The notes below the pieces were generated by a model. It searched no databases. It had not been told where the DNA came from and saw nothing but the letters and a program-made list of their open reading frames with translations. Below are positions 1 to 64,000 of a stretch of DNA of 64,000 nt, piece by piece. Source of the stretch: Dissulfuribacter thermophilus. Lineage in GTDB: Bacteria; Desulfobacterota; Dissulfuribacteria; Dissulfuribacterales; Dissulfuribacteraceae. Where the stretch lies: contig NZ_MAGO01000004.1 of assembly GCF_001687335.1 (NCBI RefSeq), positions 1 to 64,000 of the forward strand, written 5' to 3'. Each line of letters starts with the position of its first letter. The first letter of the stretch is position 1. Made by a program: the position numbers and the translations under genes.

Positions 1-2
1 TA

Positions 3-446
3 GTCATTGAAGATGTCTTAAAAAGCGAATTGAAATTTTGGATCTCAGATCTATTTTTCAAACACAATGTAAAAAAAGAGATTCATTTAAAAGAAAGCAG
101 AAATCTTGTAATGACCAATTTACCACTATTTCTGGATCTAATTGACTCCGTCTTTGCAATACAGATAACGATGTTAAAGGAGTCAGAGGATACCTCTCAC
201 ATCTTTAAATTAGTGGAAGCTGATGAGGATCAAGACAAAATTATCCTATTATTCGACCGTACAGGGCCTGATTTCATAAAAAAAGACGGGGCTCCAGACT
301 TTGAAGATTTCAAAGAATCTGATTTTCTTATTTTATGTTACGATGTACTTCATGATTCGGCAAAGAAATTAAATTGTAATACAATATTAGAAGACAAGGC
401 CATAAAACTGGAAGTGCCCCGCAAGGCCTCTGATACAGAGGTGTAA
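3..446 (+). CDS. Hypothetical protein, 5' end outside the window
   Basis: The reading frame is open from the first bases of the window, so this is probably the C-terminal part (about 147 residues) of a longer protein. A TTG at position 30 could be a start, but nothing resembling a ribosome binding site is visible. The product is acidic, lysine-rich and soluble, with no membrane segment, signal peptide or cysteine motif. Alternating hydrophobic stretches (for example IILLFDRTG and FLILCYDVL) suggest a beta-rich fold. I do not recognise the family. It is on the opposite strand from and convergent with the formate dehydrogenase gene, and the two are separated by an inverted-repeat element. Confidence 0.55.
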   Translation, partial: VIEDVLKSELKFWISDLFFKHNVKKEIHLKESRNLVMTNLPLFLDLIDSVFAIQITMLKESEDTSHIFKLVEADEDQDKIILLFDRTGPDFIKKDGAPDFEDFKESDFLILCYDVLHDSAKKLNCNTILEDKAIKLEVPRKASDTEV

Positions 447-500
447 CTAATACGGGGCACAACATTTTACAAATATATTGGGATGCATAATTTCCAATTT

Positions 501-602
501 GTAAGCGTTCACAAAGGGTCGCATATGGAAGGTGCAAAATCGTCCTCCCTTATATCCACGCACCAAACAACAATCCATTTGCGATACCAAGTGAACGCTT
601 AC
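501..602. repeat. 102-bp element bounded by a perfect 12-bp inverted repeat
   Basis: GTAAGCGTTCAC at the left end is exactly reverse-complemented as GTGAACGCTTAC at the right end, with 78 bp between. It lies in the 164-bp gap between two convergent genes. No T-tract follows either arm, so it is not a simple intrinsic terminator. It is more like a REP/MITE-type element or a long-range hairpin. No other copy of the 12-mer was noticed in this window. Confidence 0.55.
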
Positions 603-610
603 CATTCCTT

Positions 611-3600
611 TTAAACAGGCTCAACCCTCACAGCACACACCTTGTACTCCGGAGTCAAGGTCTTAACGTCTAGACCAGGACTGGTGAGGAGGTTTGTGAG
701 GGCATCTTCGTAGTGAAAACTCATAAATACAGAGCCTGGTCTGCTCTTATCCGTAACTTTGGCACGAACTGCCACCTCTCCTCGCCTGGAGATGACTCGA
801 ACCATTGCCCCATCTTTTACGTTGAGGCGGATGGCATCATCAGGATGGATCTCCACCTCCTCATATGGGGCAATCTTATCAAAGGCCCGTGCCCTACGGG
901 TCATTGAGCCATTGTTATAGTGCTCAAGTCTTCTACCAGTGATTAGAACCAGCGGATAATCACGGTCTGCATCCTCCTCAGGCATTATGAAATCCACAAT
1001 CTGGAGGTGTCCCTTGCCCTTTGGAAACGACTTTTGATGAAGTAGCGGGGTCCCTGGATGACCCTTTTCCGGACATGGCCAGACCTTTCCGCTATCGTCA
1101 ATATCTTCATAGGAGATCCCTGCATAAGGAGGTGTGAGTTTCGCTATCTCCTCCATAATCTCACTGGGATGACTGTATTCCATTGGATAGCCCATAGCTG
1201 TGGCAAGCTTTGATACAATCTGCCAATCTGGCAGGGCTTCTCCTGGAGGCTCGACCACCTTTCTTATCCTTCTCACTCTACGCTCACCACTTGTAAATGT
1301 GCCATCCTTTTCGTAGAAGCAGGCGCTAGGCAACACAACGTGTGCGAACTCCGCCGTCTTCGTGAGGAACAGGTCTTGATAGACCAAAAAGTCCAAAGAA
1401 CTCAATGCATTGTGAATAAAACCCACATTTCCCTGAGTCTGAGCAGGATCATATCCGATGCAATAGAGAGCCTTGAACTTACCCTGCAAAGCCATCTCAT
1501 ACATCTCTGGTTCCAACAGTCCTGGAGTGGTTGGAAGCTCTGAGACGTTCCAGGCCGTGGCAAAACGTTTTAATGCCTCCACATCATCGGTGTGCTGATA
1601 CCCAGGAAGACTATATGGAAGGGTCCCCATATCGCATGCGCCCTGGACATTGTTCTGGCCTCTAAGTGGGTTGATCCCAGTGCCAGGTCTTCCAACCTGG
1701 CCAGTTGCCAGTACAAGATTTGCAAGGGCCATGACGCCATGGGTGCCTCCTTTATGCTCCGCTACCCCAAGACCATATAAAATCAACGATCTTGGAGATT
1801 GGGCATATATCCTTGCTGCCTGTTCGATCTGCTCTTTGGGCACGCCTGTTATCTGCGAAACACGTTCAGGTGGATAGTCCTTGATGAACTCGATGACTCG
1901 ATCAAGCCCTTCTACCCTTTCAGCAATAAAGTCTCTATTCTCGAGTCCCTGTTCAAATATGCTATAGAGAATACTGTTTAAAAGAGGAATGTTGGTTCCA
2001 GGTTTGAGCCTCAACCACAACCCTTCAGATTGAGCCTCAGCAATCGCAGCCACATCCGTACGTCGCGGATCGATCACAATGAGCTTAACCCCTCTTTTGG
2101 CAGCCTCCTTTATCTTTAAACCTACTATGGGATGGGCCTCTGTGGTATTTGATCCGCATATCAGGAGACAATCGGTCTCAGGTATTTGGGCAAAGGGTGT
2201 TGTTGCAGCACCGCTTCCAAGTGTGGTCGCGAGACCCGCGACCGAAGGAGCGTGTCAGACCCGCGCACAATTGTCTACGTTATTCGTACCTAGGACCGCC
2301 CTGGCAAATTTTTGGAATAAAAAGTTTTCCTCATTGGTGCACCGCGAAGATGCCAGTACACCAATACTGTCACTGCCGTGATTTCGAATAATATCGGAAA
2401 AGCGCTTTGCTATGTAATCCAGGGCCTGATCCCATGAGACCTCTTTAAATGGTTCGTCTATACTGTCTCTAATGAGTGGACGTTTGAGGCGATCTTCGTG
2501 ATTGTAAAAAGTAAAGCCAAATCGTCCCTTTACACAGAGGTCTCCGTAATTTGGTGGTGTATTGTAATCGGCCTTAATTTCAAGGATAGCACCGAGATTG
2601 GCAACAACATCTACGCTGCATCCTGTTCCACAGTAGGTACATACGCTCTTGACCGGCTTTATCTGTTCTGGCCAAAGTGGGACCTTCAGGCCCTTCTTTG
2701 ATAGGGCACCAGTAGGACAGGCATCTACACATGCCCCACAGGATACGCAATTATCTTTGAATCTGATCTCTATATTCTGGAGCCTTCCTGACTGGCCATC
2801 TTCATCAAAATTCAGATAAAGCGCATCGTATTTACAGCTCCTCTCACACCTTGAACACCCAACGCACTTATTTGGATCAACGACAATGAATGGATGTGAA
2901 TCATCAATTTTATACTCGAGCCTCTTGGGAGACTTGGCTGCATTGACCTTGTGATCCACACAAAGTTCTCTATACGTACACTTGGCAAGCCCATGGCATC
3001 CGCATTCAAGACACCGTGATGCCTCTTTTTTGGCCATCTCTTCTGTAAGGCCAAGTTCGATTTCAAAAAAGTCACCAATGCGTCTTTCAGGCGGACGTTC
3101 AGGCATGGATTGGGCCAGGCTCACTGTAAAACCATCATAGTTGTGCATATCGACGTCTTCAAAGCGCTTACCCTTGGTAAAATTAAATCTCGGCTCAGAT
3201 ATACCTGTCTTTTCCCCAACCATGTACTCATGCATGGCCTCTGCAGCGCGCCTTCCTGCTGCAACCGCCTGAATAACAGTCCTTGGCCCGCTTGCACAGT
3301 CACCCCCGGCAAAAATCCCTGGGATATTCGTAGCCATGGTGCTGGGATTGGACTTTATTGTCTTTTTGGGGCTCAATTTCAATTTTGCTTCCAGGTCACC
3401 AAAGGTGGAAATGGTGTCGTCACCCTCCTGACCCAGTGCTGAGATCACTGCATCCCCTTCCCACACGAGCCTGGAGCCTGGCATGGGAACAGGAAAACGT
3501 CTGCCCCTCTCATCTGGCTCTCCAAGGACCGTCCTGGCCATTATGACCTTCACCTTACCATTGTCCATGCGCTCAATAGACAGAGGCGTGGCCATGAGGA

Positions 3601-4723
3601 AGAGCTGTACCCCCTCCTTTTCTGCCTCTTCCACATCGCGCTGCTGGGCCGGCATCTCCACTCGGCTCCTCTCGTACACCACTGTAACATCCCTTACACC
3701 AAGACGCCTTGCTGAACGCGCGGCATCCACTGCCACATCTCCACCACCGATTACGAGGACCTTTGAACCGAGAGAGATTTGCCTGCCGAGATTGATCTTT
3801 TTCAAGAGCTCAAGGCCATCTACGGCAAACTCTCCGCCCTTGATCGAAAGTGATCTTTGCTTCGAGAGCCCAACCGCAATAAATATAGAATCAAAACCCT
3901 GATCTTTGAGGTCACTTAGGGTAAAATCATCTCCCCATCGCCTTCCAACCTTTACATGCACCCCCAGATCCAAGATATTCTGTATCTCTTGTTCCACTAC
4001 CTTGGTGGGGAGCTTGTAGTTTGGAATCCCGTATCTCAGGAGCCCACCGAGTTCCTTTTCTGCCTCGAAGATGGTTACGTCATGGCCGAGCTTTCTCAAA
4101 AAATAAGCGCAGCTAAGACCAGCGGGTCCACCACCAATAATGGCTGCACGTTTGCCTGTGGATTCCCCTGGCCGTTCTTTCAAACCACCTTTGGCCTGAA
4201 CGTAATCTGCCACGAACCTCTTGAGGTGATTTATGCTAATGGGCTCATCCAACAGGACACGCCTACACCTAGTCTCACAAAATCTCGGGCACACCCTCCC
4301 CACAGAGAGCGGCAGGGGATTCTTCTCCTTAATGAGCCTCAGTGCTGCCTCGTATTCCCCTGATGCCACGAGATTCACATAACCCTGAACATTAATTCCA
4401 CCAGGACATGTGAGATTGCATGGCGCCCTGCAATCTCCATAGTGGGTCTGTGCAAGGGTCTCCAGTCTCTGCTTCCGAAAGGCGTCCAAATCCTTGGAGT
4501 GGGCCACTATTACCATTCCATCTTCAACCTCTGTTTTACAGGCCCTGACTCTGCCCTTGCCTTCGACTTCAACCATACAAAGAAGGCAAGGCCTTTTCGG
4601 TTCCACCCCACCTGGCATATTACATAGGTGCGGGATCTTGATCCCTGCACTGTTGGCTGCCTCCAGAATGGTATTACCTTTGGTCGCCTTGATCTCAGAA
4701 TTATCGATCGTAAGTGTAACCAT
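611..4723 (-). CDS. fdhA: Selenocysteine-containing formate dehydrogenase with fused 2Fe-2S, GltD-like FAD and ferredoxin modules
   Basis: 1370 residues if the in-frame TGA at 2255-2257 is read as Sec823; all coordinates here include it. Order of modules: NuoG-like 2Fe-2S domain (about 1-80); a GltD-like FAD/NAD(P)H domain (about 130-560) with two GxGxxG nucleotide motifs (IIGGGPAGLSCAY, VIGGGDVAVDAAR); a Cys-rich segment and two 4Fe-4S motifs (CVGCSRCERSC, CVSCGACVDAC); then the molybdopterin catalytic domain starting with CTYCGTGCSVDVV. The TGA sits in NCARV-U-HAPSVAGLA, the canonical active-site position of Sec-type formate dehydrogenases, and the frame continues uninterrupted to the C terminus. 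Its likely role is interconversion of formate and CO2 at the first step of the methyl branch, with NAD(P)H as electron partner through the fused flavin domain (inferred). It stands alone, 318 bp after acsE. Confidence 0.93.
2225..2243 (-). promoter_or_regulatory. Bacterial SECIS hairpin of fdhA
   Basis: On the coding strand GGTCGCG-GGTCT-CGCGACC forms a perfect 7-bp stem with a five-base loop. It begins 11 bases after the TGA at 2255-2257. The GGUCU loop sequence matches the known apical loop of the Escherichia coli fdhF SECIS. This supports SelB-dependent recoding of the TGA. Confidence 0.88.
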
Positions 4724-5041
4724 GTGGTCTACGCCCCTTTTGTCACTTTTTTCTGTATCTATTTACACCCTAAATGCTGCAATTAGCGAGTTTGCCCAAG
4801 ATACGAGGAGCGAGGGGCAAAGACGTACTCAGGTACTTCGAGCCCCGAGCGACAAAGTAGATTGGGCAAAATCGCCAATCCCGAAGGGCGGCAAAAGGAG
4901 GCAAAAACACAAAATATGGATTCACCCAAAAAATAAATTTAGTGAAGAGCCAGATGTTAGCTAACACTCTATAAAATCGTAAATAAATCATTTTTGCTCC
5001 CTTTTGCCGTGCAGGATTTAGGTTACAGAAAAATCACTATA
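4724..5041. other. 318-bp gap between acsE and fdhA
   Basis: No gene is visible here. The stretch holds the 80-bp palindromic element at 4791-4870. Next to it is a second small hairpin of CGCC/GGCG with an inner CCC-GAA-GGG, around 4873-4890. On the minus strand the 70 bases before fdhA are A-rich and end in GGGG about ten bases before the ATG, a plausible ribosome binding site. No convincing sigma-70 promoter was found by eye. Confidence 0.5.
4791..4870. repeat. 80-bp nested palindromic element
   Basis: The ends are perfect inverted repeats TTTGCCCAA and TTGGGCAAA. Inside are GGGGC/GCCCC arms and a central GTAC-TCAG-GTAC hairpin, so the whole segment can fold into one imperfect rod. It could act as a REP-like element, a processing or termination structure between acsE and fdhA, or a structured RNA. 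The sequence alone does not decide. Confidence 0.5.
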
Positions 5042-5932
5042 CTAGAGTTCAAGCCATGACTCGGAAAATACTGTCTTACCCATGAGTACACGAGTTGTCT
5101 TGTAGTATTCGAGCTCTTTTGGCGAAAGATCATCAGGATTTGGTTCATTGCCGTCCATGATATCATGGACGAGTTTTACGAGTTCCGGCCTCTGGCCGTG
5201 TGCGAGCTCCACAAGCTCCTGATCATAAGTATCGACAATGGCAGACCAGATACCATACTTCATAAGCATGGCGAGATAGGCACGGTTTAGATATGGCCTC
5301 TTTTCATGGGAGACACCGTTTGAGACATTTGAAAGGCCAACTGTAGATTTTGCTCCTGGAGCGATTTCCGGAAGCATTGCCATAAACTCAAGCCCACTCA
5401 TCACCTGATCTGAGCCAAGGGTTATTGGAGTAGCAATAGGGTCGATTAATATCTTTTCATTAGGAATACCTGCCTCGTTCATTGCCATAACCAGATCAAC
5501 AGTCATGGCAGCACGCTCATTGGCGTCCCTTGGCATTCCATCAACGCCCCAGAGTAGGCCTACTACATAACAGCCAGCCTCTGCAGCCACTGGAATGAGC
5601 TTTTTCATTCTTTCGGGCTGCAGCGATATGGAATTCATGAGGTGTATCTCTGGGTTTTTGGCTGCCTTGATCCCTGCTATGAGGGCATCTGCATTAGTGG
5701 TATCCAGTGAAAGGGGGCAATCCGTAACGTTTTCTACCACCTTAACGATCCATGGCATGAGGTCTGTCCCGTCTTTTCTTGCAGGACCAATGTTCAAGTC
5801 CAAAAAGTCCGCTCCGTCCCTGACCTCTTCGTTGGCCATTACCTCGATTGGGACAGGGTTCCTTTCCTTCATAGCGGCCCCTGTCCGCTTACCCATTATA
5901 TTGATGCTCTCTGCTATACACTGGACGTACAT
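5042..5932 (-). CDS. acsE: Methyltetrahydrofolate:corrinoid/iron-sulfur protein methyltransferase
   Basis: Transfers the methyl group from methyl-THF to Co(I) of the corrinoid iron-sulfur protein (AcsC/AcsD). The 296-residue product has the pterin-binding TIM-barrel signature: GADFLDLNIGPAR near the N terminus, LSLDTTNADALIAG, and ILIDPIATP later. I start it at the ATG whose upstream GGAGGAAA lies eight bases away. An ATG 36 bases further upstream has no such site and would add only 12 residues. The family is usually about 260 residues, so a C-terminal extension of about 30 is present. It is the last gene of the acs run, 40 bp after acsC. Confidence 0.93.
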   Translation of the reverse strand: MYVQCIAESINIMGKRTGAAMKERNPVPIEVMANEEVRDGADFLDLNIGPARKDGTDLMPWIVKVVENVTDCPLSLDTTNADALIAGIKAAKNPEIHLMNSISLQPERMKKLIPVAAEAGCYVVGLLWGVDGMPRDANERAAMTVDLVMAMNEAGIPNEKILIDPIATPITLGSDQVMSGLEFMAMLPEIAPGAKSTVGLSNVSNGVSHEKRPYLNRAYLAMLMKYGIWSAIVDTYDQELVELAHGQRPELVKLVHDIMDGNEPNPDDLSPKELEYYKTTRVLMGKTVFSESWLEL

Positions 5933-5972
5933 TACGCTCTTTCCTCCTCGTAAAGTTCCAACTTGCATATAA

Positions 5973-7322
5973 TTAAGAGGCCTTCCAGTCCCTCAAGAAT
6001 GCGGGTAAATGGCTTGCTTCCCTCGGACCAACTGTAATAGTCCAGCCTGGAAGTTCGTCTTCCAGTTCACCCTTCATGCCTGCGAGGTAGCCTGGAATAA
6101 TGAGGTTTCTGTGTTTTACCTTGTCTTCAATCCCGCTCTTCTTGACAAAGGAGCCGATGAGATCCGCACTAAATTTTCCTGCTGCCCATGCAGTCAAGAC
6201 TGAAAGCCCTTCAGTATCTTTAATGAGGAGCCATGATGGCACCTTGCTACCTTCAACCTCCCCTGAGACAATGAAGTAAGTGAGAGAAAAGTTACAGGTA
6301 ATGAGGACAGGAGAATTTTCATCTGGACCATTTATTGGATAGATGTCTTCTTGAACCACCATGGGCCTCTGTGGGTCAGTGAAGATATTAAGCCTTTCAA
6401 GGAGGAGCGGAAATAGCGTATCTCCTCTGAGATCAGAAAGTACTGTTATGCCTGCGTACTTACATACGAGTACCGATGTAATCATTGCCTCTACCAGAGG
6501 ATCATCTGCCATCTCGCAGGGCAAGGTAATAGATGGGAATCCAAGGGGCTTATACTTATGATTGATGGCTGCCCGCCTCATGACTACCTGGTCTTCCAAT
6601 GCTCCCTTGAGTGTCCTTGCCCCAGTATCTAAAACGAGGTCCTTGAGGCCCTTTTCCTGAAGGGTTTCTGAGAGTTTTGCAGTCTCTCCAATAGTCTCAC
6701 CCTTTACTGCAAGTGGACAGCCGGTCTCTTTTGCGATCTCAGCCATTTGCTCGAGATTGTCCTTGGTGGCTGCATACAGAAGTGGCTTGTGTTCCCCAAG
6801 GATCTCTGCTCCTTCTTTCAATGCCCCTGGATCTTCACTCATAAGGATAAGTGGGGCTGTCGACGCTTCTTCCCTCACTTTCTTAATGAGTCCAATAAAG
6901 GCGTCTTTGTTTCCGGCATCCTTGATGGCTATGAGATCTGCCTTAAGAGTCAGCCCAACACGTTCATACTTGAGGCTATTAAAACTGGATATTTTTGCGT
7001 TGACCTCTTCGTCACTCATGTCTGATGACACAAGGACTGCAAAACCTGTTGGATTTTCAAAACGTTTCTCATGCCTGAAAAGGCAGGTCTCACCACCAAA
7101 TTTGAAGGTATTGTCTCCTGAACCAATGGTAATGGTCCTTATAGGAGGGGCGGATGCCTCACCCACCTTTTCCTTAACCTCATCTGAAACATAAGGACAC
7201 TTTCCAATGTCCTCTTGGCCTGCTGCAACCTTCATGGCAAATGCAAGGCATGTTGGCACATCGCACTCGCCACAGTTCTTCTTTGGAAGCATCTTCAGGA
7301 TCTCTATCCCAGTAAGAGCCAT
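5973..7322 (-). CDS. acsC: Corrinoid/iron-sulfur protein large (gamma) subunit
   Basis: Carries the cobamide and a 4Fe-4S cluster that shuttle the methyl group from AcsE to acetyl-CoA synthase. The N-terminal cluster motif is clear: KKNCGECDVPTCLAFA followed by a Cys about 20 residues later (IGKCPY). The central TIM barrel and C-terminal cobamide-binding domain follow. At 449 residues it matches the usual length. It lies between acsB and acsE, spaced for co-transcription. Its normal partner AcsD is not a separate gene here but the C-terminal third of the MetF fusion upstream. Confidence 0.94.
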   Translation of the reverse strand: MALTGIEILKMLPKKNCGECDVPTCLAFAMKVAAGQEDIGKCPYVSDEVKEKVGEASAPPIRTITIGSGDNTFKFGGETCLFRHEKRFENPTGFAVLVSSDMSDEEVNAKISSFNSLKYERVGLTLKADLIAIKDAGNKDAFIGLIKKVREEASTAPLILMSEDPGALKEGAEILGEHKPLLYAATKDNLEQMAEIAKETGCPLAVKGETIGETAKLSETLQEKGLKDLVLDTGARTLKGALEDQVVMRRAAINHKYKPLGFPSITLPCEMADDPLVEAMITSVLVCKYAGITVLSDLRGDTLFPLLLERLNIFTDPQRPMVVQEDIYPINGPDENSPVLITCNFSLTYFIVSGEVEGSKVPSWLLIKDTEGLSVLTAWAAGKFSADLIGSFVKKSGIEDKVKHRNLIIPGYLAGMKGELEDELPGWTITVGPREASHLPAFLRDWKAS

Positions 7323-7367
7323 ATTACTATCCTCTCTTCCCGTTAATATTCATAAAAATCCATTAAC

Positions 7368-9575
7368 TTATACAGCGCTATCCATCTTAAGTGCTGGATG
7401 CCCCTTCTCCTGTAGGAACTTGAGGACCTCATCCTCAGTTGTTCCCACCTCTTCATCTGCAATCATGTCCAGAAGATCTGGCACACCTTCTTCCTCTGCC
7501 CTCTGCTGGAGCCTGTCTCTCAATTCCTCTTTTAGCATCTTTGGCATCCATACAACGCGCTTTAATCCACCTTCAGCCTTCATGAATTTCCTACTACAAA
7601 TGTAGTGCTTTGAGACACCTAGGAATCCGGGTGTAACCTGTCCACCTCCAACCATACCTGCAAGAGTGGAGAACTTCATTCCACTGGGGGTCATGCCAAG
7701 GTAATCTCTGTTTACGATCATGATACCATTGCACATTGGAAGCATGGTAGCAATACACTCAAAGCATCCACAAGCTGTCATGGGATCCACCATGAGACTG
7801 TAGGCGCTTACCCTTTCCACCTTTCCACGGGATGCCTGTTTTACGAATTCATTCACTCCAGTCCACTGACCAAGGTTTTCATCAATACATTCACCCTTTT
7901 GAATAGGCTGGTTTGGACCGGTTGGATTTATCTCATAGGAGGCCTTTCCATCGAGCCAGTTGTATGCGCCACACATACCCACTCTCTCTGGAGTAATGAC
8001 ACAGACGTGTGTTGGCGCAAAGGACTGGCAGAGCGTACAAGAATAGAATACGTCCTCAGACTCGTCTGTCATAGAGCCAAGACGCTCGTCCCTTGCTGCA
8101 TACACCTGTTTTGCAAGCTCTAGGATCTCCTTGACCTTCTCTTCCTCTGTAAAAATCTTTACCTGGACCTTGTCTAGTATTGCACCAAAATCTTGATGTA
8201 ACTTTGCATGGAGGATCTTTCCTATGTGCTCGAACTTGAATCCCTTTTCTATGGCACTCTTTCCAACCCTCAGCCACATGATGTTCCTTTGCCCTATGTG
8301 CATTATTCCCTGGGCATAGTTAATCAGGTGATGGAACTGGCGTTCAAGGATTGGCTCAAAGTCGGATTGCATCTGACGTCCTGCCACCTCTACCAATATT
8401 GCAAATGGAAGCTTTGCGCCTGGCTCGACGTCTGTCATCTCAGGCCCTTCCACTGTCACCAGGCCGTCCTGTACCTCGTCCATCTCTCTAGAAATGAGGA
8501 GTTCTACACCGATGGTCCTTCCTCCACCACATTCCAGATATAGATCGTCCTTTCTAACTCTCTCACCCTCGAAGGCAGGACCATAGGCAACAGGTACATC
8601 CACTTTGCTCACTGTTACCTTGAGTCCCCTCACCTCAATGGCCTTCTGAACGATCTCCTCATGTGGGACCTTGCTCACAACGTGCTCATATGTACAGATA
8701 CCAGTTGGGAGTATCTCAGGAATGTCCCAATCAGATATGGTGGGGAAGCCCCAGTTTATGGCACCTGCAGCATTTGCATACCACTCATCGGATACAGGGC
8801 CAAAGGCCATTACAAATGCAAATGTCCTGTCTTTGTTATAGATAAGATTACCCTTATAGTCGCCTGGTTTTATGCCTCCAAAGGCAAGGGCGACCCTACA
8901 TGCAAAGCCAAGGGCAAAAACGGCTGAAGTATAGGTTGGTCCAAAGGGGACAAGACGTGTAGACCATCCCATCTGGACGTTTTGCTTTTTCAACTGGTCA
9001 GGCATGCTGACCCCATCTGTCTGATCATGCATAAATATGTAGAGATTCTTTTCCTGGAGTTCGAGGGCAATCTTTGCAGCCATCTCTGGATCTGGAGGGG
9101 TACCCAAAATCGCCGCAAATCCTGGTGCAGTTCCATCCACGAACTCTACGCCGCGCTTTCTGAAGATGATATCGTCTGCTGCGCCGAGCCAGATCTGGTC
9201 ATCAGATGGAGGATCCTCTGTCTTGGTATAAAAATTGGGCTCATCAATATAGCGGATTGCTTCATACATCTCCTCTGCAAAGAGGGTAGCCATTCCAGCA
9301 TCAAGGGCTGGGGCAAGGTATGGAAGCCACATTGAGTCACTTACCGGTGGAGGAAGGAGCTTTCTACACTCCTGAAAGATCTCCTTCATATCCCCGAGCT
9401 TTTGGACCTTGGCCCCAAGCATACTATATATAATTGGGAGGAAATAAGCAGTATTAGGAAACGAGACTTCTTGCTCAGGCCCATACTTTTTCAGGGCCTC
9501 CTCGTACTTTTCCTCGGCCATGTCCACAATCTTATGTGCTCCCCTTATTGCTGCTGAACAGATTATCTTAGACAT
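7368..9575 (-). CDS. acsB: Acetyl-CoA synthase (CODH/ACS beta subunit), bacterial type
   Basis: Condenses CO, the corrinoid-bound methyl group and CoA into acetyl-CoA at the Ni-Ni-4Fe-4S A-cluster. The cluster ligands are present: SCTLCQSFAPTHVCV, then RVGMCGAYNW, and the nickel-binding Cys-Gly-Cys in MTACGCFECI. Length is 735 residues, close to the roughly 730 of the bacterial enzyme, with the N-terminal CODH-contact domain present (the archaeal form lacks it). It lies 29 bp after the metF-acsD fusion gene and 45 bp before acsC. Confidence 0.96.
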   Translation of the reverse strand: MSKIICSAAIRGAHKIVDMAEEKYEEALKKYGPEQEVSFPNTAYFLPIIYSMLGAKVQKLGDMKEIFQECRKLLPPPVSDSMWLPYLAPALDAGMATLFAEEMYEAIRYIDEPNFYTKTEDPPSDDQIWLGAADDIIFRKRGVEFVDGTAPGFAAILGTPPDPEMAAKIALELQEKNLYIFMHDQTDGVSMPDQLKKQNVQMGWSTRLVPFGPTYTSAVFALGFACRVALAFGGIKPGDYKGNLIYNKDRTFAFVMAFGPVSDEWYANAAGAINWGFPTISDWDIPEILPTGICTYEHVVSKVPHEEIVQKAIEVRGLKVTVSKVDVPVAYGPAFEGERVRKDDLYLECGGGRTIGVELLISREMDEVQDGLVTVEGPEMTDVEPGAKLPFAILVEVAGRQMQSDFEPILERQFHHLINYAQGIMHIGQRNIMWLRVGKSAIEKGFKFEHIGKILHAKLHQDFGAILDKVQVKIFTEEEKVKEILELAKQVYAARDERLGSMTDESEDVFYSCTLCQSFAPTHVCVITPERVGMCGAYNWLDGKASYEINPTGPNQPIQKGECIDENLGQWTGVNEFVKQASRGKVERVSAYSLMVDPMTACGCFECIATMLPMCNGIMIVNRDYLGMTPSGMKFSTLAGMVGGGQVTPGFLGVSKHYICSRKFMKAEGGLKRVVWMPKMLKEELRDRLQQRAEEEGVPDLLDMIADEEVGTTEDEVLKFLQEKGHPALKMDSAV

Positions 9576-9604
9576 AGGTCTATCTCACCTCTCTTTTATT
9601 TTAA

Positions 9605-12600
9605 TTACATAAGTCCCTTTATCATTGCCTCTGTAAGGGCAACAGCTCTTGGATGGCGCATAATCATGAGCTCACCCCCTGCCAAAAGGAGGGAGGAAGC
9701 AGTTATCGCCTCTAGCAATATTGAGCGGACCTCTTGATCTCCTAGGAACTCATCAGATGGTAACTTCACTTCTTTTGCCTTCCACACCTCACGCCCAACA
9801 TTACAAATAAAGGGCGCTTGGAGCTTTTCATCCTGCTGCATTAACGCTGCGAGCCTGATCCTCTCCATAACAGAGTAGGTATATTCGAGCCCGTAACCCA
9901 CTGCACCTATGGAGGGGTCCATGAGGATGTGATCAAGGCCAATACCAAGGTTCTCTAGGAGGATATTCAACTGCTTTGCCAGGTTCACGTCTATGGGAGT
10001 AGATGCCACTACTGGCAGACCAAAGGCCATGGCCGTGGCGCCGAGGTTACGGTAGTTTGCGTCAGTAAGAGGGCCTATACACACCTTTTTGTCGCCTACT
10101 AGGGCGGTTACTTCGCGAAGTGTCTCTGTGTCCTTCTCTGCATTTCCACAACCCCAGAGGATCACGGGACAGTCCACTGCATCGATAACCTCTTTTGCCA
10201 CCTTGGCTGCTTCACTGCTTGGTCTGTCCATTCCATTAGGATCTGTACTCACCAAGCTTAGACAGATGGCCTGAGCGTTATATTCAGAGACACACTTTTG
10301 TGCCCACTTTACTGGATCATCAAGGCAGTCTCCGTAGTATTTCTTGAGTGGCTCTGGCATCTCCTCTGGTGGGGAGTCCAACACATCAAATGCAATCCTA
10401 GGCGCATATGGCATGTCGCCCTCAAAGAGGTGAAATGGCAGAGCGCTTGCTCCTCCCACTGTAAGCGCCTTGTCGCCGTCTCCAAGAACCACCTCTTTAA
10501 TAGCGCCAGTGGACTTTTCGAGGAAAAGATCCTCTGGAATATCTCCAATCCTATCTTTGAGGCTTGTGGTCTCTGCTTTAAAGGTAAACTCTCCAGAGAC
10601 ATCTAGTGCAGTTGCCTTGGGAGGCTCTGCCTTTTTCTCTGGCTGAGTCTCCTTTTTCTCCTCAACCTTTGGTTCCTCTGCGGTCGGCTTGACTTCTTCT
10701 ACAACCTCCACGTCTGCAGGCTTCTCTTCTTCTTTGGCCTGCTCTTCTACCTTTTCTTCAGGAGCACATGCTTCATCCCTTGGTGCCTCATAGCTTGGAA
10801 ACTCACCCTTTTGGGCTGCTTCTAGGCCTTTTTTCGCCTTCTCATTGTCTGGATCCAGCTTCAAGGCCTCTTCGAAATATTTAATTGCCTCATCCTGGGC
10901 CTTTTCATAGAGGGCGCAGTTACCCGTGGCCACAAGGCGAATCACATACTTTCTCTGCCATTCTTCCTGGGTAAGTCCTTCAGGACATGGTGGAAGTCCC
11001 TCTGTTGAGGCCGGGGCAACTGATTCGGCCTTTTTCAAGGCCTCTTCTGCCTCTTTAAGGCCGGCCTTGGCCTTTTCATCGTCAGGATCGATTGATAAGG
11101 CCTTTTTAAAGGCTTCTACAGCCTCATTGGCCTTACCCTGGTGTAAGAGGACATTGGCCTTGGCTACGAGGTTAACCACCTCTTTGTCGCGTTTGGGTTC
11201 TTCCTCTACCCTTTCCTCTACTGCCTTTTCCTCTACTTTTTCCTCAATTACCTCTGGAGCACTGACCTCGGGCTGTGGTGTTGCGGCAGGAGGTACTTTT
11301 GCCTGCACTACCTCAGTCACACCCTCACCCTTTAATACAAACTCTGCCTCAATAAATCTCTTCAGTGCTTCATAGGCCTCATCTTCCAGGCCAAGTACCT
11401 TCTTAAGTGCCTCGAGCCCAAGCTCCATAGAACGAAGGGCGTAATCAAGTTGCTTCTTAGACACAATATCTTCCTCCAATCCAATAGTTTGGTCACCCTC
11501 TTCGATTTGGATGGTCCTTGCACCCATTTCATGGGCCTTTTCGAGTCTTGCCTTCTCTTCTTTAAGTGCTGAGAGAAGTTCTTGAATCTTTTTCTCCTTT
11601 TCCTGAAGGATCCTTTCCTTCTCATCTATCTGGGAGCGAAGCTCCAAGATCTCTTTGGCTCCCCTTTCCTTCTCCTTTGCAACAAGTTCTCTTGAGGCCT
11701 CTGCTTCTTTCTTATATTGGTCGACCTTTTCCAAAAGGCGTGCCTCTGCCTCTTCTCTCGCCTTACGAACTGCCTCGTCAATTGCATCCATGCCCATTAG
11801 CACTGGCTCTAGTCTGGCCTCTGGCCTGGGCAATAGTCCTGACCGTTTTACGATCTCAGGCACTGCCTCTTCCCATTCAATTGCCATTACGTGCACACCT
11901 GCCACACCAGGTATCTCTTTTACCTGGTTGATGATGTCCACTGCTATCTCAATTCCCTCTTCACGAACGTCTTTGGCATCTTTGAGGCGTTTTATCACGT
12001 CATCTGTGACCTCAAGGCCTGGGACGAAATTCTTCATATACCTTGCCATTCCAAGTGACTTGGGTGGGGTCACACCAGCTAATATATAGACGCGTTCAGT
12101 GAGTCCCAGGTCCTCGACCCGCTTCATAAACTCCTTAAATTTATCCACATTATAGATTATCTGGGTCTGGACAAAGTTTGCCCCAGCATCGACCTTCTTC
12201 TTCAGCCTGATTGGCCTATACTCAAAGGGATCTGCAAAGGGATTTGCAGCAGCTCCGAGAAAGAGCCTTGGTTCTCCACCCTTTATCTCCTCACCGCACT
12301 GGAAGCGCTTTTCATCACGCATTGCCTTTACCATTTGAAGGAGCTGGATGGAGTCCATGTCAAAGACCCCTTTGGACTGGGGATGATTACCAAACTTTTG
12401 ATGGTCTCCTGTAAGACACAGAAGGTTTCTAATCCCAAGGGCGTGTGCGCCAAGGATGTCGGCCTGCATTCCAATCCTGTTTCTGTCTCGACAGGTCATC
12501 TGCATCACAGGCTCAACTCCCTCGGATAAGGCAATGAGCCCAGCAGTCAAGCTCGACATCCTCACTATTGCAGTCTGACAATCGGTTATGTTTACAGCGT

Positions 12601-12733
12601 CAACAAAGCCCTTTAGGATCTTTGCCTTTTTTCTAACTACTTCTCTGTTCCCACTCTTTGGGGGACCAAGCTCTCCTGTGACTGCAAACTGCCCGCTTTT
12701 TAAGACTGTCTCTAAATTGCTTCCAGCTATCAC
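9605..12733 (-). CDS. MetF-coiled coil-TPR-AcsD fusion: methylene-THF reductase joined to corrinoid protein small subunit
   Basis: One uninterrupted 1042-residue frame with four parts. Residues 1 to about 300 are a methylenetetrahydrofolate reductase TIM barrel (FAVTGELGPPKSG, NITDCQTA, LLCLTGDH). Residues about 315-400 are a long Glu/Lys/Arg coiled coil. Residues about 400-710 hold a small alpha-helical stretch, acidic linkers and two TPR-like repeats ending in IDPDDEKAKAGL and LDPDNEKAKKGL. Residues about 711-1042 are a full-length AcsD/CdhD small corrinoid subunit (LTVGGASALPFHLFEG, KQLNILLENLGIGLDHI, DPSIGAVGYGLEYTYS). Adjacent metV (four-base overlap) and acsB fit both halves. No separate acsD occurs here. 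The physical coupling of methyl-THF production to the methyl acceptor complex is inferred. The linker may instead be a scaffold for Hdr/Mvh or CODH/ACS partners. Confidence 0.9.
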   Translation of the reverse strand: MIAGSNLETVLKSGQFAVTGELGPPKSGNREVVRKKAKILKGFVDAVNITDCQTAIVRMSSLTAGLIALSEGVEPVMQMTCRDRNRIGMQADILGAHALGIRNLLCLTGDHQKFGNHPQSKGVFDMDSIQLLQMVKAMRDEKRFQCGEEIKGGEPRLFLGAAANPFADPFEYRPIRLKKKVDAGANFVQTQIIYNVDKFKEFMKRVEDLGLTERVYILAGVTPPKSLGMARYMKNFVPGLEVTDDVIKRLKDAKDVREEGIEIAVDIINQVKEIPGVAGVHVMAIEWEEAVPEIVKRSGLLPRPEARLEPVLMGMDAIDEAVRKAREEAEARLLEKVDQYKKEAEASRELVAKEKERGAKEILELRSQIDEKERILQEKEKKIQELLSALKEEKARLEKAHEMGARTIQIEEGDQTIGLEEDIVSKKQLDYALRSMELGLEALKKVLGLEDEAYEALKRFIEAEFVLKGEGVTEVVQAKVPPAATPQPEVSAPEVIEEKVEEKAVEERVEEEPKRDKEVVNLVAKANVLLHQGKANEAVEAFKKALSIDPDDEKAKAGLKEAEEALKKAESVAPASTEGLPPCPEGLTQEEWQRKYVIRLVATGNCALYEKAQDEAIKYFEEALKLDPDNEKAKKGLEAAQKGEFPSYEAPRDEACAPEEKVEEQAKEEEKPADVEVVEEVKPTAEEPKVEEKKETQPEKKAEPPKATALDVSGEFTFKAETTSLKDRIGDIPEDLFLEKSTGAIKEVVLGDGDKALTVGGASALPFHLFEGDMPYAPRIAFDVLDSPPEEMPEPLKKYYGDCLDDPVKWAQKCVSEYNAQAICLSLVSTDPNGMDRPSSEAAKVAKEVIDAVDCPVILWGCGNAEKDTETLREVTALVGDKKVCIGPLTDANYRNLGATAMAFGLPVVASTPIDVNLAKQLNILLENLGIGLDHILMDPSIGAVGYGLEYTYSVMERIRLAALMQQDEKLQAPFICNVGREVWKAKEVKLPSDEFLGDQEVRSILLEAITASSLLLAGGELMIMRHPRAVALTEAMIKGLM

Positions 12734-13398
12734 GGCAATAAATCCTCCCTAATTCTGTGGCGTGGGCCCCCATGACCCGCTGTTGTCCAATCCCTTATGG
12801 GCATGATTTCTTCGAGCGATGAATCTTCGCCAAATCCCTTGAGTTTTTCATAGATCATATGCCACACACAGTTCACATTAGGATCTATCTCACACAATCC
12901 TCCCTGAGAACCACCGCATGGGCCATTAGACAGGCTCTTTGCACACCTTGCTACAGGGCACAGGCCGCCAGTTAGATGAAGCACACATGACCCACACCCT
13001 GCACACATTTCCTTCCATTCTCCACTAGAAAGGTTGGCCCCATAAAAACTGGTGTCTAGTGCTGGTTTAACTTTTACTCCCGGGCACCTGTCTGCTATAA
13101 AATTGACACCGACTCCACAGGCCATTGACAGCACGCAGTCATAGCCTTTACCGGTCTCCTTAAGGGGCTCCAGGTACTCTGGATCACACTGCCGCACGAA
13201 TGTCTCCTCCACCACCTCAATCTCTTCACCTCTGCGCTTCTTCCCAAGCCTTATGGCAGAGGCAAGGGTCTTGACCTCCTTATCGCCACCTGCCGAACAC
13301 ACTGCAACGCACCCCCTGCAGCCAAGGACCAACACCTTCTTTGCCCCTTCGAGCATATCTAGGATCTCTTGTAGGGGTTTTTGTGAAGCAATAATCAT
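12730..13398 (-). CDS. metV: MetV-type Cys-rich partner of methylene-THF reductase
   Basis: A 222-residue protein of the MetV family, which binds metal clusters and is required for activity of the acetogen-type MetF. Cysteine motifs include CRGCVAVCSAGG near residue 30, CAGCGSCVLHLTGGLCP, and the family hallmark SNGPCGGSQGGLCE. It overlaps the start of the MetF fusion by four bases and follows the Cys-type mvhD paralogue by two, so it is clearly part of the same transcript. In acetogens MetV links MetF to Hdr/Mvh proteins, and the same arrangement is implied here. Confidence 0.88.
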   Translation of the reverse strand: MIIASQKPLQEILDMLEGAKKVLVLGCRGCVAVCSAGGDKEVKTLASAIRLGKKRRGEEIEVVEETFVRQCDPEYLEPLKETGKGYDCVLSMACGVGVNFIADRCPGVKVKPALDTSFYGANLSSGEWKEMCAGCGSCVLHLTGGLCPVARCAKSLSNGPCGGSQGGLCEIDPNVNCVWHMIYEKLKGFGEDSSLEEIMPIRDWTTAGHGGPRHRIREDLLP

Positions 13399-13400
13399 AT

Positions 13401-13781
13401 CTATGCGCTCCTTTTTGTCGTCCTTTTCTCCATCTCTTTTATGGCCTCTACGACATCTGCCGTGGAACCTCGATCTGCAAAAAACATCTCAACAAGCTGT
13501 GGGTCCATCCCCAGCTCTTCAATAAGACTCTTTGCGTACTTCACCCTTTTCGAGGCCCTGAGGCTCCCTGTCTTGTTGTGACAAGTCTCCATCTTACACC
13601 CTGCCACGAAAACGGCCTCGGCCCCATCGCTGAAGGCGTCTAAGAGCTCTGAAACTTGAAGGCGTCCTGTACAGGGAAGGCGCCTTATTATCACCCCTTC
13701 CCCAATTACGCCCTCTTTTTCAAGGACATCAACTGGGACCTGGGCAGTATAGTTACAGCAAAAACCTACTATCCTTGCCAT
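13401..13781 (-). CDS. MvhD-family iron-sulfur subunit, cysteine paralogue
   Basis: A 126-residue member of the MvhD (hydrogenase delta/iron-sulfur) family. It starts with FCCNYTA and has LPCTGRLQVSELLDAF. At the position where the upstream paralogue has Sec it has an ordinary Cys (VFVAGCKMETCHNKTGS, against GG-U-HLGECH). It probably carries a 2Fe-2S cluster passing electrons between the HdrA flavoprotein and MetFV. It lies between hdrC-like and metV with gaps of two bases. Presence of both a Sec and a Cys version in one transcript suggests two non-redundant electron-transfer sites, or an internal back-up (inference). Confidence 0.82.
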   Translation of the reverse strand: MARIVGFCCNYTAQVPVDVLEKEGVIGEGVIIRRLPCTGRLQVSELLDAFSDGAEAVFVAGCKMETCHNKTGSLRASKRVKYAKSLIEELGMDPQLVEMFFADRGSTADVVEAIKEMEKRTTKRSA

Positions 13782-13783
13782 AC

Positions 13784-14338
13784 TTACCTCTCTTGCGTTT
13801 GAGCGGCCTCTAACGATGGCCTGAGTTCTATAGCCTCTGCAGGACAGTCCTTAACGCATATTCCACACGCCCTGCAAAAATCCGGATCAATAAATGCATA
13901 TCCCTCCTGGATTATCCGCGGGGCCCCAAAAGGACACACCCTAACGCAGGTAAGACATGCAACACACTTACCAGGATCGACGTAAGCGAGGAGCCCCAGA
14001 TCCTTTCTCTTCTCCTCATTTACTATACCGGCCTTTACAGCCTCTTCTCTGAGGGCCTTTATGACATCTGCACAGCGGACATTTTGTGGGCATACCGGTA
14101 TGCAACTCTGGCACTGGGAACAGGCCCAGATAATGTCGGATTCCATTAGTTCCTTGGTAAGACCAAGGCCAACCATGTGGACGATCTTTCTTGGGTCAAA
14201 GGCATCCACCACCTTTTCCACAGGGCATGCACTGGAACATGATCCACACGTATAGCACCCGAGGACAGTATCCGTGCCCTCATGTGACTGGAGATTACGT
14301 GTTGCATTATTATCAAATCTAGTCGCCTGTATCGTCAT
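13784..14338 (-). CDS. hdrC: HdrC-like protein with four 4Fe-4S motifs
   Basis: The 184-residue product starts with an HdrC-like unit: CYTCGSCSSACPVE and CSQCQSCIPVCPQN. It then adds a two-cluster ferredoxin: CVACLTCVRVCPFG and CRACGICVKDCPAE. Classical HdrC has only the first two clusters, so this is an HdrC-polyferredoxin fusion that could replace several electron carriers. No HdrB (CCG-domain) gene is next to it or elsewhere in the window. It sits between the two mvhD genes. Its most likely role is relaying electrons between HdrA and the MetF/MetV module. Confidence 0.83.
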   Translation of the reverse strand: MTIQATRFDNNATRNLQSHEGTDTVLGCYTCGSCSSACPVEKVVDAFDPRKIVHMVGLGLTKELMESDIIWACSQCQSCIPVCPQNVRCADVIKALREEAVKAGIVNEEKRKDLGLLAYVDPGKCVACLTCVRVCPFGAPRIIQEGYAFIDPDFCRACGICVKDCPAEAIELRPSLEAAQTQER

Positions 14339-14352
14339 TTCGGTTACCTCAC

Positions 14353-14964
14353 TTATGAATGACTAAGCTGCTTTTCAAAGGCAGGGACCACCTTCTTTAA
14401 AACTCCCTCCTGAATTGCAGCCTCATCATATTGACCCGCCTTATTGAGACTCTTTGCGAGGGTACCAAAGGCTGTCCGAATCTTTGTATTTTTTGCGGCC
14501 TTTACAGCAGCTTCAAGTTTCTTCATTACCTCGTCACGCCCAGGCTCTCCCTCACCTTCTCCTAGGGGGCCTAGTTCCTTTATCTTCATACAGTAATCAG
14601 TTATAAGCTGAACAAATCTGGGGCCTTCTGCCGCTGAGGCCCACTCAAGATCGAACCTTTTGGGATTGACTCCACACATCTTGAGTACCTGCCTCACAGA
14701 TTCTGCCATGACCATCGCTTCGTAATTACCAGACTGGTAATGACACTCTCCCAAGTGTCACCCACCAGTGAATACTCCATCTGCGCCCACCTTGAACGCC
14801 TCAAGGATGAAGCGCATATCAATCCTTCCAGTACACATGACTCTAATAACCCGCACGTTTGGCGGATATTGATAACGTGAGACCCCTGCTGAATCTGCTG
14901 CTGCATAACAGCACCAGTGGCAGAAAAAACCTAATATCCTGGGGTTGAATTGTTCCTGTGTCAT
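14353..14964 (-). CDS. mvhD: Selenocysteine-containing MvhD/VhuD-type iron-sulfur subunit
   Basis: 203 residues when the in-frame TGA at 14758-14760 is read as Sec69; without that it would be two fragments. The frame on both sides is MvhD: FFCHWCCYAAADSAGVSR and VRVMCTGRID before it, then GVFTGG-U-HLGECHYQSGNY. The matching position is Sec in methanococcal VhuD and Cys in most MvhD proteins. The protein passes electrons between a donor and the HdrA flavin through a 2Fe-2S cluster. A C-terminal extension of about 70 residues (FDLEWASAAEGPRFVQLI onwards) is common in Hdr-associated bacterial versions. It lies 49 bp after hdrA. Confidence 0.9.
14725..14741 (-). promoter_or_regulatory. Candidate SECIS hairpin of mvhD
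   Basis: On the coding strand ATTACCA-GTC-TGGTAAT forms a perfect 7-bp stem (or 6 bp with an AGTCT loop). It starts 16 bases after the TGA at 14758-14760. The G-U-C loop matches the feature shared by the other two SECIS candidates in this window. A competing stem, TGACAC/GTGTCA, includes the TGA itself. Confidence 0.75.
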
Positions 14965-15013
14965 TCGGCCTCCTTATCTATTGCTTCCCTGTAATGGCTC
15001 ATGTGGCACCCCA

Positions 15014-18000
15014 TTATTTCACATCATCCTTTTGGCCAAAGGCATGGATCTGGGCGAAAATTGCCTCGTCTGTAAATCCGCCCATGCTGATGGCAACTGT
15101 TGGGCAGTGAGAGGCGCATATGCCGCAGCCCTTACATGAGGCTGTAATGGTCCGGGCCTTTCTCTTCTTGTCCACTTTAACCAACTCAATAGCGCTAAAC
15201 GGACAAAGTGATGCACATATACCGCACCCAATACACTTTTTCTGATCAACCCTAGAGACGATGGGCGCCACAGCGACTTTTCCTTTTGCTAGTGGTATCG
15301 CGGCCTTAGCCGCTGCTGCCCTGGCCTGGGCCATGGCATCTTCAAGGCCCTTGGGTCCGTGGGCTAGGCCACAGAGATACACTCCATCGACTGCCACCTC
15401 TACAGGACGAAGTTTTGCATGGGCCTCAAGGAAAAATCCATCCTTTGTGAGCGGGGCCTTCAAAACTTGCGCCAGTTCTTCGTTGTCCCCTGGGGCAATC
15501 CCTGTAGAAAGGACAACGTAACTCGATTGTATCTCTAGCTCTTCACCTACTATATTGTCATAGACCTTTACAGCGATCCCCCTACCCTTCTTCATGATTT
15601 GAGGCCGATTATCAGGCTGGTACCTAATAAATTTGATACCCTTCAACCTGGCCTCTCGATAGAGATCTTCATAAAATCCATAGGTCCTCATGTCTCTATA
15701 GAGGATAAATATGTCGAGCTCTGGTTTTATATCTTTGAGCTTGAGGGCGTTTTTAACGGCCTGAGTACAGCAGATGCGGCTACAATAGGCCATATCTTCG
15801 CCACGGCTTCCAACACACTGGATCATCACTACCCTTGATGCGCTCTTAAGGAAGCTATAGCCACGTGACAGTTTCTCTTCGAGTTCCAACTGTGTTAAAA
15901 CACGATCTGACTCACCATAGAGATAGCCTTTTGGCTTATACTCTTTTCCACCAGTGGCCACCACTACGACACCGTGGTTGATAAGCTCGCTTTTACCTGC
16001 CCTCTCCACAGTAGTGGTAAAGTTTCCAATATATCCAGAGACATTCTTTATCTCGGTCTCGAGCATTATGTCGATGTCTGGATGGGACTCTACTCTGGCT
16101 ACAAGATCATCGAGAACCGTCTTTGCGTCTTCCCCATCCGCGGTCCACCTAACGCGCCTGAGATTTCCGCCGAGAGTCTTTGACCTCTCTACGAGCACTA
16201 CCTTAAAGCCCTGATCAGCAATACTGAGCGCAGCAGCCATACCAGAGGCACCACCACCAATGACCAGTGCAGACGGCGTTACATCTACTGTTGGCTGCTC
16301 AAGTGGCTCCAAGAGCCTTGCCTTAGCCACTGCCATCCTCACTAGATCCTTGGCCTTTTCAGTAGCAGCCTCTGGTTCCTGGGCATGGACCCATGCACAT
16401 TGGTCTCTGATGTTTGCCATCTCAATAAGTGCAGGGTTGAGACCAATGGACCTAAGTGTTTCTTGGAACAGTGGCTCATGTGTCCTTGGAGAACACGCGG
16501 CAATTACCACTCTGTTGAGCCTATTTTCCTTGATCCTCTCTGCTATGGTCTTTAATGCATCCTGAGAGCACGAATATAGTGTATCTTCATAGAGGACTAC
16601 TCCTGGTAGGCTACCTGCATAGTCGCGTACAGCCTTTACGTCCACTACACCTGCGATGTTGACACCGCAGTGACATACGAAGACTCCGATCCTTGGCTCT
16701 TCCTCACATAGAGCCTTGTCTTCATCTGGATATGTGACAGTAACTGCCTTTGTTCCCCTTGCCTCCTTCAAGAGCTCTGAGACGTGGGCAGCAACACCAG
16801 AGGCCTGGGTTACGCTCTCAGGGATATCCTTTGGCCCTTGGAAGGCTCCTGCCACAAACACTCCAGGCACTGATGTGGACAACGGTGAGCCTGATGTTGT
16901 CTTACAAAATTCATATTTATTAAGCTCAATTCCTGTGGTCTCTTGAATGATCTTTGCATCCTCTGGTGCCTTCAATCCAACAGATAGGACCACCATATCA
17001 AAGAGGGCACTGGATGATGTACCGTCCTCCATGACGTATGTAAGGGCAAGTTTTCCATCGACCTCTTCCACCTTTGGGACCCTTGCCCTAATGATGTTCA
17101 GTCCGTACTTCTTTATGGCCTCTTCTCTAAAGGCATCAAAGCCCTTGCCCATTGTACGGACGTCCATGAAAAATAGGGATATGTCAAGGTCTGGCTCGTG
17201 TTCCTTTGCGACACTCGCCTCCTTTATCGCGTACATACAACAGACTGATGAACAAAAACCGTTTCCACAGCTTTCGTCACGAGATCCCACACACTGGAGG
17301 AAAGCGATCTTTTTGGGCGTGGTCTGATCCGATGGCCTTACTATGTGCCCTTCGGTGGGACCAGATGCGCACGTGAGACGCTCAAATTCGAGGCTTGTCA
17401 CCACATCAGGGTACTTACCATATCCAAAGCGCTCTAACACCTCATCATCTATACGGCCGAATCCAGGTGCAAGGACAACACTACCCACTTGAAGCTCAAG
17501 ATTTTCTGGCTTTTGGCTAAAATCTATTGCCCCTGCTGTACAGGTCTGAGCGCAAAGATTGCAAGTTTCGTGGTTTACTCTCAAACACTCTTTGGCATCA
17601 ATATAATAACTTGATGGAATTGCCTGGGCATAATCGATGTGGGGTGCACGGGTTACCTCAAGGCGCTCATTATACCAATCGACTACTGGTTTTGGGCAGT
17701 ACATAGTGCAGATCCCACACGCTGTACACTTGTCTTCATCTATATATCTTGGCCTTTTGAGGACTTTTGCCACAAAGTTTCCTGGCTCTCCCTCAAGGGC
17801 CTTCAACTCGGCATTTGTAATTATTTCTATGTTTGGAGACCGACCGGCCTCAACTAACTTTGGTGCAAGTATTCATATGGCACAGTCATTGGTAGGGAAA
17901 GTCTTGTCCAGTTGTGCCATAACCCCACCAATGGATGCCTTTTTCTCCACCAAGTACACATAGTATCCAAGGCCTGCCATATCCAATGCGGCCTGCACTC

Positions 18001-18055
18001 CGGCTACCCCGCCGCCGAGGACGAGAACAGCCCCCTGTTTTGTGGTGTCTTTCAT
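15014..18055 (-). CDS. hdrA: Large selenocysteine-containing HdrA-type flavoprotein, two HdrA-like halves
   Basis: 1013 residues if the in-frame TGA at 17873-17875 is read as Sec61. It opens with a FAD motif ([19 protein letters not shown]). The Sec follows in [22 protein letters not shown], where HdrA proteins have Cys and methanococcal HdrA has Sec. After an N-terminal ferredoxin motif ([12 protein letters not shown]) comes a first HdrA body with [20 protein letters not shown] second flavin unit ([16 protein letters not shown]) with [17 protein letters not shown] follows, and a terminal two-cluster ferredoxin ([24 protein letters not shown]). The duplicated architecture is that of electron-bifurcating or electron-confurcating HdrA. 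Between the CO dehydrogenase and mvhD/hdrC/metV/metF genes, it probably couples MetF to ferredoxin and NADH or another donor. No HdrB is encoded nearby. Confidence 0.92.
17836..17851 (-). promoter_or_regulatory. Candidate SECIS hairpin of hdrA
   Basis: The coding strand reads GAGGCC-GGTC-GGTCTC: a 6-bp stem with one G-U pair and a GGUC tetraloop. It begins 21 bases after the TGA at 17873-17875. The loop matches the fdhA SECIS loop in its GGUC core. Confidence 0.78.
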
Positions 18056-18142
18056 GGTCTAAAACAACCCCCTAAGTTTAAGAATCCAAATTTCATTTTC
18101 ATAACCCAAAAGAGTTCAGCTCTCGACACTCAACCTTCTTTT

Positions 18143-20137
18143 TTATGCATGCCCTCCGCATCCAGCATCTGGAATTGCCGGTGACCCGAGTTCCCTTCTC
18201 ATGGCCATGTCAAAGAGGACGCGCTCTTTCTTCTTGTCTATGCCAAGATCCTTTCTAGCCTGATTAATAGTATCTACCATAATATTTACAAATTCACTCG
18301 GTTTCTTTGCCAGGTGCCATGACCCACCATAAACGTCCTTCATCTTATTGAAGCAGTAGTCACTTACAACTTTTGAACCTGTTATTGGGAATGTTGGGCC
18401 AAACACCACGTCAACGCCACTAGAAACAAAGTACTGACCAATTGCAACTGCCTTTTCACTCATCCACTGTGGAGCAGCGCCAACTGCTGGAAGCTGATAG
18501 ATGTCTTCGCCGAGTCCACCAGTACGGACCATCTCAGTGGCAGCTATGAGTATCCTGCTATTGTCTACGCAGCTTCCCATGTGGAGCACTGGTGGACATC
18601 CAACGGCCTCAAGCACTTCCCTGAGACCAGGCCCTGCTTGATCCAGTGCCTCTGGGGAAAGTAGTCCAGTACGTCCTATACTGGTTGCTGCACACCCTGT
18701 AACCAGAACGAGCACGTCGTTTGCGATAAGTTCCTTTGCTATCTCGACGTGCATTTCCTCTGTCACCCTGTAGTTGTCACAACCGACGATTGCAGCAACA
18801 CCGCGGATTCGTCCATTAATAATGTTATCATTAAGGGGCTTATAGGATGCCCTAAACCGACCGCCGAGCATGTAATTTATGGTCTCATGACTGAAACCAG
18901 CAACAACATCCATTGAACGGACTGGCACAAAGTGTTTGCCTCTCTCAGGGAACTTTTTAATTGCCCGCTTCAAAATCTCTTTTGCTATGTCTAGAGCCCT
19001 GTGTTCATCAAAGGATATATGAGTGGCCCCGGGTATCTTTGCCTTGTCTGAGGTTGTGATCAACTCTGTATGGAACTGCTCGGCAACCCTGCTCACGTTC
19101 TGCATTATACACTGAACATCCACTACCATTGCCTCTACAGCGCCTGTTGCAAGGACCACTTCCTGCTGTATGAAACTCCCGGCAATGGGGAATCCCTTTC
19201 TCATAAGGATCTCGTTTCCAGTACAGCAGACACCTGCGAGGTTTATACCCTTTGCTCCGACCTTCTTACACTCTTCGAGGATCTCTGGATCGCGTGCAGC
19301 CATACCAAGGGCCTCTGCGAGGATTGGCTCATGGCCATGGACCGTCACGTTTACTTCATCTTCCTTGAGCACTCCTATATCTACTCTTGAGCGAATAGGA
19401 ACCGGGGTGCCAAACATCACGTCTGAGAGCTCTGTTGCAATCATCGAGGCCCCCCATCCATCAGCAAGAGCCGTACGAGCTGCCTGAAAGAGGAGATTCT
19501 CGTAATGCTGGTCCACGCCCATATGGGTCCTGTGCATTATTTCAGTTATCTCCCTGTCAACGCCCCTTGGGCCTATACCGAGCTTTTTCCACAGTTCCTG
19601 TCTAGGCTTTGGGGCCCTCTTGACAAATGAAAGCCCTCCTTCTTGCTGCCCAAATTCTGCCATGAGCTTTTCACCAACTTCAATTGCAAGATCTTCCTTT
19701 GACTTTTCAGCCACATCAATCCCAATACTCATGGCAACCTGGCGCAACTTTATACCGTCTTTAATTTCATACGGGGCCTCACCCTTGGCCGTAGCCAAAA
19801 ATGCCATAACTACCCCACGTGCATGGTCCATGTGTGAGGCCGCTCCTCCTGCCACAATCCTTGCAAAATTCCTAGCAGCCACAGTAGATGCATCGGCACC
19901 ACAGACACCTATCATCTGCTCAACACCATCAATAATCTGGCACGGCCCCATATTGCAGTTTCTACAACAGGTCCCGCCTTGCCCAAAGAGACAGGGCTCA
20001 ACACTCCTACCAGCAACCCTGTGAGCGGCTGTCACGATATTTTCAACTGGCGCGTTTTTCAGCACCTCTCTATTAGTTTCAGTCTGAATCAATACTTCAC
20101 TTTCATTACCCTTTTTAAAGCGCCTTGAGGTATCCAT
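18143..20137 (-). CDS. acsA: Ni-Fe carbon monoxide dehydrogenase catalytic subunit
   Basis: Reduces CO2 to CO, or oxidises CO, at the Ni-Fe-S C-cluster. The 664-residue length fits the AcsA/CooS family. The N-terminal cluster motif is CLFGQGGTCCRNCNMGPC. C-cluster ligand contexts are all in place: VHGHEP, GVCCTGNEI, DVQCIMQN, IVGCDNYRV, VTGCAATS and MGSCVDNSR. It is the second gene of the folD-acsA-hdrA run, 22 bp after folD with a good AAGGAG before the ATG. With AcsB it should form the CODH/ACS complex. No CooC/AcsF nickel-insertion gene is visible in the window. Confidence 0.95.
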   Translation of the reverse strand: MDTSRRFKKGNESEVLIQTETNREVLKNAPVENIVTAAHRVAGRSVEPCLFGQGGTCCRNCNMGPCQIIDGVEQMIGVCGADASTVAARNFARIVAGGAASHMDHARGVVMAFLATAKGEAPYEIKDGIKLRQVAMSIGIDVAEKSKEDLAIEVGEKLMAEFGQQEGGLSFVKRAPKPRQELWKKLGIGPRGVDREITEIMHRTHMGVDQHYENLLFQAARTALADGWGASMIATELSDVMFGTPVPIRSRVDIGVLKEDEVNVTVHGHEPILAEALGMAARDPEILEECKKVGAKGINLAGVCCTGNEILMRKGFPIAGSFIQQEVVLATGAVEAMVVDVQCIMQNVSRVAEQFHTELITTSDKAKIPGATHISFDEHRALDIAKEILKRAIKKFPERGKHFVPVRSMDVVAGFSHETINYMLGGRFRASYKPLNDNIINGRIRGVAAIVGCDNYRVTEEMHVEIAKELIANDVLVLVTGCAATSIGRTGLLSPEALDQAGPGLREVLEAVGCPPVLHMGSCVDNSRILIAATEMVRTGGLGEDIYQLPAVGAAPQWMSEKAVAIGQYFVSSGVDVVFGPTFPITGSKVVSDYCFNKMKDVYGGSWHLAKKPSEFVNIMVDTINQARKDLGIDKKKERVLFDMAMRRELGSPAIPDAGCGGHA

Positions 20138-20159
20138 AACCTTCTCCTTTTATGGGTTT

Positions 20160-21047
20160 TTAGAGGAGCCCAGCAAACTGCTTGGCTGCCTGTACAGTAT
20201 TTTTCATGAGCATTGTAATCGTCATTGGGCCCACACCGCCCGGCACTGGCGTTATAGCAGAGGCTTTTTCCTTGACAGTCTCGAAATCCACATCTCCACA
20301 GAGTATGGCCTTGCCCTCTGGGGTCTTCCCAATCCTGTTCACCCCTACGTCTATTACAACCACACCTTCTTTTACCATGTCTGCCGTAACCACCTTGGGC
20401 CTTCCAGCTGCAACAATTAGTATGTCTGCACGTTTTGTGTGATAGGCAAGGTCCTTGGTACCAGTGTGACATATGGTCACAGTAGAATTTCCACCTTCTC
20501 TCTTCTGGAGCATGAGGTTGGCAATGGGCTTTCCAACAATATTGCTCCTTCCAACGACCACCGTCTCTGCCCCACTGGTCTCAACACCGCTCCTTACAAG
20601 CATCTCAAGGATTCCATGGGGAGTACATGGCAGAAAACACCTTTCACCTATGACCATCCGACCCACATTTACAGGATGGAATCCATCTACGTCCTTATCT
20701 GGATCAATTGCGTTCAAAACCTTGGATTCATCAATATGCTTGGGGAGTGGGAGCTGTACGAGTATGCCGTGAATTGCCTCGTCATTATTATATTTTTCAA
20801 TGAGCTTTAATAAATCTTCCTCTGAGATGTCCTCTGGCTGATTGTCCTGTACTGAATAAAAACCAAGCTCATGGGCTGTCCTTTGCTTAGCAGTAACATA
20901 CGAGACTGATGCGGGATTTTCACCAACAAGTATTGTCACAAGCCCAGGGGTTACGCCGTGCTTTTCTTTTAATTCCTGAACCTCTTTCTTTAACTCCTCT
21001 CTAATCTCCTGGGCGATCTCCTTACCACTTATAATCTTTGCACTCAT
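20160..21047 (-). CDS. folD: Methylene-THF dehydrogenase / methenyl-THF cyclohydrolase
   Basis: Bifunctional enzyme converting methylene-THF to formyl-THF and back, NADP(H)- or NAD(H)-linked. It has the catalytic lysine region SYVTAKQRTAHELGF, the nucleotide-binding VVVGRSNIVGKPIANLML, and the C-terminal PGGVGPMTITMLM. At 295 residues it has the normal length. It heads the acs transcript and supplies the only cyclohydrolase activity seen here. A structured, repeat-rich 837-bp stretch separates it from fhs. Confidence 0.95.
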   Translation of the reverse strand: MSAKIISGKEIAQEIREELKKEVQELKEKHGVTPGLVTILVGENPASVSYVTAKQRTAHELGFYSVQDNQPEDISEEDLLKLIEKYNNDEAIHGILVQLPLPKHIDESKVLNAIDPDKDVDGFHPVNVGRMVIGERCFLPCTPHGILEMLVRSGVETSGAETVVVGRSNIVGKPIANLMLQKREGGNSTVTICHTGTKDLAYHTKRADILIVAAGRPKVVTADMVKEGVVVIDVGVNRIGKTPEGKAILCGDVDFETVKEKASAITPVPGGVGPMTITMLMKNTVQAAKQFAGLL

Positions 21048-21277
21048 TTGCTTCCTCCCATTTTTTTCTAACAGTTATCAGTGGCCAGCCGTCATAATGC
21101 CCAACTGATATAAAAACCTTCATTTTTTACACCTTAATACAATTCGGTACATTTTTATGCTAGAACTGTGCCACTTCTAGTCTACACACCTCATCCTCGC
21201 CAAAACATATAACCCCTTAAAATAAAAACATTTTTTCAAAAAATTATCGTGCTATCAATAAAAAATAAATGCTACCA

Positions 21278-21320
21278 GAAAAATTGGGGCATAATACCTC
21301 GCTGGGGGTAATAATGCCCC
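21278..21320 (-). terminator. Terminator-like hairpin in the folD leader, with a competing upstream hairpin
   Basis: On the minus strand GGGGCAT and ATGCCCC arms (extended inward by six more pairs with one mismatch and one bulged base) are followed by AATTTTTC. This is a typical intrinsic terminator. Just upstream, CCCCAGGTGGGG can form a hairpin that uses the same GGGG. The two structures are mutually exclusive, as in an attenuator 240-270 bases before the folD start. Confidence 0.5.
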
Positions 21321-21350
21321 ACCTGGGGTGAGCCAAGATTATGAAATAAC

Positions 21351-21602
21351 AGGTAGAAGGAAGAAGGTAGAAGCAAGCACTGCCTGTACAAAAGCCCGAT
21401 GCGCTCCCTTCTAGCTTCAACTCAAAACTTCCAAAGCTCTTTTCCTTCAACTCAACACTCAACACTTAAAACTCAACACTTCTGAAAGGCTCAAAACTCA
21501 AAACTCACAACTCAAAACTCAACACTTCCAAAGTTTTCTTCCTTCAACTCAACACTCACAACTCAAAACTCAACACTTTTAAAAGGCTTCTCCCTTCTAC
21601 CT
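21351..21602. mobile_element. Heptamer-rich dispersed repeat, copy 1
   Basis: Bounded by AGGTAGAAGG and its exact reverse complement CCTTCTACCT. The interior is built from runs of CTCAAAA/CTCAACA/CTCACAA heptamers and one unique core (GTACAAAAGCCCGATGCGCT). A second copy in the same orientation lies at 60379-60623, and similarity extends about 55 bp past the right end in both. No coding potential is visible, so if mobile it is non-autonomous (MITE-like). Confidence 0.6.
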
Positions 21603-21708
21603 AGTAGCGCACAGCTTTTTTTCATCTACGAGAATGATGAATTCGATCGTCATGAAAATTTGGGATAACCTCGGGCTATGCATTTCATAATTTTTTTGAA
21701 GATGGCAA

Positions 21709-21743
21709 ACAAAAAAAGGCAAAGGCCTAAGATGCTTCAGGCC
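21709..21743 (-). terminator. Intrinsic terminator downstream of fhs
   Basis: The minus strand reads GGCCTGA-AGCATC-TTAGGCC (7 bp with one G-U pair), then TTTGCCTTTTTTTG. It lies about 140 bases after the fhs stop and is the second of two hairpins there. Confidence 0.6.
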
Positions 21744-21833
21744 CCTGATAGCACCTGACATTTAGCCACACATGACACGTGGGATTTTTTTAAGTTTTGA
21801 GTGTTGAGTTTTGATGAAAAGCCAACAATAAAT

Positions 21834-21861
21834 GGAAAGCAGGCACAAAGGCCTGCTTTCC
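21834..21861 (-). terminator. Hairpin directly after fhs
   Basis: GGAAAGCAGGC and GCCTGCTTTCC form a perfect 11-bp stem with a six-base loop. It begins 23 bases after the fhs stop codon. The minus-strand tail (ATTTATTGTTGGCTTTT) is only moderately T-rich. It could therefore be a terminator or a 3'-end stabilising hairpin. Confidence 0.55.
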
Positions 21862-21884
21862 AGTCAAAATCAATGAAAATCCAA

Positions 21885-23648
21885 TTAAAATAGACCCTTG
21901 ACCTTTCCTGTCTCAACATCCACATCGATTCTTCTATAAGCTGGATCTGAACCAGTACCTGGCATAAGGCTTATTGCTCCTGCTACTGGCACCACAAACC
22001 CTGCACCCTTGTAGGTGAGGATGTCTCTAACAAGGAGCTTCCAGCCCTTTGGCACTCCCTTCTTGTTTGGATCATCTGAAAGGCTGAGATGTGTCTTGAC
22101 CATGCAGGTACCGAGCTTAGAGAGTTCAGGATCCTGCTCCATGGCCTTGGCCTTTGCCTCAGCCTCTGGGGTATATACAACTCCATCACCACCATAAACT
22201 TCGCGAGTAATCTTTTCGATCCTCTCCCTGAGTGGCATATCGAGATCATAGAGGAACTTGAATTCGTTTTCCTCTTCACATGCCTCGATTACTGCATCTG
22301 CAAACTCGAGTGCACCTTCACCACCCTTTAGCCAGTGTTCAGATACTGCAACCCTTGCTCCAGCCTGCTCGCAAAGGCGTCTTACAGCAGCGATCTCATC
22401 TTTAGTGTCGGTATAGAAGGCATTAATGCAGACAACAGGGTTTATTCCGGCCTTCTTTACGGTCTCAATGTGATGGATGAGGTTTGCACATCCCTTTTCC
22501 ACCCACTCGACATTTTCTTTGTTGTACTCTTCTGGCATTGGGCGACCTGGCCTTGGGATTGGGGCGCCACCGTGACACTTGAGGGCCCTGATGGTGGCAA
22601 CTACTACGGCACAATGTGGTTTGAGGCCACTAAAGCGGCACTTCAAGTTCCAGAATTTCTCAAATCCAATATCTGCACCAAATCCACTCTCTGTGACTAG
22701 GTAATCGCCCAGCTTCAGACCAACTAGGTCTGCAATTACTGAAGACTGACCAATAGCTATGTTTGCAAATGGGCCTGCGTGAATGAGGCATGGCTGGCCT
22801 TCTATGGTCTGCATAAGGTTGGGGTTCATTGCCTCCACCATCCAGGCAGTCATTGCACCAGCTACCTCGAGGTCTTCTGTCGTTATGGGGTTATCCTGTT
22901 TATCATATGCAAGGACGATCTTTCCGATCCTTTCACGTAGGTCCTTGAGATCCTTGGCAACAGCGAGAATGGCCATGATCTCAGAACTCACCGCAATATT
23001 GAAGCCGCTTTGCATTGTAAAGCCGTCCATCTTTCCACCGAGTCCAATAATGATATTCCTCAAGGACTGGGCGCAATAATCGATAATCCATTTAAATTCT
23101 ACCTTTTTGGGATGGACGTTTAGACGCTTTAGACCCCTTTGGGCTAGCTGTTCATCAGTATAATTGGCCTCGTGCTGCATCCTTGCTGTCAGAGCCACCA
23201 TAGCCAGGTTATGGGAGTTCATAATGGCATTTATGTCTCCTGTGAGCCCTAAGGAAAACTTTGAAAGAGGAATAACCTGAGCAAGTCCTCCGCCAGCAGC
23301 GCTTCCCTTGATGTTAAAGGTTGGCCCTCCAGACGGCTGCCTCAGTGCTCCAACAACATTTTTTCCCCTTTTTCCAAGCCCCTCCATTAACCCTACTGCG
23401 CAGGTACTCTTTCCTTCTCCAAGTGGTGTTGGAGTAATAGCCGTGACATCAATGTACTTTCCGTCTGGACGATCTTTAAGCCGTTCCAAGACCTTCTTGT
23501 AATCAATCTTTGCCACGTAGTGACCGTATGGAAGCAGCTCTTCCTTATCAAGACCGAGCTCTTCCCCAAGCTGATAGACGGTCTTCATGTGTTCCTCGGC
23601 GGCCTCTGCAATCTGCCAATCTTTCATCTTGGTGGGGTCAAGATTCAT
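21885..23648 (-). CDS. fhs: Formate-tetrahydrofolate ligase (formyl-THF synthetase)
   Basis: ATP-dependent activation of formate on THF, the second step of the methyl branch. The 587-residue protein has the family P-loop [17 protein letters not shown] near residue 75, [19 protein letters not shown], and the C-terminal [15 protein letters not shown]. It is preceded by a strong AAAGGAGG. It lies upstream of the folD-acs genes on the same strand but is insulated from them by terminator hairpins and a repeat, so it probably has its own promoter in the 120-bp divergent region shared with the YrdC-like gene. Confidence 0.96.
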
Positions 23649-23770
23649 TAAAAATACCTCCTTTCTTTTTTTCTTTATTTAAAAAATCCCATTTGCCAAA
23701 TTTAAAAAAATGGCTATTTTTTGTAGTAGGATTCTTAGACTGATAAAAAAGAAAGGATTTGTCAATCCTA

Positions 23771-24379
23771 ATGATTATTGAAATCGATCCCCAAAGAATT
23801 AATCCTAGGCAGATAAGACAGATAGCAGATACGTTACGAGATGGTGGGATAGTAGTCTATCCTACAGACACATGCTATGGGATTGGCGCAGACATTTTCA
23901 ACAAAAAGGCCATTGAAAAGGTCTATTTGATAAAGGGCTTACCTAAAAATACCCCTTTTAGTTTTGTGTGCCCTGATCTAAGTGACATTAGCCGCTACGC
24001 ACATGTAACTGACTTTGCATATAGAATACTAAAACGCTACCTACCCGGCCCCTATACCTTTGTACTTCGTGGCTCAAGAGAAGTGCCCAAAATGATGCTG
24101 ACAAAGAGAAAGACCGTAGGCATAAGAATTCCCGACCATCCTGTATGCCTCTCCATAGTCAAAGAACTTGGCAATCCAATCATAAGCACATCTGTTTCTA
24201 TAAAGGGTGGCCCAATCCTATCCGATCCCAGGGAAATGGCAGAGGTCATTGGAAACCAAGTAGACATTATTGTGGACAGTGGGATTATTTTGCCTGAACC
24301 ATCTAGCGTAATCAGCCTCATAGATGATGAGCCCCAGGTACTTAGAGCTGGCAAAGGGGATTGTTCAATCTTTGTCTAG
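23771..24379 (+). CDS. YrdC/Sua5/YciO-family protein, likely threonylcarbamoyl-AMP synthase
   Basis: About 202 residues. The YrdC fold is recognisable from GGIVVYPTDTCYGIGADI, the KGLPKNTPFSFVC segment, PGPYTFVLRG and VGIRIPDHPVCLSIV. Such proteins make the threonylcarbamoyl-AMP intermediate for t6A modification of tRNA. The YciO branch of the family has a less certain role, and the length fits it too. The ATG used here is preferred, but an in-frame TTG four codons earlier lies nearer the AAAGGA. It is divergent from fhs and convergent with the IHF gene. Confidence 0.85.
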   Translation: MIIEIDPQRINPRQIRQIADTLRDGGIVVYPTDTCYGIGADIFNKKAIEKVYLIKGLPKNTPFSFVCPDLSDISRYAHVTDFAYRILKRYLPGPYTFVLRGSREVPKMMLTKRKTVGIRIPDHPVCLSIVKELGNPIISTSVSIKGGPILSDPREMAEVIGNQVDIIVDSGIILPEPSSVISLIDDEPQVLRAGKGDCSIFV

Positions 24380-24509
24380 GCCGATAGACTCAAACTATGC
24401 ACTTCAAATGCAACTGTCAGCACTCACCATCAAATTTCAGGCATGAGTACATCTGCTACCCTCTGCCCTGCATCTTAGGCAAGGCTTTCGAGCAACATAA
24501 TCCGGTTTA

Positions 24510-24532
24510 AAAGGCCAAAGCGGGCTTTTTTC
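24510..24532 (+). terminator. Bidirectional intrinsic terminator between yrdC-like gene and IHF gene
   Basis: AAAAGGCC-AAAGCG-GGCTTTTTT forms an 8-bp stem containing one G-U pair. A T-run follows on the plus strand, and CCTTTT follows on the minus strand. It fits the convergent gene pair around it. Confidence 0.6.
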
Positions 24533-24627
24533 CAACGAGAGACAGTTTGGCTAAAAGCGGGGGTCGTTTTTAATCCTGTTGCCACTGTCTAGTATAAGAC
24601 AGAGGCTTTTGAAATACAGCCGAATAA

Positions 24628-24909
24628 CTACGGCTTCAATTGTCCCTTTAGGTCCTTACCGGCCTTAAATATCACCCTCTTTCTCGAGGGGATTTCATGA
24701 ATTTCGCCTGTTTTGGGGTTCTTAAAGATTTTTCCTCTTTGAGTTCGAATAGAAAAGCTACCAAAACCACGGACTTCTATACGGTCCCCCTTATCCAGGG
24801 CATCGACCATACGACCAATAATCAAGTCCACCACATCATTGAGGTCTTTTTTGAGATGATGTGGTAGGAGTTCATGCATTCTTTTTACTATATCGTTCTT
24901 AAGAGGCAT
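24628..24909 (-). CDS. ihfB: HU/IHF-family nucleoid protein (probably IHF beta)
   Basis: A 93-residue DNA-bending protein. The family core is evident: LINDVVDLIIGRMV-like helix, GDRIEVRGFGSFSIR and GKIFKNPKTGEIHEIPSR, including the prolines that intercalate into DNA. I start it at the ATG giving MPLKNDIV. An upstream frame extension is possible but has no ribosome site. It overlaps the sppA end by 11 bases. The rpsA-(sppA)-ihf neighbourhood parallels rpsA-ihfB of enterobacteria and favours the beta subunit. IHF would be needed by the sigma-54 promoter proposed before flgF (inference). Confidence 0.85.
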   Translation of the reverse strand: MPLKNDIVKRMHELLPHHLKKDLNDVVDLIIGRMVDALDKGDRIEVRGFGSFSIRTQRGKIFKNPKTGEIHEIPSRKRVIFKAGKDLKGQLKP

Positions 24910-25828
24910 ATTGGAAAACAACCCTTTCAAGAATATTTCTCAAAGAGGAAGTTGCCCCTTCTTCCAAGATCTCTTTTAAGACTTTTAGGCGTCCTTTTTC
25001 CGGATATATGAGACGTGGTTCTCCCTTGAGTCCAGCAATCCCCTTTGCCTCTCTTATAGCCACATCAAAATTGCCTAAGACATCCACCAGCCCTAGAGCC
25101 TTGGCCTTTTTCCCTGAAAAGATCTGTCCTTGCGCCAAATCAACCATTTTCTCCATAGGAATCGAACGTCGCCTACCTACATCTTCCATAAATTGATTGT
25201 GAATATCTTTCAAAACACTCTCTGCCAACAACTTCTCTTCCTCTGTCATTTCCTTAGTCATGGACCCCATGTCTTTATAAACACCACTTTTAAGGACTTG
25301 TGTCTTAATACCTAGTCTTTCCAACAAAGGGCCAATATTTGGCAGCTTCATGATGACACCAATACTGCCGGTAATTGTTCCGGGGTTGGCTACTATCTTT
25401 CTTGCGCCGATGGCCACATAATAACCACCTGAGGCTGCCACTGTCTCTAAAGACGCAACTACTGGCTTCTTTTTGTCTAACTCACAAAGCGCCTCAAAAA
25501 TCTCCTGAGACGCTCCCACAGCCCCACCTGGACTATTTATGCGGACGATTACCGCCTTTATGTAGTCCCGTCTCTTATATTCTCTAATAACTTTTAAAAT
25601 GGGCTCAGAGTCCGCAATAACTCCCGCAACTTCGACGATACCTATCCCTGGGGCCGATGAATCTTGGGATACCTCTATTCCCCCAGAGGTAAGTCGCATC
25701 ACTAGTACAAAAAATAGCCCTGCCATTATCAGGGCCAGCGCCCCAATAGTGGCAAGGGCAACTAGTATGGGGTGCGGACGGCCTCTATGTAGGGGGCCAC
25801 CCTTTTGATAGCCGTCCTTGGAATCCAC
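24899..25828 (-). CDS. sppA: Signal peptide peptidase SppA
   Basis: Membrane serine protease that degrades cleaved signal peptides. 309 residues: one N-terminal membrane segment (LVALATIGALALIMAGLFFV) and the S49 domain with INSPGGAVGASQEIF. The nucleophile Ser is in VAASGGYYVAIGA, and the general-base Lys is probably the one in SGVYKDMGSM. The length is that of the short single-domain form. It lies three bases after rpsA and overlaps the IHF gene. Confidence 0.92.
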   Translation of the reverse strand: MDSKDGYQKGGPLHRGRPHPILVALATIGALALIMAGLFFVLVMRLTSGGIEVSQDSSAPGIGIVEVAGVIADSEPILKVIREYKRRDYIKAVIVRINSPGGAVGASQEIFEALCELDKKKPVVASLETVAASGGYYVAIGARKIVANPGTITGSIGVIMKLPNIGPLLERLGIKTQVLKSGVYKDMGSMTKEMTEEEKLLAESVLKDIHNQFMEDVGRRRSIPMEKMVDLAQGQIFSGKKAKALGLVDVLGNFDVAIREAKGIAGLKGEPRLIYPEKGRLKVLKEILEEGATSSLRNILERVVFQYAS

Positions 25829-25831
25829 CCT

Positions 25832-27610
25832 TTACTCCGTTTTTAATCCCTTTTGAAGGAGTTCTTCCTGAAGAAGACTTCCAAGGGTAGTAGCAGCTCC
25901 CTTGGACTTTGTGGCATACTCTTCGTATAGGACTTTCTCTTCGTCCTCTTTTAGCCTCTTTATTGAAAGGCCAATTCTTCTTTCGACAGGTGCTATATTG
26001 ATAACCTTGGCCTTTATTTCATCTCCTACCTCATACAACCCTACAGGAGACTTGACCTTTTTGTCACCGATCTCTGAAACATGAATAAGCCCTTCAATAC
26101 CCTCTTCGAGCTCAACAAATATACCAAAATCAGTGACGTTGGTTATGGTACCGGTCACCTCGCTTCCTACAGGGAATTTTTCAGGTACAGATTCCCATGG
26201 ATCAGGAGTCAATTGTTTGACACCAAGGCTAAAACGCTCTTTTTCTCTATCAATATTCAAGACAACTGCCTGAATGGTCTGTCCTTTTTTGTAAAGCTCC
26301 TTAGGATGTTTGATACGCTTGTTCCATGAAAGATCTGATACATGGACAAGACCATCTATACCCTCGGCAATGCCTACGAACACACCAAAATCAGTGACAT
26401 TCTTAACAGTACCCTCAATGACTGTTCCAACAGGATAACGTTCCTCCACCACATCCCATGGGTTGGGTTCTACCTGCTTAAGGCCAAGACTGATACGTTT
26501 GGCATCTTTGTCTACCTTGAGGACTACGGCCTCAACCATGTCTCCCACAGCGAGCATTTGCTTTGGATGTCTGATCTTCCTTGTCCATGACATTTCAGAG
26601 ACATGAATAAGACCTTCGACCCCTTCCTCAAGCTCCACAAATGCGCCGTAGTCTGTGAGGCTCACTACACTACCAGTAACCTTGGAACCCTCTGGGTACT
26701 TCTCATCTACCCTGCTCCACGGGTCTTCAGTCAACTGTTTGATACCCAAAGAAACCTTCCCTGCCTCTTTGTCAAAGGAAAGGACCTTTACAGTTATTGT
26801 ATCACCTACCTTTAGGAGCTTTGATGGGTGATCGACACGTCCCCAAGACATGTCCGTCACATGGAGGAGTCCGTCTATACCGCCAAGATCCACAAATGCA
26901 CCGTAGTCAGTGATATTCTTGACTACCCCTTCACGGACCTGTCCCTCTTCCAGGGTCGCGAGAGTCTCCTTACGCTTGGCCTCGCGCTCTTTTTCCAGGA
27001 GGATTCTCCTGGATACAACGATGTTCTGACGTTTCCTGTTACATTTTATAATCAAACATTCACATTCCTGGTTCAAATAGTCATTGGGATCCTTGACTGG
27101 GCCCAAATCAAGTTGACTCAAGGGTAAAAATGCAAGGAGGCTTGCTGGCCTCTTGCCTATCTGGAAGCTCATGCCTCCCTTGACCCTGTTGACGATCTTA
27201 CCCTTAACTGGCGTCCCATTTTCATAGGCCTCCATCACATCATTCCAAAGGGTTCGTCTCAAGGCCTTGACGAATGACAGGCGAAGTTGCCCTTCTTCTG
27301 GATCCCAGCGTTCCAATAAAACCTCGATTGTATCACCAGGCTGAACACATACCTTATCCTCTTCATCTATGAATTCACGAGCTGGAACTTGCCCCTCGCT
27401 CTTATATCCGATGTCAATGAGCACAGTTTCATTTCCTACCCTTACCACCTTGCCCTGTATAATCTGACCTGGATGATAAGAAGGAATGCTTTGTTCAAAG
27501 TACTCCTCGAATTGGCTCATATCCACCAATTCTTCATCATTTTGAGCAGATTGTGCATTTTCTTCCTGCTCAGTTAGTTTTTCCTGTGTATCTGTTGCCA
27601 ACTTTTCCAT
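25832..27610 (-). CDS. rpsA: 30S ribosomal protein S1
   Basis: The 592-residue product has six consecutive S1 RNA-binding domains. Domains 3-6 are easy to see from repeated DYGAFV(D/E)L...GL(I/L)HVS(E/D)MSW units at about residues 225-510. An acidic N-terminal tail precedes the first domain. S1 recruits mRNA to the small ribosomal subunit. It is the first gene of the rpsA-sppA-ihf transcript, and about 70 bp separate it from aroD upstream. Confidence 0.96.
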   Translation of the reverse strand: MEKLATDTQEKLTEQEENAQSAQNDEELVDMSQFEEYFEQSIPSYHPGQIIQGKVVRVGNETVLIDIGYKSEGQVPAREFIDEEDKVCVQPGDTIEVLLERWDPEEGQLRLSFVKALRRTLWNDVMEAYENGTPVKGKIVNRVKGGMSFQIGKRPASLLAFLPLSQLDLGPVKDPNDYLNQECECLIIKCNRKRQNIVVSRRILLEKEREAKRKETLATLEEGQVREGVVKNITDYGAFVDLGGIDGLLHVTDMSWGRVDHPSKLLKVGDTITVKVLSFDKEAGKVSLGIKQLTEDPWSRVDEKYPEGSKVTGSVVSLTDYGAFVELEEGVEGLIHVSEMSWTRKIRHPKQMLAVGDMVEAVVLKVDKDAKRISLGLKQVEPNPWDVVEERYPVGTVIEGTVKNVTDFGVFVGIAEGIDGLVHVSDLSWNKRIKHPKELYKKGQTIQAVVLNIDREKERFSLGVKQLTPDPWESVPEKFPVGSEVTGTITNVTDFGIFVELEEGIEGLIHVSEIGDKKVKSPVGLYEVGDEIKAKVINIAPVERRIGLSIKRLKEDEEKVLYEEYATKSKGAATTLGSLLQEELLQKGLKTE

Positions 27611-27679
27611 TAAAATGTCCCCCTACCAAATTTGAATGTGGATATATAACAAGCCTGGGGCCAAAGTTCAACCTGAGTT

Positions 27680-28381
27680 TCACAAAGGAAAAAATTCTTC
27701 TAAAAGCGTCCTCATGGTACTGATGTCCATTTGCCCTGGGGCAGTAGCCGATTCCCTTTTAGGAGCACAATAGGTAAAGGGAGCACCGAGAATAAGTGAG
27801 AAGATCCGAGTTATACTGCCAAGCGGGCCCATTGAAAAGGCTATAAGCTTAATACCTGAGTCAATGGCCTCCTCGTAAAGACTCAAGGTAGCCAACAAAT
27901 CCATTGGGTTACGAGCGGTTGTAACGATCTTTACGATGTCACAGTCTGTCTCCAAGGCTTCAGCCAATATCTCCGAAAGTTTCTCTCTTGGAGGAGTTTC
28001 ATTGAAATCATGATACGAGACTACGGACTTGACTCCATGTTTTTTGGCCTGAATTATGAGGTCTTGGCGTAGTGACTCAGGCGTCATTAATTCTACATCA
28101 ATCAAGTCTCCCCCGTTTTCTACGCATTGGTGAAGCCACTCAATACGCCTAGGATCATCAGCTTGAAAATGTCCCCCTTCTGCCAAGCGCCTATTGGTAA
28201 AAAGCAAAGGTAGAGAGCCTCCAGCCTCTTTCAAGGCATGAACATGATGAGACTCAAGGGAGAAGTCTTTGGAGGCAAGTCCGTCTAAACGGACCTCAAT
28301 CAAATCTGAGATGCCAGAAAGGGACCTCACTTTTTCCACTAAATCGGTGAAGTCCCTCTCTAATATGCTGACACAAAACAT
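27680..28381 (-). CDS. aroD: Type I 3-dehydroquinate dehydratase
   Basis: Third step of the shikimate pathway. The 233-residue TIM barrel has the type I signatures: LIEVRLDGL, the catalytic His in VVSYHDFNETP, the Schiff-base Lys in CDIVKIVTTA, and the C-terminal SATAPGQMDI substrate loop. It follows the purH-like gene by 12 bases, suggesting co-transcription. Confidence 0.93.
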   Translation of the reverse strand: MFCVSILERDFTDLVEKVRSLSGISDLIEVRLDGLASKDFSLESHHVHALKEAGGSLPLLFTNRRLAEGGHFQADDPRRIEWLHQCVENGGDLIDVELMTPESLRQDLIIQAKKHGVKSVVSYHDFNETPPREKLSEILAEALETDCDIVKIVTTARNPMDLLATLSLYEEAIDSGIKLIAFSMGPLGSITRIFSLILGAPFTYCAPKRESATAPGQMDISTMRTLLEEFFPL

Positions 28382-28393
28382 GTCCTGGCAGAA

Positions 28394-29014
28394 TTATTTG
28401 AAATATTCGTCTGTGGATGGATCGATTTTAGAAAGGTATTCTGTAATGGCCTTATCGTAGTTGGAGGTAAGCTCAAAGACCTTCCTTGCAAGCCTGAATC
28501 TCGTTTCAAGGGTGGTCTCTCCCCCATTTTGTTTCATCTCATTTAAGACCACTTCATAATCGTCAGGATCTGTAATTACAGTAACGTACCTGAAATTCTT
28601 GGCAGATGAGCGCAAGAGCGTTGGCCCACCAATATCGATATTTTCAATGGCCTCTGCCAGGGTGACATCAGGCTTTTGCACTGTCTTTTCAAAGGCATAG
28701 AGATTTACTACAACAAGATCAATAGCTGGCACACCATTGTCTTCCATCTGGCGCACGTGCTCTTTATTATCGCGAATTGCAAGGATTCCCCCATGGACCT
28801 TTGGGTGTAGGGTCTTTACCCTTCCGTCCATCATCTCTGGAAATCCAGTCAGTTCTGAGACATCTTTAACTGAAACTCCAGCCTCCCTCATAACGCGGGC
28901 CGTACCACCAGTGCTAACTATTTCAACACCAAGTTTCTCCAACTCCTTAGCAAATTCCGCGACCCCTGTTTTGTCTGTGACGCTGATTAACGCCCTCTGA
29001 ATCTTTGCCATCAA
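28394..29014 (-). CDS. purH: IMP cyclohydrolase, stand-alone PurH N-terminal (MGS-like) domain
   Basis: Closes the purine ring, FAICAR to IMP. The 206-residue protein matches only the first domain of bifunctional Pur[52 protein letters not shown], and [16 protein letters not shown]. The frame ends with a normal stop, and no AICAR transformylase domain follows; aroD begins after 12 bases. Transformylase must be encoded elsewhere, as a split PurH or by a PurP-type enzyme. Confidence 0.92.
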
Positions 29015-29038
29015 TTACCTCCCCCAAACAGGCATTCA

Positions 29039-29115
29039 TGGTCGGGACGGCAGGATTCGAACCTGCGACCCCAGCGTCCCGAACGCTGTGCTCTACCAGG
29101 CTGAGCCACGTCCCG
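29039..29115 (-). tRNA. tRNA-Pro (anticodon CGG)
   Basis: Complete cloverleaf: acceptor CGGGACG/CGTCCCG, D arm GCTC/GAGC, anticodon stem CAGCG/CGCTG with loop TTCGGGA, and T arm GCAGG-TTCGAAT-CCTGC. The 3' CCA is encoded. It lies between gspK and the purH-like gene on the same strand. Confidence 0.96.
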
Positions 29116-29163
29116 ACTGAAAAGCCATTTTGAACTCCAATTCTATAAGGAATTAGACTGGTG

Positions 29164-30018
29164 TCAATGACCAACCCCCTCTGTCCAAAATACAATTTTA
29201 TATCCAGGGGCGTTGCCAATCTTTTCCCAATATATCCTGTAACGCCTAGAGGCAGCAGAAATCTTTAGGAGCCAGACACTGGCCTTTCCATTAAACCCAA
29301 GGTCAGCCCTTTCTTCAAGGAAATTTCGAATAGGCGCTGGGGCCAGATCGGGATTGACACTACTTTTGCCATTATAGATGGTAAAGAGGTCTTTTAGCCC
29401 ACCTTTCCAGCCTTCTGGGATATTGGGACTTTCTATTGGACCATAGAATAGCCTACTGGTCACACCATTTACGAGGAGTAACTCATCTACAGTCTTAAAA
29501 GGGCCATTGGCTGCATGGTATGGTGGATCTTTTTCCTCGTAAGTCTCATCTTCTGCTCCATTGATGTGTGTGAGTTTATCTGGATCCCTCCAATCCAGAA
29601 TTCCATCACAGATGGTATCAGCTTTTTTAGGGTTCTCTTCACCCAAGAGATAGCGCAGAAATTCCCTTAAAAAATCCTCTTCAACCCTATTGAGATCGAT
29701 CTTACCTGCCTCATTTTCAACCTCAAACCGGACATCCAATGAGCCAACATGGGTCAAATAAACCCTTTGGGGGACGATTGTTAAGGTATCGTCCTCTGTG
29801 GAATCTTCGACGCTAACTTCTGAAAGATGATTTGCCACCAATCTCAATACAGAAAGGGCAGCTTGCTCCCCCTGTATACTGGAAAAAGTATACTGGGCAG
29901 CATTCCTCAATATCCTCACCTGATTTGCATAATAGGCCACTATCATGGTGAGAAGGGCTAAGACCCATAGGACCATGATGAGGACAGAGCCTCTTTGACA
30001 TCTAACGATAAAATTCAT
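29164..30018 (-). CDS. gspK: Type II secretion minor pseudopilin GspK
   Basis: 284 residues. The N terminus is a prepilin-type leader (MNFIVRCQRG) followed by a hydrophobic helix SVLIMVLWVLALLTMIVAYY. It lacks the Glu at position 5, as is typical for GspK. The soluble part has NEAGKIDLNRV, CDGILDWRDPD and PFKTVDELLLV, which are GspK alpha-domain signatures. No other gsp genes are in the window; the next gene on this strand is the tRNA. The rest of the system presumably lies elsewhere. Confidence 0.87.
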   Translation of the reverse strand: MNFIVRCQRGSVLIMVLWVLALLTMIVAYYANQVRILRNAAQYTFSSIQGEQAALSVLRLVANHLSEVSVEDSTEDDTLTIVPQRVYLTHVGSLDVRFEVENEAGKIDLNRVEEDFLREFLRYLLGEENPKKADTICDGILDWRDPDKLTHINGAEDETYEEKDPPYHAANGPFKTVDELLLVNGVTSRLFYGPIESPNIPEGWKGGLKDLFTIYNGKSSVNPDLAPAPIRNFLEERADLGFNGKASVWLLKISAASRRYRIYWEKIGNAPGYKIVFWTEGVGH

Positions 30019-30329
30019 TTCTTCTCACATTTGGCCTTACCCAAAGGACCTACACTATGTTTTTCACTGTCAGGCTAAGCCTTCACTATAGTACCTTGAA
30101 ATTTTTTTACAAATCATCCCTAATACACTCACTTATGTGCAAAGGTATCTTAACCTTTGCCTAGAGTGCTTGCAGCAAGGTAATTTAAATGTGTATATGT
30201 CTCGTGTCTATCTAACTAACAAAGCGAGCGATTGTTTATTTATTAAGTTTTTTCAAAAAATGAGGTTGAATTTTTATAGGCGCTTGGCTAAAGTTGGGCC
30301 TTACAAAAAGCAAGTTTAAGGAGGTTACC
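30019..30329. other. 311-bp divergent region between gspK and pal
   Basis: No gene seen. It contains a perfect hairpin GCAAAGGT-ATCTTA-ACCTTTGC at 30139-30160. The stretch after it is A/T-rich and could hold the pal promoter, but no clear -35/-10 pair stands out. AAGGAGG lies six bases before the pal ATG. Confidence 0.5.
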
Positions 30330-30929
30330 ATGGCCCTGGGCTTAAATAGAACTTTTACAATCCTTTCTTTAGTCTTTTCAGCATTTTTACTTGTAACATT
30401 TACTGGTTGCGCAAAAAAGGCGATCACAACTGGCGAGGCTGAAAAAGCCATTCCAACAGAAGAGGTTGCAACTGCTGCCAAGGCCGGTCCAGGTGAACAG
30501 GGCGCAAAAGTAGCTGGTCTTGAGGAGTCGGCTCTTGAAGGCGGACCAGGGAAAATGGATCAAGAAGTTGCCCAGATTAGCGAAGGCAGGACAAGTGCCC
30601 CACTTCTTCCCATCTACTTCGACTTCGACAGATACAATATCCGCGGCGACATGGTCTCACGCATGGAACACAATGCCCGTTACCTCCTTCAGCATCCTGG
30701 GGTCAAAATTCAGATCCAGGGTAACTGCGATGAAAGGGGTACCAATGAATACAACATCGCCCTCGGAGAAAAACGCGCCAAAAGTGCAAAAGACTTTCTT
30801 ATAAATATGGGCGTTGATCCAAGCAGGATTGACACCGTCAGCTTTGGAGAAGAACGGCCATTAGACCCAGGACACAACGAAGATGCATGGGCCAAGAATA
30901 GACGTGATGATTTCGTCATTCTGAAATAG
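30330..30929 (+). CDS. pal: Peptidoglycan-associated lipoprotein Pal
   Basis: 199 residues. Lipoprotein signal peptide with FLLVTFTGC lipobox, then an Ala/Glu-rich linker and a C-terminal OmpA-like domain (YFDFDRYNI, GNCDERGTNEYNIALGEKRA, FGEERP). Outer-membrane-anchored, it binds peptidoglycan and normally works with Tol proteins, which are not in the window. The start is fixed by AAGGAGG six bases upstream; a longer frame to the left has no such site. Confidence 0.92.
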   Translation: MALGLNRTFTILSLVFSAFLLVTFTGCAKKAITTGEAEKAIPTEEVATAAKAGPGEQGAKVAGLEESALEGGPGKMDQEVAQISEGRTSAPLLPIYFDFDRYNIRGDMVSRMEHNARYLLQHPGVKIQIQGNCDERGTNEYNIALGEKRAKSAKDFLINMGVDPSRIDTVSFGEERPLDPGHNEDAWAKNRRDDFVILK

Positions 30930-30998
30930 AGTTCATCGTTTTTTACTGCGATTAACTTGGACTGACACTTATTAAACTTAAGGAGGACGTAGGTCGAC

Positions 30999-31553
30999 AT
31001 GAACCGATTGATGGGATTTGGGTGGGCTCTTACCGTTTGTTTTCTCTTAACATTCCTTTCTCAGGCAGCCATTGCACAGAGTGCATCTCATAAAATAGCT
31101 GTCATTGATATGCAGAAGGTAATGAGGGAATCTCATGCCGGAAAGGCAGCGATGGAAAAACTCAATAAAAAATTCGAAAAACTCCGGGAGGAGTTAAGAA
31201 AGAAACAGGAAGAATTAAAGGCCTTTAAAGAAGATCTCGAGAAAAAGGCCCCATTACTGAGTGAAGAGGCCAGAGCGGAAAAAGAACGCGAATACAAAAA
31301 GATGCTTAGGGATTTCAAAGATAAAAGTGACGATGCCCAGTTTGAGATGAGACAGGCAGAGTCCAGGACCATGGAACCCATATTAAAAGAGCTTGAAAAA
31401 ATTGTTACTGAAATCGGAAAAAAGAAAGGCTATACCTTGATTCTAGAAAATAAAATGCCCGGGATTTATTATGTAGCCCCAGAGGCAGACATAACCGATG
31501 AAATCATAAAGGCATATGATGCCATGAAAAAAGGAAATGGGACGAAGAAATAG
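30999..31553 (+). CDS. OmpH/Skp-family periplasmic chaperone
   Basis: 184 residues: cleavable signal peptide (LTVCFLLTFLSQAAIAQ), then IAVIDMQKVMRES and a long charged coiled coil (about residues 48-125), ending with GYTLILENKMPGIYYV. This is the architecture of Skp-like holdases that escort outer-membrane proteins across the periplasm. AGGAGG lies 12 bases before the ATG. It follows pal by 69 bp and overlaps the transketolase frame by 17 bases. Confidence 0.86.
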   Translation: MNRLMGFGWALTVCFLLTFLSQAAIAQSASHKIAVIDMQKVMRESHAGKAAMEKLNKKFEKLREELRKKQEELKAFKEDLEKKAPLLSEEARAEKEREYKKMLRDFKDKSDDAQFEMRQAESRTMEPILKELEKIVTEIGKKKGYTLILENKMPGIYYVAPEADITDEIIKAYDAMKKGNGTKK

Positions 31554-33513
31554 AGCCGTGTTTAGCATAGATTACAAAACAAAAGAGGTTTTATCTGAGG
31601 AAGATTTGAGTCAGTTGGAAGAGATGTGGCGCCGTTCTGTGGCACGCATCATTATCTCCACAACCCTTGCAGGAAGTGGTCACCCCGGTGGGTCAATGTC
31701 ATCTATTCACGCCCTCCTCTTACTTTATGCCATGATTAGGCATAACCCCCAGGATCCAAGATGGGAGGAGAGAGATAGAGTATTGATGAGCATTGGCCAT
31801 ATCTCTCCGGCGACCTATAGCGTTTTAGCTGAATACGGATATATCACAGAAGAACAATTTCTTACCGAGTTCAGGCGTGCCGGATCCCCCTGTGCTGGTC
31901 ACGTAGAACAGGCTGTGCCAGGAGTTGAATGGAATACCGGAAATCTTGGTCAGGGGTTGAGCGCAGGTGCAGCAATGGCCCTCGCCCAGAAGCTAAAGGG
32001 GCTTAAAGACGCAAAGACCTTTGTATTCATGGGAGATGGAGAACAACAAAAGGGCCAGATAGCAGAGGCAAGAAGATTTGCAGTCAAATACGGACTCTCC
32101 AACCTGTTTGGTATTGTAGATAGAAATCACCTACAAATTGGCGGCTCCACTGAAGACGTTATGCCCGTAAGGGTCAGAGAGGAGTATGAGGCCTCAGGTT
32201 GGAATGTCATTTATTGCCCTAACGGAAACGACTTTTCCCTGTGCTACAAGGCATTGAGGCAGGCACTTTTGAAACAGGATATCGAGCCTGAAGTCCCAAC
32301 AGTGCTGGTATTGAGGACTACCATGGGCTATGGAGTGTCCTTCATGGAGGACCAGGCAAAATACCATGGAGCTCCTCTTAAAAAGGATGATGCAAAAAAG
32401 GCCCTGGAGGAACTGGGAGTCGACCCAGGACTACTGGATGAATGGGAGCAAAAAAGGGCCAACACACATATAAAGGCAGTACACTGCAAAAACCCTGAGG
32501 CCGCTTATCCCAAGATCGAGACAGGTGTTCCCAGGGTCTATGGAGCTGAAGTCAATACTGACTGTAGGTCTGCCTACGGTAATGCCCTGGAGGACTTGGC
32601 TAAGATAAATAACAGTGCAGATGAGCTCAAAGTCCTTGGAGTGAGTTGTGACCTCGAGGGATCTGTTAAGATGCAGGGCTTCCACAAGGTGAGCCCAGAT
32701 GCATTCTTTGAAGTTGGCATCCAAGAACACCACGCCGCAGTCCTCGCTGGGGCACTAAGTAGAGAGGGATTTTCTGTATTTTTCAGCACTTTTGGTGTCT
32801 TTGCCGTTGCAGAGACCTACAATCAGCATCGTCTGAGTGACCTCAACGACACCCATCTCAAGGTGGTGGCAACGCACCTCGGACTGGATGTTGGAGAAGA
32901 TGGCCCAACCCATCAATCAATAGATTACGTTGGGCTTCTGAGGAACATATTCGGTTTTTCCATATTCATGCCAGCAGATCCCAATCAGACAGACAGGATT
33001 GTCAGGTACGCAGCAAGGGTCCCAGGAAATGTATTTGTAGGTATGGGACGCTCCAAACTACCTGTGGTTTTAAAAGAGGATGGGACACCATTTTTTGATG
33101 ATAGTTATGAGTTTGTACCTGGTCGGGCAGACTGGTTGAGGAGAGGCTCCAAGGCAACTCTAGTTGCCTATGGCTCTGTGATTCCTGAGGTATTGGGTGC
33201 ATGGGAGATATTGAAGGAACAGGGCTTGGATGTTGGCGTCTTAAACATGGCATCCTTGAAGCCCGTAGATAGAGACTCCCTCATCGAAGCCGCTAAAATC
33301 GGGCCAGTTATAACAGTAGAAGACCACATCCCAGAGACTGGCCTAGGAGGCATTGCAGCAAGTGTCTTCGTAGAAGAAGGAATAGTGCCAAAATTTAGGA
33401 GCCTTGGAGTCAACTCCTATGGTGCTTCAGGGAAACCAAAAGACCTATACAAGATGCAGGGCCTCGACAGAGAATCAATTGCCGAGGCTGTGAAAGGGCT
33501 CTGTGGCACTTGA
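31537..33513 (+). CDS. tkt: Transketolase (thiamine-diphosphate dependent)
   Basis: 658 residues with both halves in one chain: GSGHPGGSMSSIHALL, the ThDP motif GDGEQQKGQIAEARRFA, HLGLDVGEDGPTHQS and ETGLGGIAASVFVEEG. It moves two-carbon units in the pentose phosphate pathway. The start is uncertain: an ATG overlaps the preceding gene, and a GTG seven codons later lies just after that gene's stop; neither has a good ribosome site. Its 3' end overlaps the fliK-like gene by 11 bases, a tight coupling of a metabolic gene to the flagellar run. Confidence 0.92.
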   Translation: MGRRNRAVFSIDYKTKEVLSEEDLSQLEEMWRRSVARIIISTTLAGSGHPGGSMSSIHALLLLYAMIRHNPQDPRWEERDRVLMSIGHISPATYSVLAEYGYITEEQFLTEFRRAGSPCAGHVEQAVPGVEWNTGNLGQGLSAGAAMALAQKLKGLKDAKTFVFMGDGEQQKGQIAEARRFAVKYGLSNLFGIVDRNHLQIGGSTEDVMPVRVREEYEASGWNVIYCPNGNDFSLCYKALRQALLKQDIEPEVPTVLVLRTTMGYGVSFMEDQAKYHGAPLKKDDAKKALEELGVDPGLLDEWEQKRANTHIKAVHCKNPEAAYPKIETGVPRVYGAEVNTDCRSAYGNALEDLAKINNSADELKVLGVSCDLEGSVKMQGFHKVSPDAFFEVGIQEHHAAVLAGALSREGFSVFFSTFGVFAVAETYNQHRLSDLNDTHLKVVATHLGLDVGEDGPTHQSIDYVGLLRNIFGFSIFMPADPNQTDRIVRYAARVPGNVFVGMGRSKLPVVLKEDGTPFFDDSYEFVPGRADWLRRGSKATLVAYGSVIPEVLGAWEILKEQGLDVGVLNMASLKPVDRDSLIEAAKIGPVITVEDHIPETGLGGIAASVFVEEGIVPKFRSLGVNSYGASGKPKDLYKMQGLDRESIAEAVKGLCGT

Positions 33514-34435
33514 TCCTACGAAGATTTTTTCGGTTTTTAAGAATCTAACCCAAAAGACAGAACCATTATCTCTAATAGGTCCAGGGAAGATTGCCTTTCA
33601 AAAGGGACAGATCCTAGAGGCAATCTTCCTTGGTCAAGACCAAGGCAGGAGTTTAATCCGGGTAGGACAACAACTCCTTAATGCCCGCGGACCCATCGAT
33701 GCTCAAAAGGGGGACCGACTGTTATTACAGGTCTTGGATATTGGTCCACCGCCACTTTTGACCGTAGTCAGGCAAACCACCTCTGTTGATGACAGTTCAC
33801 TCGAAAGCCTCTTTATTAAGGCCAAGTTGGATCTCATCCATGGCCAGGGTCCAAAAGGCCTAGCAACCAATAAATTTGGCCCACTTATCTCCAAAGATGG
33901 AAAGCCAGATGAACTGATGGCCTTGGCCGTATTAAAGGCGCTTTTTTCAAAAGAGTCTCCCAAACATGATGCCATTCCAATAGTCCATCACTTTGAGACC
34001 CTATTTTCCCTAGAAAAGGGGATTAGAGAACAGTTCGGAATCAATGCCTTTTTACTCCCTGTCTTTTTTGAGGGAGATAAGGGTGTTGGACATATTGCAA
34101 TTTACAATGAAAAACAAAAGGAAGAAGACAAAAGACAAAATAGACCACAAAAGTTTAATGTCCGCGTGGATTTTGACCTGGAACTTTCAGCTCTTGGGCC
34201 TCTTAGAATAAACCTGTATCTAAGTAGTAAATCCATTGGGATGTTCATCAGGGCAAAAGATGAGACAATAACCAAAATAGAACAGGGGCTGAATGAACTT
34301 AGACAAAGGCTTGATGCCTTGGGGTTCAAAATAGAACTTTTAAAAGTCACTTCTTTCAAGAAAAAAGGGGAAAAAGAGGGTATCTTCGATATAATCTCAG
34401 ATCGTGCCAACCGAAGGCTTCATTTTATACTGTAG
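33503..34435 (+). CDS. FliK-like flagellar hook-length control protein (putative)
   Basis: 310 residues starting at a GTG inside the transketolase 3' end. The central region is variable. The C-terminal 120 residues (FDLELSALGPLRINLYLSS onwards, then IEQGLNELRQRLDALGF) resemble the conserved FliK C-terminal substrate-switch domain, in which beta strands are followed by an amphipathic helix. An FlhB C-terminal-like protein follows directly, which fits because FliK acts on FlhB. The family call is by pattern and context, so moderate. Confidence 0.6.
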   Translation: MALDPTKIFSVFKNLTQKTEPLSLIGPGKIAFQKGQILEAIFLGQDQGRSLIRVGQQLLNARGPIDAQKGDRLLLQVLDIGPPPLLTVVRQTTSVDDSSLESLFIKAKLDLIHGQGPKGLATNKFGPLISKDGKPDELMALAVLKALFSKESPKHDAIPIVHHFETLFSLEKGIREQFGINAFLLPVFFEGDKGVGHIAIYNEKQKEEDKRQNRPQKFNVRVDFDLELSALGPLRINLYLSSKSIGMFIRAKDETITKIEQGLNELRQRLDALGFKIELLKVTSFKKKGEKEGIFDIISDRANRRLHFIL

Positions 34436-34454
34436 CTAATGGATTTACATAACC

Positions 34455-34724
34455 ATGAAAAGGTCCATGCGCAAAAAGGCTGTTGCTTTAAAATACGACC
34501 CTTCAATAGATAAAGCTCCAAAGGTTGTGGCAAAGGGTGCTGGCAAGATTGCAGAACAGATCCTTGAGATTGCCCAAAGGTCAGGGGTGCCAATCCGTGA
34601 AGATAGTGATCTCGTAGAGGTGTTGTCCCACTTGGATATCCACCAAGAAATCCCTCCTGAGACATACATTGTAGTGGCGGAAATTCTTGCCTGGGTCTAT
34701 CGACTCAATGCGGAAAAAGTGTGA
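34455..34724 (+). CDS. FlhB C-terminal-domain-like protein (FlhX type)
   Basis: 89 residues matching only the cytoplasmic end of FlhB/YscU: AVALKYDPSIDKAPKVVAKG, AEQILEIAQRSGVPIRED, and VVAEILAWVYRLN. The membrane part and the NPTH autocleavage motif are absent. Such stand-alone domains accompany FliK-like proteins in many flagellated bacteria and can substitute for the cleaved FlhB tail in the export gate. It starts 19 bases after the fliK-like gene. Confidence 0.85.
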   Translation: MKRSMRKKAVALKYDPSIDKAPKVVAKGAGKIAEQILEIAQRSGVPIREDSDLVEVLSHLDIHQEIPPETYIVVAEILAWVYRLNAEKV

Positions 34725-34831
34725 TATAGTCAGAGGATTGACGCCCAACACTTCAAGTGCAACCACAGATCAAATACTAGTTTACCCCCAATAGAGGCTA
34801 TAATTTTTACCTCATCCCCTACCTGACCATA

Positions 34832-34849
34832 TTGGCATAAAGATTGCTT
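34832..34849 (+). promoter_or_regulatory. Sigma-54-type promoter upstream of flgF
   Basis: TTGGCATAAAGATTGCTT has the invariant GG and GC dinucleotides separated by ten bases and a good match to TGGCAC-N5-TTGC. It lies in the 137-bp gap before flgF. Transcription would begin around 34858, almost at the annotated ATG. Confidence 0.65.
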
Positions 34850-34861
34850 TTCATATTTAGC

Positions 34862-35617
34862 ATGAAACTCATAGATGGAATTCACCCATATAGTCGTCTC
34901 GGTCCAATGGAATCTCTCGAAGGGGCCAGGATGCTCGAGCAAAAGCTGAGTGTCCTCTCCAACGAGGTTTCAAACATCAAAACCCCAGGCTTCAAAAGGC
35001 AGAGGATTACCTTTGAAGAGTATTTCTTGAAGCAGGTTGATGCCACCAAAAGGACTGCAAAGGGTGAGGTAATAAAAGGAGACTTTTCCCAGGGCACCTT
35101 GAGAGAGACGCGTAACCCCTTTGATTTCGCCATTGAAGGTGAGGGCTTTTTTGTGGTCCAAACCCCCAGTGGCATACGGTATACCAGGGCAGGAAACTTT
35201 AGCCTCAATGCACAAAATCAGCTCGTAACCCAGGAGGGATATCTGGTTCTCGGAGATGGTGCTCCAATAACGCTGCCAGACACCACTGGCAAAGGGATCT
35301 GGCTCAGTTCAGATGGTCGATTCTATGTGGACGAGACTGATACTGCAGGGATAGACATCGTAACCTTTAAGAATTTGAATGGACTCAAGCGCCTTGGAGG
35401 AAATCTATGGGAACAGACACAGGCATCTGGACCGCCAAGGCCTTCTGAAACAGCACGAGTGAGACAGGGCTTCCTAGAGGAGTCAAATACCAATCCTCTA
35501 GAGGCCATGATCAATCTCGTTGACCTTTTTAGGGAATACGAGGCCCTTCAACGTACATTAAAGACCCAAGATGAACTGGACAGTAAATCTGCTACAGAAG
35601 TGGGAAGAGTAGGTTAA
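34862..35617 (+). CDS. flgF: Flagellar basal-body rod protein FlgF
   Basis: 251 residues of the FlgF/FlgG rod family: N-terminal rod helix LEQKLSVLSNEVSNIKTPGFKR, FAIEGEGFFVVQTPSGIRYTRAGNFSL, and C-terminal FLEESNTNPLEAMINLVDLF...YEALQRTLK. It directly precedes flgG, which supports FlgF. The start is not settled: the sigma-54 promoter would put the transcript start within a few bases of this ATG, and an ATG at 34907 (MESLEGARM) is an alternative with a 50-base leader. Neither has a clear ribosome site. Confidence 0.85.
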   Translation: MKLIDGIHPYSRLGPMESLEGARMLEQKLSVLSNEVSNIKTPGFKRQRITFEEYFLKQVDATKRTAKGEVIKGDFSQGTLRETRNPFDFAIEGEGFFVVQTPSGIRYTRAGNFSLNAQNQLVTQEGYLVLGDGAPITLPDTTGKGIWLSSDGRFYVDETDTAGIDIVTFKNLNGLKRLGGNLWEQTQASGPPRPSETARVRQGFLEESNTNPLEAMINLVDLFREYEALQRTLKTQDELDSKSATEVGRVG

Positions 35618-35652
35618 GAGACTAGAATGACGACAAAGAAGGAGGTCAATCC

Positions 35653-36435
35653 ATGATTAGAGGACTATGGTCAGCAGCATCGGGCATGAATAGCATGCAA
35701 TTAAATCTCGACGTCATTGCAAACAACCTTGCCAACGTCAACACCGTCGGATTCAAGAGGAGCAGGGCAGACTTTGAAGACCTCCTATATCAGACCATCA
35801 GAATGCCAGGGACAGACAATGCAGATGGTACGCAGGTCCCAACAGGTATGCAAATAGGAATGGGCTCTAGGCCCACTGCGGTGCAAAAGATCTTCACCCA
35901 GGGAGATTATGAAAACACTGGCAATGAACTGGACTGGGCCATTGAAGGCAGGGGCTTTTTCAAGGTGATCTCAAACGGAGAAGAACTCTACACAAGGGCA
36001 GGTGCATTCAAACTTGATAAAGACGGCTTTATAGTGACGTCAAATGGAGACAGACTTCAGCCAGAATTCGCAGTGCCCCAGGGGACTCAATCAATTACCA
36101 TTGATTCCTATGGTCTCCTTACTGCTTCTGATCCCAGCGGGAATCCATTGGCCTCGGTACAGCTTACCATATATGATTTCCCCAATCCTGCAGGGCTCTT
36201 TAGTGTGGGACGCAATCTGTTTAGACCGACCCTTGCCTCAGGAGATCCCATTGAGGGCAATCCAGGCACCGACAACCTGGGGACCATAGCACAGGGTTTT
36301 CTGGAACAATCCAATGTAGACGTTGTAAAGGAGATGGTTTCCATGATCGTCACTCAAAGGGCCTATGAACTCAATTCAAAGACTGTCCAAACGGCAGATG
36401 AAATGTTGGGTATTGCAAACAATCTAAAACGATAG
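35653..36435 (+). CDS. flgG: Flagellar distal rod protein FlgG
   Basis: 260 residues, the usual length. MIRGLWSAASGMNSMQLNLD, then VIANNLANVNTVGFKRSRADF at the N terminus, WAIEGRGFFKV in the middle, and the C-terminal QGFLEQSNVDVVKEMVSMI and QRAYELNSKTVQTADEML. A strong AAGGAGG precedes the ATG. It forms the distal rod between FlgF and the hook. Confidence 0.96.
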   Translation: MIRGLWSAASGMNSMQLNLDVIANNLANVNTVGFKRSRADFEDLLYQTIRMPGTDNADGTQVPTGMQIGMGSRPTAVQKIFTQGDYENTGNELDWAIEGRGFFKVISNGEELYTRAGAFKLDKDGFIVTSNGDRLQPEFAVPQGTQSITIDSYGLLTASDPSGNPLASVQLTIYDFPNPAGLFSVGRNLFRPTLASGDPIEGNPGTDNLGTIAQGFLEQSNVDVVKEMVSMIVTQRAYELNSKTVQTADEMLGIANNLKR

Positions 36436-36443
36436 AGTGATAA

Positions 36444-37208
36444 ATGATAAAGATAGCCATGCAAATTAGGATATGCTTCATCATATATCTTCTATTATTC
36501 ACACTACAGCATAGTCCCTATGTATTTGCTGGCACTAGCCACCATAAGAAATCAGTAGAGCAGCTTCATGAAGTCACTCTAGGGGAATTGAGAAGGGTAT
36601 TTCTAAAAACGATCAACACCTATTCCCCCTGGGCCGGAGACGAGATAGAGATCAGGAATCTCCGAATTTATCCCTCGAGGATAAAAGTCCCCAATGGGAA
36701 GATCAGTTTTGATGTCAGGCCACCGGCAAACGGCCGTTACCTTGGAAGAGTCACCATTCCAGTCACCATCCTAGTCAATAAAAACCCAGTTCACAGAATA
36801 CAGGTTTCTGGCGAAGTAGAGGTTTACACCGACGTCCTCTGCGCAAAAAGGGCCCTCAAAAAGGGCGATCTGATCACGGCAGAAGATCTCGTGGTGACGA
36901 GACGCCCCCTTTCAAGGCTACATGGAGAACCTTTAACTGAAATAGAAGATGCAGTGGGCATGGAGTTGAAGAGGGGGCTTAGGAGTGGGCAGATCATAAG
37001 AAGACGAGATTTGAAACGACCTTTTCTGGTAAGACGCGGGCAACTGGTAACGGTTATCGCCCGTTCCCCACACATTTTGATAACTCTTCCTGGTAGAGCC
37101 CAGGACAATGGGGCAAAGGGGGATGTGATCAGGGTAAAAAACCTCTCTACAAAAAAGGTACTCCTTGCCGAGGTGAAGGGTCCTAAGACAGTAGAGGTGG
37201 TATTTTAG
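36444..37208 (+). CDS. flgA: Flagellar P-ring assembly chaperone FlgA
   Basis: 254 residues, with a signal peptide (CFIIYLLLFTLQHSPYVFA). The C-terminal SAF domain includes AKRALKKGDLITAEDLVVTRR, GMELKRGLRSGQIIRRRDL, and the end VRVKNLSTKKVLLAEV-like segment. It assists FlgI polymerisation in the periplasm and lies just before flgH and flgI. Confidence 0.92.
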   Translation: MIKIAMQIRICFIIYLLLFTLQHSPYVFAGTSHHKKSVEQLHEVTLGELRRVFLKTINTYSPWAGDEIEIRNLRIYPSRIKVPNGKISFDVRPPANGRYLGRVTIPVTILVNKNPVHRIQVSGEVEVYTDVLCAKRALKKGDLITAEDLVVTRRPLSRLHGEPLTEIEDAVGMELKRGLRSGQIIRRRDLKRPFLVRRGQLVTVIARSPHILITLPGRAQDNGAKGDVIRVKNLSTKKVLLAEVKGPKTVEVVF

Positions 37209-37216
37209 GAGGTAAT

Positions 37217-37933
37217 ATGGGAAAGGGACTCATTTTAATTGTGCTGGTTACGTTTTTCATCTCTGGCTGTGCTGGAGGAAGAGGCTCCTTGTCCCAAGCC
37301 CCTGCCATTGCCCCTACAGTGTTACCAGATTTGGTCCCCAAGGTTGATACCAAAGTCCAGACAGATGGCTCTCTATTTACTGCAGATAGGAGTGCAAGCC
37401 TTGTTTCTGACTTTAGGGCCAGACACGTTGGGGATGTAGTAACCATTATTCTTCAGGAGAACATGAAGGGTGCAAAGGACGTAAAGACATCCACCTCAAA
37501 GCAGAGTGCGTTTAATCTGGGGCTGTCTGGCATCTTTGGTTTTGATTTTAAAAAGCGGATGAGTCCAAGGTATCCCAAAGAGACCATTGATCCCTCCAAG
37601 GCACACGGCGGAACAGTAAAGGATTCCTTCAATGGGAGTGGAAAGACCTCAAGGGATGCCTCCCTTACAGGTACCATATCCGCACGTGTATTGAGCGTGC
37701 TTCCAGGTGGCAACCTTATCATTCAGGGCACTCGGGCCCTAAAGATAAATAATGAGACACAGTATCTCACCATAACAGGTGTGGTGCGTCCTACTGATAT
37801 CAGGCCAGACAATACGGTTCCTTCTACAAAGATTGCTGATGCACGCATAGAATATACAGGGAGTGGGGTCCTTGCAGAAAAACAAAATCCAGGCTGGCTC
37901 CCAAGGGTCCTGGGAAAGATTTCTCCGTTTTAG
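37217..37933 (+). CDS. flgH: Flagellar L-ring lipoprotein FlgH
   Basis: 238 residues, with a lipobox (VTFFISGCAGG). LFTADRSASLVSDFRARHVGD and VVTIILQENMKGAKDVKTSTSK are typical of FlgH, as are LTGTISARVLSVLPGGNLII and GVVRPTDI. It forms the outer-membrane bushing of the rod. AGGAGG is present before the ATG, eight bases after flgA. Confidence 0.95.
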   Translation: MGKGLILIVLVTFFISGCAGGRGSLSQAPAIAPTVLPDLVPKVDTKVQTDGSLFTADRSASLVSDFRARHVGDVVTIILQENMKGAKDVKTSTSKQSAFNLGLSGIFGFDFKKRMSPRYPKETIDPSKAHGGTVKDSFNGSGKTSRDASLTGTISARVLSVLPGGNLIIQGTRALKINNETQYLTITGVVRPTDIRPDNTVPSTKIADARIEYTGSGVLAEKQNPGWLPRVLGKISPF

Positions 37934-37945
37934 CGGGAAAGATCT

Positions 37946-39046
37946 ATGGTTAGAAAGGTCTTATGTATAACAATCGCACTAATTTTTATGACCAATTTGG
38001 CCCCTGCCCATGGAGCGCGCATAAAAGATATAGCCCAGGTGCAGGGCATGCGTATCAATCAACTGGTAGGTTATGGTCTTGTTGTCGGACTAAATGGTTC
38101 TGGCGATGGTACCCAGGCAAAATTTACGCTCCAGTCCATTGCAAATATGATGGAACGAATGGGGATAAATGTGGACCCCAATCAAGTTAAGGTGAAGAAC
38201 GCAGCAGGCGTCATGGTAACGGCGAATCTCCCCACATTTACGAAACCAGGCCAGAGAATAGACTGCGTGGTATCTAGCATTGGAGATGCCAAAAGCCTTC
38301 AAGGAGGTACGCTCCTCATGACCCCCCTCAAAGGGCCAGACGGAAAAATATATGCCATAGCCCAGGGGCCATTGAGTATTGGAGGATTTGCAGCAGGTGG
38401 CGCTGGTGGAAGCGTGCAAAAAAATCATCCAACTGTGGGCAAAATACCAAACGGGGCAATAGTAGAGAGGACTGTAGATGTAGATTTGAATAACAGGACC
38501 AGCATCACCTATAGTCTATACTATCCTGATATCACCACAGTAGCCCGTATGGCAGAGGCCATAAATGATGCGTTGGGTCAGGACGTAGCCAAGGCTGTGG
38601 ACCCAGAATCTGTTAGAATTGACATTCCTCCAGAATTTCAGGGAAACGTACTCAGTTTTTTATCAAGAATAGAGGCTATTGAAGTGGATCCAGACGTAAA
38701 GGCAAAGGTAGTACTGGATGAACGCACTGGTACTGTGGTCATGGGTGAGGACGTGAGGATAAAGACCGTTGCGGTTTCACACGGCAATCTCAGCATTCAA
38801 ATAAAGGAGACCCCGCAGGTGTCTCAGCCAGCCCCCTTTGGGGCGGGACAGACGGTTGTAACACCGGCTACAAAGGTCAAGGTAAAAGAAGAGAAGGCCC
38901 ACCTCATGGTCCTTGAGTCAGGACCGACAATAGGCGAACTCGTAAGGGCCCTAAACGCTGTGGGAGTAACCCCAAGGGACCTTATTTCAATACTTCAATC
39001 CATAAAGTCTGCAGGGGCCCTACAGGCAGAGTTAGAGGTGATTTAG
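37946..39046 (+). CDS. flgI: Flagellar P-ring protein FlgI
   Basis: 366 residues, with a signal peptide ending AHGA. Diagnostic segments are IKDIAQVQGMRINQLVGYGL, VVGLNGSGDGTQAKFTLQSI, GGTLLMTPLKGPDGKIYAIAQGP, and LVRALNAVGVTPRDLISILQS near the end. It forms the periplasmic ring around the rod. It is placed between flgH and flgJ with short gaps. Confidence 0.96.
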   Translation: MVRKVLCITIALIFMTNLAPAHGARIKDIAQVQGMRINQLVGYGLVVGLNGSGDGTQAKFTLQSIANMMERMGINVDPNQVKVKNAAGVMVTANLPTFTKPGQRIDCVVSSIGDAKSLQGGTLLMTPLKGPDGKIYAIAQGPLSIGGFAAGGAGGSVQKNHPTVGKIPNGAIVERTVDVDLNNRTSITYSLYYPDITTVARMAEAINDALGQDVAKAVDPESVRIDIPPEFQGNVLSFLSRIEAIEVDPDVKAKVVLDERTGTVVMGEDVRIKTVAVSHGNLSIQIKETPQVSQPAPFGAGQTVVTPATKVKVKEEKAHLMVLESGPTIGELVRALNAVGVTPRDLISILQSIKSAGALQAELEVI

Positions 39047-39049
39047 GTC

Positions 39050-39367
39050 ATGATGACACCAGTTTTATTTGACCCAACTACAGCAGTAAATCTCAAAAAG
39101 GAATCCCTTAAGGAATCCCTTGAGGAAAAGAGATTCAAAGAGGCCTGTAAGGGATTTGAGGCCATGTTCATTAATGAAATGCTCAAGGCAATGAGAAAGA
39201 CCATTCCAAAGTCTGGCCTTTTGGATGGAGGGCTGCGCCAGGAGATCTACGAATCCATGTTTGATGAAAAGGTCTCCGAGGCCCTCTCAGAAAGAGGTGC
39301 ATTGGGGATAGCGGACATGCTCTATAACGCATTTGCCCCTCGTGTAATTAATAAAGGAGAGCAGTAG
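39050..39367 (+). CDS. flgJ: FlgJ N-terminal rod-binding protein
   Basis: 105 residues containing only the rod-scaffold domain: ACKGFEAMFINEMLKAMRKT, LDGGLRQEIYESMFDEKVS and GALGIADMLY. The muramidase domain of enterobacterial FlgJ is absent, which is common outside gamma- and betaproteobacteria. Peptidoglycan opening must use another enzyme. Confidence 0.92.
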   Translation: MMTPVLFDPTTAVNLKKESLKESLEEKRFKEACKGFEAMFINEMLKAMRKTIPKSGLLDGGLRQEIYESMFDEKVSEALSERGALGIADMLYNAFAPRVINKGEQ

Positions 39368-39369
39368 AA

Positions 39370-39879
39370 ATGAAGAGGCTTCCAAGACTATCTCATACCT
39401 TTTGGGCCTATCTAAACGGACTTACATCCGATATTGATAGACTCCTTGAAGTCTTGGAAAAGGAGCGAATCAGCCTATTGGAAAGGCAGTTTAGTGCAAT
39501 TTATTCTTATGCCAAGGAAAAGGAAAATCTCGTAAAAAAAGTAAAGAACGGTGAGGACAGGCTCCTTAAGACAGTCACCCAAATTTTGACCAAGATGGGA
39601 GTCAGCCCTAAAAATCCCTCCATCTTCGATGAGTTTAAAAATATCCTAGACTTTAATGATTTCTTACGGTTTGAGAAATGGTTTTTAGACTATACCCATA
39701 AAAAAAAGGAGGTTCAGTTAAAAAACCAGAGGAATCTGAATTGGGCAAAGTCAGGTTTGGCCCAAACCATAGAGCTCTCCAAGATACTCATGAAATACCC
39801 TCGAAACTGCAATACAGATGGCGCAGCTGGCCAATGCCTATACAATTCCAGAGGGCAAATTAGGGAAGGTTTAAAATAA
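39370..39879 (+). CDS. flgN: FlgN-like flagellar export chaperone (putative)
   Basis: 169 residues, mostly helical and charged (SDIDRLLEVLEKERISLLER, SYAKEKENLVKKVKNGEDRLL), resembling the FlgN family of chaperones for FlgK and FlgL. The position supports it: directly before flgK, overlapping its start by one base. Sequence similarity in this family is weak, so the name rests partly on context. GGAGAG lies about ten bases before the ATG. Confidence 0.72.
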   Translation: MKRLPRLSHTFWAYLNGLTSDIDRLLEVLEKERISLLERQFSAIYSYAKEKENLVKKVKNGEDRLLKTVTQILTKMGVSPKNPSIFDEFKNILDFNDFLRFEKWFLDYTHKKKEVQLKNQRNLNWAKSGLAQTIELSKILMKYPRNCNTDGAAGQCLYNSRGQIREGLK

Positions 39880-42800
39880 TGGCTGGTATTACGAGTCTCT
39901 TAAACATTGCAAAGACCGCTCTTTTGACCCACCAGCTCAGTCTTCAGACCGCAGGCCATAACGTCTCAAACGTAAATACCGAAGGTTATTCAAGACAGGA
40001 GGTTACCCTTGAAGCCCAATACCCCAATCTGTCTCCCATCGGCAATGTAGGAAACGGTGTAACTGCCAGGGAAATAACCAGGGCTTACAACAGCTTTATC
40101 ACCAATACGCTGTTTTCCAAGATGTCTGATAAGGCCGGTCTGGAGACCCAAGAGTCTGCAATGACAACCATCGAAGGTATTTTAAACGAGGTGGATGGTT
40201 CTGGACTCTACAACCAGCTAAATGAGTTTTGGAGTGCCTGGGACGATCTATCCAATAACGCCGAAGGTATTCCAGAGAGAATGACCCTTTTAGAAAAGGC
40301 TAAGCTGTTGGTAGATGGCATAAGAGAAAGGTATAATAGCCTTTTGAATCTTTCCAACGAAGTCAATCTGAATCTGGAACAGACCGTCAAAGATATAAAC
40401 CAGACCGCTGATCAAATCGCTGAGCTAAATGTCCAGATTGTGGCAATGGAGGCAAATGGCCACGCGGCTAATGATTTGAGGGACAAAAGAGATGTCCTCC
40501 TCAAAAAACTTTCTGAACTCACTGATCTTCATTATTTTGAGACACCACGAGGTACCTATACCATAATTATGGGTAAGGGGTTTCAACTCGTCGAGGGAGA
40601 TAGATCCTGGCATATAGAATACTCAAATGGCGCTGTGAATTGGATAGGAACCGATGGAACTAGGACTGAGCTTACCCAGGAGGAAGTAGGTGCTGGAAAG
40701 CTCGGAGCCTGGCTTGATATTAAGTCGAGAATAAGTCCAAGGGACAAGGGACTTCTCATTGGCTCTACTGCAAACACCAGCGGAGGAAAGGCAGTAAATA
40801 GCTGGACACGCTGGGACGAAATAGACGGAGTGAATATAACAGGGCCCTTTGAGATACACTTTTCAGGGACTGATCAAGACGGTCTCCCAGTGACAGGGAC
40901 CTTTCAATATGATCCTGGTCCTCCAGAATCAGGTGCAAGGATTCAAGATTTCCTCGACGCCATAGAGGCGGCTTTTTCTGGTCCTGGAAAAGGTGTTCAG
41001 GCATACGTAAATGAAGATGGAAGGATTTCAATAAAAGATCTCACTCCTGGTACCAAGTCCATAACCTTTCAGATTGATTCCATACAAGGCCTTGTGAATG
41101 GACTCGACCTTGGAAAATTCGATGGAAGATATCCAACTAATTATCTGGAAACCTTAAATCAGTGGGCAACTGCCCTTATTAAGGAGGTAAACACTCAACA
41201 CAGTCAAGGTGCTGGATTGGCCCCGCTTACAGAGACCACAGGGGTCTATAGTGCCACAAATACAGGGGAACCCATTGGTTTCAGGTCCTCTGGACTATTT
41301 TTTTCAGACCAAGTTAAGGCGGGATCCTTCGAAATTTGGCTCTTCGATCAAAACGGAAATGTTGTGGACTATGATCCTTCTACCCCAGAAGTAAACGACC
41401 CTGTGGTAATATCTGTGGATCCTGCCACAACTACAATGGAAGACCTCAAAAATGCCGTTGACTCAATCGAGGGAATAAGTGCAAGACTTGTAAATGGGCA
41501 CCTGGTAATAGGTGTTGATGGGACAACCAGTGTGGCTGGCTTTGCCTTTGGGAAGGATACATCAGGGGCCCTCTTAGCCACTGGACTAAATGCCTTTTTT
41601 ACAGGCACCAATGCAGAGACCATTGGCCTTGACCAGGCAATTCAAGATGACCCAACCTTGATAGCAGCTGCCAAGGTGGAGTCAAAAGGGACTTCTGTTG
41701 TCGTGAGCCAGCGAGAGGTCATTGACCCACAGAGGCCACTTGGGGCCTCAATAGATCCTGGTACTCTCACTATATACAAATACGATCAAAATGGCCTCAT
41801 TGTAGGGAGCTCAGAGATCCAGGTAGATCCCGCACACGATTCCCTCAATGAGATCATCAACAGGATCAATCAGATAGATGGTGTCTTTGCAGAGATCACT
41901 CCCACAGGCACACTAAGGATTTACGGAGACAGCCAGGACTTTTCCACGATTGGCATTGGCAACGATACTTCAGGGCTGATGAAATACCTGGGAATCCCCA
42001 CAGCCAACCAGGAGATCCAGGCTTTTTTCAGCGTTACCAATGACAGCGTCCCACTTGGAAGCCCCCTTTCTGGGCTGAGCGATTATGGCGCCCTTAAGGC
42101 TGGATCCTTTGAACTCAAAACCTACGGGCCTGACGGTGCATTGATAGGAGAAAGTGTACTAAATTTCGATCCAAATACCATGAGCCTCCAGGATGTGGCA
42201 AATGCCCTCAATGGAACTGGTCTATTAAACGCAAGTATTGTAGACGGTCGTCTTATCCTCGATGCTCCTCCTGGGACGCAAGGCATTTTCTTTAAAAATG
42301 ATACCACTAATCTAATGAGTTCCCTCGGACTCCCAACAATTGGACAGAGTCTGACAGGGATGTACGGAGTTGAGGACCTAAATGTTTCTCTGGATGATAT
42401 CGAACAATCCATTGTCCCAGGGTCCTTCAATCTCTATCTGTATGACCAGGACGGAATCTCTATCCCTGGATCCCCTATAAATATCTCTGTTGGGACATGG
42501 GATAGTCTTGAGGACATAGCCCTAAAGCTCGACGCAATATCTGGGATTAAGGCCAAAGTAGTTGGAGGCCGCTTGGACGTTCGAGCAGAGGATGGAGTTG
42601 GATCGTTTATACTCACGGACGACACCTCTAATCTGTTTAATACTCTGGGAATCTTTACGCCCCTTGGAGGAGGGCTTTCTCCTGCAAACAATGAAAATGC
42701 CCTTTCAATTAGAGACATAAGTAGATATTCTATTGATAGCCTTAATGGTGCCACCATAAACGAGGCATATCAAAACCTGGTAGGAAGGATAGGAATTGAG

Positions 42801-43001
42801 ACAAGAGGCATAAAAACCGATCATGAATTTTTAAAGAGCACTGTGGCAGATCTCCAGATGAGGAGGGATGCGATATCAGGGGTATCACTCGATGAAGAGC
42901 TCAGTAATCTACTCAAGTTTCAACATGCGTATACTGCGGCTGCAAAGTTGATAAGCACTGCTGATGAGCTCTATCTTGCCTTGTTACAGGCCAAACAATA
43001 G
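39879..43001 (+). CDS. flgK: Flagellar hook-associated protein FlgK, expanded
   Basis: 1040 residues, about twice the usual 450-650. The N terminus (LLNIAKTALLTHQLSLQTAG, HNVSNVNTEGYSRQEV) and the C terminus (LEELSNLLKFQHAYTAAAKL-like end) are ordinary FlgK. The middle holds four clear modules of about 100-145 residues beginning near residues 480, 626, 741 and 847. Each opens GSFEIWLFDQNG, GTLTIYKYDQNG, GSFELKTYGPDG or GSFNLYLYDQDG and contains a (K/N)DTS/T-(G/N)LL/M motif. A divergent fifth may start near residue 322. They resemble the surface-exposed D3-type insert, multiplied. HAP1 joins hook and filament. Confidence 0.93.
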   Translation: MAGITSLLNIAKTALLTHQLSLQTAGHNVSNVNTEGYSRQEVTLEAQYPNLSPIGNVGNGVTAREITRAYNSFITNTLFSKMSDKAGLETQESAMTTIEGILNEVDGSGLYNQLNEFWSAWDDLSNNAEGIPERMTLLEKAKLLVDGIRERYNSLLNLSNEVNLNLEQTVKDINQTADQIAELNVQIVAMEANGHAANDLRDKRDVLLKKLSELTDLHYFETPRGTYTIIMGKGFQLVEGDRSWHIEYSNGAVNWIGTDGTRTELTQEEVGAGKLGAWLDIKSRISPRDKGLLIGSTANTSGGKAVNSWTRWDEIDGVNITGPFEIHFSGTDQDGLPVTGTFQYDPGPPESGARIQDFLDAIEAAFSGPGKGVQAYVNEDGRISIKDLTPGTKSITFQIDSIQGLVNGLDLGKFDGRYPTNYLETLNQWATALIKEVNTQHSQGAGLAPLTETTGVYSATNTGEPIGFRSSGLFFSDQVKAGSFEIWLFDQNGNVVDYDPSTPEVNDPVVISVDPATTTMEDLKNAVDSIEGISARLVNGHLVIGVDGTTSVAGFAFGKDTSGALLATGLNAFFTGTNAETIGLDQAIQDDPTLIAAAKVESKGTSVVVSQREVIDPQRPLGASIDPGTLTIYKYDQNGLIVGSSEIQVDPAHDSLNEIINRINQIDGVFAEITPTGTLRIYGDSQDFSTIGIGNDTSGLMKYLGIPTANQEIQAFFSVTNDSVPLGSPLSGLSDYGALKAGSFELKTYGPDGALIGESVLNFDPNTMSLQDVANALNGTGLLNASIVDGRLILDAPPGTQGIFFKNDTTNLMSSLGLPTIGQSLTGMYGVEDLNVSLDDIEQSIVPGSFNLYLYDQDGISIPGSPINISVGTWDSLEDIALKLDAISGIKAKVVGGRLDVRAEDGVGSFILTDDTSNLFNTLGIFTPLGGGLSPANNENALSIRDISRYSIDSLNGATINEAYQNLVGRIGIETRGIKTDHEFLKSTVADLQMRRDAISGVSLDEELSNLLKFQHAYTAAAKLISTADELYLALLQAKQ

Positions 43002-43028
43002 CCTGGTTATTAACTGGAGGGACAATCC

Positions 43029-43925
43029 ATGCGGGTGACAGTAGCAAATATCTTCAACCAAATAAAGACAGATCTTGGAAATATTACTGAGGAAATGTCG
43101 TTGAAGACGTCTCAGATTTCTTCTGGCAAGATATACAGGCGTCCCTCTGATGCACCTGTGGCACTTACCCATGCATTGTCTATAAGATCCAGTATATCTG
43201 TGACAAACCAGGTTCAGAGAAACATCGTATATGGCCAGGGATGGACGCGATCCACAGAAGAGGTACTGAATCAGGTGCAAGAGCGCTTGACTCGTGCAAA
43301 GACTCTGGCGATTCAGGGTGCCAATGACACCCAGAATGCAGATACCAGACGTGCTATTGCAGAAGAGGTCAAGGGAATCCTTGAGGAATTGGTTAGCCTC
43401 GGGAACACAAGATTTGGAGGGCGATATCTATTTGGTGGCACTAAGACCAAGGGCTATGACCGAGGGCAGGCACCCTTTGTGCTGGGTCAGGACGGCAAGG
43501 TACAGTATCTTGGCAATAGAGACAACTTCGAGATTACCGTAGCAGATGGTCTGACCAAAGTTATAAACATAGACGGAGACACTGCTTTTATGCAAGGAGG
43601 CGTATTTGATAGTGTCAGTAAACTCTATGACAGCCTCGTATCTAACAGCCAAGAAGACATTGATGCCTCTATTGGTGCCATTGATGAGGCATTGAAGAAC
43701 ATCAGTGTACAGATCTCAAAGGCAGGTTCCATTTCAGGTTCACTTGAACGCCTTGAATCAATGGCTGACTCTCTTGAACTTACTGATAAAGAACGGCTTT
43801 CTGACATAGAGGATATAGACATGGTTGAGGCAGCAACAGATCTTACTAGGCTCCAGACCAGCTATCAGGCAAGCCTTGCTGCAGCCTCTAAAATAATGCA
43901 ACTTAGTCTTGCAGATTTTATTTAG
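43029..43925 (+). CDS. flgL: Flagellar hook-associated protein FlgL
   Basis: 298 residues of the flagellin-like HAP3: N-terminal TEEMSLKTSQISSGKIYRRP, then SDAPVALTHALSIRSSI, the middle RFGGRYLFGGTKTKG, and the C-terminal DIDMVEAATDLTRLQTSYQA followed by SLAAASKIMQLSLADFI. It caps the hook-filament junction together with FlgK. GGAGGG precedes the ATG, and flgK ends 27 bp upstream. Confidence 0.95.
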   Translation: MRVTVANIFNQIKTDLGNITEEMSLKTSQISSGKIYRRPSDAPVALTHALSIRSSISVTNQVQRNIVYGQGWTRSTEEVLNQVQERLTRAKTLAIQGANDTQNADTRRAIAEEVKGILEELVSLGNTRFGGRYLFGGTKTKGYDRGQAPFVLGQDGKVQYLGNRDNFEITVADGLTKVINIDGDTAFMQGGVFDSVSKLYDSLVSNSQEDIDASIGAIDEALKNISVQISKAGSISGSLERLESMADSLELTDKERLSDIEDIDMVEAATDLTRLQTSYQASLAAASKIMQLSLADFI

Positions 43926-43994
43926 ACAATACTGAACTGATCCTTTGAACTCTGGTCTTGACCTGGCCATGAATTTATAGATGGAGAAAGCTAA

Positions 43995-44216
43995 GTGCTA
44001 ATTATTACAAGAAAAATAGGGGAAAAAATTAAGATAGGAGACTCCATTGAAATAGTGCTATTAGACATAAAGGGACGTCAGGCAAGTATTGGAATAAGCG
44101 CTCCAAAGGGAGTGACAATATTGCGTGAAGAGGTTTTGAAACGTATCAAAGAGGAAAATATCAGGGCTGCAAAGGAAGCCCCGAAAACAAAAGATTTGGA
44201 TAGTTTGGACATTTAG
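43995..44216 (+). CDS. csrA: Carbon storage regulator CsrA
   Basis: 73 residues, starting at a GTG with GGAGAA upstream: LIITRKIGEKIKIGDSIEIV, then GISAPKGVTILREEV, the RNA-binding core of CsrA. It represses translation of flagellin and other mRNAs carrying GGA motifs. It is immediately followed by its antagonist FliW, the classic pair of the FliW-CsrA-flagellin switch. Confidence 0.95.
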   Translation: MLIITRKIGEKIKIGDSIEIVLLDIKGRQASIGISAPKGVTILREEVLKRIKEENIRAAKEAPKTKDLDSLDI

Positions 44217-44234
44217 GTGAGGCAAAATATCGAC

Positions 44235-44666
44235 ATGGAGATCAATACTACTCGTTTTGGAACCATTGAGATTGAAGAGGAAAAGATCATCAAGATGACC
44301 CGAGGGCTTCTCGGATTTCCAGATGACAGGCGTTACGTTTTGATTCCCCATAAGGAGGGAAGTCCCTTCCACTGGCTTCAAAGCGTAGACACGCCTGCGC
44401 TGGCCTTTGTAGTTACAAGTCCGGGGCGTTTCTTTTCAGATTATGTCTTTGATATTTCAGATGAAATCGAAAAAGAGTTGGAGATTGAAGCCCCTGAAGA
44501 CGTGGACTGCTTGGTAATCATTACAATACCAAAAGATAACCCCAAAAAGCTTACTGCAAACCTTTTGGGTCCTATTGTAATCAATGTCAAAAAGCGCCTT
44601 GCCTGCCAGGTGGTTCTTGACCCAAACGTCTATCCAGTCAAGTGTCCTCTGTTGCCAGAGGAATAA
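44235..44666 (+). CDS. fliW: Flagellar assembly factor FliW
   Basis: 143 residues: MEINTTRFGTIEIEEEKII, then MTRGLLGFPDDRRYVLI, VTSPGRFFSDYVFDI and VITIPKDNPKKLTANLLGPI. It binds CsrA or flagellin. The ATG is chosen because FliW proteins start at this point; an in-frame GTG right after the csrA stop would add six residues. Its 3' end overlaps tmk on the other strand by 29 bases, leaving no room for a separate terminator. Confidence 0.94.
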   Translation: MEINTTRFGTIEIEEEKIIKMTRGLLGFPDDRRYVLIPHKEGSPFHWLQSVDTPALAFVVTSPGRFFSDYVFDISDEIEKELEIEAPEDVDCLVIITIPKDNPKKLTANLLGPIVINVKKRLACQVVLDPNVYPVKCPLLPEE

Positions 44667-45240
44667 TTATATTTAAGACGTCTTCTAATATTTCTTCTTT
44701 ACTTTTAGAGGCGTCAATCTTTTGGATGAAGGGGTAATCCAATTCGTCAAAGATCTTTTTCACCCTCCTCAGGTAATCCAGGGCCTCGAATGAATTGGGG
44801 GTTTCCCCCCTTTTTTCTTCAATGCGCCTCAGGGCGCTTTCTGGGTCAAGGACTAGTATTATGGCCAGGTCTGGCCTTGGTGAAAATGCTTCATTTTCTA
44901 CCCTGATCTTTTCAGGCTCCAGTCCTCTTGCCCCTTGATAAGCAATAGTGGACAGGTAATAGCGATCAAGGACTACAATCTTTCCCTCTTTTAGGGCAGG
45001 TTCTATAAAGTCCCTTACATGCTCTCTCCTATCTTCTGTAAAGAGTCTCAATTCTTCTTCAGGAGAAAGCCGTTCGGGACTGGTAAAACTTTGCCTAAGA
45101 ATTTTACCATACCTTCCAAAGGTTGGCTCAAAGCTTAAAACAGCGTCAAAGCCCTTTTCTTTCAAGGCGTTATAGAGATTTTTGGCAAGAGTGGATTTCC
45201 CAGTCCCGTCTATACCTTCTATTGCAATCAGTTTACCCAT
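44638..45240 (-). CDS. tmk: Thymidylate kinase
   Basis: dTMP phosphorylation for DNA synthesis. 200 residues: P-loop IAIEGIDGTGKSTLAKNL, the DR(Y/H) motif VVLDRYYLSTIAYQGARG, and LVLDPESALRRIEEKRGE. It overlaps smr by eight bases upstream. At the 3' end it runs into fliW on the opposite strand. Confidence 0.95.
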   Translation of the reverse strand: MGKLIAIEGIDGTGKSTLAKNLYNALKEKGFDAVLSFEPTFGRYGKILRQSFTSPERLSPEEELRLFTEDRREHVRDFIEPALKEGKIVVLDRYYLSTIAYQGARGLEPEKIRVENEAFSPRPDLAIILVLDPESALRRIEEKRGETPNSFEALDYLRRVKKIFDELDYPFIQKIDASKSKEEILEDVLNIIIPLATEDT

Positions 45241-45952
45241 TTTTTCTCTTCTTATATGCGGAACGCTTTAGAAGGCAATAGGTTACTCCTGTTCCTCCAT
45301 CCCAGGGTGGTGCACTTGCATAGGCAACAAGGAATCTCCTGTAAGGGCCTCTTTTGAGCCAGTCCACCACTGCCTTTTTAAGGACCGGACCATCTTTTGA
45401 ACCTAGACCTCTACCGTGAATAAAAGCAATACATCTTAGATCCTTTTTTATGGAATCGGCAACGAACTCTTCACATAATGCCAATGCAGTCACCACGTCA
45501 ACTCCATGGAGGTCCAGGTATGCCTGCACACTAAAACGGCCCTTGTGTAGTGCATCTGCTACCACTGAGGAAAAGGAACTTCGCCCTCCACTGACAAATT
45601 CTGAGGTGTCTTTCAATGAAATAAAACCATTCCCAGAGACGAGTTCCTTTAATTTTTTTAGGACTTCCTCCTCTGTTTGACTGTGGTCTAAAGTAGGCTC
45701 TCTTTTGGGTTGGTTCAAAAAACTTTCTTCTACCTTGGACTCTTCCTTTTTCAGAGGGACCACGCCCTCCATCTCCCTTAAAAACATCATTAATTCTTTT
45801 TCATTCTCAAATACTTCCTGAGAATCCAACATGTGTTGAGATTTAGCGGCGGTATTCCTAGTCAAACTGACGTCATTTAGGATCTTGTCCCTTCGTAGTT
45901 TTTTTATTTCCTTACCAAGGCTCTCAAATGGCGTAAAGGTGAGATGTCCCAT
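45233..45952 (-). CDS. Smr-domain protein
   Basis: 239 residues. The first half is charged and low in recognisable motifs. The C-terminal 90 residues are an Smr domain: LDLHGVDVVTALALCEEFV, IAFIHGRGLGSKDGPVLK and FLVAYASAPPWDGGTGVTYC (LDxH and HGxG nuclease-type motifs). Such stand-alone Smr proteins act as nucleases or in ribosome rescue; which applies here is not visible. It is in a small transcript with tmk. Confidence 0.88.
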   Translation of the reverse strand: MGHLTFTPFESLGKEIKKLRRDKILNDVSLTRNTAAKSQHMLDSQEVFENEKELMMFLREMEGVVPLKKEESKVEESFLNQPKREPTLDHSQTEEEVLKKLKELVSGNGFISLKDTSEFVSGGRSSFSSVVADALHKGRFSVQAYLDLHGVDVVTALALCEEFVADSIKKDLRCIAFIHGRGLGSKDGPVLKKAVVDWLKRGPYRRFLVAYASAPPWDGGTGVTYCLLKRSAYKKRKNG

Positions 45953-45986
45953 GAGACTGCCTCAAAATAAATAATCTCCATTAAGA

Positions 45987-46406
45987 TTAAAAACCTTCCA
46001 GGATCTTTTCTAAGCCATTTATAAGGGCTGCTATTTCCTCATTGGTAAGGGGTGAGGCAATATCCTCAGTGAGCTTTATGTGTAGATCATGATGCTCCTT
46101 AAAGCTCTTTTGCCCCTTTTCAGTGAGATCAACAACATAAGAGCGCCTATCATCTGGGTGTGGTTTTCTCTCAACAAGCCCCTTTGCCTCAAGTCTATCG
46201 ATCATGACAGTCATGGTACCTGTTGTAACACCAATTTTCTCTGCCAGTTCCTTCATCCTAAGTCGCGGGTGATTTCCAAGGACCTCTATAGTATGTATCT
46301 GAGGTGCGGAAAGCCCTGAACCGCGTACTACTGATGCATCCCATGAGGCCATCTTATCGTAGAGTTCAATCAGAAGATCAGTGAGCTTTTGAAAGTCCTT
46401 TCTCAT
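45987..46406 (-). CDS. MarR-family transcriptional regulator
   Basis: 139 residues with a winged helix: LSAPQIHTIEVLGNHPRLRM, then KELAEKIGVTTGTMTVMIDR and the wing LVERKPHPDDRRSYVVDLTE. The ligand is unknown. A perfect GTGATA-N9-TATCAC inverted repeat lies about 25 bp before its ATG and could be its own operator. It is divergent from the FlgO-type lipoprotein genes, which it could also control. Confidence 0.88.
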   Translation of the reverse strand: MRKDFQKLTDLLIELYDKMASWDASVVRGSGLSAPQIHTIEVLGNHPRLRMKELAEKIGVTTGTMTVMIDRLEAKGLVERKPHPDDRRSYVVDLTEKGQKSFKEHHDLHIKLTEDIASPLTNEEIAALINGLEKILEGF

Positions 46407-46431
46407 AGCATCTCCTCTCCCATCTTCATTC

Positions 46432-46452
46432 GTGATAACAGCTTTATATCAC
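46432..46452. promoter_or_regulatory. Possible MarR operator, perfect inverted repeat
   Basis: GTGATA-N9-TATCAC in the 202-bp divergent region between the marR-like gene and the FlgO-type gene. The size and place suit a dimeric winged-helix regulator. Assignment is by position only. Confidence 0.4.
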
Positions 46453-46608
46453 ATTATCCAACTTGGTGAAACCTTGAAAAAACTATGATTTATATACTAA
46501 AAATATATAATTTTTATTCATGAAATGTTTATTTCTTCAAATAAAAATCAAAAAATCTGGCATAAATTTTGAATTTTCAAATCTCAAAGAAACCTAGGGA
46601 GGTAACGC

Positions 46609-47301
46609 ATGAAAAAATTCAATTTCTTCATCCTCTTAATACTATTGAGTGGCTGCTCTTTTCCAGGATTCAAAAAAGAACAAAATTACGCATTATTAGA
46701 AACCAACACAACCATCAATCAGAGTGAGACTATCAACCAGAGTCCAAAAGAATCAGAAAACTCTCAGGCGGAAGAATTTGACCAGTTCATGCACAATCTT
46801 TCTTCCCAGCTCCTACACAACTTGAATGGGACGACAGACCTCCAAGGCCCCATTGCTGTAACAACATTTGTGGACCTAAATCATCTTTACAGGACCTCTC
46901 CATTTGGACGCTACATCGCAGAGGGACTTATGGGAGAACTCCAGAGGGCTGGGCTCATGGTTACTGAAATAAGGAAAACAGAATCTATCCTTATAAAGGA
47001 ACGATTTGGAGAATATAGCCTTTCAAGAAACATAAAAGAGATTTCAAAACACTCTTCTGCTGAATACCTACTAGTTGGCACCTATGTTGTTCGAGGAGAC
47101 AACATATTCGTGAACGCAAGGATTATATCAAACAAAAACAATATAGTGGTCTCTTCTGCCCAGGCCCATCTTATGAGAAATTCATTTCTAGACCGAATGC
47201 TCTGGCCATCCGCAGCTCCTGATGTATCACCCACAGTCACTATTCCCATTAAAGCCCTTGGTGAGGAGAGTAATGTGGAAATAATTCCCGCTGGATCGTA
47301 G
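46609..47301 (+). CDS. FlgO-type outer-membrane lipoprotein, first copy
   Basis: 230 residues. Lipoprotein signal with LILLSGC lipobox, an Asn/Ser/Glu-rich linker, then a FlgO-like domain: FVDLNHLYRTSPFGRYIAEG, LMGELQRAGLMVTEIR, SAEYLLVGTYVVRGDNIFVNAR. In Vibrio, FlgO is an outer-membrane protein needed for flagellar stability. Here the gene is not next to the rod genes but starts a three-gene lipoprotein set. GGGAGG lies eight bases before the ATG. Confidence 0.8.
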   Translation: MKKFNFFILLILLSGCSFPGFKKEQNYALLETNTTINQSETINQSPKESENSQAEEFDQFMHNLSSQLLHNLNGTTDLQGPIAVTTFVDLNHLYRTSPFGRYIAEGLMGELQRAGLMVTEIRKTESILIKERFGEYSLSRNIKEISKHSSAEYLLVGTYVVRGDNIFVNARIISNKNNIVVSSAQAHLMRNSFLDRMLWPSAAPDVSPTVTIPIKALGEESNVEIIPAGS

Positions 47302-47320
47302 CAGAATTGGAGGATATTGC

Positions 47321-47935
47321 GTGGGCTTCAAGGTACTAATTGCAACAATTATCTCCTTATTCACCCTTGTCTCATGTGGCCCCATTAAAGGAAGCTATTT
47401 TGCCCAGGGGCCGCCCCCAATGGTAAATACTGTACCCAAAGGTAGGGAGGTCTCAAATTTCCCAGAACTTTGCCGGGAATTGGTCCGTGATCTACTCAAA
47501 AACAATAGCTATGAGAATCTCCATGAAAGGACACTGGTAGTTACCACCTTTTCAGACATCAACAACCTTGAACACCCAACAAGATTTGGAAGGACTCTAG
47601 CCGAGACACTACTATCTACCTTGACCCAAAACGGTATTCAGGTACAGGAGATCAGGAGTGCTACATCCATCAATCTCGCTCCGCAAAAGGGGGAATTCTT
47701 GCTTACGCGTAATCCCGAAGAAATCAAGAAGTCGATCAAGGCAGAAACAGTGCTAACAGGCACCTTTTCAGAGACCCCTACCACAGTCATTGTAAATGCT
47801 CGGATAATCGACTTTAAAACCAGGACTACTATATCTGCAACTTCAAGGGAGATAATAAAGACCCCTATTGTAGAACAACTCCTCAGAGAAGAAGGAGGGC
47901 TGGAACCCAGTTCTCTTGACAGGCTTATACAATGA
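47321..47935 (+). CDS. FlgO-type outer-membrane lipoprotein, second copy
   Basis: 204 residues from a GTG with GGAGG upstream. LFTLVSCG lipobox, then the same domain as the preceding gene: TTFSDINNLEHPTRFGRTLA, QEIRSATSINL, AETVLTGTFSETPTTVIVNAR. The two proteins share order and motifs but are clearly diverged, so the duplication is old. They may form a hetero-oligomer at the outer-membrane part of the motor or secretion apparatus (inference). Confidence 0.78.
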   Translation: MGFKVLIATIISLFTLVSCGPIKGSYFAQGPPPMVNTVPKGREVSNFPELCRELVRDLLKNNSYENLHERTLVVTTFSDINNLEHPTRFGRTLAETLLSTLTQNGIQVQEIRSATSINLAPQKGEFLLTRNPEEIKKSIKAETVLTGTFSETPTTVIVNARIIDFKTRTTISATSREIIKTPIVEQLLREEGGLEPSSLDRLIQ

Positions 47936-48705
47936 ATAAAGAAATCATACCTGTGAACAAGAGTAGTACAAGCAGATCTAGCTTAAAAGACAATCAATTA
48001 AGTACTGTTGAGGCACCTCTTACACATAGCAATGAATGTAAAGGGATACTTCCTTTAACACAGACATCTGAGGCCAAAGTTGATAAGGGCATGTGGAAGC
48101 GTCTACAAATAATCTTTGCTGCTATCCCATTGCTAATATCCCTGTTCTCGTGTTCTAACCCACAAACATCTACTCTCTTGTCAACAAATAGGGCCTATAC
48201 AGAAATAACTCCCAAGATTGAGGTGTATGTTAAGCCTAAGGTTTCTCCTAAACTTCCCCTTGGTCCAGTGCTTCTGGCTAAAACAGTATTTCCATCCTAT
48301 GTTGACGAGACACAAAGAGGGCTAAAGGAGATTATCCATGGCACTTTGTTACAGACAGGGCTCTTTACTGCAGTGGTGGACCTTGAAGACGCAGACGACA
48401 AAGGAGAATACGCAGAAGCCAGTACCTTTGATTATGCCTTAGACCATGGGATTCCACTCCATTTGACAGTCAGCGTGCAAAAAATCCTTGAACCCGTGGG
48501 AGAAAGCCCTGGCTTCTGTGCCCTGACCCTCAAGCTTCAGAGATCAAAAGACAAGGTAACCGTATTTTACGCCTATGGGGAGGCACAACTCACTCCTCAA
48601 AGAGAAAAGGACTTCATCTTCTTTACCAAGGCCTACAGACGTGCTCCCACGACCGTCCAGGGACTGATTACCATATTGCACGCCATGGCAGCAGAACTCA
48701 GGTGA
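47932..48705 (+). CDS. Putative lipoprotein of unknown function
   Basis: 257 residues from an ATG overlapping the previous stop by four bases. A hydrophobic segment with a lipobox-like LLISLFSCS lies only at residues 58-73. If the protein is a lipoprotein the real start is probably the ATG at 48091 (MWKRLQIIF), giving 204 residues. The remainder resembles no family I can name with confidence: it has a beta-rich body with VLLAKTVFPSYVDETQRGLK and FDYALDHGIPLHLTVSVQKI. Context with two FlgO-type lipoproteins suggests a shared envelope complex. Confidence 0.65.
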   Translation: MNKEIIPVNKSSTSRSSLKDNQLSTVEAPLTHSNECKGILPLTQTSEAKVDKGMWKRLQIIFAAIPLLISLFSCSNPQTSTLLSTNRAYTEITPKIEVYVKPKVSPKLPLGPVLLAKTVFPSYVDETQRGLKEIIHGTLLQTGLFTAVVDLEDADDKGEYAEASTFDYALDHGIPLHLTVSVQKILEPVGESPGFCALTLKLQRSKDKVTVFYAYGEAQLTPQREKDFIFFTKAYRRAPTTVQGLITILHAMAAELR

Positions 48706-48709
48706 GGGG

Positions 48710-48731
48710 AGCTCAACCTTTGTGCTGAGCT
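48710..48731 (+). terminator. Possible terminator after the lipoprotein genes
   Basis: AGCTCA and TGAGCT arms form a hairpin with a ten-base loop that begins five bases after the stop codon. It is followed by TTACCC, which is a weak T-tract, so termination efficiency is doubtful. Confidence 0.35.
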
Positions 48732-48751
48732 TTACCCACACATGACACCGT

Positions 48752-48815
48752 AAACTCAACACTTCCAAAGCTTTCTTCCTTCAACTCAAAACTCAACACT
48801 CAAAACTCAAAACTT
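48752..48815. repeat. Fragment of the heptamer repeat
   Basis: AACTCAACACTTCCAAAGC continues into runs of CTCAAAA/CTCAACA, the same motifs as in the TIR-bounded copies at 21.35 and 60.38 kb but without either end. It fills the gap between convergent genes. Just before it is CCACACATGACAC, which also occurs next to the inverted heptamer bit near 21.77 kb. Confidence 0.6.
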
Positions 48816-48817
48816 TT

Positions 48818-50011
48818 TTAGGAATATTGCTTCATAAATTTCTCAATTCTATCATAGGCCTCGTTCAGTACATCTTCTGGAGGCAAGAACACGAGCCTAA
48901 AATGTGGAGTCTCAGGGAGACTTCCAAAACCACTGCCATGTACCACAACTACACCTGTTTCCCTGATCAGGGACTTGACCCACTCTTTATCATTACAGTC
49001 CACTTCAATCTTGGGAAAGGCGTAAAAGGCCCCATTGGGCACCTGACATGAAATCCCTGGGATGGCATTTAAACGCTCTACAGTCAGGTCTCTTCGCCTC
49101 CGCAATTTATCAATAGCATCCTGAATATGACCCTGGGCTCCATTCAAAGCCGCGGGAATGGCAAACTGTTTTGGATGGCTTGCACACAGCCTTGCTCGAG
49201 CAAGCTTCCTCATGGCCTCTGTATAATCCTCTACAAGCTCTGGGGCACCGCTAACCACTGCCCAACCTATACGGAATCCAGGAGCAAGGTAACACTTTGA
49301 TAAACCATTAAAAGTTACAACTGGCAATTCTTTATCAAGGGAAGCGAGACTAATATGAGGCTGACCATTCAGTATAAGCTTTTCATATATTTCATCACAG
49401 AGCACCACAAGGTTGTGCTTCCTCGCCAGCTCCACAATCCCCCTCAAGGTCTCTTCAGTGTAGACCGCCCCAGTGGGATTGTTCGGATTTATAACGACAA
49501 TCGCCCTTGTCTTATCATCTATTTGGCTTGCCATGTGGTCAAGGTCCGGCTCCCAATTCTTCTCTTCATCGAGTTTATAGGGCCGAGCCTCACCAATGAG
49601 CCTTGCTAAAAGTGCATTGTAAAGCGGGTAACCTGGAGATGGTACGAGTACATTTTCACCATTGTTTACCAGGGATGAAAGGGCAAAGTCAATGGCCTCA
49701 CTGGCACCGGTTGTAATCAATACCTCATAAGGTTCAATCCCCTTTTTAATGGCGTCTTCCTTGATGGCCTGGACAGCCACATCCACTCCCTCAGAAGCAG
49801 AGTACCCTGTGTGATGCTCAAGCATTGCCTTATATGTAGCCTCAATTAGGTGTGACGGGGTTCTAAAATCAAACAGTACTGGGTCTCCAATGTTGAGGTA
49901 GATGAGATCTCCGCCACGCTCTTTACGTTTCTCTGCCTCAACTACAATGTCTCGAATAGCATACTCTATATTCTGTGTCCTTTTCGATGGGATAACCTTT
50001 GATAACATCAC
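48818..50011 (-). CDS. Class I/II aminotransferase (alanine/aspartate type)
   Basis: 397-residue PLP enzyme: IYLNIGDPVLFDFRTP, TTGASEAIDFALSSLVN, VINPNNPTGAVYTEETL, LCDEIYEKLI, and the PLP lysine in TFNGLSKCYLAPGFRIGWAV. The family catalyses amino transfer between amino acids and 2-oxoglutarate or pyruvate. The AlaA-like subgroup (AlaA of E. coli, many anaerobes) seems the best fit. It follows the metF-metV fusion by 56 bp on the same strand. Confidence 0.9.
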   Translation of the reverse strand: MMLSKVIPSKRTQNIEYAIRDIVVEAEKRKERGGDLIYLNIGDPVLFDFRTPSHLIEATYKAMLEHHTGYSASEGVDVAVQAIKEDAIKKGIEPYEVLITTGASEAIDFALSSLVNNGENVLVPSPGYPLYNALLARLIGEARPYKLDEEKNWEPDLDHMASQIDDKTRAIVVINPNNPTGAVYTEETLRGIVELARKHNLVVLCDEIYEKLILNGQPHISLASLDKELPVVTFNGLSKCYLAPGFRIGWAVVSGAPELVEDYTEAMRKLARARLCASHPKQFAIPAALNGAQGHIQDAIDKLRRRRDLTVERLNAIPGISCQVPNGAFYAFPKIEVDCNDKEWVKSLIRETGVVVVHGSGFGSLPETPHFRLVFLPPEDVLNEAYDRIEKFMKQYS

Positions 50012-50067
50012 TGGCCCTTCCTAAATTAAAGTACAATCGTCAGTCAAATTTCTTTTCATTTGTGTTA

Positions 50068-51570
50068 CTATGAAGGCACTTTGTCAACTCTTTTTTTTAG
50101 AAATACCTTAACCCAGCTAGAACGCTTCCATTCCTCCCAATCTCGCGGGGATAACGTATGTTTTAAGAACGTACACTGCTGTTCAAGTGCCCTTAATCTC
50201 TTATATACGCGCACATAAAAACATGGTTTTTCCCCAGGCCAAACCTCGCACCAACCATCTCTACTTCCACCACATGGACCGTTCAAAAGCCCTTTAGCAC
50301 ACTGTGACTGGGGACAAAGATACGCAAATTCAGTTAAAACGCAATTGCCGCACATCTGGCATTCATAGAGCGGGGCCTTGACAGCCTTTTCAAAGGATGT
50401 AAGCACTCCGTTTAATCCCCCCTTTTCAAGGAGCCTGATAAGAGTCTTTGTGGGACCAAAAAGGTACTTTCCCTCTTCAAAAAAAAGCTCATGCACAAAG
50501 CTGCTCGTGCGATAAGAGAGATATTCTCCGATCGGAAGCTTTGTCCTCTGAGTTTTTGTGCGTTCTCGCTTATTTAGCCCATTTTTTTCATCCTTTTCAT
50601 ACAGAAAAAATTCCCAAAGATGCGGAAACTCAAATTCACCAATGAAGTCCCACCACAAGTCCTTTATAGCCTCAGAGCGATTTATCATCCACGCAACATC
50701 TTCGTAAGCAAGGCCAGGCCCACTTATATGTACGCCATTATAGCCAAGTCCTCTGAGCACTGCTATGAGGCGAGCCCCAAATTCCAGCCGATCCCTTTTC
50801 CCTGGCCCTTTCCAGGACTCCATCCTCGACAACAGTTCATCTGGAAGTACACAGCCAGGTACCACCCCCTTATTTATTGCCCGGGCAAGCCTAGGACTTG
50901 GGAGAAATACTGTTCCGTAAACAGGGATATCGATACCAGCTTCTTCCATAAAGAATAAAAGTTCCTGAAATTTCCTCGCATCGAATCCCATCTGCGTGAT
51001 TACATATTCAGCCCCACTTTCCACCTTCTTCTTGAGCTTGAGATACTGGCCTATGAGTTCACCCTCCAGACGTTTAAACGGACTTACCACACAGCCCGGC
51101 CTAAAGGGCATGGGAGAAAGGCGGGTTCCACCACCTGGGGCCCTGGGATCTATTAAAAACCCCTTTTTCATCTGGGAAATCATTTCGAGTACAACGACCG
51201 AGTCGATGTCAAATACGGGCTTTGGAATCCCCTTATATCCGTATCTAGGATAATCCCCTGTCAGCACCAAAAGATTCCTCAACCCGTGGCGGTCCAGTTC
51301 AAAGAGCTGACTTTCTATCAAATTCCTGTTTTTATCCTTACAGGAGAAATGGATTATTGGAGTGATCCCCAGGGTCTGGATTTCTCGACCAAGTGCGGTT
51401 GGAGAAAGTGCCGGATGCCCTCCTGCATTGTCAGTTATTGAGAGTGCGCTAAGTATCCCGTCGTCTACAGCCTTTTGGGCAAAAGAAATTATGTCATCAA
51501 GGGCCTTGCCCCTGGAGGCCCTGGCTGGAACAAGCTCAAAGGTATATTTAAAGTCATGGTCCTTTTTCAC
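50068..51570 (-). CDS. Second methylene-THF reductase, MetF-MetV fusion
   Basis: 500 residues. The first 290 are a MetF barrel (FELVPARASRGKALDDI, FSCKDKNRNLIESQLFEL, LLVLTGDYPRYG). The C-terminal 150 form a MetV-like Cys-rich domain (CQMCGNCVLTEFAYLCPQ, LLNGPCGGSRDGWCEVW). So the two polypeptides that are split in the acs cluster are joined here. Its start overlaps selB by four bases. It may serve biosynthetic methyl-THF supply (methionine) or be a second isoenzyme; a nearby metG is suggestive only. Confidence 0.88.
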   Translation of the reverse strand: MKKDHDFKYTFELVPARASRGKALDDIISFAQKAVDDGILSALSITDNAGGHPALSPTALGREIQTLGITPIIHFSCKDKNRNLIESQLFELDRHGLRNLLVLTGDYPRYGYKGIPKPVFDIDSVVVLEMISQMKKGFLIDPRAPGGGTRLSPMPFRPGCVVSPFKRLEGELIGQYLKLKKKVESGAEYVITQMGFDARKFQELLFFMEEAGIDIPVYGTVFLPSPRLARAINKGVVPGCVLPDELLSRMESWKGPGKRDRLEFGARLIAVLRGLGYNGVHISGPGLAYEDVAWMINRSEAIKDLWWDFIGEFEFPHLWEFFLYEKDEKNGLNKRERTKTQRTKLPIGEYLSYRTSSFVHELFFEEGKYLFGPTKTLIRLLEKGGLNGVLTSFEKAVKAPLYECQMCGNCVLTEFAYLCPQSQCAKGLLNGPCGGSRDGWCEVWPGEKPCFYVRVYKRLRALEQQCTFLKHTLSPRDWEEWKRSSWVKVFLKKRVDKVPS

Positions 51571-53495
51571 TGACTCCTCAGCTTCCTTTTATCTCCTATT
51601 CTTATGGTAACCCTTTTCATATCGAAATATTCCAAAAGAGGGATCAAATACTTCCTAGACAGCCCGCCAGTGAGATCCCTAAATTCTGGGACTCCGATCT
51701 CTCCATGCTTTTTAAGATAGTCAACCAGCTTTCTCTCAAGATCCTCTAATGCTTCTCTGTGGAATATGAGGTCATCTTTTAGCCTTACTAAGGCCCCTTC
51801 CCTAATGAGCAAGTCAAGTAAAGAGGCCTTTTGTTTTTCATCACCGTCGAACTTTGATGATGCCTCTTTCCAATTCACAGTCTTTAGGCCCTTCTTCTTA
51901 AAGAATGAAAGGATCTTTTCCCTTAATTCTTCCTCAGTTTCACCAAGTAGTACTGAATGCTGTTTGAGCCTCACTATGTCTCGGTCCACTATAACATCAT
52001 TGTTTGACGACAATTCCTGGAGGGCCTTGGCAAAAAGTCTCTGGTCCAATTCTCTCAGCCGGAGTTTTGAGCAAACCCTGGACCTCAACTCCTCTTTGGA
52101 GAGCCCTGGGCTGAGGGGATTTTCACTGTGATATGCCTCGAGGACGTCTACTAGCTCTTTTAGCACACGTACGTAGGCTTCTTGGTGGAGAATACGTCTT
52201 CCTTCACCTTCAATGGCAATTGCCAATTTCTTTCCAAAGACATCATTCAATGCCTTTTTTAGGCCCTTTCCATAGAGGCCTGTCCGGATCTGGAGTTCAG
52301 TTTCCTGAAGTCCTCTAAGGCCTGCCTGCTTAAGGTGATAGGATATGAGTTCAATGGGGCTACCATCTCGTAGCACCTGCATCTCTTCCCAGAGGTCCTG
52401 CCTCGTCCTCCGCCTTCGTCGTGGAAGCGGATTCAGGACCTTGCCGCCACCAATGGTCCTTATTGGTGAATAGCTCCTGATTACAAACCTGTCTCCTGGA
52501 AGCACACACACTGGCTCCTCAAGCTTTATCTGGGCAAAGGTCGTAGTCCCAGGTTCGATCTCATCACCTTGAATGAGAATCCTTCCAATGGCCTCTTTAG
52601 TACCACAGTGAAAACGCACAGGTGCCCTGTATCTCAGGGGTTTTTCAGCACTTTCAAGGTAGATGAGATCTAAGTCAAGAAGGAAACTCGGTGCAAGACT
52701 CCCCCTTGTAGCTACGACGTCTCCACGGTCGACATCTGCCTTTTCAACTCCCTGGAGATTGAGGGCCGTTCTAAATCCAGGCACGGCCTCTGTCTGCTCT
52801 TCTCCGTGCATCTGTATCCCACGGATCTTACACTCGATCCCCTTTGGATAGATGGTTGCCTCGTCTCCAACACTAATCCTTCCAGAAATGCTCGTGCCAG
52901 TGACCACTGTGCCGAAGCCCTTTTTGACAAATACCCTATCCACAGGAAGCCTATAAGGGCCAACAGGCGGCCGTGGCTCAACCTCTTTGAGGATCTCTTG
53001 AAGGGTCTTTAAAAACTCTTCTATCCCCTCGCCTGTTGTGGACGAAACTGACACTATGGGGGCCCCGTCCAAAAAGGTCCCAGTCAAAAACTGGGCAACG
53101 TCTTCCTTTACGAGTTCCAGCCATTCCTCATCCACAAGATCCCGCTTTGTGAGTACTACGAGTCCCTTTTTCACTCCAAGGAGCTGACAGATTTCAAGAT
53201 GTTCCTTGGTCTGGGGCATCACCCCCTCATCTGCTGCTATGACCATGGCCACCACATCCACTCCAGCAGCCCCTGCCACCATGTTCTTCACAAACCTCTC
53301 GTGTCCCGGCACATCCACTATGCCCACATGGATCCCGCCCGGTAGCTCAAGACTTGCAAAGCCAAGCTCTATGGTTATTCCCCTCTCCTTCTCTTCTTTT
53401 AGCCTATCTGTGTCTATACCAGTGAGGGCCTTTACAAGAGTGGTCTTGCCGTGATCAATATGTCCAGCAGTACCAAGGATTATGTGGGGTCTCAT
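51567..53495 (-). CDS. selB: Selenocysteine-specific elongation factor SelB
   Basis: 642 residues. N-terminal GTPase: [41 protein letters not shown] and [11 protein letters not shown]. The LGFA/ELPGG context distinguishes SelB from EF-Tu. Domains II-III follow to about residue 360, then four winged helices that bind the SECIS hairpin. It delivers Sec-tRNA to in-frame UGA codons, and three such codons are proposed in this window. selA, selC and selD were not found here. Confidence 0.96.
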
Positions 53496-53496
53496 A

Positions 53497-55455
53497 TCAA
53501 CTCACCTTTGCTCCTGGTTCAACATCTCCTTCAACTGTTATCAGGCGAAGCCCGTGGCTCCCTTTTGCCACGAGCATCATTCCCTGGGACTTTACTCCCC
53601 TTAGCTTAACAGGCTTTAAATTGGCACAAATCAAGACCTTTTTTCCAAGTAGATCTTCCTTTGAAAAGTGTTCCTTGATGCCTGCTACAATAATCCTCTC
53701 TTCTGGTGCAAGGACTGTGAGTTTGTAAAGCCTGTCTGCCTTTGGGATATCCTCAACAGCCTTGATCTCCGCCACTCTCAAATCTACCTTCTGAAAGTCC
53801 CCAATCTCAATGAGACCAACTTCATCTGCCTTAGGAGTCTTTTCAGTCTTGTCTTCCACCTTCTTTTCTTCCTCCCCTTTGTTCATGGCAAGATTCAGGG
53901 CCTTTTCAACCTCATCCTTATTCAATCTTGGGAAAAGCCCTGGAATCTTTTGAATCTTTGTACCCTCTTTCAAGAGCCCAAACGTCTTTGCCCTGTCGAA
54001 AGACAGCTCATCTTCAGGGCTACATCCAAGGGCCATTAGGAGCCTCTTTGAGGTATCAGGCATTGCCGGATATACGAGTATGGAGCTTATTCTAAGTGTC
54101 TCTAAAAGTGTATAGAGCACTGAATAGAGCGTAGGACGTTTTTCAGGGTCCTTTTGCAGGGCCCATGGCTCTCGCTTTACAATGACCTTGTTCGCAAGAT
54201 TGAGTGCTTCCCACAATACGCCATATGCCCTATGGGTTTCAAAGGCGTTCATGTGTTCATCCCATTTGGCACTTGCCTCCAGGATCTTTGCCTTTAGCTC
54301 AGCCTCCGGGCCCTCTATCTCATTACAGGCTGGGACCACGCCATCGAGATATTTTTCCACCATGGTGAGCACTCTACTCGCGAGGTTGCCAAGGTCATTG
54401 GCAAGATCCGCATTTATGCGGGTAAAAAAGGCGTCTACGCTAAAGCTTGCATCGAGCCCAAAAGACATCTCCCTTAACATGCAGTAACGTACGGGATCTT
54501 TTCCAAAGACAGAGACCAGGGTCTCGGGGTTCACCACGTTTCCCAGACTCTTAGACATCTTGGTCTCTTTTATCTTCCAATAACCATGGACATGAAGCCC
54601 TTTGTATGGCGTAAGGCCCAAGGCGCGAAGCATGGTTGGCCAGTAAATGGCATGTGGTTTCAAGATGTCCTTTGCAATTACGTGGTGACAGTTTGGCCAG
54701 AAACGCTTAAAGTTCTCACCATCGGGATATCCTAGACCTGTAAGGTAATTGATGAGTGCATCGAACCAAACATATGTCACAAACCCATCATCAAAGGGAA
54801 GCTCTATTCCCCACGTAAGCCTCTCCTTTGGCCTCGATATACAAAGGTCTTCAAGGGGTTCCCTCAAAAAAGAGAGGACCTCGTTTCTATAACGCTCAGG
54901 GGTTATGAAATCTGGATTCTTTTTGATGTGATCGATGAGCCAGTCCTGATACTTACTCATCTTAAAGAAATAGTTCTTTTCTTTCAGATACACCGGCTCA
55001 ATTCCATGATCAGGACACTTTCCATCCACGAGCTCTCTTTCCATATAGAAGCGTTCGCAACCATAACAATATAGTCCTTCGTATTCTTTAAACTCTATGT
55101 CTCCGTTTTTATAGACAATATCTAGCACACGTCTTACGGTTTCCACATGGTCTGGATCAGTAGTACGAATGAACCTGTCTGGCTCACATCCAAGGATGGG
55201 TAGAAGGGCCCTAAAGTTTGCACTGATCTTGTCTGCATACTCCTTTGGAGACTTCAGCCCAGCATTGGCCGCTGCCTTGACAATTTTATCTCCGTGTTCG
55301 TCCGTCCCAGTCAAAAAGAAGGTTTCATCTCCTTTAAGACTGCGATAACGCCTAATACAATCTGCAACTACTGTGGTATACCCATGCCCCAAATGGGGTT
55401 CTGCATTCACATAGTATATCGGTGTAGTAATGTAGTATCTGGACTGTTCCTTCAT
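53497..55455 (-). CDS. metG: Methionyl-tRNA synthetase
   Basis: 652 residues: HIGH-type motif AEPHLGHGYTT, zinc-knuckle CYGCERFYMERELVDGKCP, the KMSKSLGNVVNPETLV motif, and a C-terminal tRNA-binding domain (FQKVDLRVAEIKAVEDIP) after a charged linker near residue 545. The ATG giving MKEQSRYYITTPIYYVN is chosen; a longer frame to the left runs through the end of ricT. It lies one base after ricT and one base before selB. Confidence 0.96.
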   Translation of the reverse strand: MKEQSRYYITTPIYYVNAEPHLGHGYTTVVADCIRRYRSLKGDETFFLTGTDEHGDKIVKAAANAGLKSPKEYADKISANFRALLPILGCEPDRFIRTTDPDHVETVRRVLDIVYKNGDIEFKEYEGLYCYGCERFYMERELVDGKCPDHGIEPVYLKEKNYFFKMSKYQDWLIDHIKKNPDFITPERYRNEVLSFLREPLEDLCISRPKERLTWGIELPFDDGFVTYVWFDALINYLTGLGYPDGENFKRFWPNCHHVIAKDILKPHAIYWPTMLRALGLTPYKGLHVHGYWKIKETKMSKSLGNVVNPETLVSVFGKDPVRYCMLREMSFGLDASFSVDAFFTRINADLANDLGNLASRVLTMVEKYLDGVVPACNEIEGPEAELKAKILEASAKWDEHMNAFETHRAYGVLWEALNLANKVIVKREPWALQKDPEKRPTLYSVLYTLLETLRISSILVYPAMPDTSKRLLMALGCSPEDELSFDRAKTFGLLKEGTKIQKIPGLFPRLNKDEVEKALNLAMNKGEEEKKVEDKTEKTPKADEVGLIEIGDFQKVDLRVAEIKAVEDIPKADRLYKLTVLAPEERIIVAGIKEHFSKEDLLGKKVLICANLKPVKLRGVKSQGMMLVAKGSHGLRLITVEGDVEPGAKVS

Positions 55456-55456
55456 T

Positions 55457-56518
55457 TTAACCCTCTTTATTTCCCCTTTTTCCCTGTTTCTTCTTTTTTG
55501 ATCTTTTTTTACTGCCACCTTTGTCTTTCTTAGAAGAACTCCTTGCCCTGTGTTTCCTAGAACCCCTTTTAGCCTGTCCGTGACCGGCATTTTTCGAACC
55601 GCTATCTCTCTTGGATCCTCTGGAGTCCTTGACTTCCTGCTCCTCTTTCATAGGAGTCATTGGGGTTTGTTCTTCCTCTTCAGGTGGCAAATCTTCATGA
55701 GACGCTACGAGGACAAGCTCTGTCTCCACCTCTCCATCCTCTCCTACAGGCAGTTCCGCTTCTTCTCCATCTGGCAGAAGAACTGTCACAGTACCCTTTA
55801 GCACATTTTGCCTGATGACCTTGGCCTCGCCTGTCTTCAATTCAATAGACTTTCCAAGAGATGGAAGTTCTGCCTGCAGATCCTTGTAGGTCTCATACTC
55901 AAAGGTGAGGCAGCATAGAAGCCTTCCGCAGATGCCCGATATCTTGTTGGGATTCAGGGGAAGGTTCTGAGCCTTGGCCATCTTTATGGATACTGGGGCA
56001 AATTCCTTGATAAAGGTTGCGCAGCAGACCTCTCTACCGCAACAACCGATTCCGCCCACCATCTTGGCCTCGTGCCTCACGCCTATTTGACGCATCTCAA
56101 CCCGAGTCTTCAGACCCCTTACAAGGTCCTTGACGAGTTCTCTAAAGTCCACACGATTTTCTGCGAAGTAATAAAAAGTGATCTTCTTTCCGTCGAATTG
56201 GCGCTCTACCCTGACGAGCTTCATGGCAAGCCCATAGTGGCGCGCCCTTTCATCGCAGAACTTCCAGGCCTGTTTCTCTCTTTCAAGATTGTCAAAATAG
56301 CTTTCTATTTCCTCTGTGCTAGCCAATCTCTCAATTGGAGGAGGAAAATTTTGAGGGGGTAGATCTACCTCGATGGGTCTCTCAATCACTTGTCCGACCT
56401 CGAGCCCGTGCTCTTGAGGTACTACCACCCATTCGCCTTCATCAAGATCGAGGTCTTTTACAAGAAAATGTTCAGGTGGCCTATAAGGCCTTATGCTAAC
56501 TCGTACGATCTTTGCCAT
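55457..56518 (-). CDS. ricT: PSP1-domain protein RicT (YaaT family)
   Basis: 353 residues from MAKIVRVSIRPY. The PSP1 core has YYFAENRVDFRELVKDLV and the cysteine set GGIGCCGREVCCATF and KISGICGRLLCCLTFEYE. These bind an iron-sulfur cluster in the Bacillus Ric (YaaT-YlbF-YmcA) complex that controls RNase Y. The last 80 residues are an extremely Lys/Arg/Ser/Gly-rich tail, probably disordered and RNA-binding. The holB-ricT-metG order is widely conserved. It overlaps the holB end by 23 bases. Confidence 0.9.
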   Translation of the reverse strand: MAKIVRVSIRPYRPPEHFLVKDLDLDEGEWVVVPQEHGLEVGQVIERPIEVDLPPQNFPPPIERLASTEEIESYFDNLEREKQAWKFCDERARHYGLAMKLVRVERQFDGKKITFYYFAENRVDFRELVKDLVRGLKTRVEMRQIGVRHEAKMVGGIGCCGREVCCATFIKEFAPVSIKMAKAQNLPLNPNKISGICGRLLCCLTFEYETYKDLQAELPSLGKSIELKTGEAKVIRQNVLKGTVTVLLPDGEEAELPVGEDGEVETELVLVASHEDLPPEEEEQTPMTPMKEEQEVKDSRGSKRDSGSKNAGHGQAKRGSRKHRARSSSKKDKGGSKKRSKKKKQGKRGNKEG

Positions 56519-57488
56519 GTTCACCAAACCAAAACAGTATTGCAAAATTGCCAGCGTATTCGAGATTTATACCACGTCTTGCCATGTTTTCTAGTTCTGA
56601 AAGCTGAAATGAATATTGACAGAGGTCTGACTCATGAAACTTTCCTGACAATTCAATGAGAAAATCCTTGTATTCATTATTGATTAAAAGATTATCCAGC
56701 TCAGCATCGTTTCCCACTGTCTTAATCAGGAGCAAATCCCTTGCGAGGACCTTTAAACACAACAAGAGTTCAAAAAAATCCTGGCGTTCCTGTGCGGAAT
56801 CCTTGGATAATTGAAAGGCATTGGAAATAGCCGCTGCTTCTTTTCCCCTCTCATAATAGAGGGAAAGAATTTCAAAAATCCTATTCCTTTTTTCTATTAT
56901 CTTACTGGATTCATTGTCCTCGATTCCATTTACTGTCACTTCATTGACGTACAACTCGAATCGGCTCAACTCCGTAGGGGCCTCAACAGCATAGGGGGAA
57001 ATACGCTCAACGCCTACACTCAAGCGCTGGCATCTAGAGACAATCGTTGGCAATAGCTGATCTATGGAGCCCACTGTGAGGAAAAAAATATTATTTGAAG
57101 GGGGTTCCTCCAGGGTCTTTAATAGGGTATTTGCTGCGTCTGAGTTCATTTTCTGGGCCTCTTGGATAATTATGCACCGCACTTGCCCCTCAAGAGGTGG
57201 GTATTTAAGTCCGGAGACTAGGTCTTTAATCTGATCGATCCTTATGAGATCCTTCACAGGTTCAATTAAAATAAGATCGGGATGGACCCTAGCAAGCACC
57301 TTTTTACAAGAAATACACTCTCCACACGGAGCAGATGTATCTGTGTGCCTTGCCATACACAATAAGAGCATGGAGAGCCTTTCGGCCTCTTGAATCCTTT
57401 GTGCAGGGCTACTGCCTTCAAGTATATAGGCATGTGAGGTCCTCTCGGATTCGAGTATTCTGGAAAATACCTCCACCAGGTCCTTCAT
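56496..57488 (-). CDS. holB: DNA polymerase III delta' subunit
   Basis: 330 residues of the clamp-loader family: SHAYILEGSSPAQRIQEAER, the zinc-binding CGECISCKKVLARVHPDL, and the conserved MNSDAANTLLKTLEEPPSNN followed by LPTIVSRCQRL. The Walker A lysine is absent, as expected for the non-ATP-binding delta' subunit. The start overlaps the end of the HD-domain gene (ATGA). Confidence 0.92.
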   Translation of the reverse strand: MKDLVEVFSRILESERTSHAYILEGSSPAQRIQEAERLSMLLLCMARHTDTSAPCGECISCKKVLARVHPDLILIEPVKDLIRIDQIKDLVSGLKYPPLEGQVRCIIIQEAQKMNSDAANTLLKTLEEPPSNNIFFLTVGSIDQLLPTIVSRCQRLSVGVERISPYAVEAPTELSRFELYVNEVTVNGIEDNESSKIIEKRNRIFEILSLYYERGKEAAAISNAFQLSKDSAQERQDFFELLLCLKVLARDLLLIKTVGNDAELDNLLINNEYKDFLIELSGKFHESDLCQYSFQLSELENMARRGINLEYAGNFAILFWFGEHGKDRTS

Positions 57489-58558
57489 TTTTCCCAAAGA
57501 CCCTTCTGTCCTATATCCTGTGCCTTGAAATCGTGCTCTCTTACGTCAGATTGCCCTCTAAAAAGTCCATCTAGCAGATCTTCCCTAATACCTGGGAGGA
57601 AAAAGGAGCGCTCAAGTAGACTCTGATATTTTGTCCAGTTATAATCATCAGTTGGATTTTCTTCTTTTAACCCTTGAAGGAAGTTCAGCTTGGCATCAAG
57701 ATCATCAATCAAGTGCAATACCAAGGCCTCTTCAGTCATAGGTAGCACCGGACTGCCAAACTCCTTGTGACCATGGTGACTGAGGATCATATGTAAAAGG
57801 AGTTTTGCCTTTTGTCCTTCTTTGTCCATACAGGTCAATGCCAAAAATCTCTCTATGATGTTCGTGCCAATTACCAGGTGTCCTAAAAGTCTGCCCTTGT
57901 CCGTATAATCTATTGGAGGGGCGTCGTAAGAAAATTCCTCTATCTTTCCAATGTCATGGAGCAGTGCTCCACAAAGGAGTAGATCTGAATCCAACCAGGG
58001 ATAATACCTGGCGATCATCTTTGCCAGTTTTGCTACGGACAGAGTATGCTCCAAAAGGCCACCAATATAGGCATGATGCATCCTTTTTGCCGCAGGAGCG
58101 CGCTTGAATTCATCCTGAATTGTCTTGTCTGCAAATATGGCCTTGAGCAGGTTATTTAGTTCTCTGTCCTTTATTGATTTGAGGATGCGTCTAAACTCAT
58201 CCCACATGGCATCTATGGAAAATTTTGTATGAGGTAGGAAGTCTTTGATATCAATGAGACTTTTGTCCAGGCTCTTTACCGACAATACACGAAGTTGAAT
58301 CTGGGCTTTAAAGGCCTGAGAAACCCCCTTAATAAAAATATAATCTCCTGTATCAAATGAATTAAAGGCAGCCACTGCCCCATCCCAAATCCTGGCTGCA
58401 ATCCGCCCAGTCTTGTCTGAAAGGCTCATTGCCACATAGGGATCACCATTTTTGGTCTCGAGGAGGGATTTTTCTTCTACAAGGAAGACCCCTTGGACCT
58501 CCTGGTTTGCATCCTTTATATCAGAAACATAACTACCCTTTTTTATTTGAGAATTCAT
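57485..58558 (-). CDS. YhaM-type 3'-5' exoribonuclease (OB fold plus HD domain)
   Basis: 357 residues: an N-terminal OB-fold (DKTGRIAARIWDGAVAAFNS) and a metal-binding HD domain (GGLLEHTLSVAKLAKMIAR, LLLCGALLHDIGKIEEF, LLLHMILSHHG, LHLIDDLDAKL). This order is that of YhaM/CBF1 nucleases, which degrade single-stranded RNA or DNA from the 3' end. It overlaps holB by four bases and lies 91 bp after nadE. Confidence 0.88.
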   Translation of the reverse strand: MNSQIKKGSYVSDIKDANQEVQGVFLVEEKSLLETKNGDPYVAMSLSDKTGRIAARIWDGAVAAFNSFDTGDYIFIKGVSQAFKAQIQLRVLSVKSLDKSLIDIKDFLPHTKFSIDAMWDEFRRILKSIKDRELNNLLKAIFADKTIQDEFKRAPAAKRMHHAYIGGLLEHTLSVAKLAKMIARYYPWLDSDLLLCGALLHDIGKIEEFSYDAPPIDYTDKGRLLGHLVIGTNIIERFLALTCMDKEGQKAKLLLHMILSHHGHKEFGSPVLPMTEEALVLHLIDDLDAKLNFLQGLKEENPTDDYNWTKYQSLLERSFFLPGIREDLLDGLFRGQSDVREHDFKAQDIGQKGLWEK

Positions 58559-58649
58559 ATTTCTTCAGTCCTAGTGTCTTTTGTAGACGAAATACAGTCT
58601 ATAGCCCTCTAAACCTTCAATCTTAAGCCTTTAAACGTATCCCTTGTGG

Positions 58650-60293
58650 TCAATCACCAACTTCAAATCCATGACACACAGGCCACCGTCTTCCACAGCA
58701 AAGGGCCTTACTGGTTATCCTTGGGCCCATGGGGGCCTGGCGCCTTTTGTATTCACTTTTAATTATCATTCTAACTATCCGTTCTACCACTTCTCTGGTG
58801 AACCCCATATTCACAATCTCTTCAACTGTCATACCATCCTCGATGTAGGCCTTGAGGACCTTGTCTAGCAAACTATAGGGAGGAAGGTCATCTTCATCTC
58901 TCTGTCCAGGTCGAAGTTCGGCTGTAGGCGGCTTTTCAATGACCCTTTTGGGAATGATCTCCTTTTCCCTATTTATAAATTCTGCAATTTCATAGACCAG
59001 GCTCTTTGGGCAGTCTGAGATAAGGGAAAAACCTCCACTCAGGTCCCCATAAAGGGTACAGTAGCCAACTGCAAGCTCGGACTTATTGCCTGTACTCAAT
59101 ACCAAGTGACCGAACTTGTTCGATATTGCCATGAGGATATTTCCCCTGATCCTGGCCTGTAAATTCTCCTCTGTGACATTCCATGGGGCATCCTTAAAGA
59201 TGGGACCGAGACTCCCTATATAGGCATCAAACATCTCTTTAATGGGCACGATGTGGGTCTTTATGCCCAAATTTTTTGCAAGCGCTAGGGCATCTTCAAT
59301 ACTTTCTTGCGACGTAAACTCCGAAGGCATGAGTACGCCCAGGACCCTATCAGGACCTAGGGCTGATTGGGCAATCGATGCAGTGAGGCTAGAGTCAATA
59401 CCTCCGCTAAGCCCTACTACGACCTCTTTAAAACCACATCTATCCATATAGTCTACCAAGGCCATTTTGAGGGCGTAAAAGGCCTGTTCTGGATGGCTAG
59501 TGGAAATTGCATGGACTGGCCCCACCTTGGCATCTAGGTCTACTATGGCTAGACCTTCTTCAAAGGCTGGCAATTGGCTGAAAACATGACCATTTTCATC
59601 CATTACAAAACTTGCCCCATCAAATACCAGACAATCCTGTCCCCCCACTGAATTACAGTAAACTAAAGGCGTATTTGACTTGGTGACAATAGAGTTTGCG
59701 ATACGGATACGTTGCTCAAATTTCCCTAGGTGAAACGGTGATGCACTGACGTTTATCAATACATCTATTCCCTGCTCCACCAGGTCACTAACTGGATCCT
59801 CACTGTATCTACACTCTGGGCAAAGTTCCTGATTAGTCCAAATGTCCTCACACACTGTAAGGCCAAATCGAAGCCCATTAAACTCTACTGGGCTAGAACA
59901 TGATCCTGGTTCAAAGTAGCGGGTCTCGTCAAATATATCATAGGCTGGAAGGAGACGCTTGTGCGTAGTGTGTAAGACCTTTCCATTGGCAAGCAGGCTA
60001 ACTGAGCTAAAGAGGGGCTTTCCTGTACTTGAAATATTTTCAGAAAAATGGCCAAGTATCAAACCGACTTCATTTACATTATTCACCAATCGCTCAAATA
60101 CTCTTTCTTGTGCCTCTATGAATTCCCGCCTTTCAAGGAGATCCTGTGGCGGATAGCCACTAAGTGCAAGTTCAGGAAAGACGATTAGATCAACTCCCTT
60201 TTTTTGAGCATATCGATATTGGGAAAGGATCTTTTCAAGATTCTTCTCAAAGGCTCCAATCCTATAATTTATCTGAGAAACTGCGATCTTCAC
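58650..60293 (-). CDS. nadE: Glutamine-dependent NAD+ synthetase
   Basis: 547 residues with both domains. The N-terminal nitrilase-type glutaminase has its Glu in VFPELALSGYPPQDL, Lys in TTHKRLLPAYDIFDE and Cys in GLTVCEDIW. The C-terminal synthetase has the ATP-pyrophosphatase loop VGLSGGIDSSLTASIA and later STGNKSELAVGYCTLYGD. It makes NAD from deamido-NAD and glutamine. The upstream side is the 642-bp repeat-bearing gap. Confidence 0.95.
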   Translation of the reverse strand: MKIAVSQINYRIGAFEKNLEKILSQYRYAQKKGVDLIVFPELALSGYPPQDLLERREFIEAQERVFERLVNNVNEVGLILGHFSENISSTGKPLFSSVSLLANGKVLHTTHKRLLPAYDIFDETRYFEPGSCSSPVEFNGLRFGLTVCEDIWTNQELCPECRYSEDPVSDLVEQGIDVLINVSASPFHLGKFEQRIRIANSIVTKSNTPLVYCNSVGGQDCLVFDGASFVMDENGHVFSQLPAFEEGLAIVDLDAKVGPVHAISTSHPEQAFYALKMALVDYMDRCGFKEVVVGLSGGIDSSLTASIAQSALGPDRVLGVLMPSEFTSQESIEDALALAKNLGIKTHIVPIKEMFDAYIGSLGPIFKDAPWNVTEENLQARIRGNILMAISNKFGHLVLSTGNKSELAVGYCTLYGDLSGGFSLISDCPKSLVYEIAEFINREKEIIPKRVIEKPPTAELRPGQRDEDDLPPYSLLDKVLKAYIEDGMTVEEIVNMGFTREVVERIVRMIIKSEYKRRQAPMGPRITSKALCCGRRWPVCHGFEVGD

Positions 60294-60378
60294 TGGATCA
60301 TATCCTCATTTCTTCTTTTTTATTTATTATTTGCTCTTTTTTCTATCTCCTAAACCCTGCGTGGCAAAAGGGAGTAAC

Positions 60379-60623
60379 AGGTAGAAGGCAGAAGGTAGAA
60401 GGAAGAAGCAAGCCCTGCCTGTACAAAAGCCCGATGCGCTCCCTTCTAGCTTCAACTCAAAACTTCCAAAGCTCTTTTCCTTCAACTCAACACTCAACAC
60501 TTAAAACTCAACACTTCTGAAATGCTCAAAACTCAAAACTCAAAACTTTTAAAGTCCTTTTCCTTCAACTCAACACTCAAAACTCAAAACTCAAAACTTT
60601 TAAAAGACTTCTCCCTTCTACCT
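60379..60623. mobile_element. Heptamer-rich dispersed repeat, copy 2
   Basis: Same ends (AGGTAGAAGG ... CCTTCTACCT), same orientation and nearly the same interior as the 21.35-kb copy, with indels in the CTCAAAA tract and an extra GGCAGAA unit at the left end. The right flank stays similar for about 55 bp more. The left 40 bases (60375-60414) reappear exactly reverse-complemented at 63924-63963. Confidence 0.62.
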
Positions 60624-60887
60624 AGTACCGCACATCCCTTTTTTCATCCACGAGGGTGACGAACCAGGTCGTCATGAAAGTTTAAGTATATATAAAACTT
60701 AAAATTATACATTATGAAAAGCCAGTGTAAATCTAAACAAAAGATCGAATACGTCCGCGCAAAAGTAGAGTCGTCATCCTAGGTTAGGGAGCTCACAGAG
60801 TCACAGAAGATGTAGGACAAAAGGGACGCATAGGCACTAAGCTGCTCACCCTCCTGGAAACGAACAAGATTTGTAAAACTCGTAGCC

Positions 60888-60913
60888 CCTTTGGGGCTCC
60901 AAAGGTGTTTTTT
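60888..60913 (+). terminator. Plus-strand intrinsic terminator with no plus-strand gene upstream
   Basis: CCTTTGG-GGCT-CCAAAGG followed by TGTTTTTT is a textbook terminator. An overlapping AGCCCC-TTT-GGGGCT palindrome could serve hpt on the minus strand, but its tail (ACGAGTTTTA) is poor. Since all genes to the left are on the minus strand, it may end a short non-coding transcript from within the gap. Confidence 0.6.
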
Positions 60914-60935
60914 AACTGAGAGATCCCAAACCTAT

Positions 60936-61502
60936 TTATCTATCGGATGGTGTGTATGCCTTGGGCTCATAAGATGGATTTAGGTGAAAGATTCCTGGAA
61001 GATTTCTATATTGTTCATTGTAGTCTAGACCGTATCCGACCAGAAAGCCCCTTGGGACATCAAATCCCACATAGTCAACGTCAACCTCCACCTTCCGCCT
61101 CTCCCTTTTATCTATGAGGCAGCATACCTTTACTGACAAAGGCCCCTTGAGTGCGAGGACGTCCTTTAAATATTTTAAGGTGTATCCTGTATCCACGATA
61201 TCCTCTACCACAAGGACGTGTTTGCCTCCGATATCAAGCTCTATGTCCTTAGAAAAGGTAATCCTGCCCGATGAATCCGTACCGCTCCCATAGCTCGAAA
61301 GCCTCACGAAATCGATCTTTACAGGCATATTTAGGGCTCTGGCAAGATCAGCCAGGAAAATAAAGGCCCCTTTCAAAATGCCTATCAAAATGAGTTCTTG
61401 CCCACTGTAATCACGATTTATTTGATCGGCTAACGCCTTAATTTTATTGTCAATCTCATCCTTCGAGATTATCTCTATGAGTTCATCTCGCGTCTCAGAC
61501 AT
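60936..61502 (-). CDS. hpt: Hypoxanthine(-guanine) phosphoribosyltransferase
   Basis: 188 residues: IGILKGAFIFLADLARAL, DFVRLSSYGSGTDSSG, the PRPP-binding VLVVEDIVDTGYTLKYL and VDYVGFDVPRGFLVGYGLDY. It salvages purine bases to nucleotides in the cytoplasm. Divergent from the FmdB-like gene, with a 113-bp gap between. Confidence 0.95.
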   Translation of the reverse strand: MSETRDELIEIISKDEIDNKIKALADQINRDYSGQELILIGILKGAFIFLADLARALNMPVKIDFVRLSSYGSGTDSSGRITFSKDIELDIGGKHVLVVEDIVDTGYTLKYLKDVLALKGPLSVKVCCLIDKRERRKVEVDVDYVGFDVPRGFLVGYGLDYNEQYRNLPGIFHLNPSYEPKAYTPSDR

Positions 61503-61615
61503 GACTAATCTCCAATTTTGTGATATTTAAGCCTGTACTCCTTGACATGAAGTACTTTGATATTAATTTCATTTGTTATAAAGCTAAACACTTTATTTGA
61601 CAAGGAGGAAGTAAT

Positions 61616-61828
61616 ATGCCCATATATGAATTTGTGTGTAATAATTGTAAAAAAACCTTTGAAAAATTTGTAATGTCTCACAGAGACATAAGAGAAATCA
61701 GTTGTCCAAAATGTGGCTCTAACGAGGTCCAAAAGCTCCTCTCCAACTTCAGCTGCGGCTGTGGATCCAGTTCTTTTGGAACCCTCGGAGCAGGATGTGG
61801 TAATACCTCATCCACACGTTTTGGGTGA
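61616..61828 (+). CDS. FmdB-family zinc-ribbon protein
   Basis: 70 residues: MPIYEFVCNNCKKTFEKF, then CPKCGSNEVQKLLSNFSCGC and a Gly/Ser/Cys tail. Two CxxC pairs form a zinc ribbon of the FmdB putative-regulator family, whose role is unknown. AAGGAGG lies nine bases before the ATG. A GC-rich terminator follows. Confidence 0.9.
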   Translation: MPIYEFVCNNCKKTFEKFVMSHRDIREISCPKCGSNEVQKLLSNFSCGCGSSSFGTLGAGCGNTSSTRFG

Positions 61829-61841
61829 GCATAGTCCAATA

Positions 61842-61868
61842 AGCCCGGGCGTTGCCCGGGCCTATCTT
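61842..61868 (+). terminator. Hairpin terminator after the FmdB-like gene
   Basis: GCCCGGGC-GTT-GCCCGGGC is a perfect 8-bp GC-only stem, followed by CTATCTTT. It lies 14 bases after the stop codon and 24 bases before the SufC-like start. Confidence 0.6.
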
Positions 61869-61891
61869 TCAAAACAACGGGAGATACATAA

Positions 61892-62623
61892 ATGCTTCAA
61901 ATAGAAGATCTTTGGGTAGAGGTTCAGGGCAAAGAGGTACTAAAAGGCATCAATTTGCACATAGGCAAGGGAGAAACCCATTGTCTTTTTGGCAAAAATG
62001 GTTCAGGGAAAACCACCCTCCTAATGACCATCATGGGTTTTTCTGGTTACAAGGTACGCCACGGGAAAATCATATTTAAGGGGGTAGACATCACCCATCT
62101 TCCCATAAATGAAAGGGCAAAATTGGGAATTGGAATCTCATTTCAGCGCCCCCCCACATTAAGGGGCGTAAAACTCAAAGACCTCCTTCAAATCTGCGGT
62201 GATGACAAGGGCCTTGGAAGAAGGCTAGCTGTTTCATACGGATTTGATCACTTCCTCGACAGAGATGTCAATCTTGGCTTTTCAGGTGGAGAGATAAAAA
62301 AATCAGAACTCCTGCAACTCCTTACCCAAAACCCTGACCTCACACTGTTGGATGAACCAGAGTCTGGGGTGGATATGGAAAATCTAGACGTAATTGGAAA
62401 TATGATTGGAAAACTCCTCCAAAAAGACATTCACAAGGGGAGAGAAAAATCTGGGCTCATCATCACCCACACTGGATTCATCTTGAACTATGTTACCGCA
62501 GATAAAGGGCATGTAATGTTGAATGGCCAAATATATTGCCAGGGAAACCCAGTAGAGATATTCCAGGGAATTCAAAAATACGGATATCAAGAGTGCATTA
62601 AGTGCATGCAATGTAATGTATAA
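61892..62623 (+). CDS. sufC: SufC-like Fe-S assembly ABC ATPase
   Basis: 243 residues: Walker A FGKNGSGKTTLLMTIMG, ISFQRPPTLRGVKLKDLL (the SufC-type Q-loop context), signature LGFSGGEIKKSELLQLL, and Walker B LTLLDEPESGVDMENLDV. No membrane partner is adjacent; a SufB/D-like protein follows after 10 bp. The pair is the minimal two-gene SUF-type iron-sulfur scaffold (SufBC/SmsCB) found in many anaerobes. The C terminus carries an unusual CIKCMQCNV cysteine cluster. Confidence 0.9.
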   Translation: MLQIEDLWVEVQGKEVLKGINLHIGKGETHCLFGKNGSGKTTLLMTIMGFSGYKVRHGKIIFKGVDITHLPINERAKLGIGISFQRPPTLRGVKLKDLLQICGDDKGLGRRLAVSYGFDHFLDRDVNLGFSGGEIKKSELLQLLTQNPDLTLLDEPESGVDMENLDVIGNMIGKLLQKDIHKGREKSGLIITHTGFILNYVTADKGHVMLNGQIYCQGNPVEIFQGIQKYGYQECIKCMQCNV

Positions 62624-62633
62624 AGGAGGAACC

Positions 62634-63797
62634 ATGGCCTCGAACGATAAGGAGCTTTTGGAAAAATTCATACCTGCCTCCGAGGTTGAAGGTATTAAAA
62701 GTGTTGAAGAACTCGAGGAAGAAGAGATAAAAAAACTCAAAGAAACTGGCTTTCAGCCCGACGAATCTGGGCGCATAGGGAGTTTCATACAGACAAACTG
62801 TAGCGTTGCCCACTGTGATTGTTCCGTGCCTGGAGTGGAGCTTTTACCAGTTACAGACGCATTAAAAAAGTATGATTGGCTCGAAGACTATTGGTGGAAG
62901 CTTGTATCCAAAGACAAGGACATTTTTACAGAAGAGACAGATCAGCACCTAGATAACGGCTATTTCATTAGGGCAAAGGCCGGAGAAAAGGTTGTATATC
63001 CGCTACAAACCTGCCTTTACATCCGTAGCGATAATGTTGCCCAAAGGGTGCACAACATCATAATCGCAGAAGAAGGCTCAGAACTCCACGTAATCACTGG
63101 CTGTGCCACACACCCTCACCTCACTTCAGGTCTTCATATAGGAATAAGTGAGTTTTTCGTCAAAAAAGGGGCCAAGCTCATATTTACCATGATCCATAAC
63201 TGGGGTGAAAATGTATATGTAAGGCCGAGAACTGGCGTGGAGGTGGAAGAAGGCGGCCTATTTATGTCTAACTACATATCGCTCAAGGGAGTCAAATCTA
63301 TCCAGACATACCCAGTTGCCACTTTGAAGGGGAAAGGCGCAGTTGCAAGATTTAATTCTGTGGTTGTCGCCCCCCAAGACTCCCTACTGGACATAGGCTC
63401 CAAGGTAATACTCGAGGCCCCAGAGACCAAGGCAGAGATCATATCCCGCACAGTGTCTAATGGAGGCACTGTTATCGCCAGAGGCCATCTCGTTGGAAAG
63501 GCCAAAGGTGCAAAGGCCCACTTGGAATGTCAGGGCATGATACTCGCAGACAATGGAATTATTCACGCAATCCCAGAGCTCGAGGCCCATTTGGATGACG
63601 TAGACATGAGCCACGAGGCAGCAGTTGGAAAGATAGCGCAGGAAGAGATAGAATACCTGATGGCAAGGGGATTGTCTGAAGAAGAGGCAGTTGCCACTAT
63701 TGTCAGGGGCTTTCTCGATGTCAAGATCGAGGGCTTACCACCAGAGCTGGAAGAGGAACTCCAGCGTGCTGTTTCAGAGTGCCAGCATGGAATGTAG
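62634..63797 (+). CDS. sufB: SufB/SufD-like Fe-S scaffold protein
   Basis: 387 residues from the ATG behind AGGAGG. The SufBD core is a beta-helix: VYPLQTCLYIRSDNVAQRVH, IIAEEGSELHVITGCATHPH, FVKKGAKLIFTMIHNWGENV and RFNSVVVAPQDSLLDIGS, with the C-terminal ISHEAAVGKI-like segment (DMSHEAAVGKIAQEEIEYL). N-terminal cysteines (NCSVAHCDCSVPG) are an extra feature. It assembles iron-sulfur clusters with the upstream ATPase, which suits a locus full of cluster-containing enzymes. The symbol is approximate because the minimal system has one B/D protein. Confidence 0.88.
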   Translation: MASNDKELLEKFIPASEVEGIKSVEELEEEEIKKLKETGFQPDESGRIGSFIQTNCSVAHCDCSVPGVELLPVTDALKKYDWLEDYWWKLVSKDKDIFTEETDQHLDNGYFIRAKAGEKVVYPLQTCLYIRSDNVAQRVHNIIIAEEGSELHVITGCATHPHLTSGLHIGISEFFVKKGAKLIFTMIHNWGENVYVRPRTGVEVEEGGLFMSNYISLKGVKSIQTYPVATLKGKGAVARFNSVVVAPQDSLLDIGSKVILEAPETKAEIISRTVSNGGTVIARGHLVGKAKGAKAHLECQGMILADNGIIHAIPELEAHLDDVDMSHEAAVGKIAQEEIEYLMARGLSEEEAVATIVRGFLDVKIEGLPPELEEELQRAVSECQHGM

Positions 63798-63902
63798 ACC
63801 AGATTGTACCCTCTACATCCTGCATGACAAATTCGAAAAACACAAAATACTTGCTGTATCTTGGCAATACAGTTAAAAAGACGATCTTGCTTCTCTTTTA
63901 AT

Positions 63903-63963
63903 AAGGTAGAAGGTAGAAGGCACGGCTTGCTTCTTCCTTCTACCTTCTGCCTTCTACCTGTTA
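63903..63963. repeat. Inverted end fragment of the heptamer repeat (copy 3)
   Basis: Positions 63924-63963 are an exact reverse complement of the 40 bases at the left end of copy 2. The preceding AAGGTAGAAGGTAGAAGG can pair with it to form a long imperfect hairpin. It lies 106 bp after the sufB-like stop and could double as a terminator on either strand. Confidence 0.6.
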
Positions 63964-64000
63964 AATCAGGCGTATTATCCCAACGGGTATTTTCCCGTAA

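Follow-up and report, generated by a model that had tools for sequence, protein, structure and literature searches.

In the Wood-Ljungdahl pathway, MetF and its partner MetV produce methyl-THF, AcsE moves the methyl group to the corrinoid protein AcsC/AcsD, and AcsB then uses it. The MetVF-type methylene-THF reductase (MTHFR) of Moorella is associated with Hdr and MvhD proteins. The known MetF is a stand-alone subunit of about 300 amino acids, and the known AcsD, the small subunit of the corrinoid iron-sulfur protein (CFeSP), is also a stand-alone protein, of about 310-320 amino acids. In C. ljungdahlii, two MetVF heterodimers make up the dimeric MTHFR (PMC8760232).

Here we describe a gene from Dissulfuribacter thermophilus, metF::acsD, in which MetF bears a linker and AcsD, the latter forming the C-terminal third of a protein of 1042 amino acids. 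The locus resembles those of the MetVF-type reductases of C. ljungdahlii and Moorella in that metV is located directly upstream of the MetF part, with HdrA and MvhD genes beside it.

The fusion gene and its genomic neighborhood

The window, by which we mean the whole stretch of 64,000 nucleotides that was analyzed, contains a cluster on the minus strand that encodes, in this order, CODH, HdrA, MvhD, an Fe-S protein, MvhD, MetV, the fusion protein, AcsB, AcsC, AcsE and formate dehydrogenase. The CODH catalytic subunit (AcsA/CooS) was identified with the NCBIfam model TIGR01702 (18143-20137) and is followed by an HdrA2-like subunit (15014-17806). Domain searches identified the MvhD/FlpD, Fe-S and MvhD/FlpD proteins (13401-14760), the MTHFR partner metV (DUF5981, 12730-13398), acetyl-CoA synthase (acsB, 7368-9575), the CFeSP large subunit (acsC, 5973-7322) and the methyl-THF:corrinoid methyltransferase (acsE, 5042-5968). 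A formate dehydrogenase with NADH-binding and molybdopterin domains was recovered at 611-4723 by reading through a TGA codon. AcsA, AcsB, AcsC, AcsD and AcsE are all encoded between 5042 and 20137, AcsD solely as part of the fusion.

In-frame TGA codons, probably for selenocysteine, were observed in the genes for formate dehydrogenase (CARV-U-HAPSVAG, 2255-2257), MvhD (GG-U-HLGECHYQ, 14758-14760) and HdrA (about 17873-17875). The frame of the HdrA2-like subunit goes on upstream of its TGA, and that of the upstream MvhD probably does so as well. The window also contains selB (51567-53495) and, beside it, a second MTHFR gene (50068-51570) with a MetF-like domain and a MetV-type C-terminal domain (DUF5981).

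The fusion gene is a single uninterrupted frame of 1042 codons on the minus strand (9605-12733). Its GTG start codon (12733) lies a short way downstream of a GGGAGG ribosome site, and its stop is at 9605; the metV stop and the start of the fusion gene share four nucleotides, as GTGA. An earlier note on this DNA had described such a continuous frame, which is borne out, although it did not give the strand. Pfam searches place an MTHFR domain at residues 8-299 (1.5e-40) and a CdhD/AcsD domain at residues 747-989 (1e-42), and 59 distinct complete genes with the same fusion were found. The protein is a genuine single-chain fusion of two known Wood-Ljungdahl proteins that is real, old and selected.

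The MetF and AcsD domains

The MetF domain comprises residues 1-300 (11834-12733), as had been claimed. It scored 139.8 bits against PF02219, for which the cut-off is 24, with positions 3-287 of the 287-position profile aligned to residues 8-299. A sequence search of the PDB matched residues 70-307 to MTHFR, and the MetF part of the AlphaFold2 (AF2) model superposes on the Thermus MTHFR (8eac) with a TMt of 0.78. Residues E21, T108-G109-D110 and T190-Q191 are invariant across 45 fused proteins. In the alignment, the conserved Glu, Gly-Asp and Thr-Gln correspond to E18, GD and TQ of the Thermus enzyme, and we take them to be Glu28, Asp120 and Gln183 of the E. coli MTHFR. The invariant residues fall on positions that are conserved in the active site of known MTHFRs; the key residues have been kept.

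The AcsD domain forms a TIM barrel at residues 747-1042 (9608-10495), as identified with the Pfam CdhD model and 2h9a_B. Residues 737-1039 matched this CFeSP small subunit in the PDB sequence search (2.9e-82), and the AcsD part of the AF2 model superposes on it with a TMt of 0.94 at 44% identity. Across the known AcsD structures 2h9a, 4djd and 9fzy, the full barrel is matched at 40-44% identity with TMt values of 0.89-0.94. The AcsD part is therefore full-length, as suggested previously, with its start at about residue 737 rather than 711. The domain is AcsD by the wider models and not by NCBIfam NF040759 (WLP_AcsD, an "exception" model), against which the fusion scored 296 bits, under the curated cut-off of 430; it passed the subfamily model NF003376 (364.6 versus a cut-off of 280).

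The earlier note had suspected that the fusion is the sole acsD copy, since no stand-alone gene is present at the locus. This holds genome-wide: in the 2.52 Mb genome, which is 99.97% complete, PF03599 (the CdhD family) detects two proteins alone, AcsC and the fusion. Other forms of AcsD were observed elsewhere. A class of stand-alone AcsD proteins of about 500 amino acids (L141, L144, L147) is extended at the C-terminus by a conserved stretch of roughly 190-200 residues, which closes with a WYGEGYGSEKRKKPA-like sequence, and genome G384 contains a second AcsD of the never-fused type (L149, G384:C81, frame 516) on a short contig that is possibly assembly contamination.

Anatomy of the linker

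An AF2 model of the window protein was built on 45 fused orthologs. The two ends are confident and the middle is flexible, both in this model and in that of a fused protein with a short linker (pTM 0.47 and 0.49, respectively), values at which the models carry no information on assembly and a fixed domain arrangement or tunnel is not indicated. The short-linker protein was modeled in search of a rigid contact of MetF with AcsD within one chain; this contact gained no support and was rejected.

The linker begins with a charged, coiled-coil-like helix of 87 residues (315-401; 11531-11791), identified from the AF2 model, heptads and profiles, and restricted to the window's order. For the coiled coil of the earlier note, AF2 predicts a long single helix, but the heptad pattern is borderline in the window protein: of 1000 shuffles, 52 reached the contrast of its best 28-mer. 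Fewer did so in several orthologs, where the pattern is clearer. The segment is likely a coiled coil. It is followed by a helix pair, SMELGLEALKKVLGLEDEAYEALKRFIEAEF (residues 423-469; 11327-11467), predicted by AF2 as helices 423-447 and 451-469.

Two TPR-like repeats, also proposed earlier, are borne out by Pfam and by three-helix units in the AF2 model. TPR_1 and TPR_2 exceed the Pfam cut-offs in the window protein, TPR_2 in two stretches with the best at 523-552 (4e-11) and the second at about 603-629, and a TPR match was obtained in 28 of the 45 fused proteins. Unit 1 (residues 517-571; 11021-11185) is also supported by the alignment and is missing from several members of the window's order, e.g., L034, L060 and L061. 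Unit 2, with its leading PPCP..EEW motif (residues 580-642; 10808-10996), was seen in the alignment, the profiles and the AF2 model (three-helix unit 589-642), and is present in every examined protein of the order.

Disordered stretches in the AF2 model cover residues 403-424, 469-513 and 647-707. The last of these, with pLDDT below 50, falls in a linker rich in acidic residues, Pro and Lys (residues 644-721; 10571-10804). Between this linker and the barrel is a 24-residue segment, SLKDRIGDIPEDLFLEKSTGAI (residues 722-745; 10499-10570), recognized from profiles and from comparison with split and never-fused AcsD proteins, the latter of which are without it.

Linker length varies about fourfold across the fused proteins, the shortest linkers being about 105-115 residues, and the greater part of the linker is not common to the different lineages. 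By their profiles, the long helix and the TPR unit with PPCP..EEW occur in the window's order alone; TPR-like repeats are also present in families f70 and f95. Since relatives do without the long helix and TPR unit 2, neither can be essential to the basic function; both are additions of one order. The helix-pair island is common to the window's order and its Desulfobulbales-type sister branch (profile matches of about 1e-11 to 1e-15). The pre-AcsD profile matched proteins in the window's order, the Thermodesulfobacteria-type branch and part of the Desulfobulbales-type branch; the segment is present in most fused lineages and two split relatives, and in none of 21 never-fused AcsD proteins.

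Pairwise dN/dS was 0.016-0.077 for MetF, the most conserved part of the fusion, versus 0.04-0.39 for the linker; these ranges cover pairs with measurable dS, pairs saturated in dS having been set aside. The linker is thus translated and under purifying selection, yet mostly composed of modules that are optional across the clade. No second match to the linker was found in the rest of its own genome, and an origin from another gene of that genome was rejected.

Distribution and origin of the fusion

We searched a phylum sample of 395 genomes, of which 252 bear AcsD. MetF and AcsD in one frame (722-1174 amino acids) were found in 40 of these 252 genomes, from 15 families; the window's order contributes all of its 17 sampled genomes, and six other families the remaining 23. 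The layout is thus a clade-wide trait, not one peculiar to this locus, and the domain-order search recommended in the earlier note finds its answer in the 59 distinct complete genes in which both ends lie in one unbroken frame. The fusion is present in G066, a single contig of 2,025,450 bases that corresponds to the circular chromosome of Dissulfurimicrobium hydrothermale Sh68, an isolate of the order Dissulfuribacterales (PMC8780430), and in the complete single-contig genomes G028 and G065. An assembly error or frameshift is rejected by the complete chromosomes and the 59 genes, and so many genes with the same two ends also exclude chance.

In trees of MetF, AcsD and the concatenated domains, all fused proteins form one clade with the proteins of G100 and G345, which encode the MetF and AcsD chains separately (support 99-100). 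Independent fusions in different families are unsupported by the three trees. It is unlikely that the split state of G100 and G345 is ancestral, since they are nested inside the fused clade and their AcsD proteins contain the pre-AcsD segment; its absence from never-fused AcsD proteins supports fission. Two state changes suffice for the trees, and our best reading of them is one fusion and one later fission. That these two genomes have split the gene again indicates that the fusion is not indispensable. In the never-fused relatives L112 and L113 of family f57, metV, metF, acsD, acsB, acsC and acsE are adjacent, and such a gene order was likely the starting point of the fusion.

Each of the 17 genomes tested, 16 with the fusion and one never fused, encodes MetV as well as AcsE. 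In the Desulfobulbales-type genomes, metV and acsE are located far from the fusion, which has been kept; loss of the two genes was rejected, as they are present at other places in the genome.

Other fusions were observed in the sample. In three family f37 genomes, AcsC and AcsE share one frame (776-817 amino acids) and are connected by a charged Lys/Glu linker (L115, 2461-4863, minus strand; L122, 12111-14561, plus strand; L134, 2631-4958, minus strand), and L122 has the MetF-AcsD fusion besides. In G026, AcsD is fused to the CODH catalytic subunit (CooS) through a Pro/Ala-rich linker (L143, 5315-8683, plus strand; 1123 amino acids). Like the MetF-MetV protein of the window, these join parts of the methyl branch or of CODH/ACS, mostly by charged or Pro/Ala linkers, but the partners differ, and in no case is MTHFR joined to AcsD.

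Proposed function and alternative explanations

We consider it probable that the fusion is a bifunctional polypeptide of the methyl branch, in which a flexible tether holds MetVF near the corrinoid protein and ACS. Together with MetV and the Hdr/MvhD proteins encoded in its operon, the MetF domain would reduce methylene-THF to methyl-THF. The AcsD domain and AcsC would pair as the corrinoid protein, which would receive the methyl group from AcsE and hand it to AcsB. The linker, a flexible tether with helical modules, would ensure 1:1 production of MetVF and CFeSP and keep them together near ACS, so that methyl-THF would be released beside AcsE and CFeSP, and the methyl branch would act as a co-assembled unit that may run in reverse during acetyl-CoA cleavage. 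We infer from the gene sequences that the protein is intact in the cell, that it tethers its two ends and that it is a member of a complex.

The earlier note had regarded MetF and AcsD as donor and acceptor in a possible channeling scaffold, with docking of AcsE, MetV or Hdr on the linker; such docking gained no support here. They are not consecutive in the pathway, since AcsE, a separate protein here, acts between them. As no confident packing of MetF against AcsD was predicted either (pTM < 0.5), a raised local concentration by tethering is better supported than a fixed tunnel. In the window's order, the long helix may dimerize the chain, which by analogy would fit the dimeric MetVF of C. 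ljungdahlii (PMC8760232), and the TPR units may be a docking site for some partner. A full scaffold, in which the long helix dimerizes, the TPR units dock AcsE or CODH/ACS and methyl-THF is passed on reversibly to the corrinoid protein without release, is conceivable, but we hold it to be rather doubtful.

The strongest alternative to the tethered bifunctional protein is that neighboring metF and acsD genes fused once and that the gain is 1:1 synthesis and co-expression without channeling, the linker being a mere spacer. The same gene order in the unfused L112 and L113, the one fission and the variation of linkers between clades are consistent with this. However, the helix-pair and pre-AcsD segments have been kept across deep splits, the dN/dS of the linker is well below 1, and 350-450 linker residues are unneeded for 1:1 dosage alone. 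Furthermore, the fusion has outlived the metV/acsE gene order in the Desulfobulbales-type genomes, which speaks against its being simply a by-product of how the operon is built. We therefore regard this explanation as unlikely.

It is considerably less probable that the chain is cut in a disordered linker, or that translation of AcsD begins internally, with separate MetF and AcsD proteins doing the work. Long acidic linkers of low AF2 confidence would permit this, G100 and G345 encode separate proteins, and in 11 of the 59 genes a weak SD-like start candidate is present at some point upstream of the AcsD part. Yet a protein that is always cut is not expected to keep linker modules under selection. 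The candidate starts are not conserved in position among the 59 fused genes, and that of the window gene, its only one, is non-ATG and without SD; an internal translation start was rejected on these grounds.

Finally, it is very improbable that the MetF part merely aids assembly while another MTHFR produces methyl-THF: two further, distant MTHFR-domain genes do exist in the genome (C1:11431-12225 and window 50068-51570), but the key residues are invariant, MetF is the most conserved part of the fusion, metV is located directly upstream in the window, and in G028 and G065 the fusion is the sole MTHFR domain and the sole AcsD and must serve both steps.

Significance for the methyl branch

Searches of the PMC full-text literature and of papers on the fused taxa (PMC12827605, PMC4911364, PMC8780430, PMC7117923, PMC12142623) found no mention of a MetF-AcsD fusion. 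We provisionally conclude that the fusion is undescribed; published genome descriptions seem to have overlooked it. For D. hydrothermale, LGS26_08700 and LGS26_08025 are listed as MTHFR, LGS26_01915 as AcsB and LGS26_01930 as a hydrogenase iron-sulfur subunit (PMC8780430). In L120, the fused gene is located between acsB and metV/MvhD and is absent from that MTHFR listing. The fusion accounts for such annotation gaps, i.e., "missing" acsD or metF genes and lists of MTHFRs without the pathway's own copy.

The hosts of the fusion are CO2-fixing, sulfur-metabolizing bacteria, including cultured sulfur disproportionators and thermophiles. A methyl-branch metabolon is hard to test where each enzyme is a protein of its own and the enzymes dissociate. 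In the fusion, a single polypeptide under selection links the reductase that makes the methyl group to the corrinoid protein that carries it, a tether that can be cut and the effect measured, and its natural linkers are designs for synthetic CO2 fixation.
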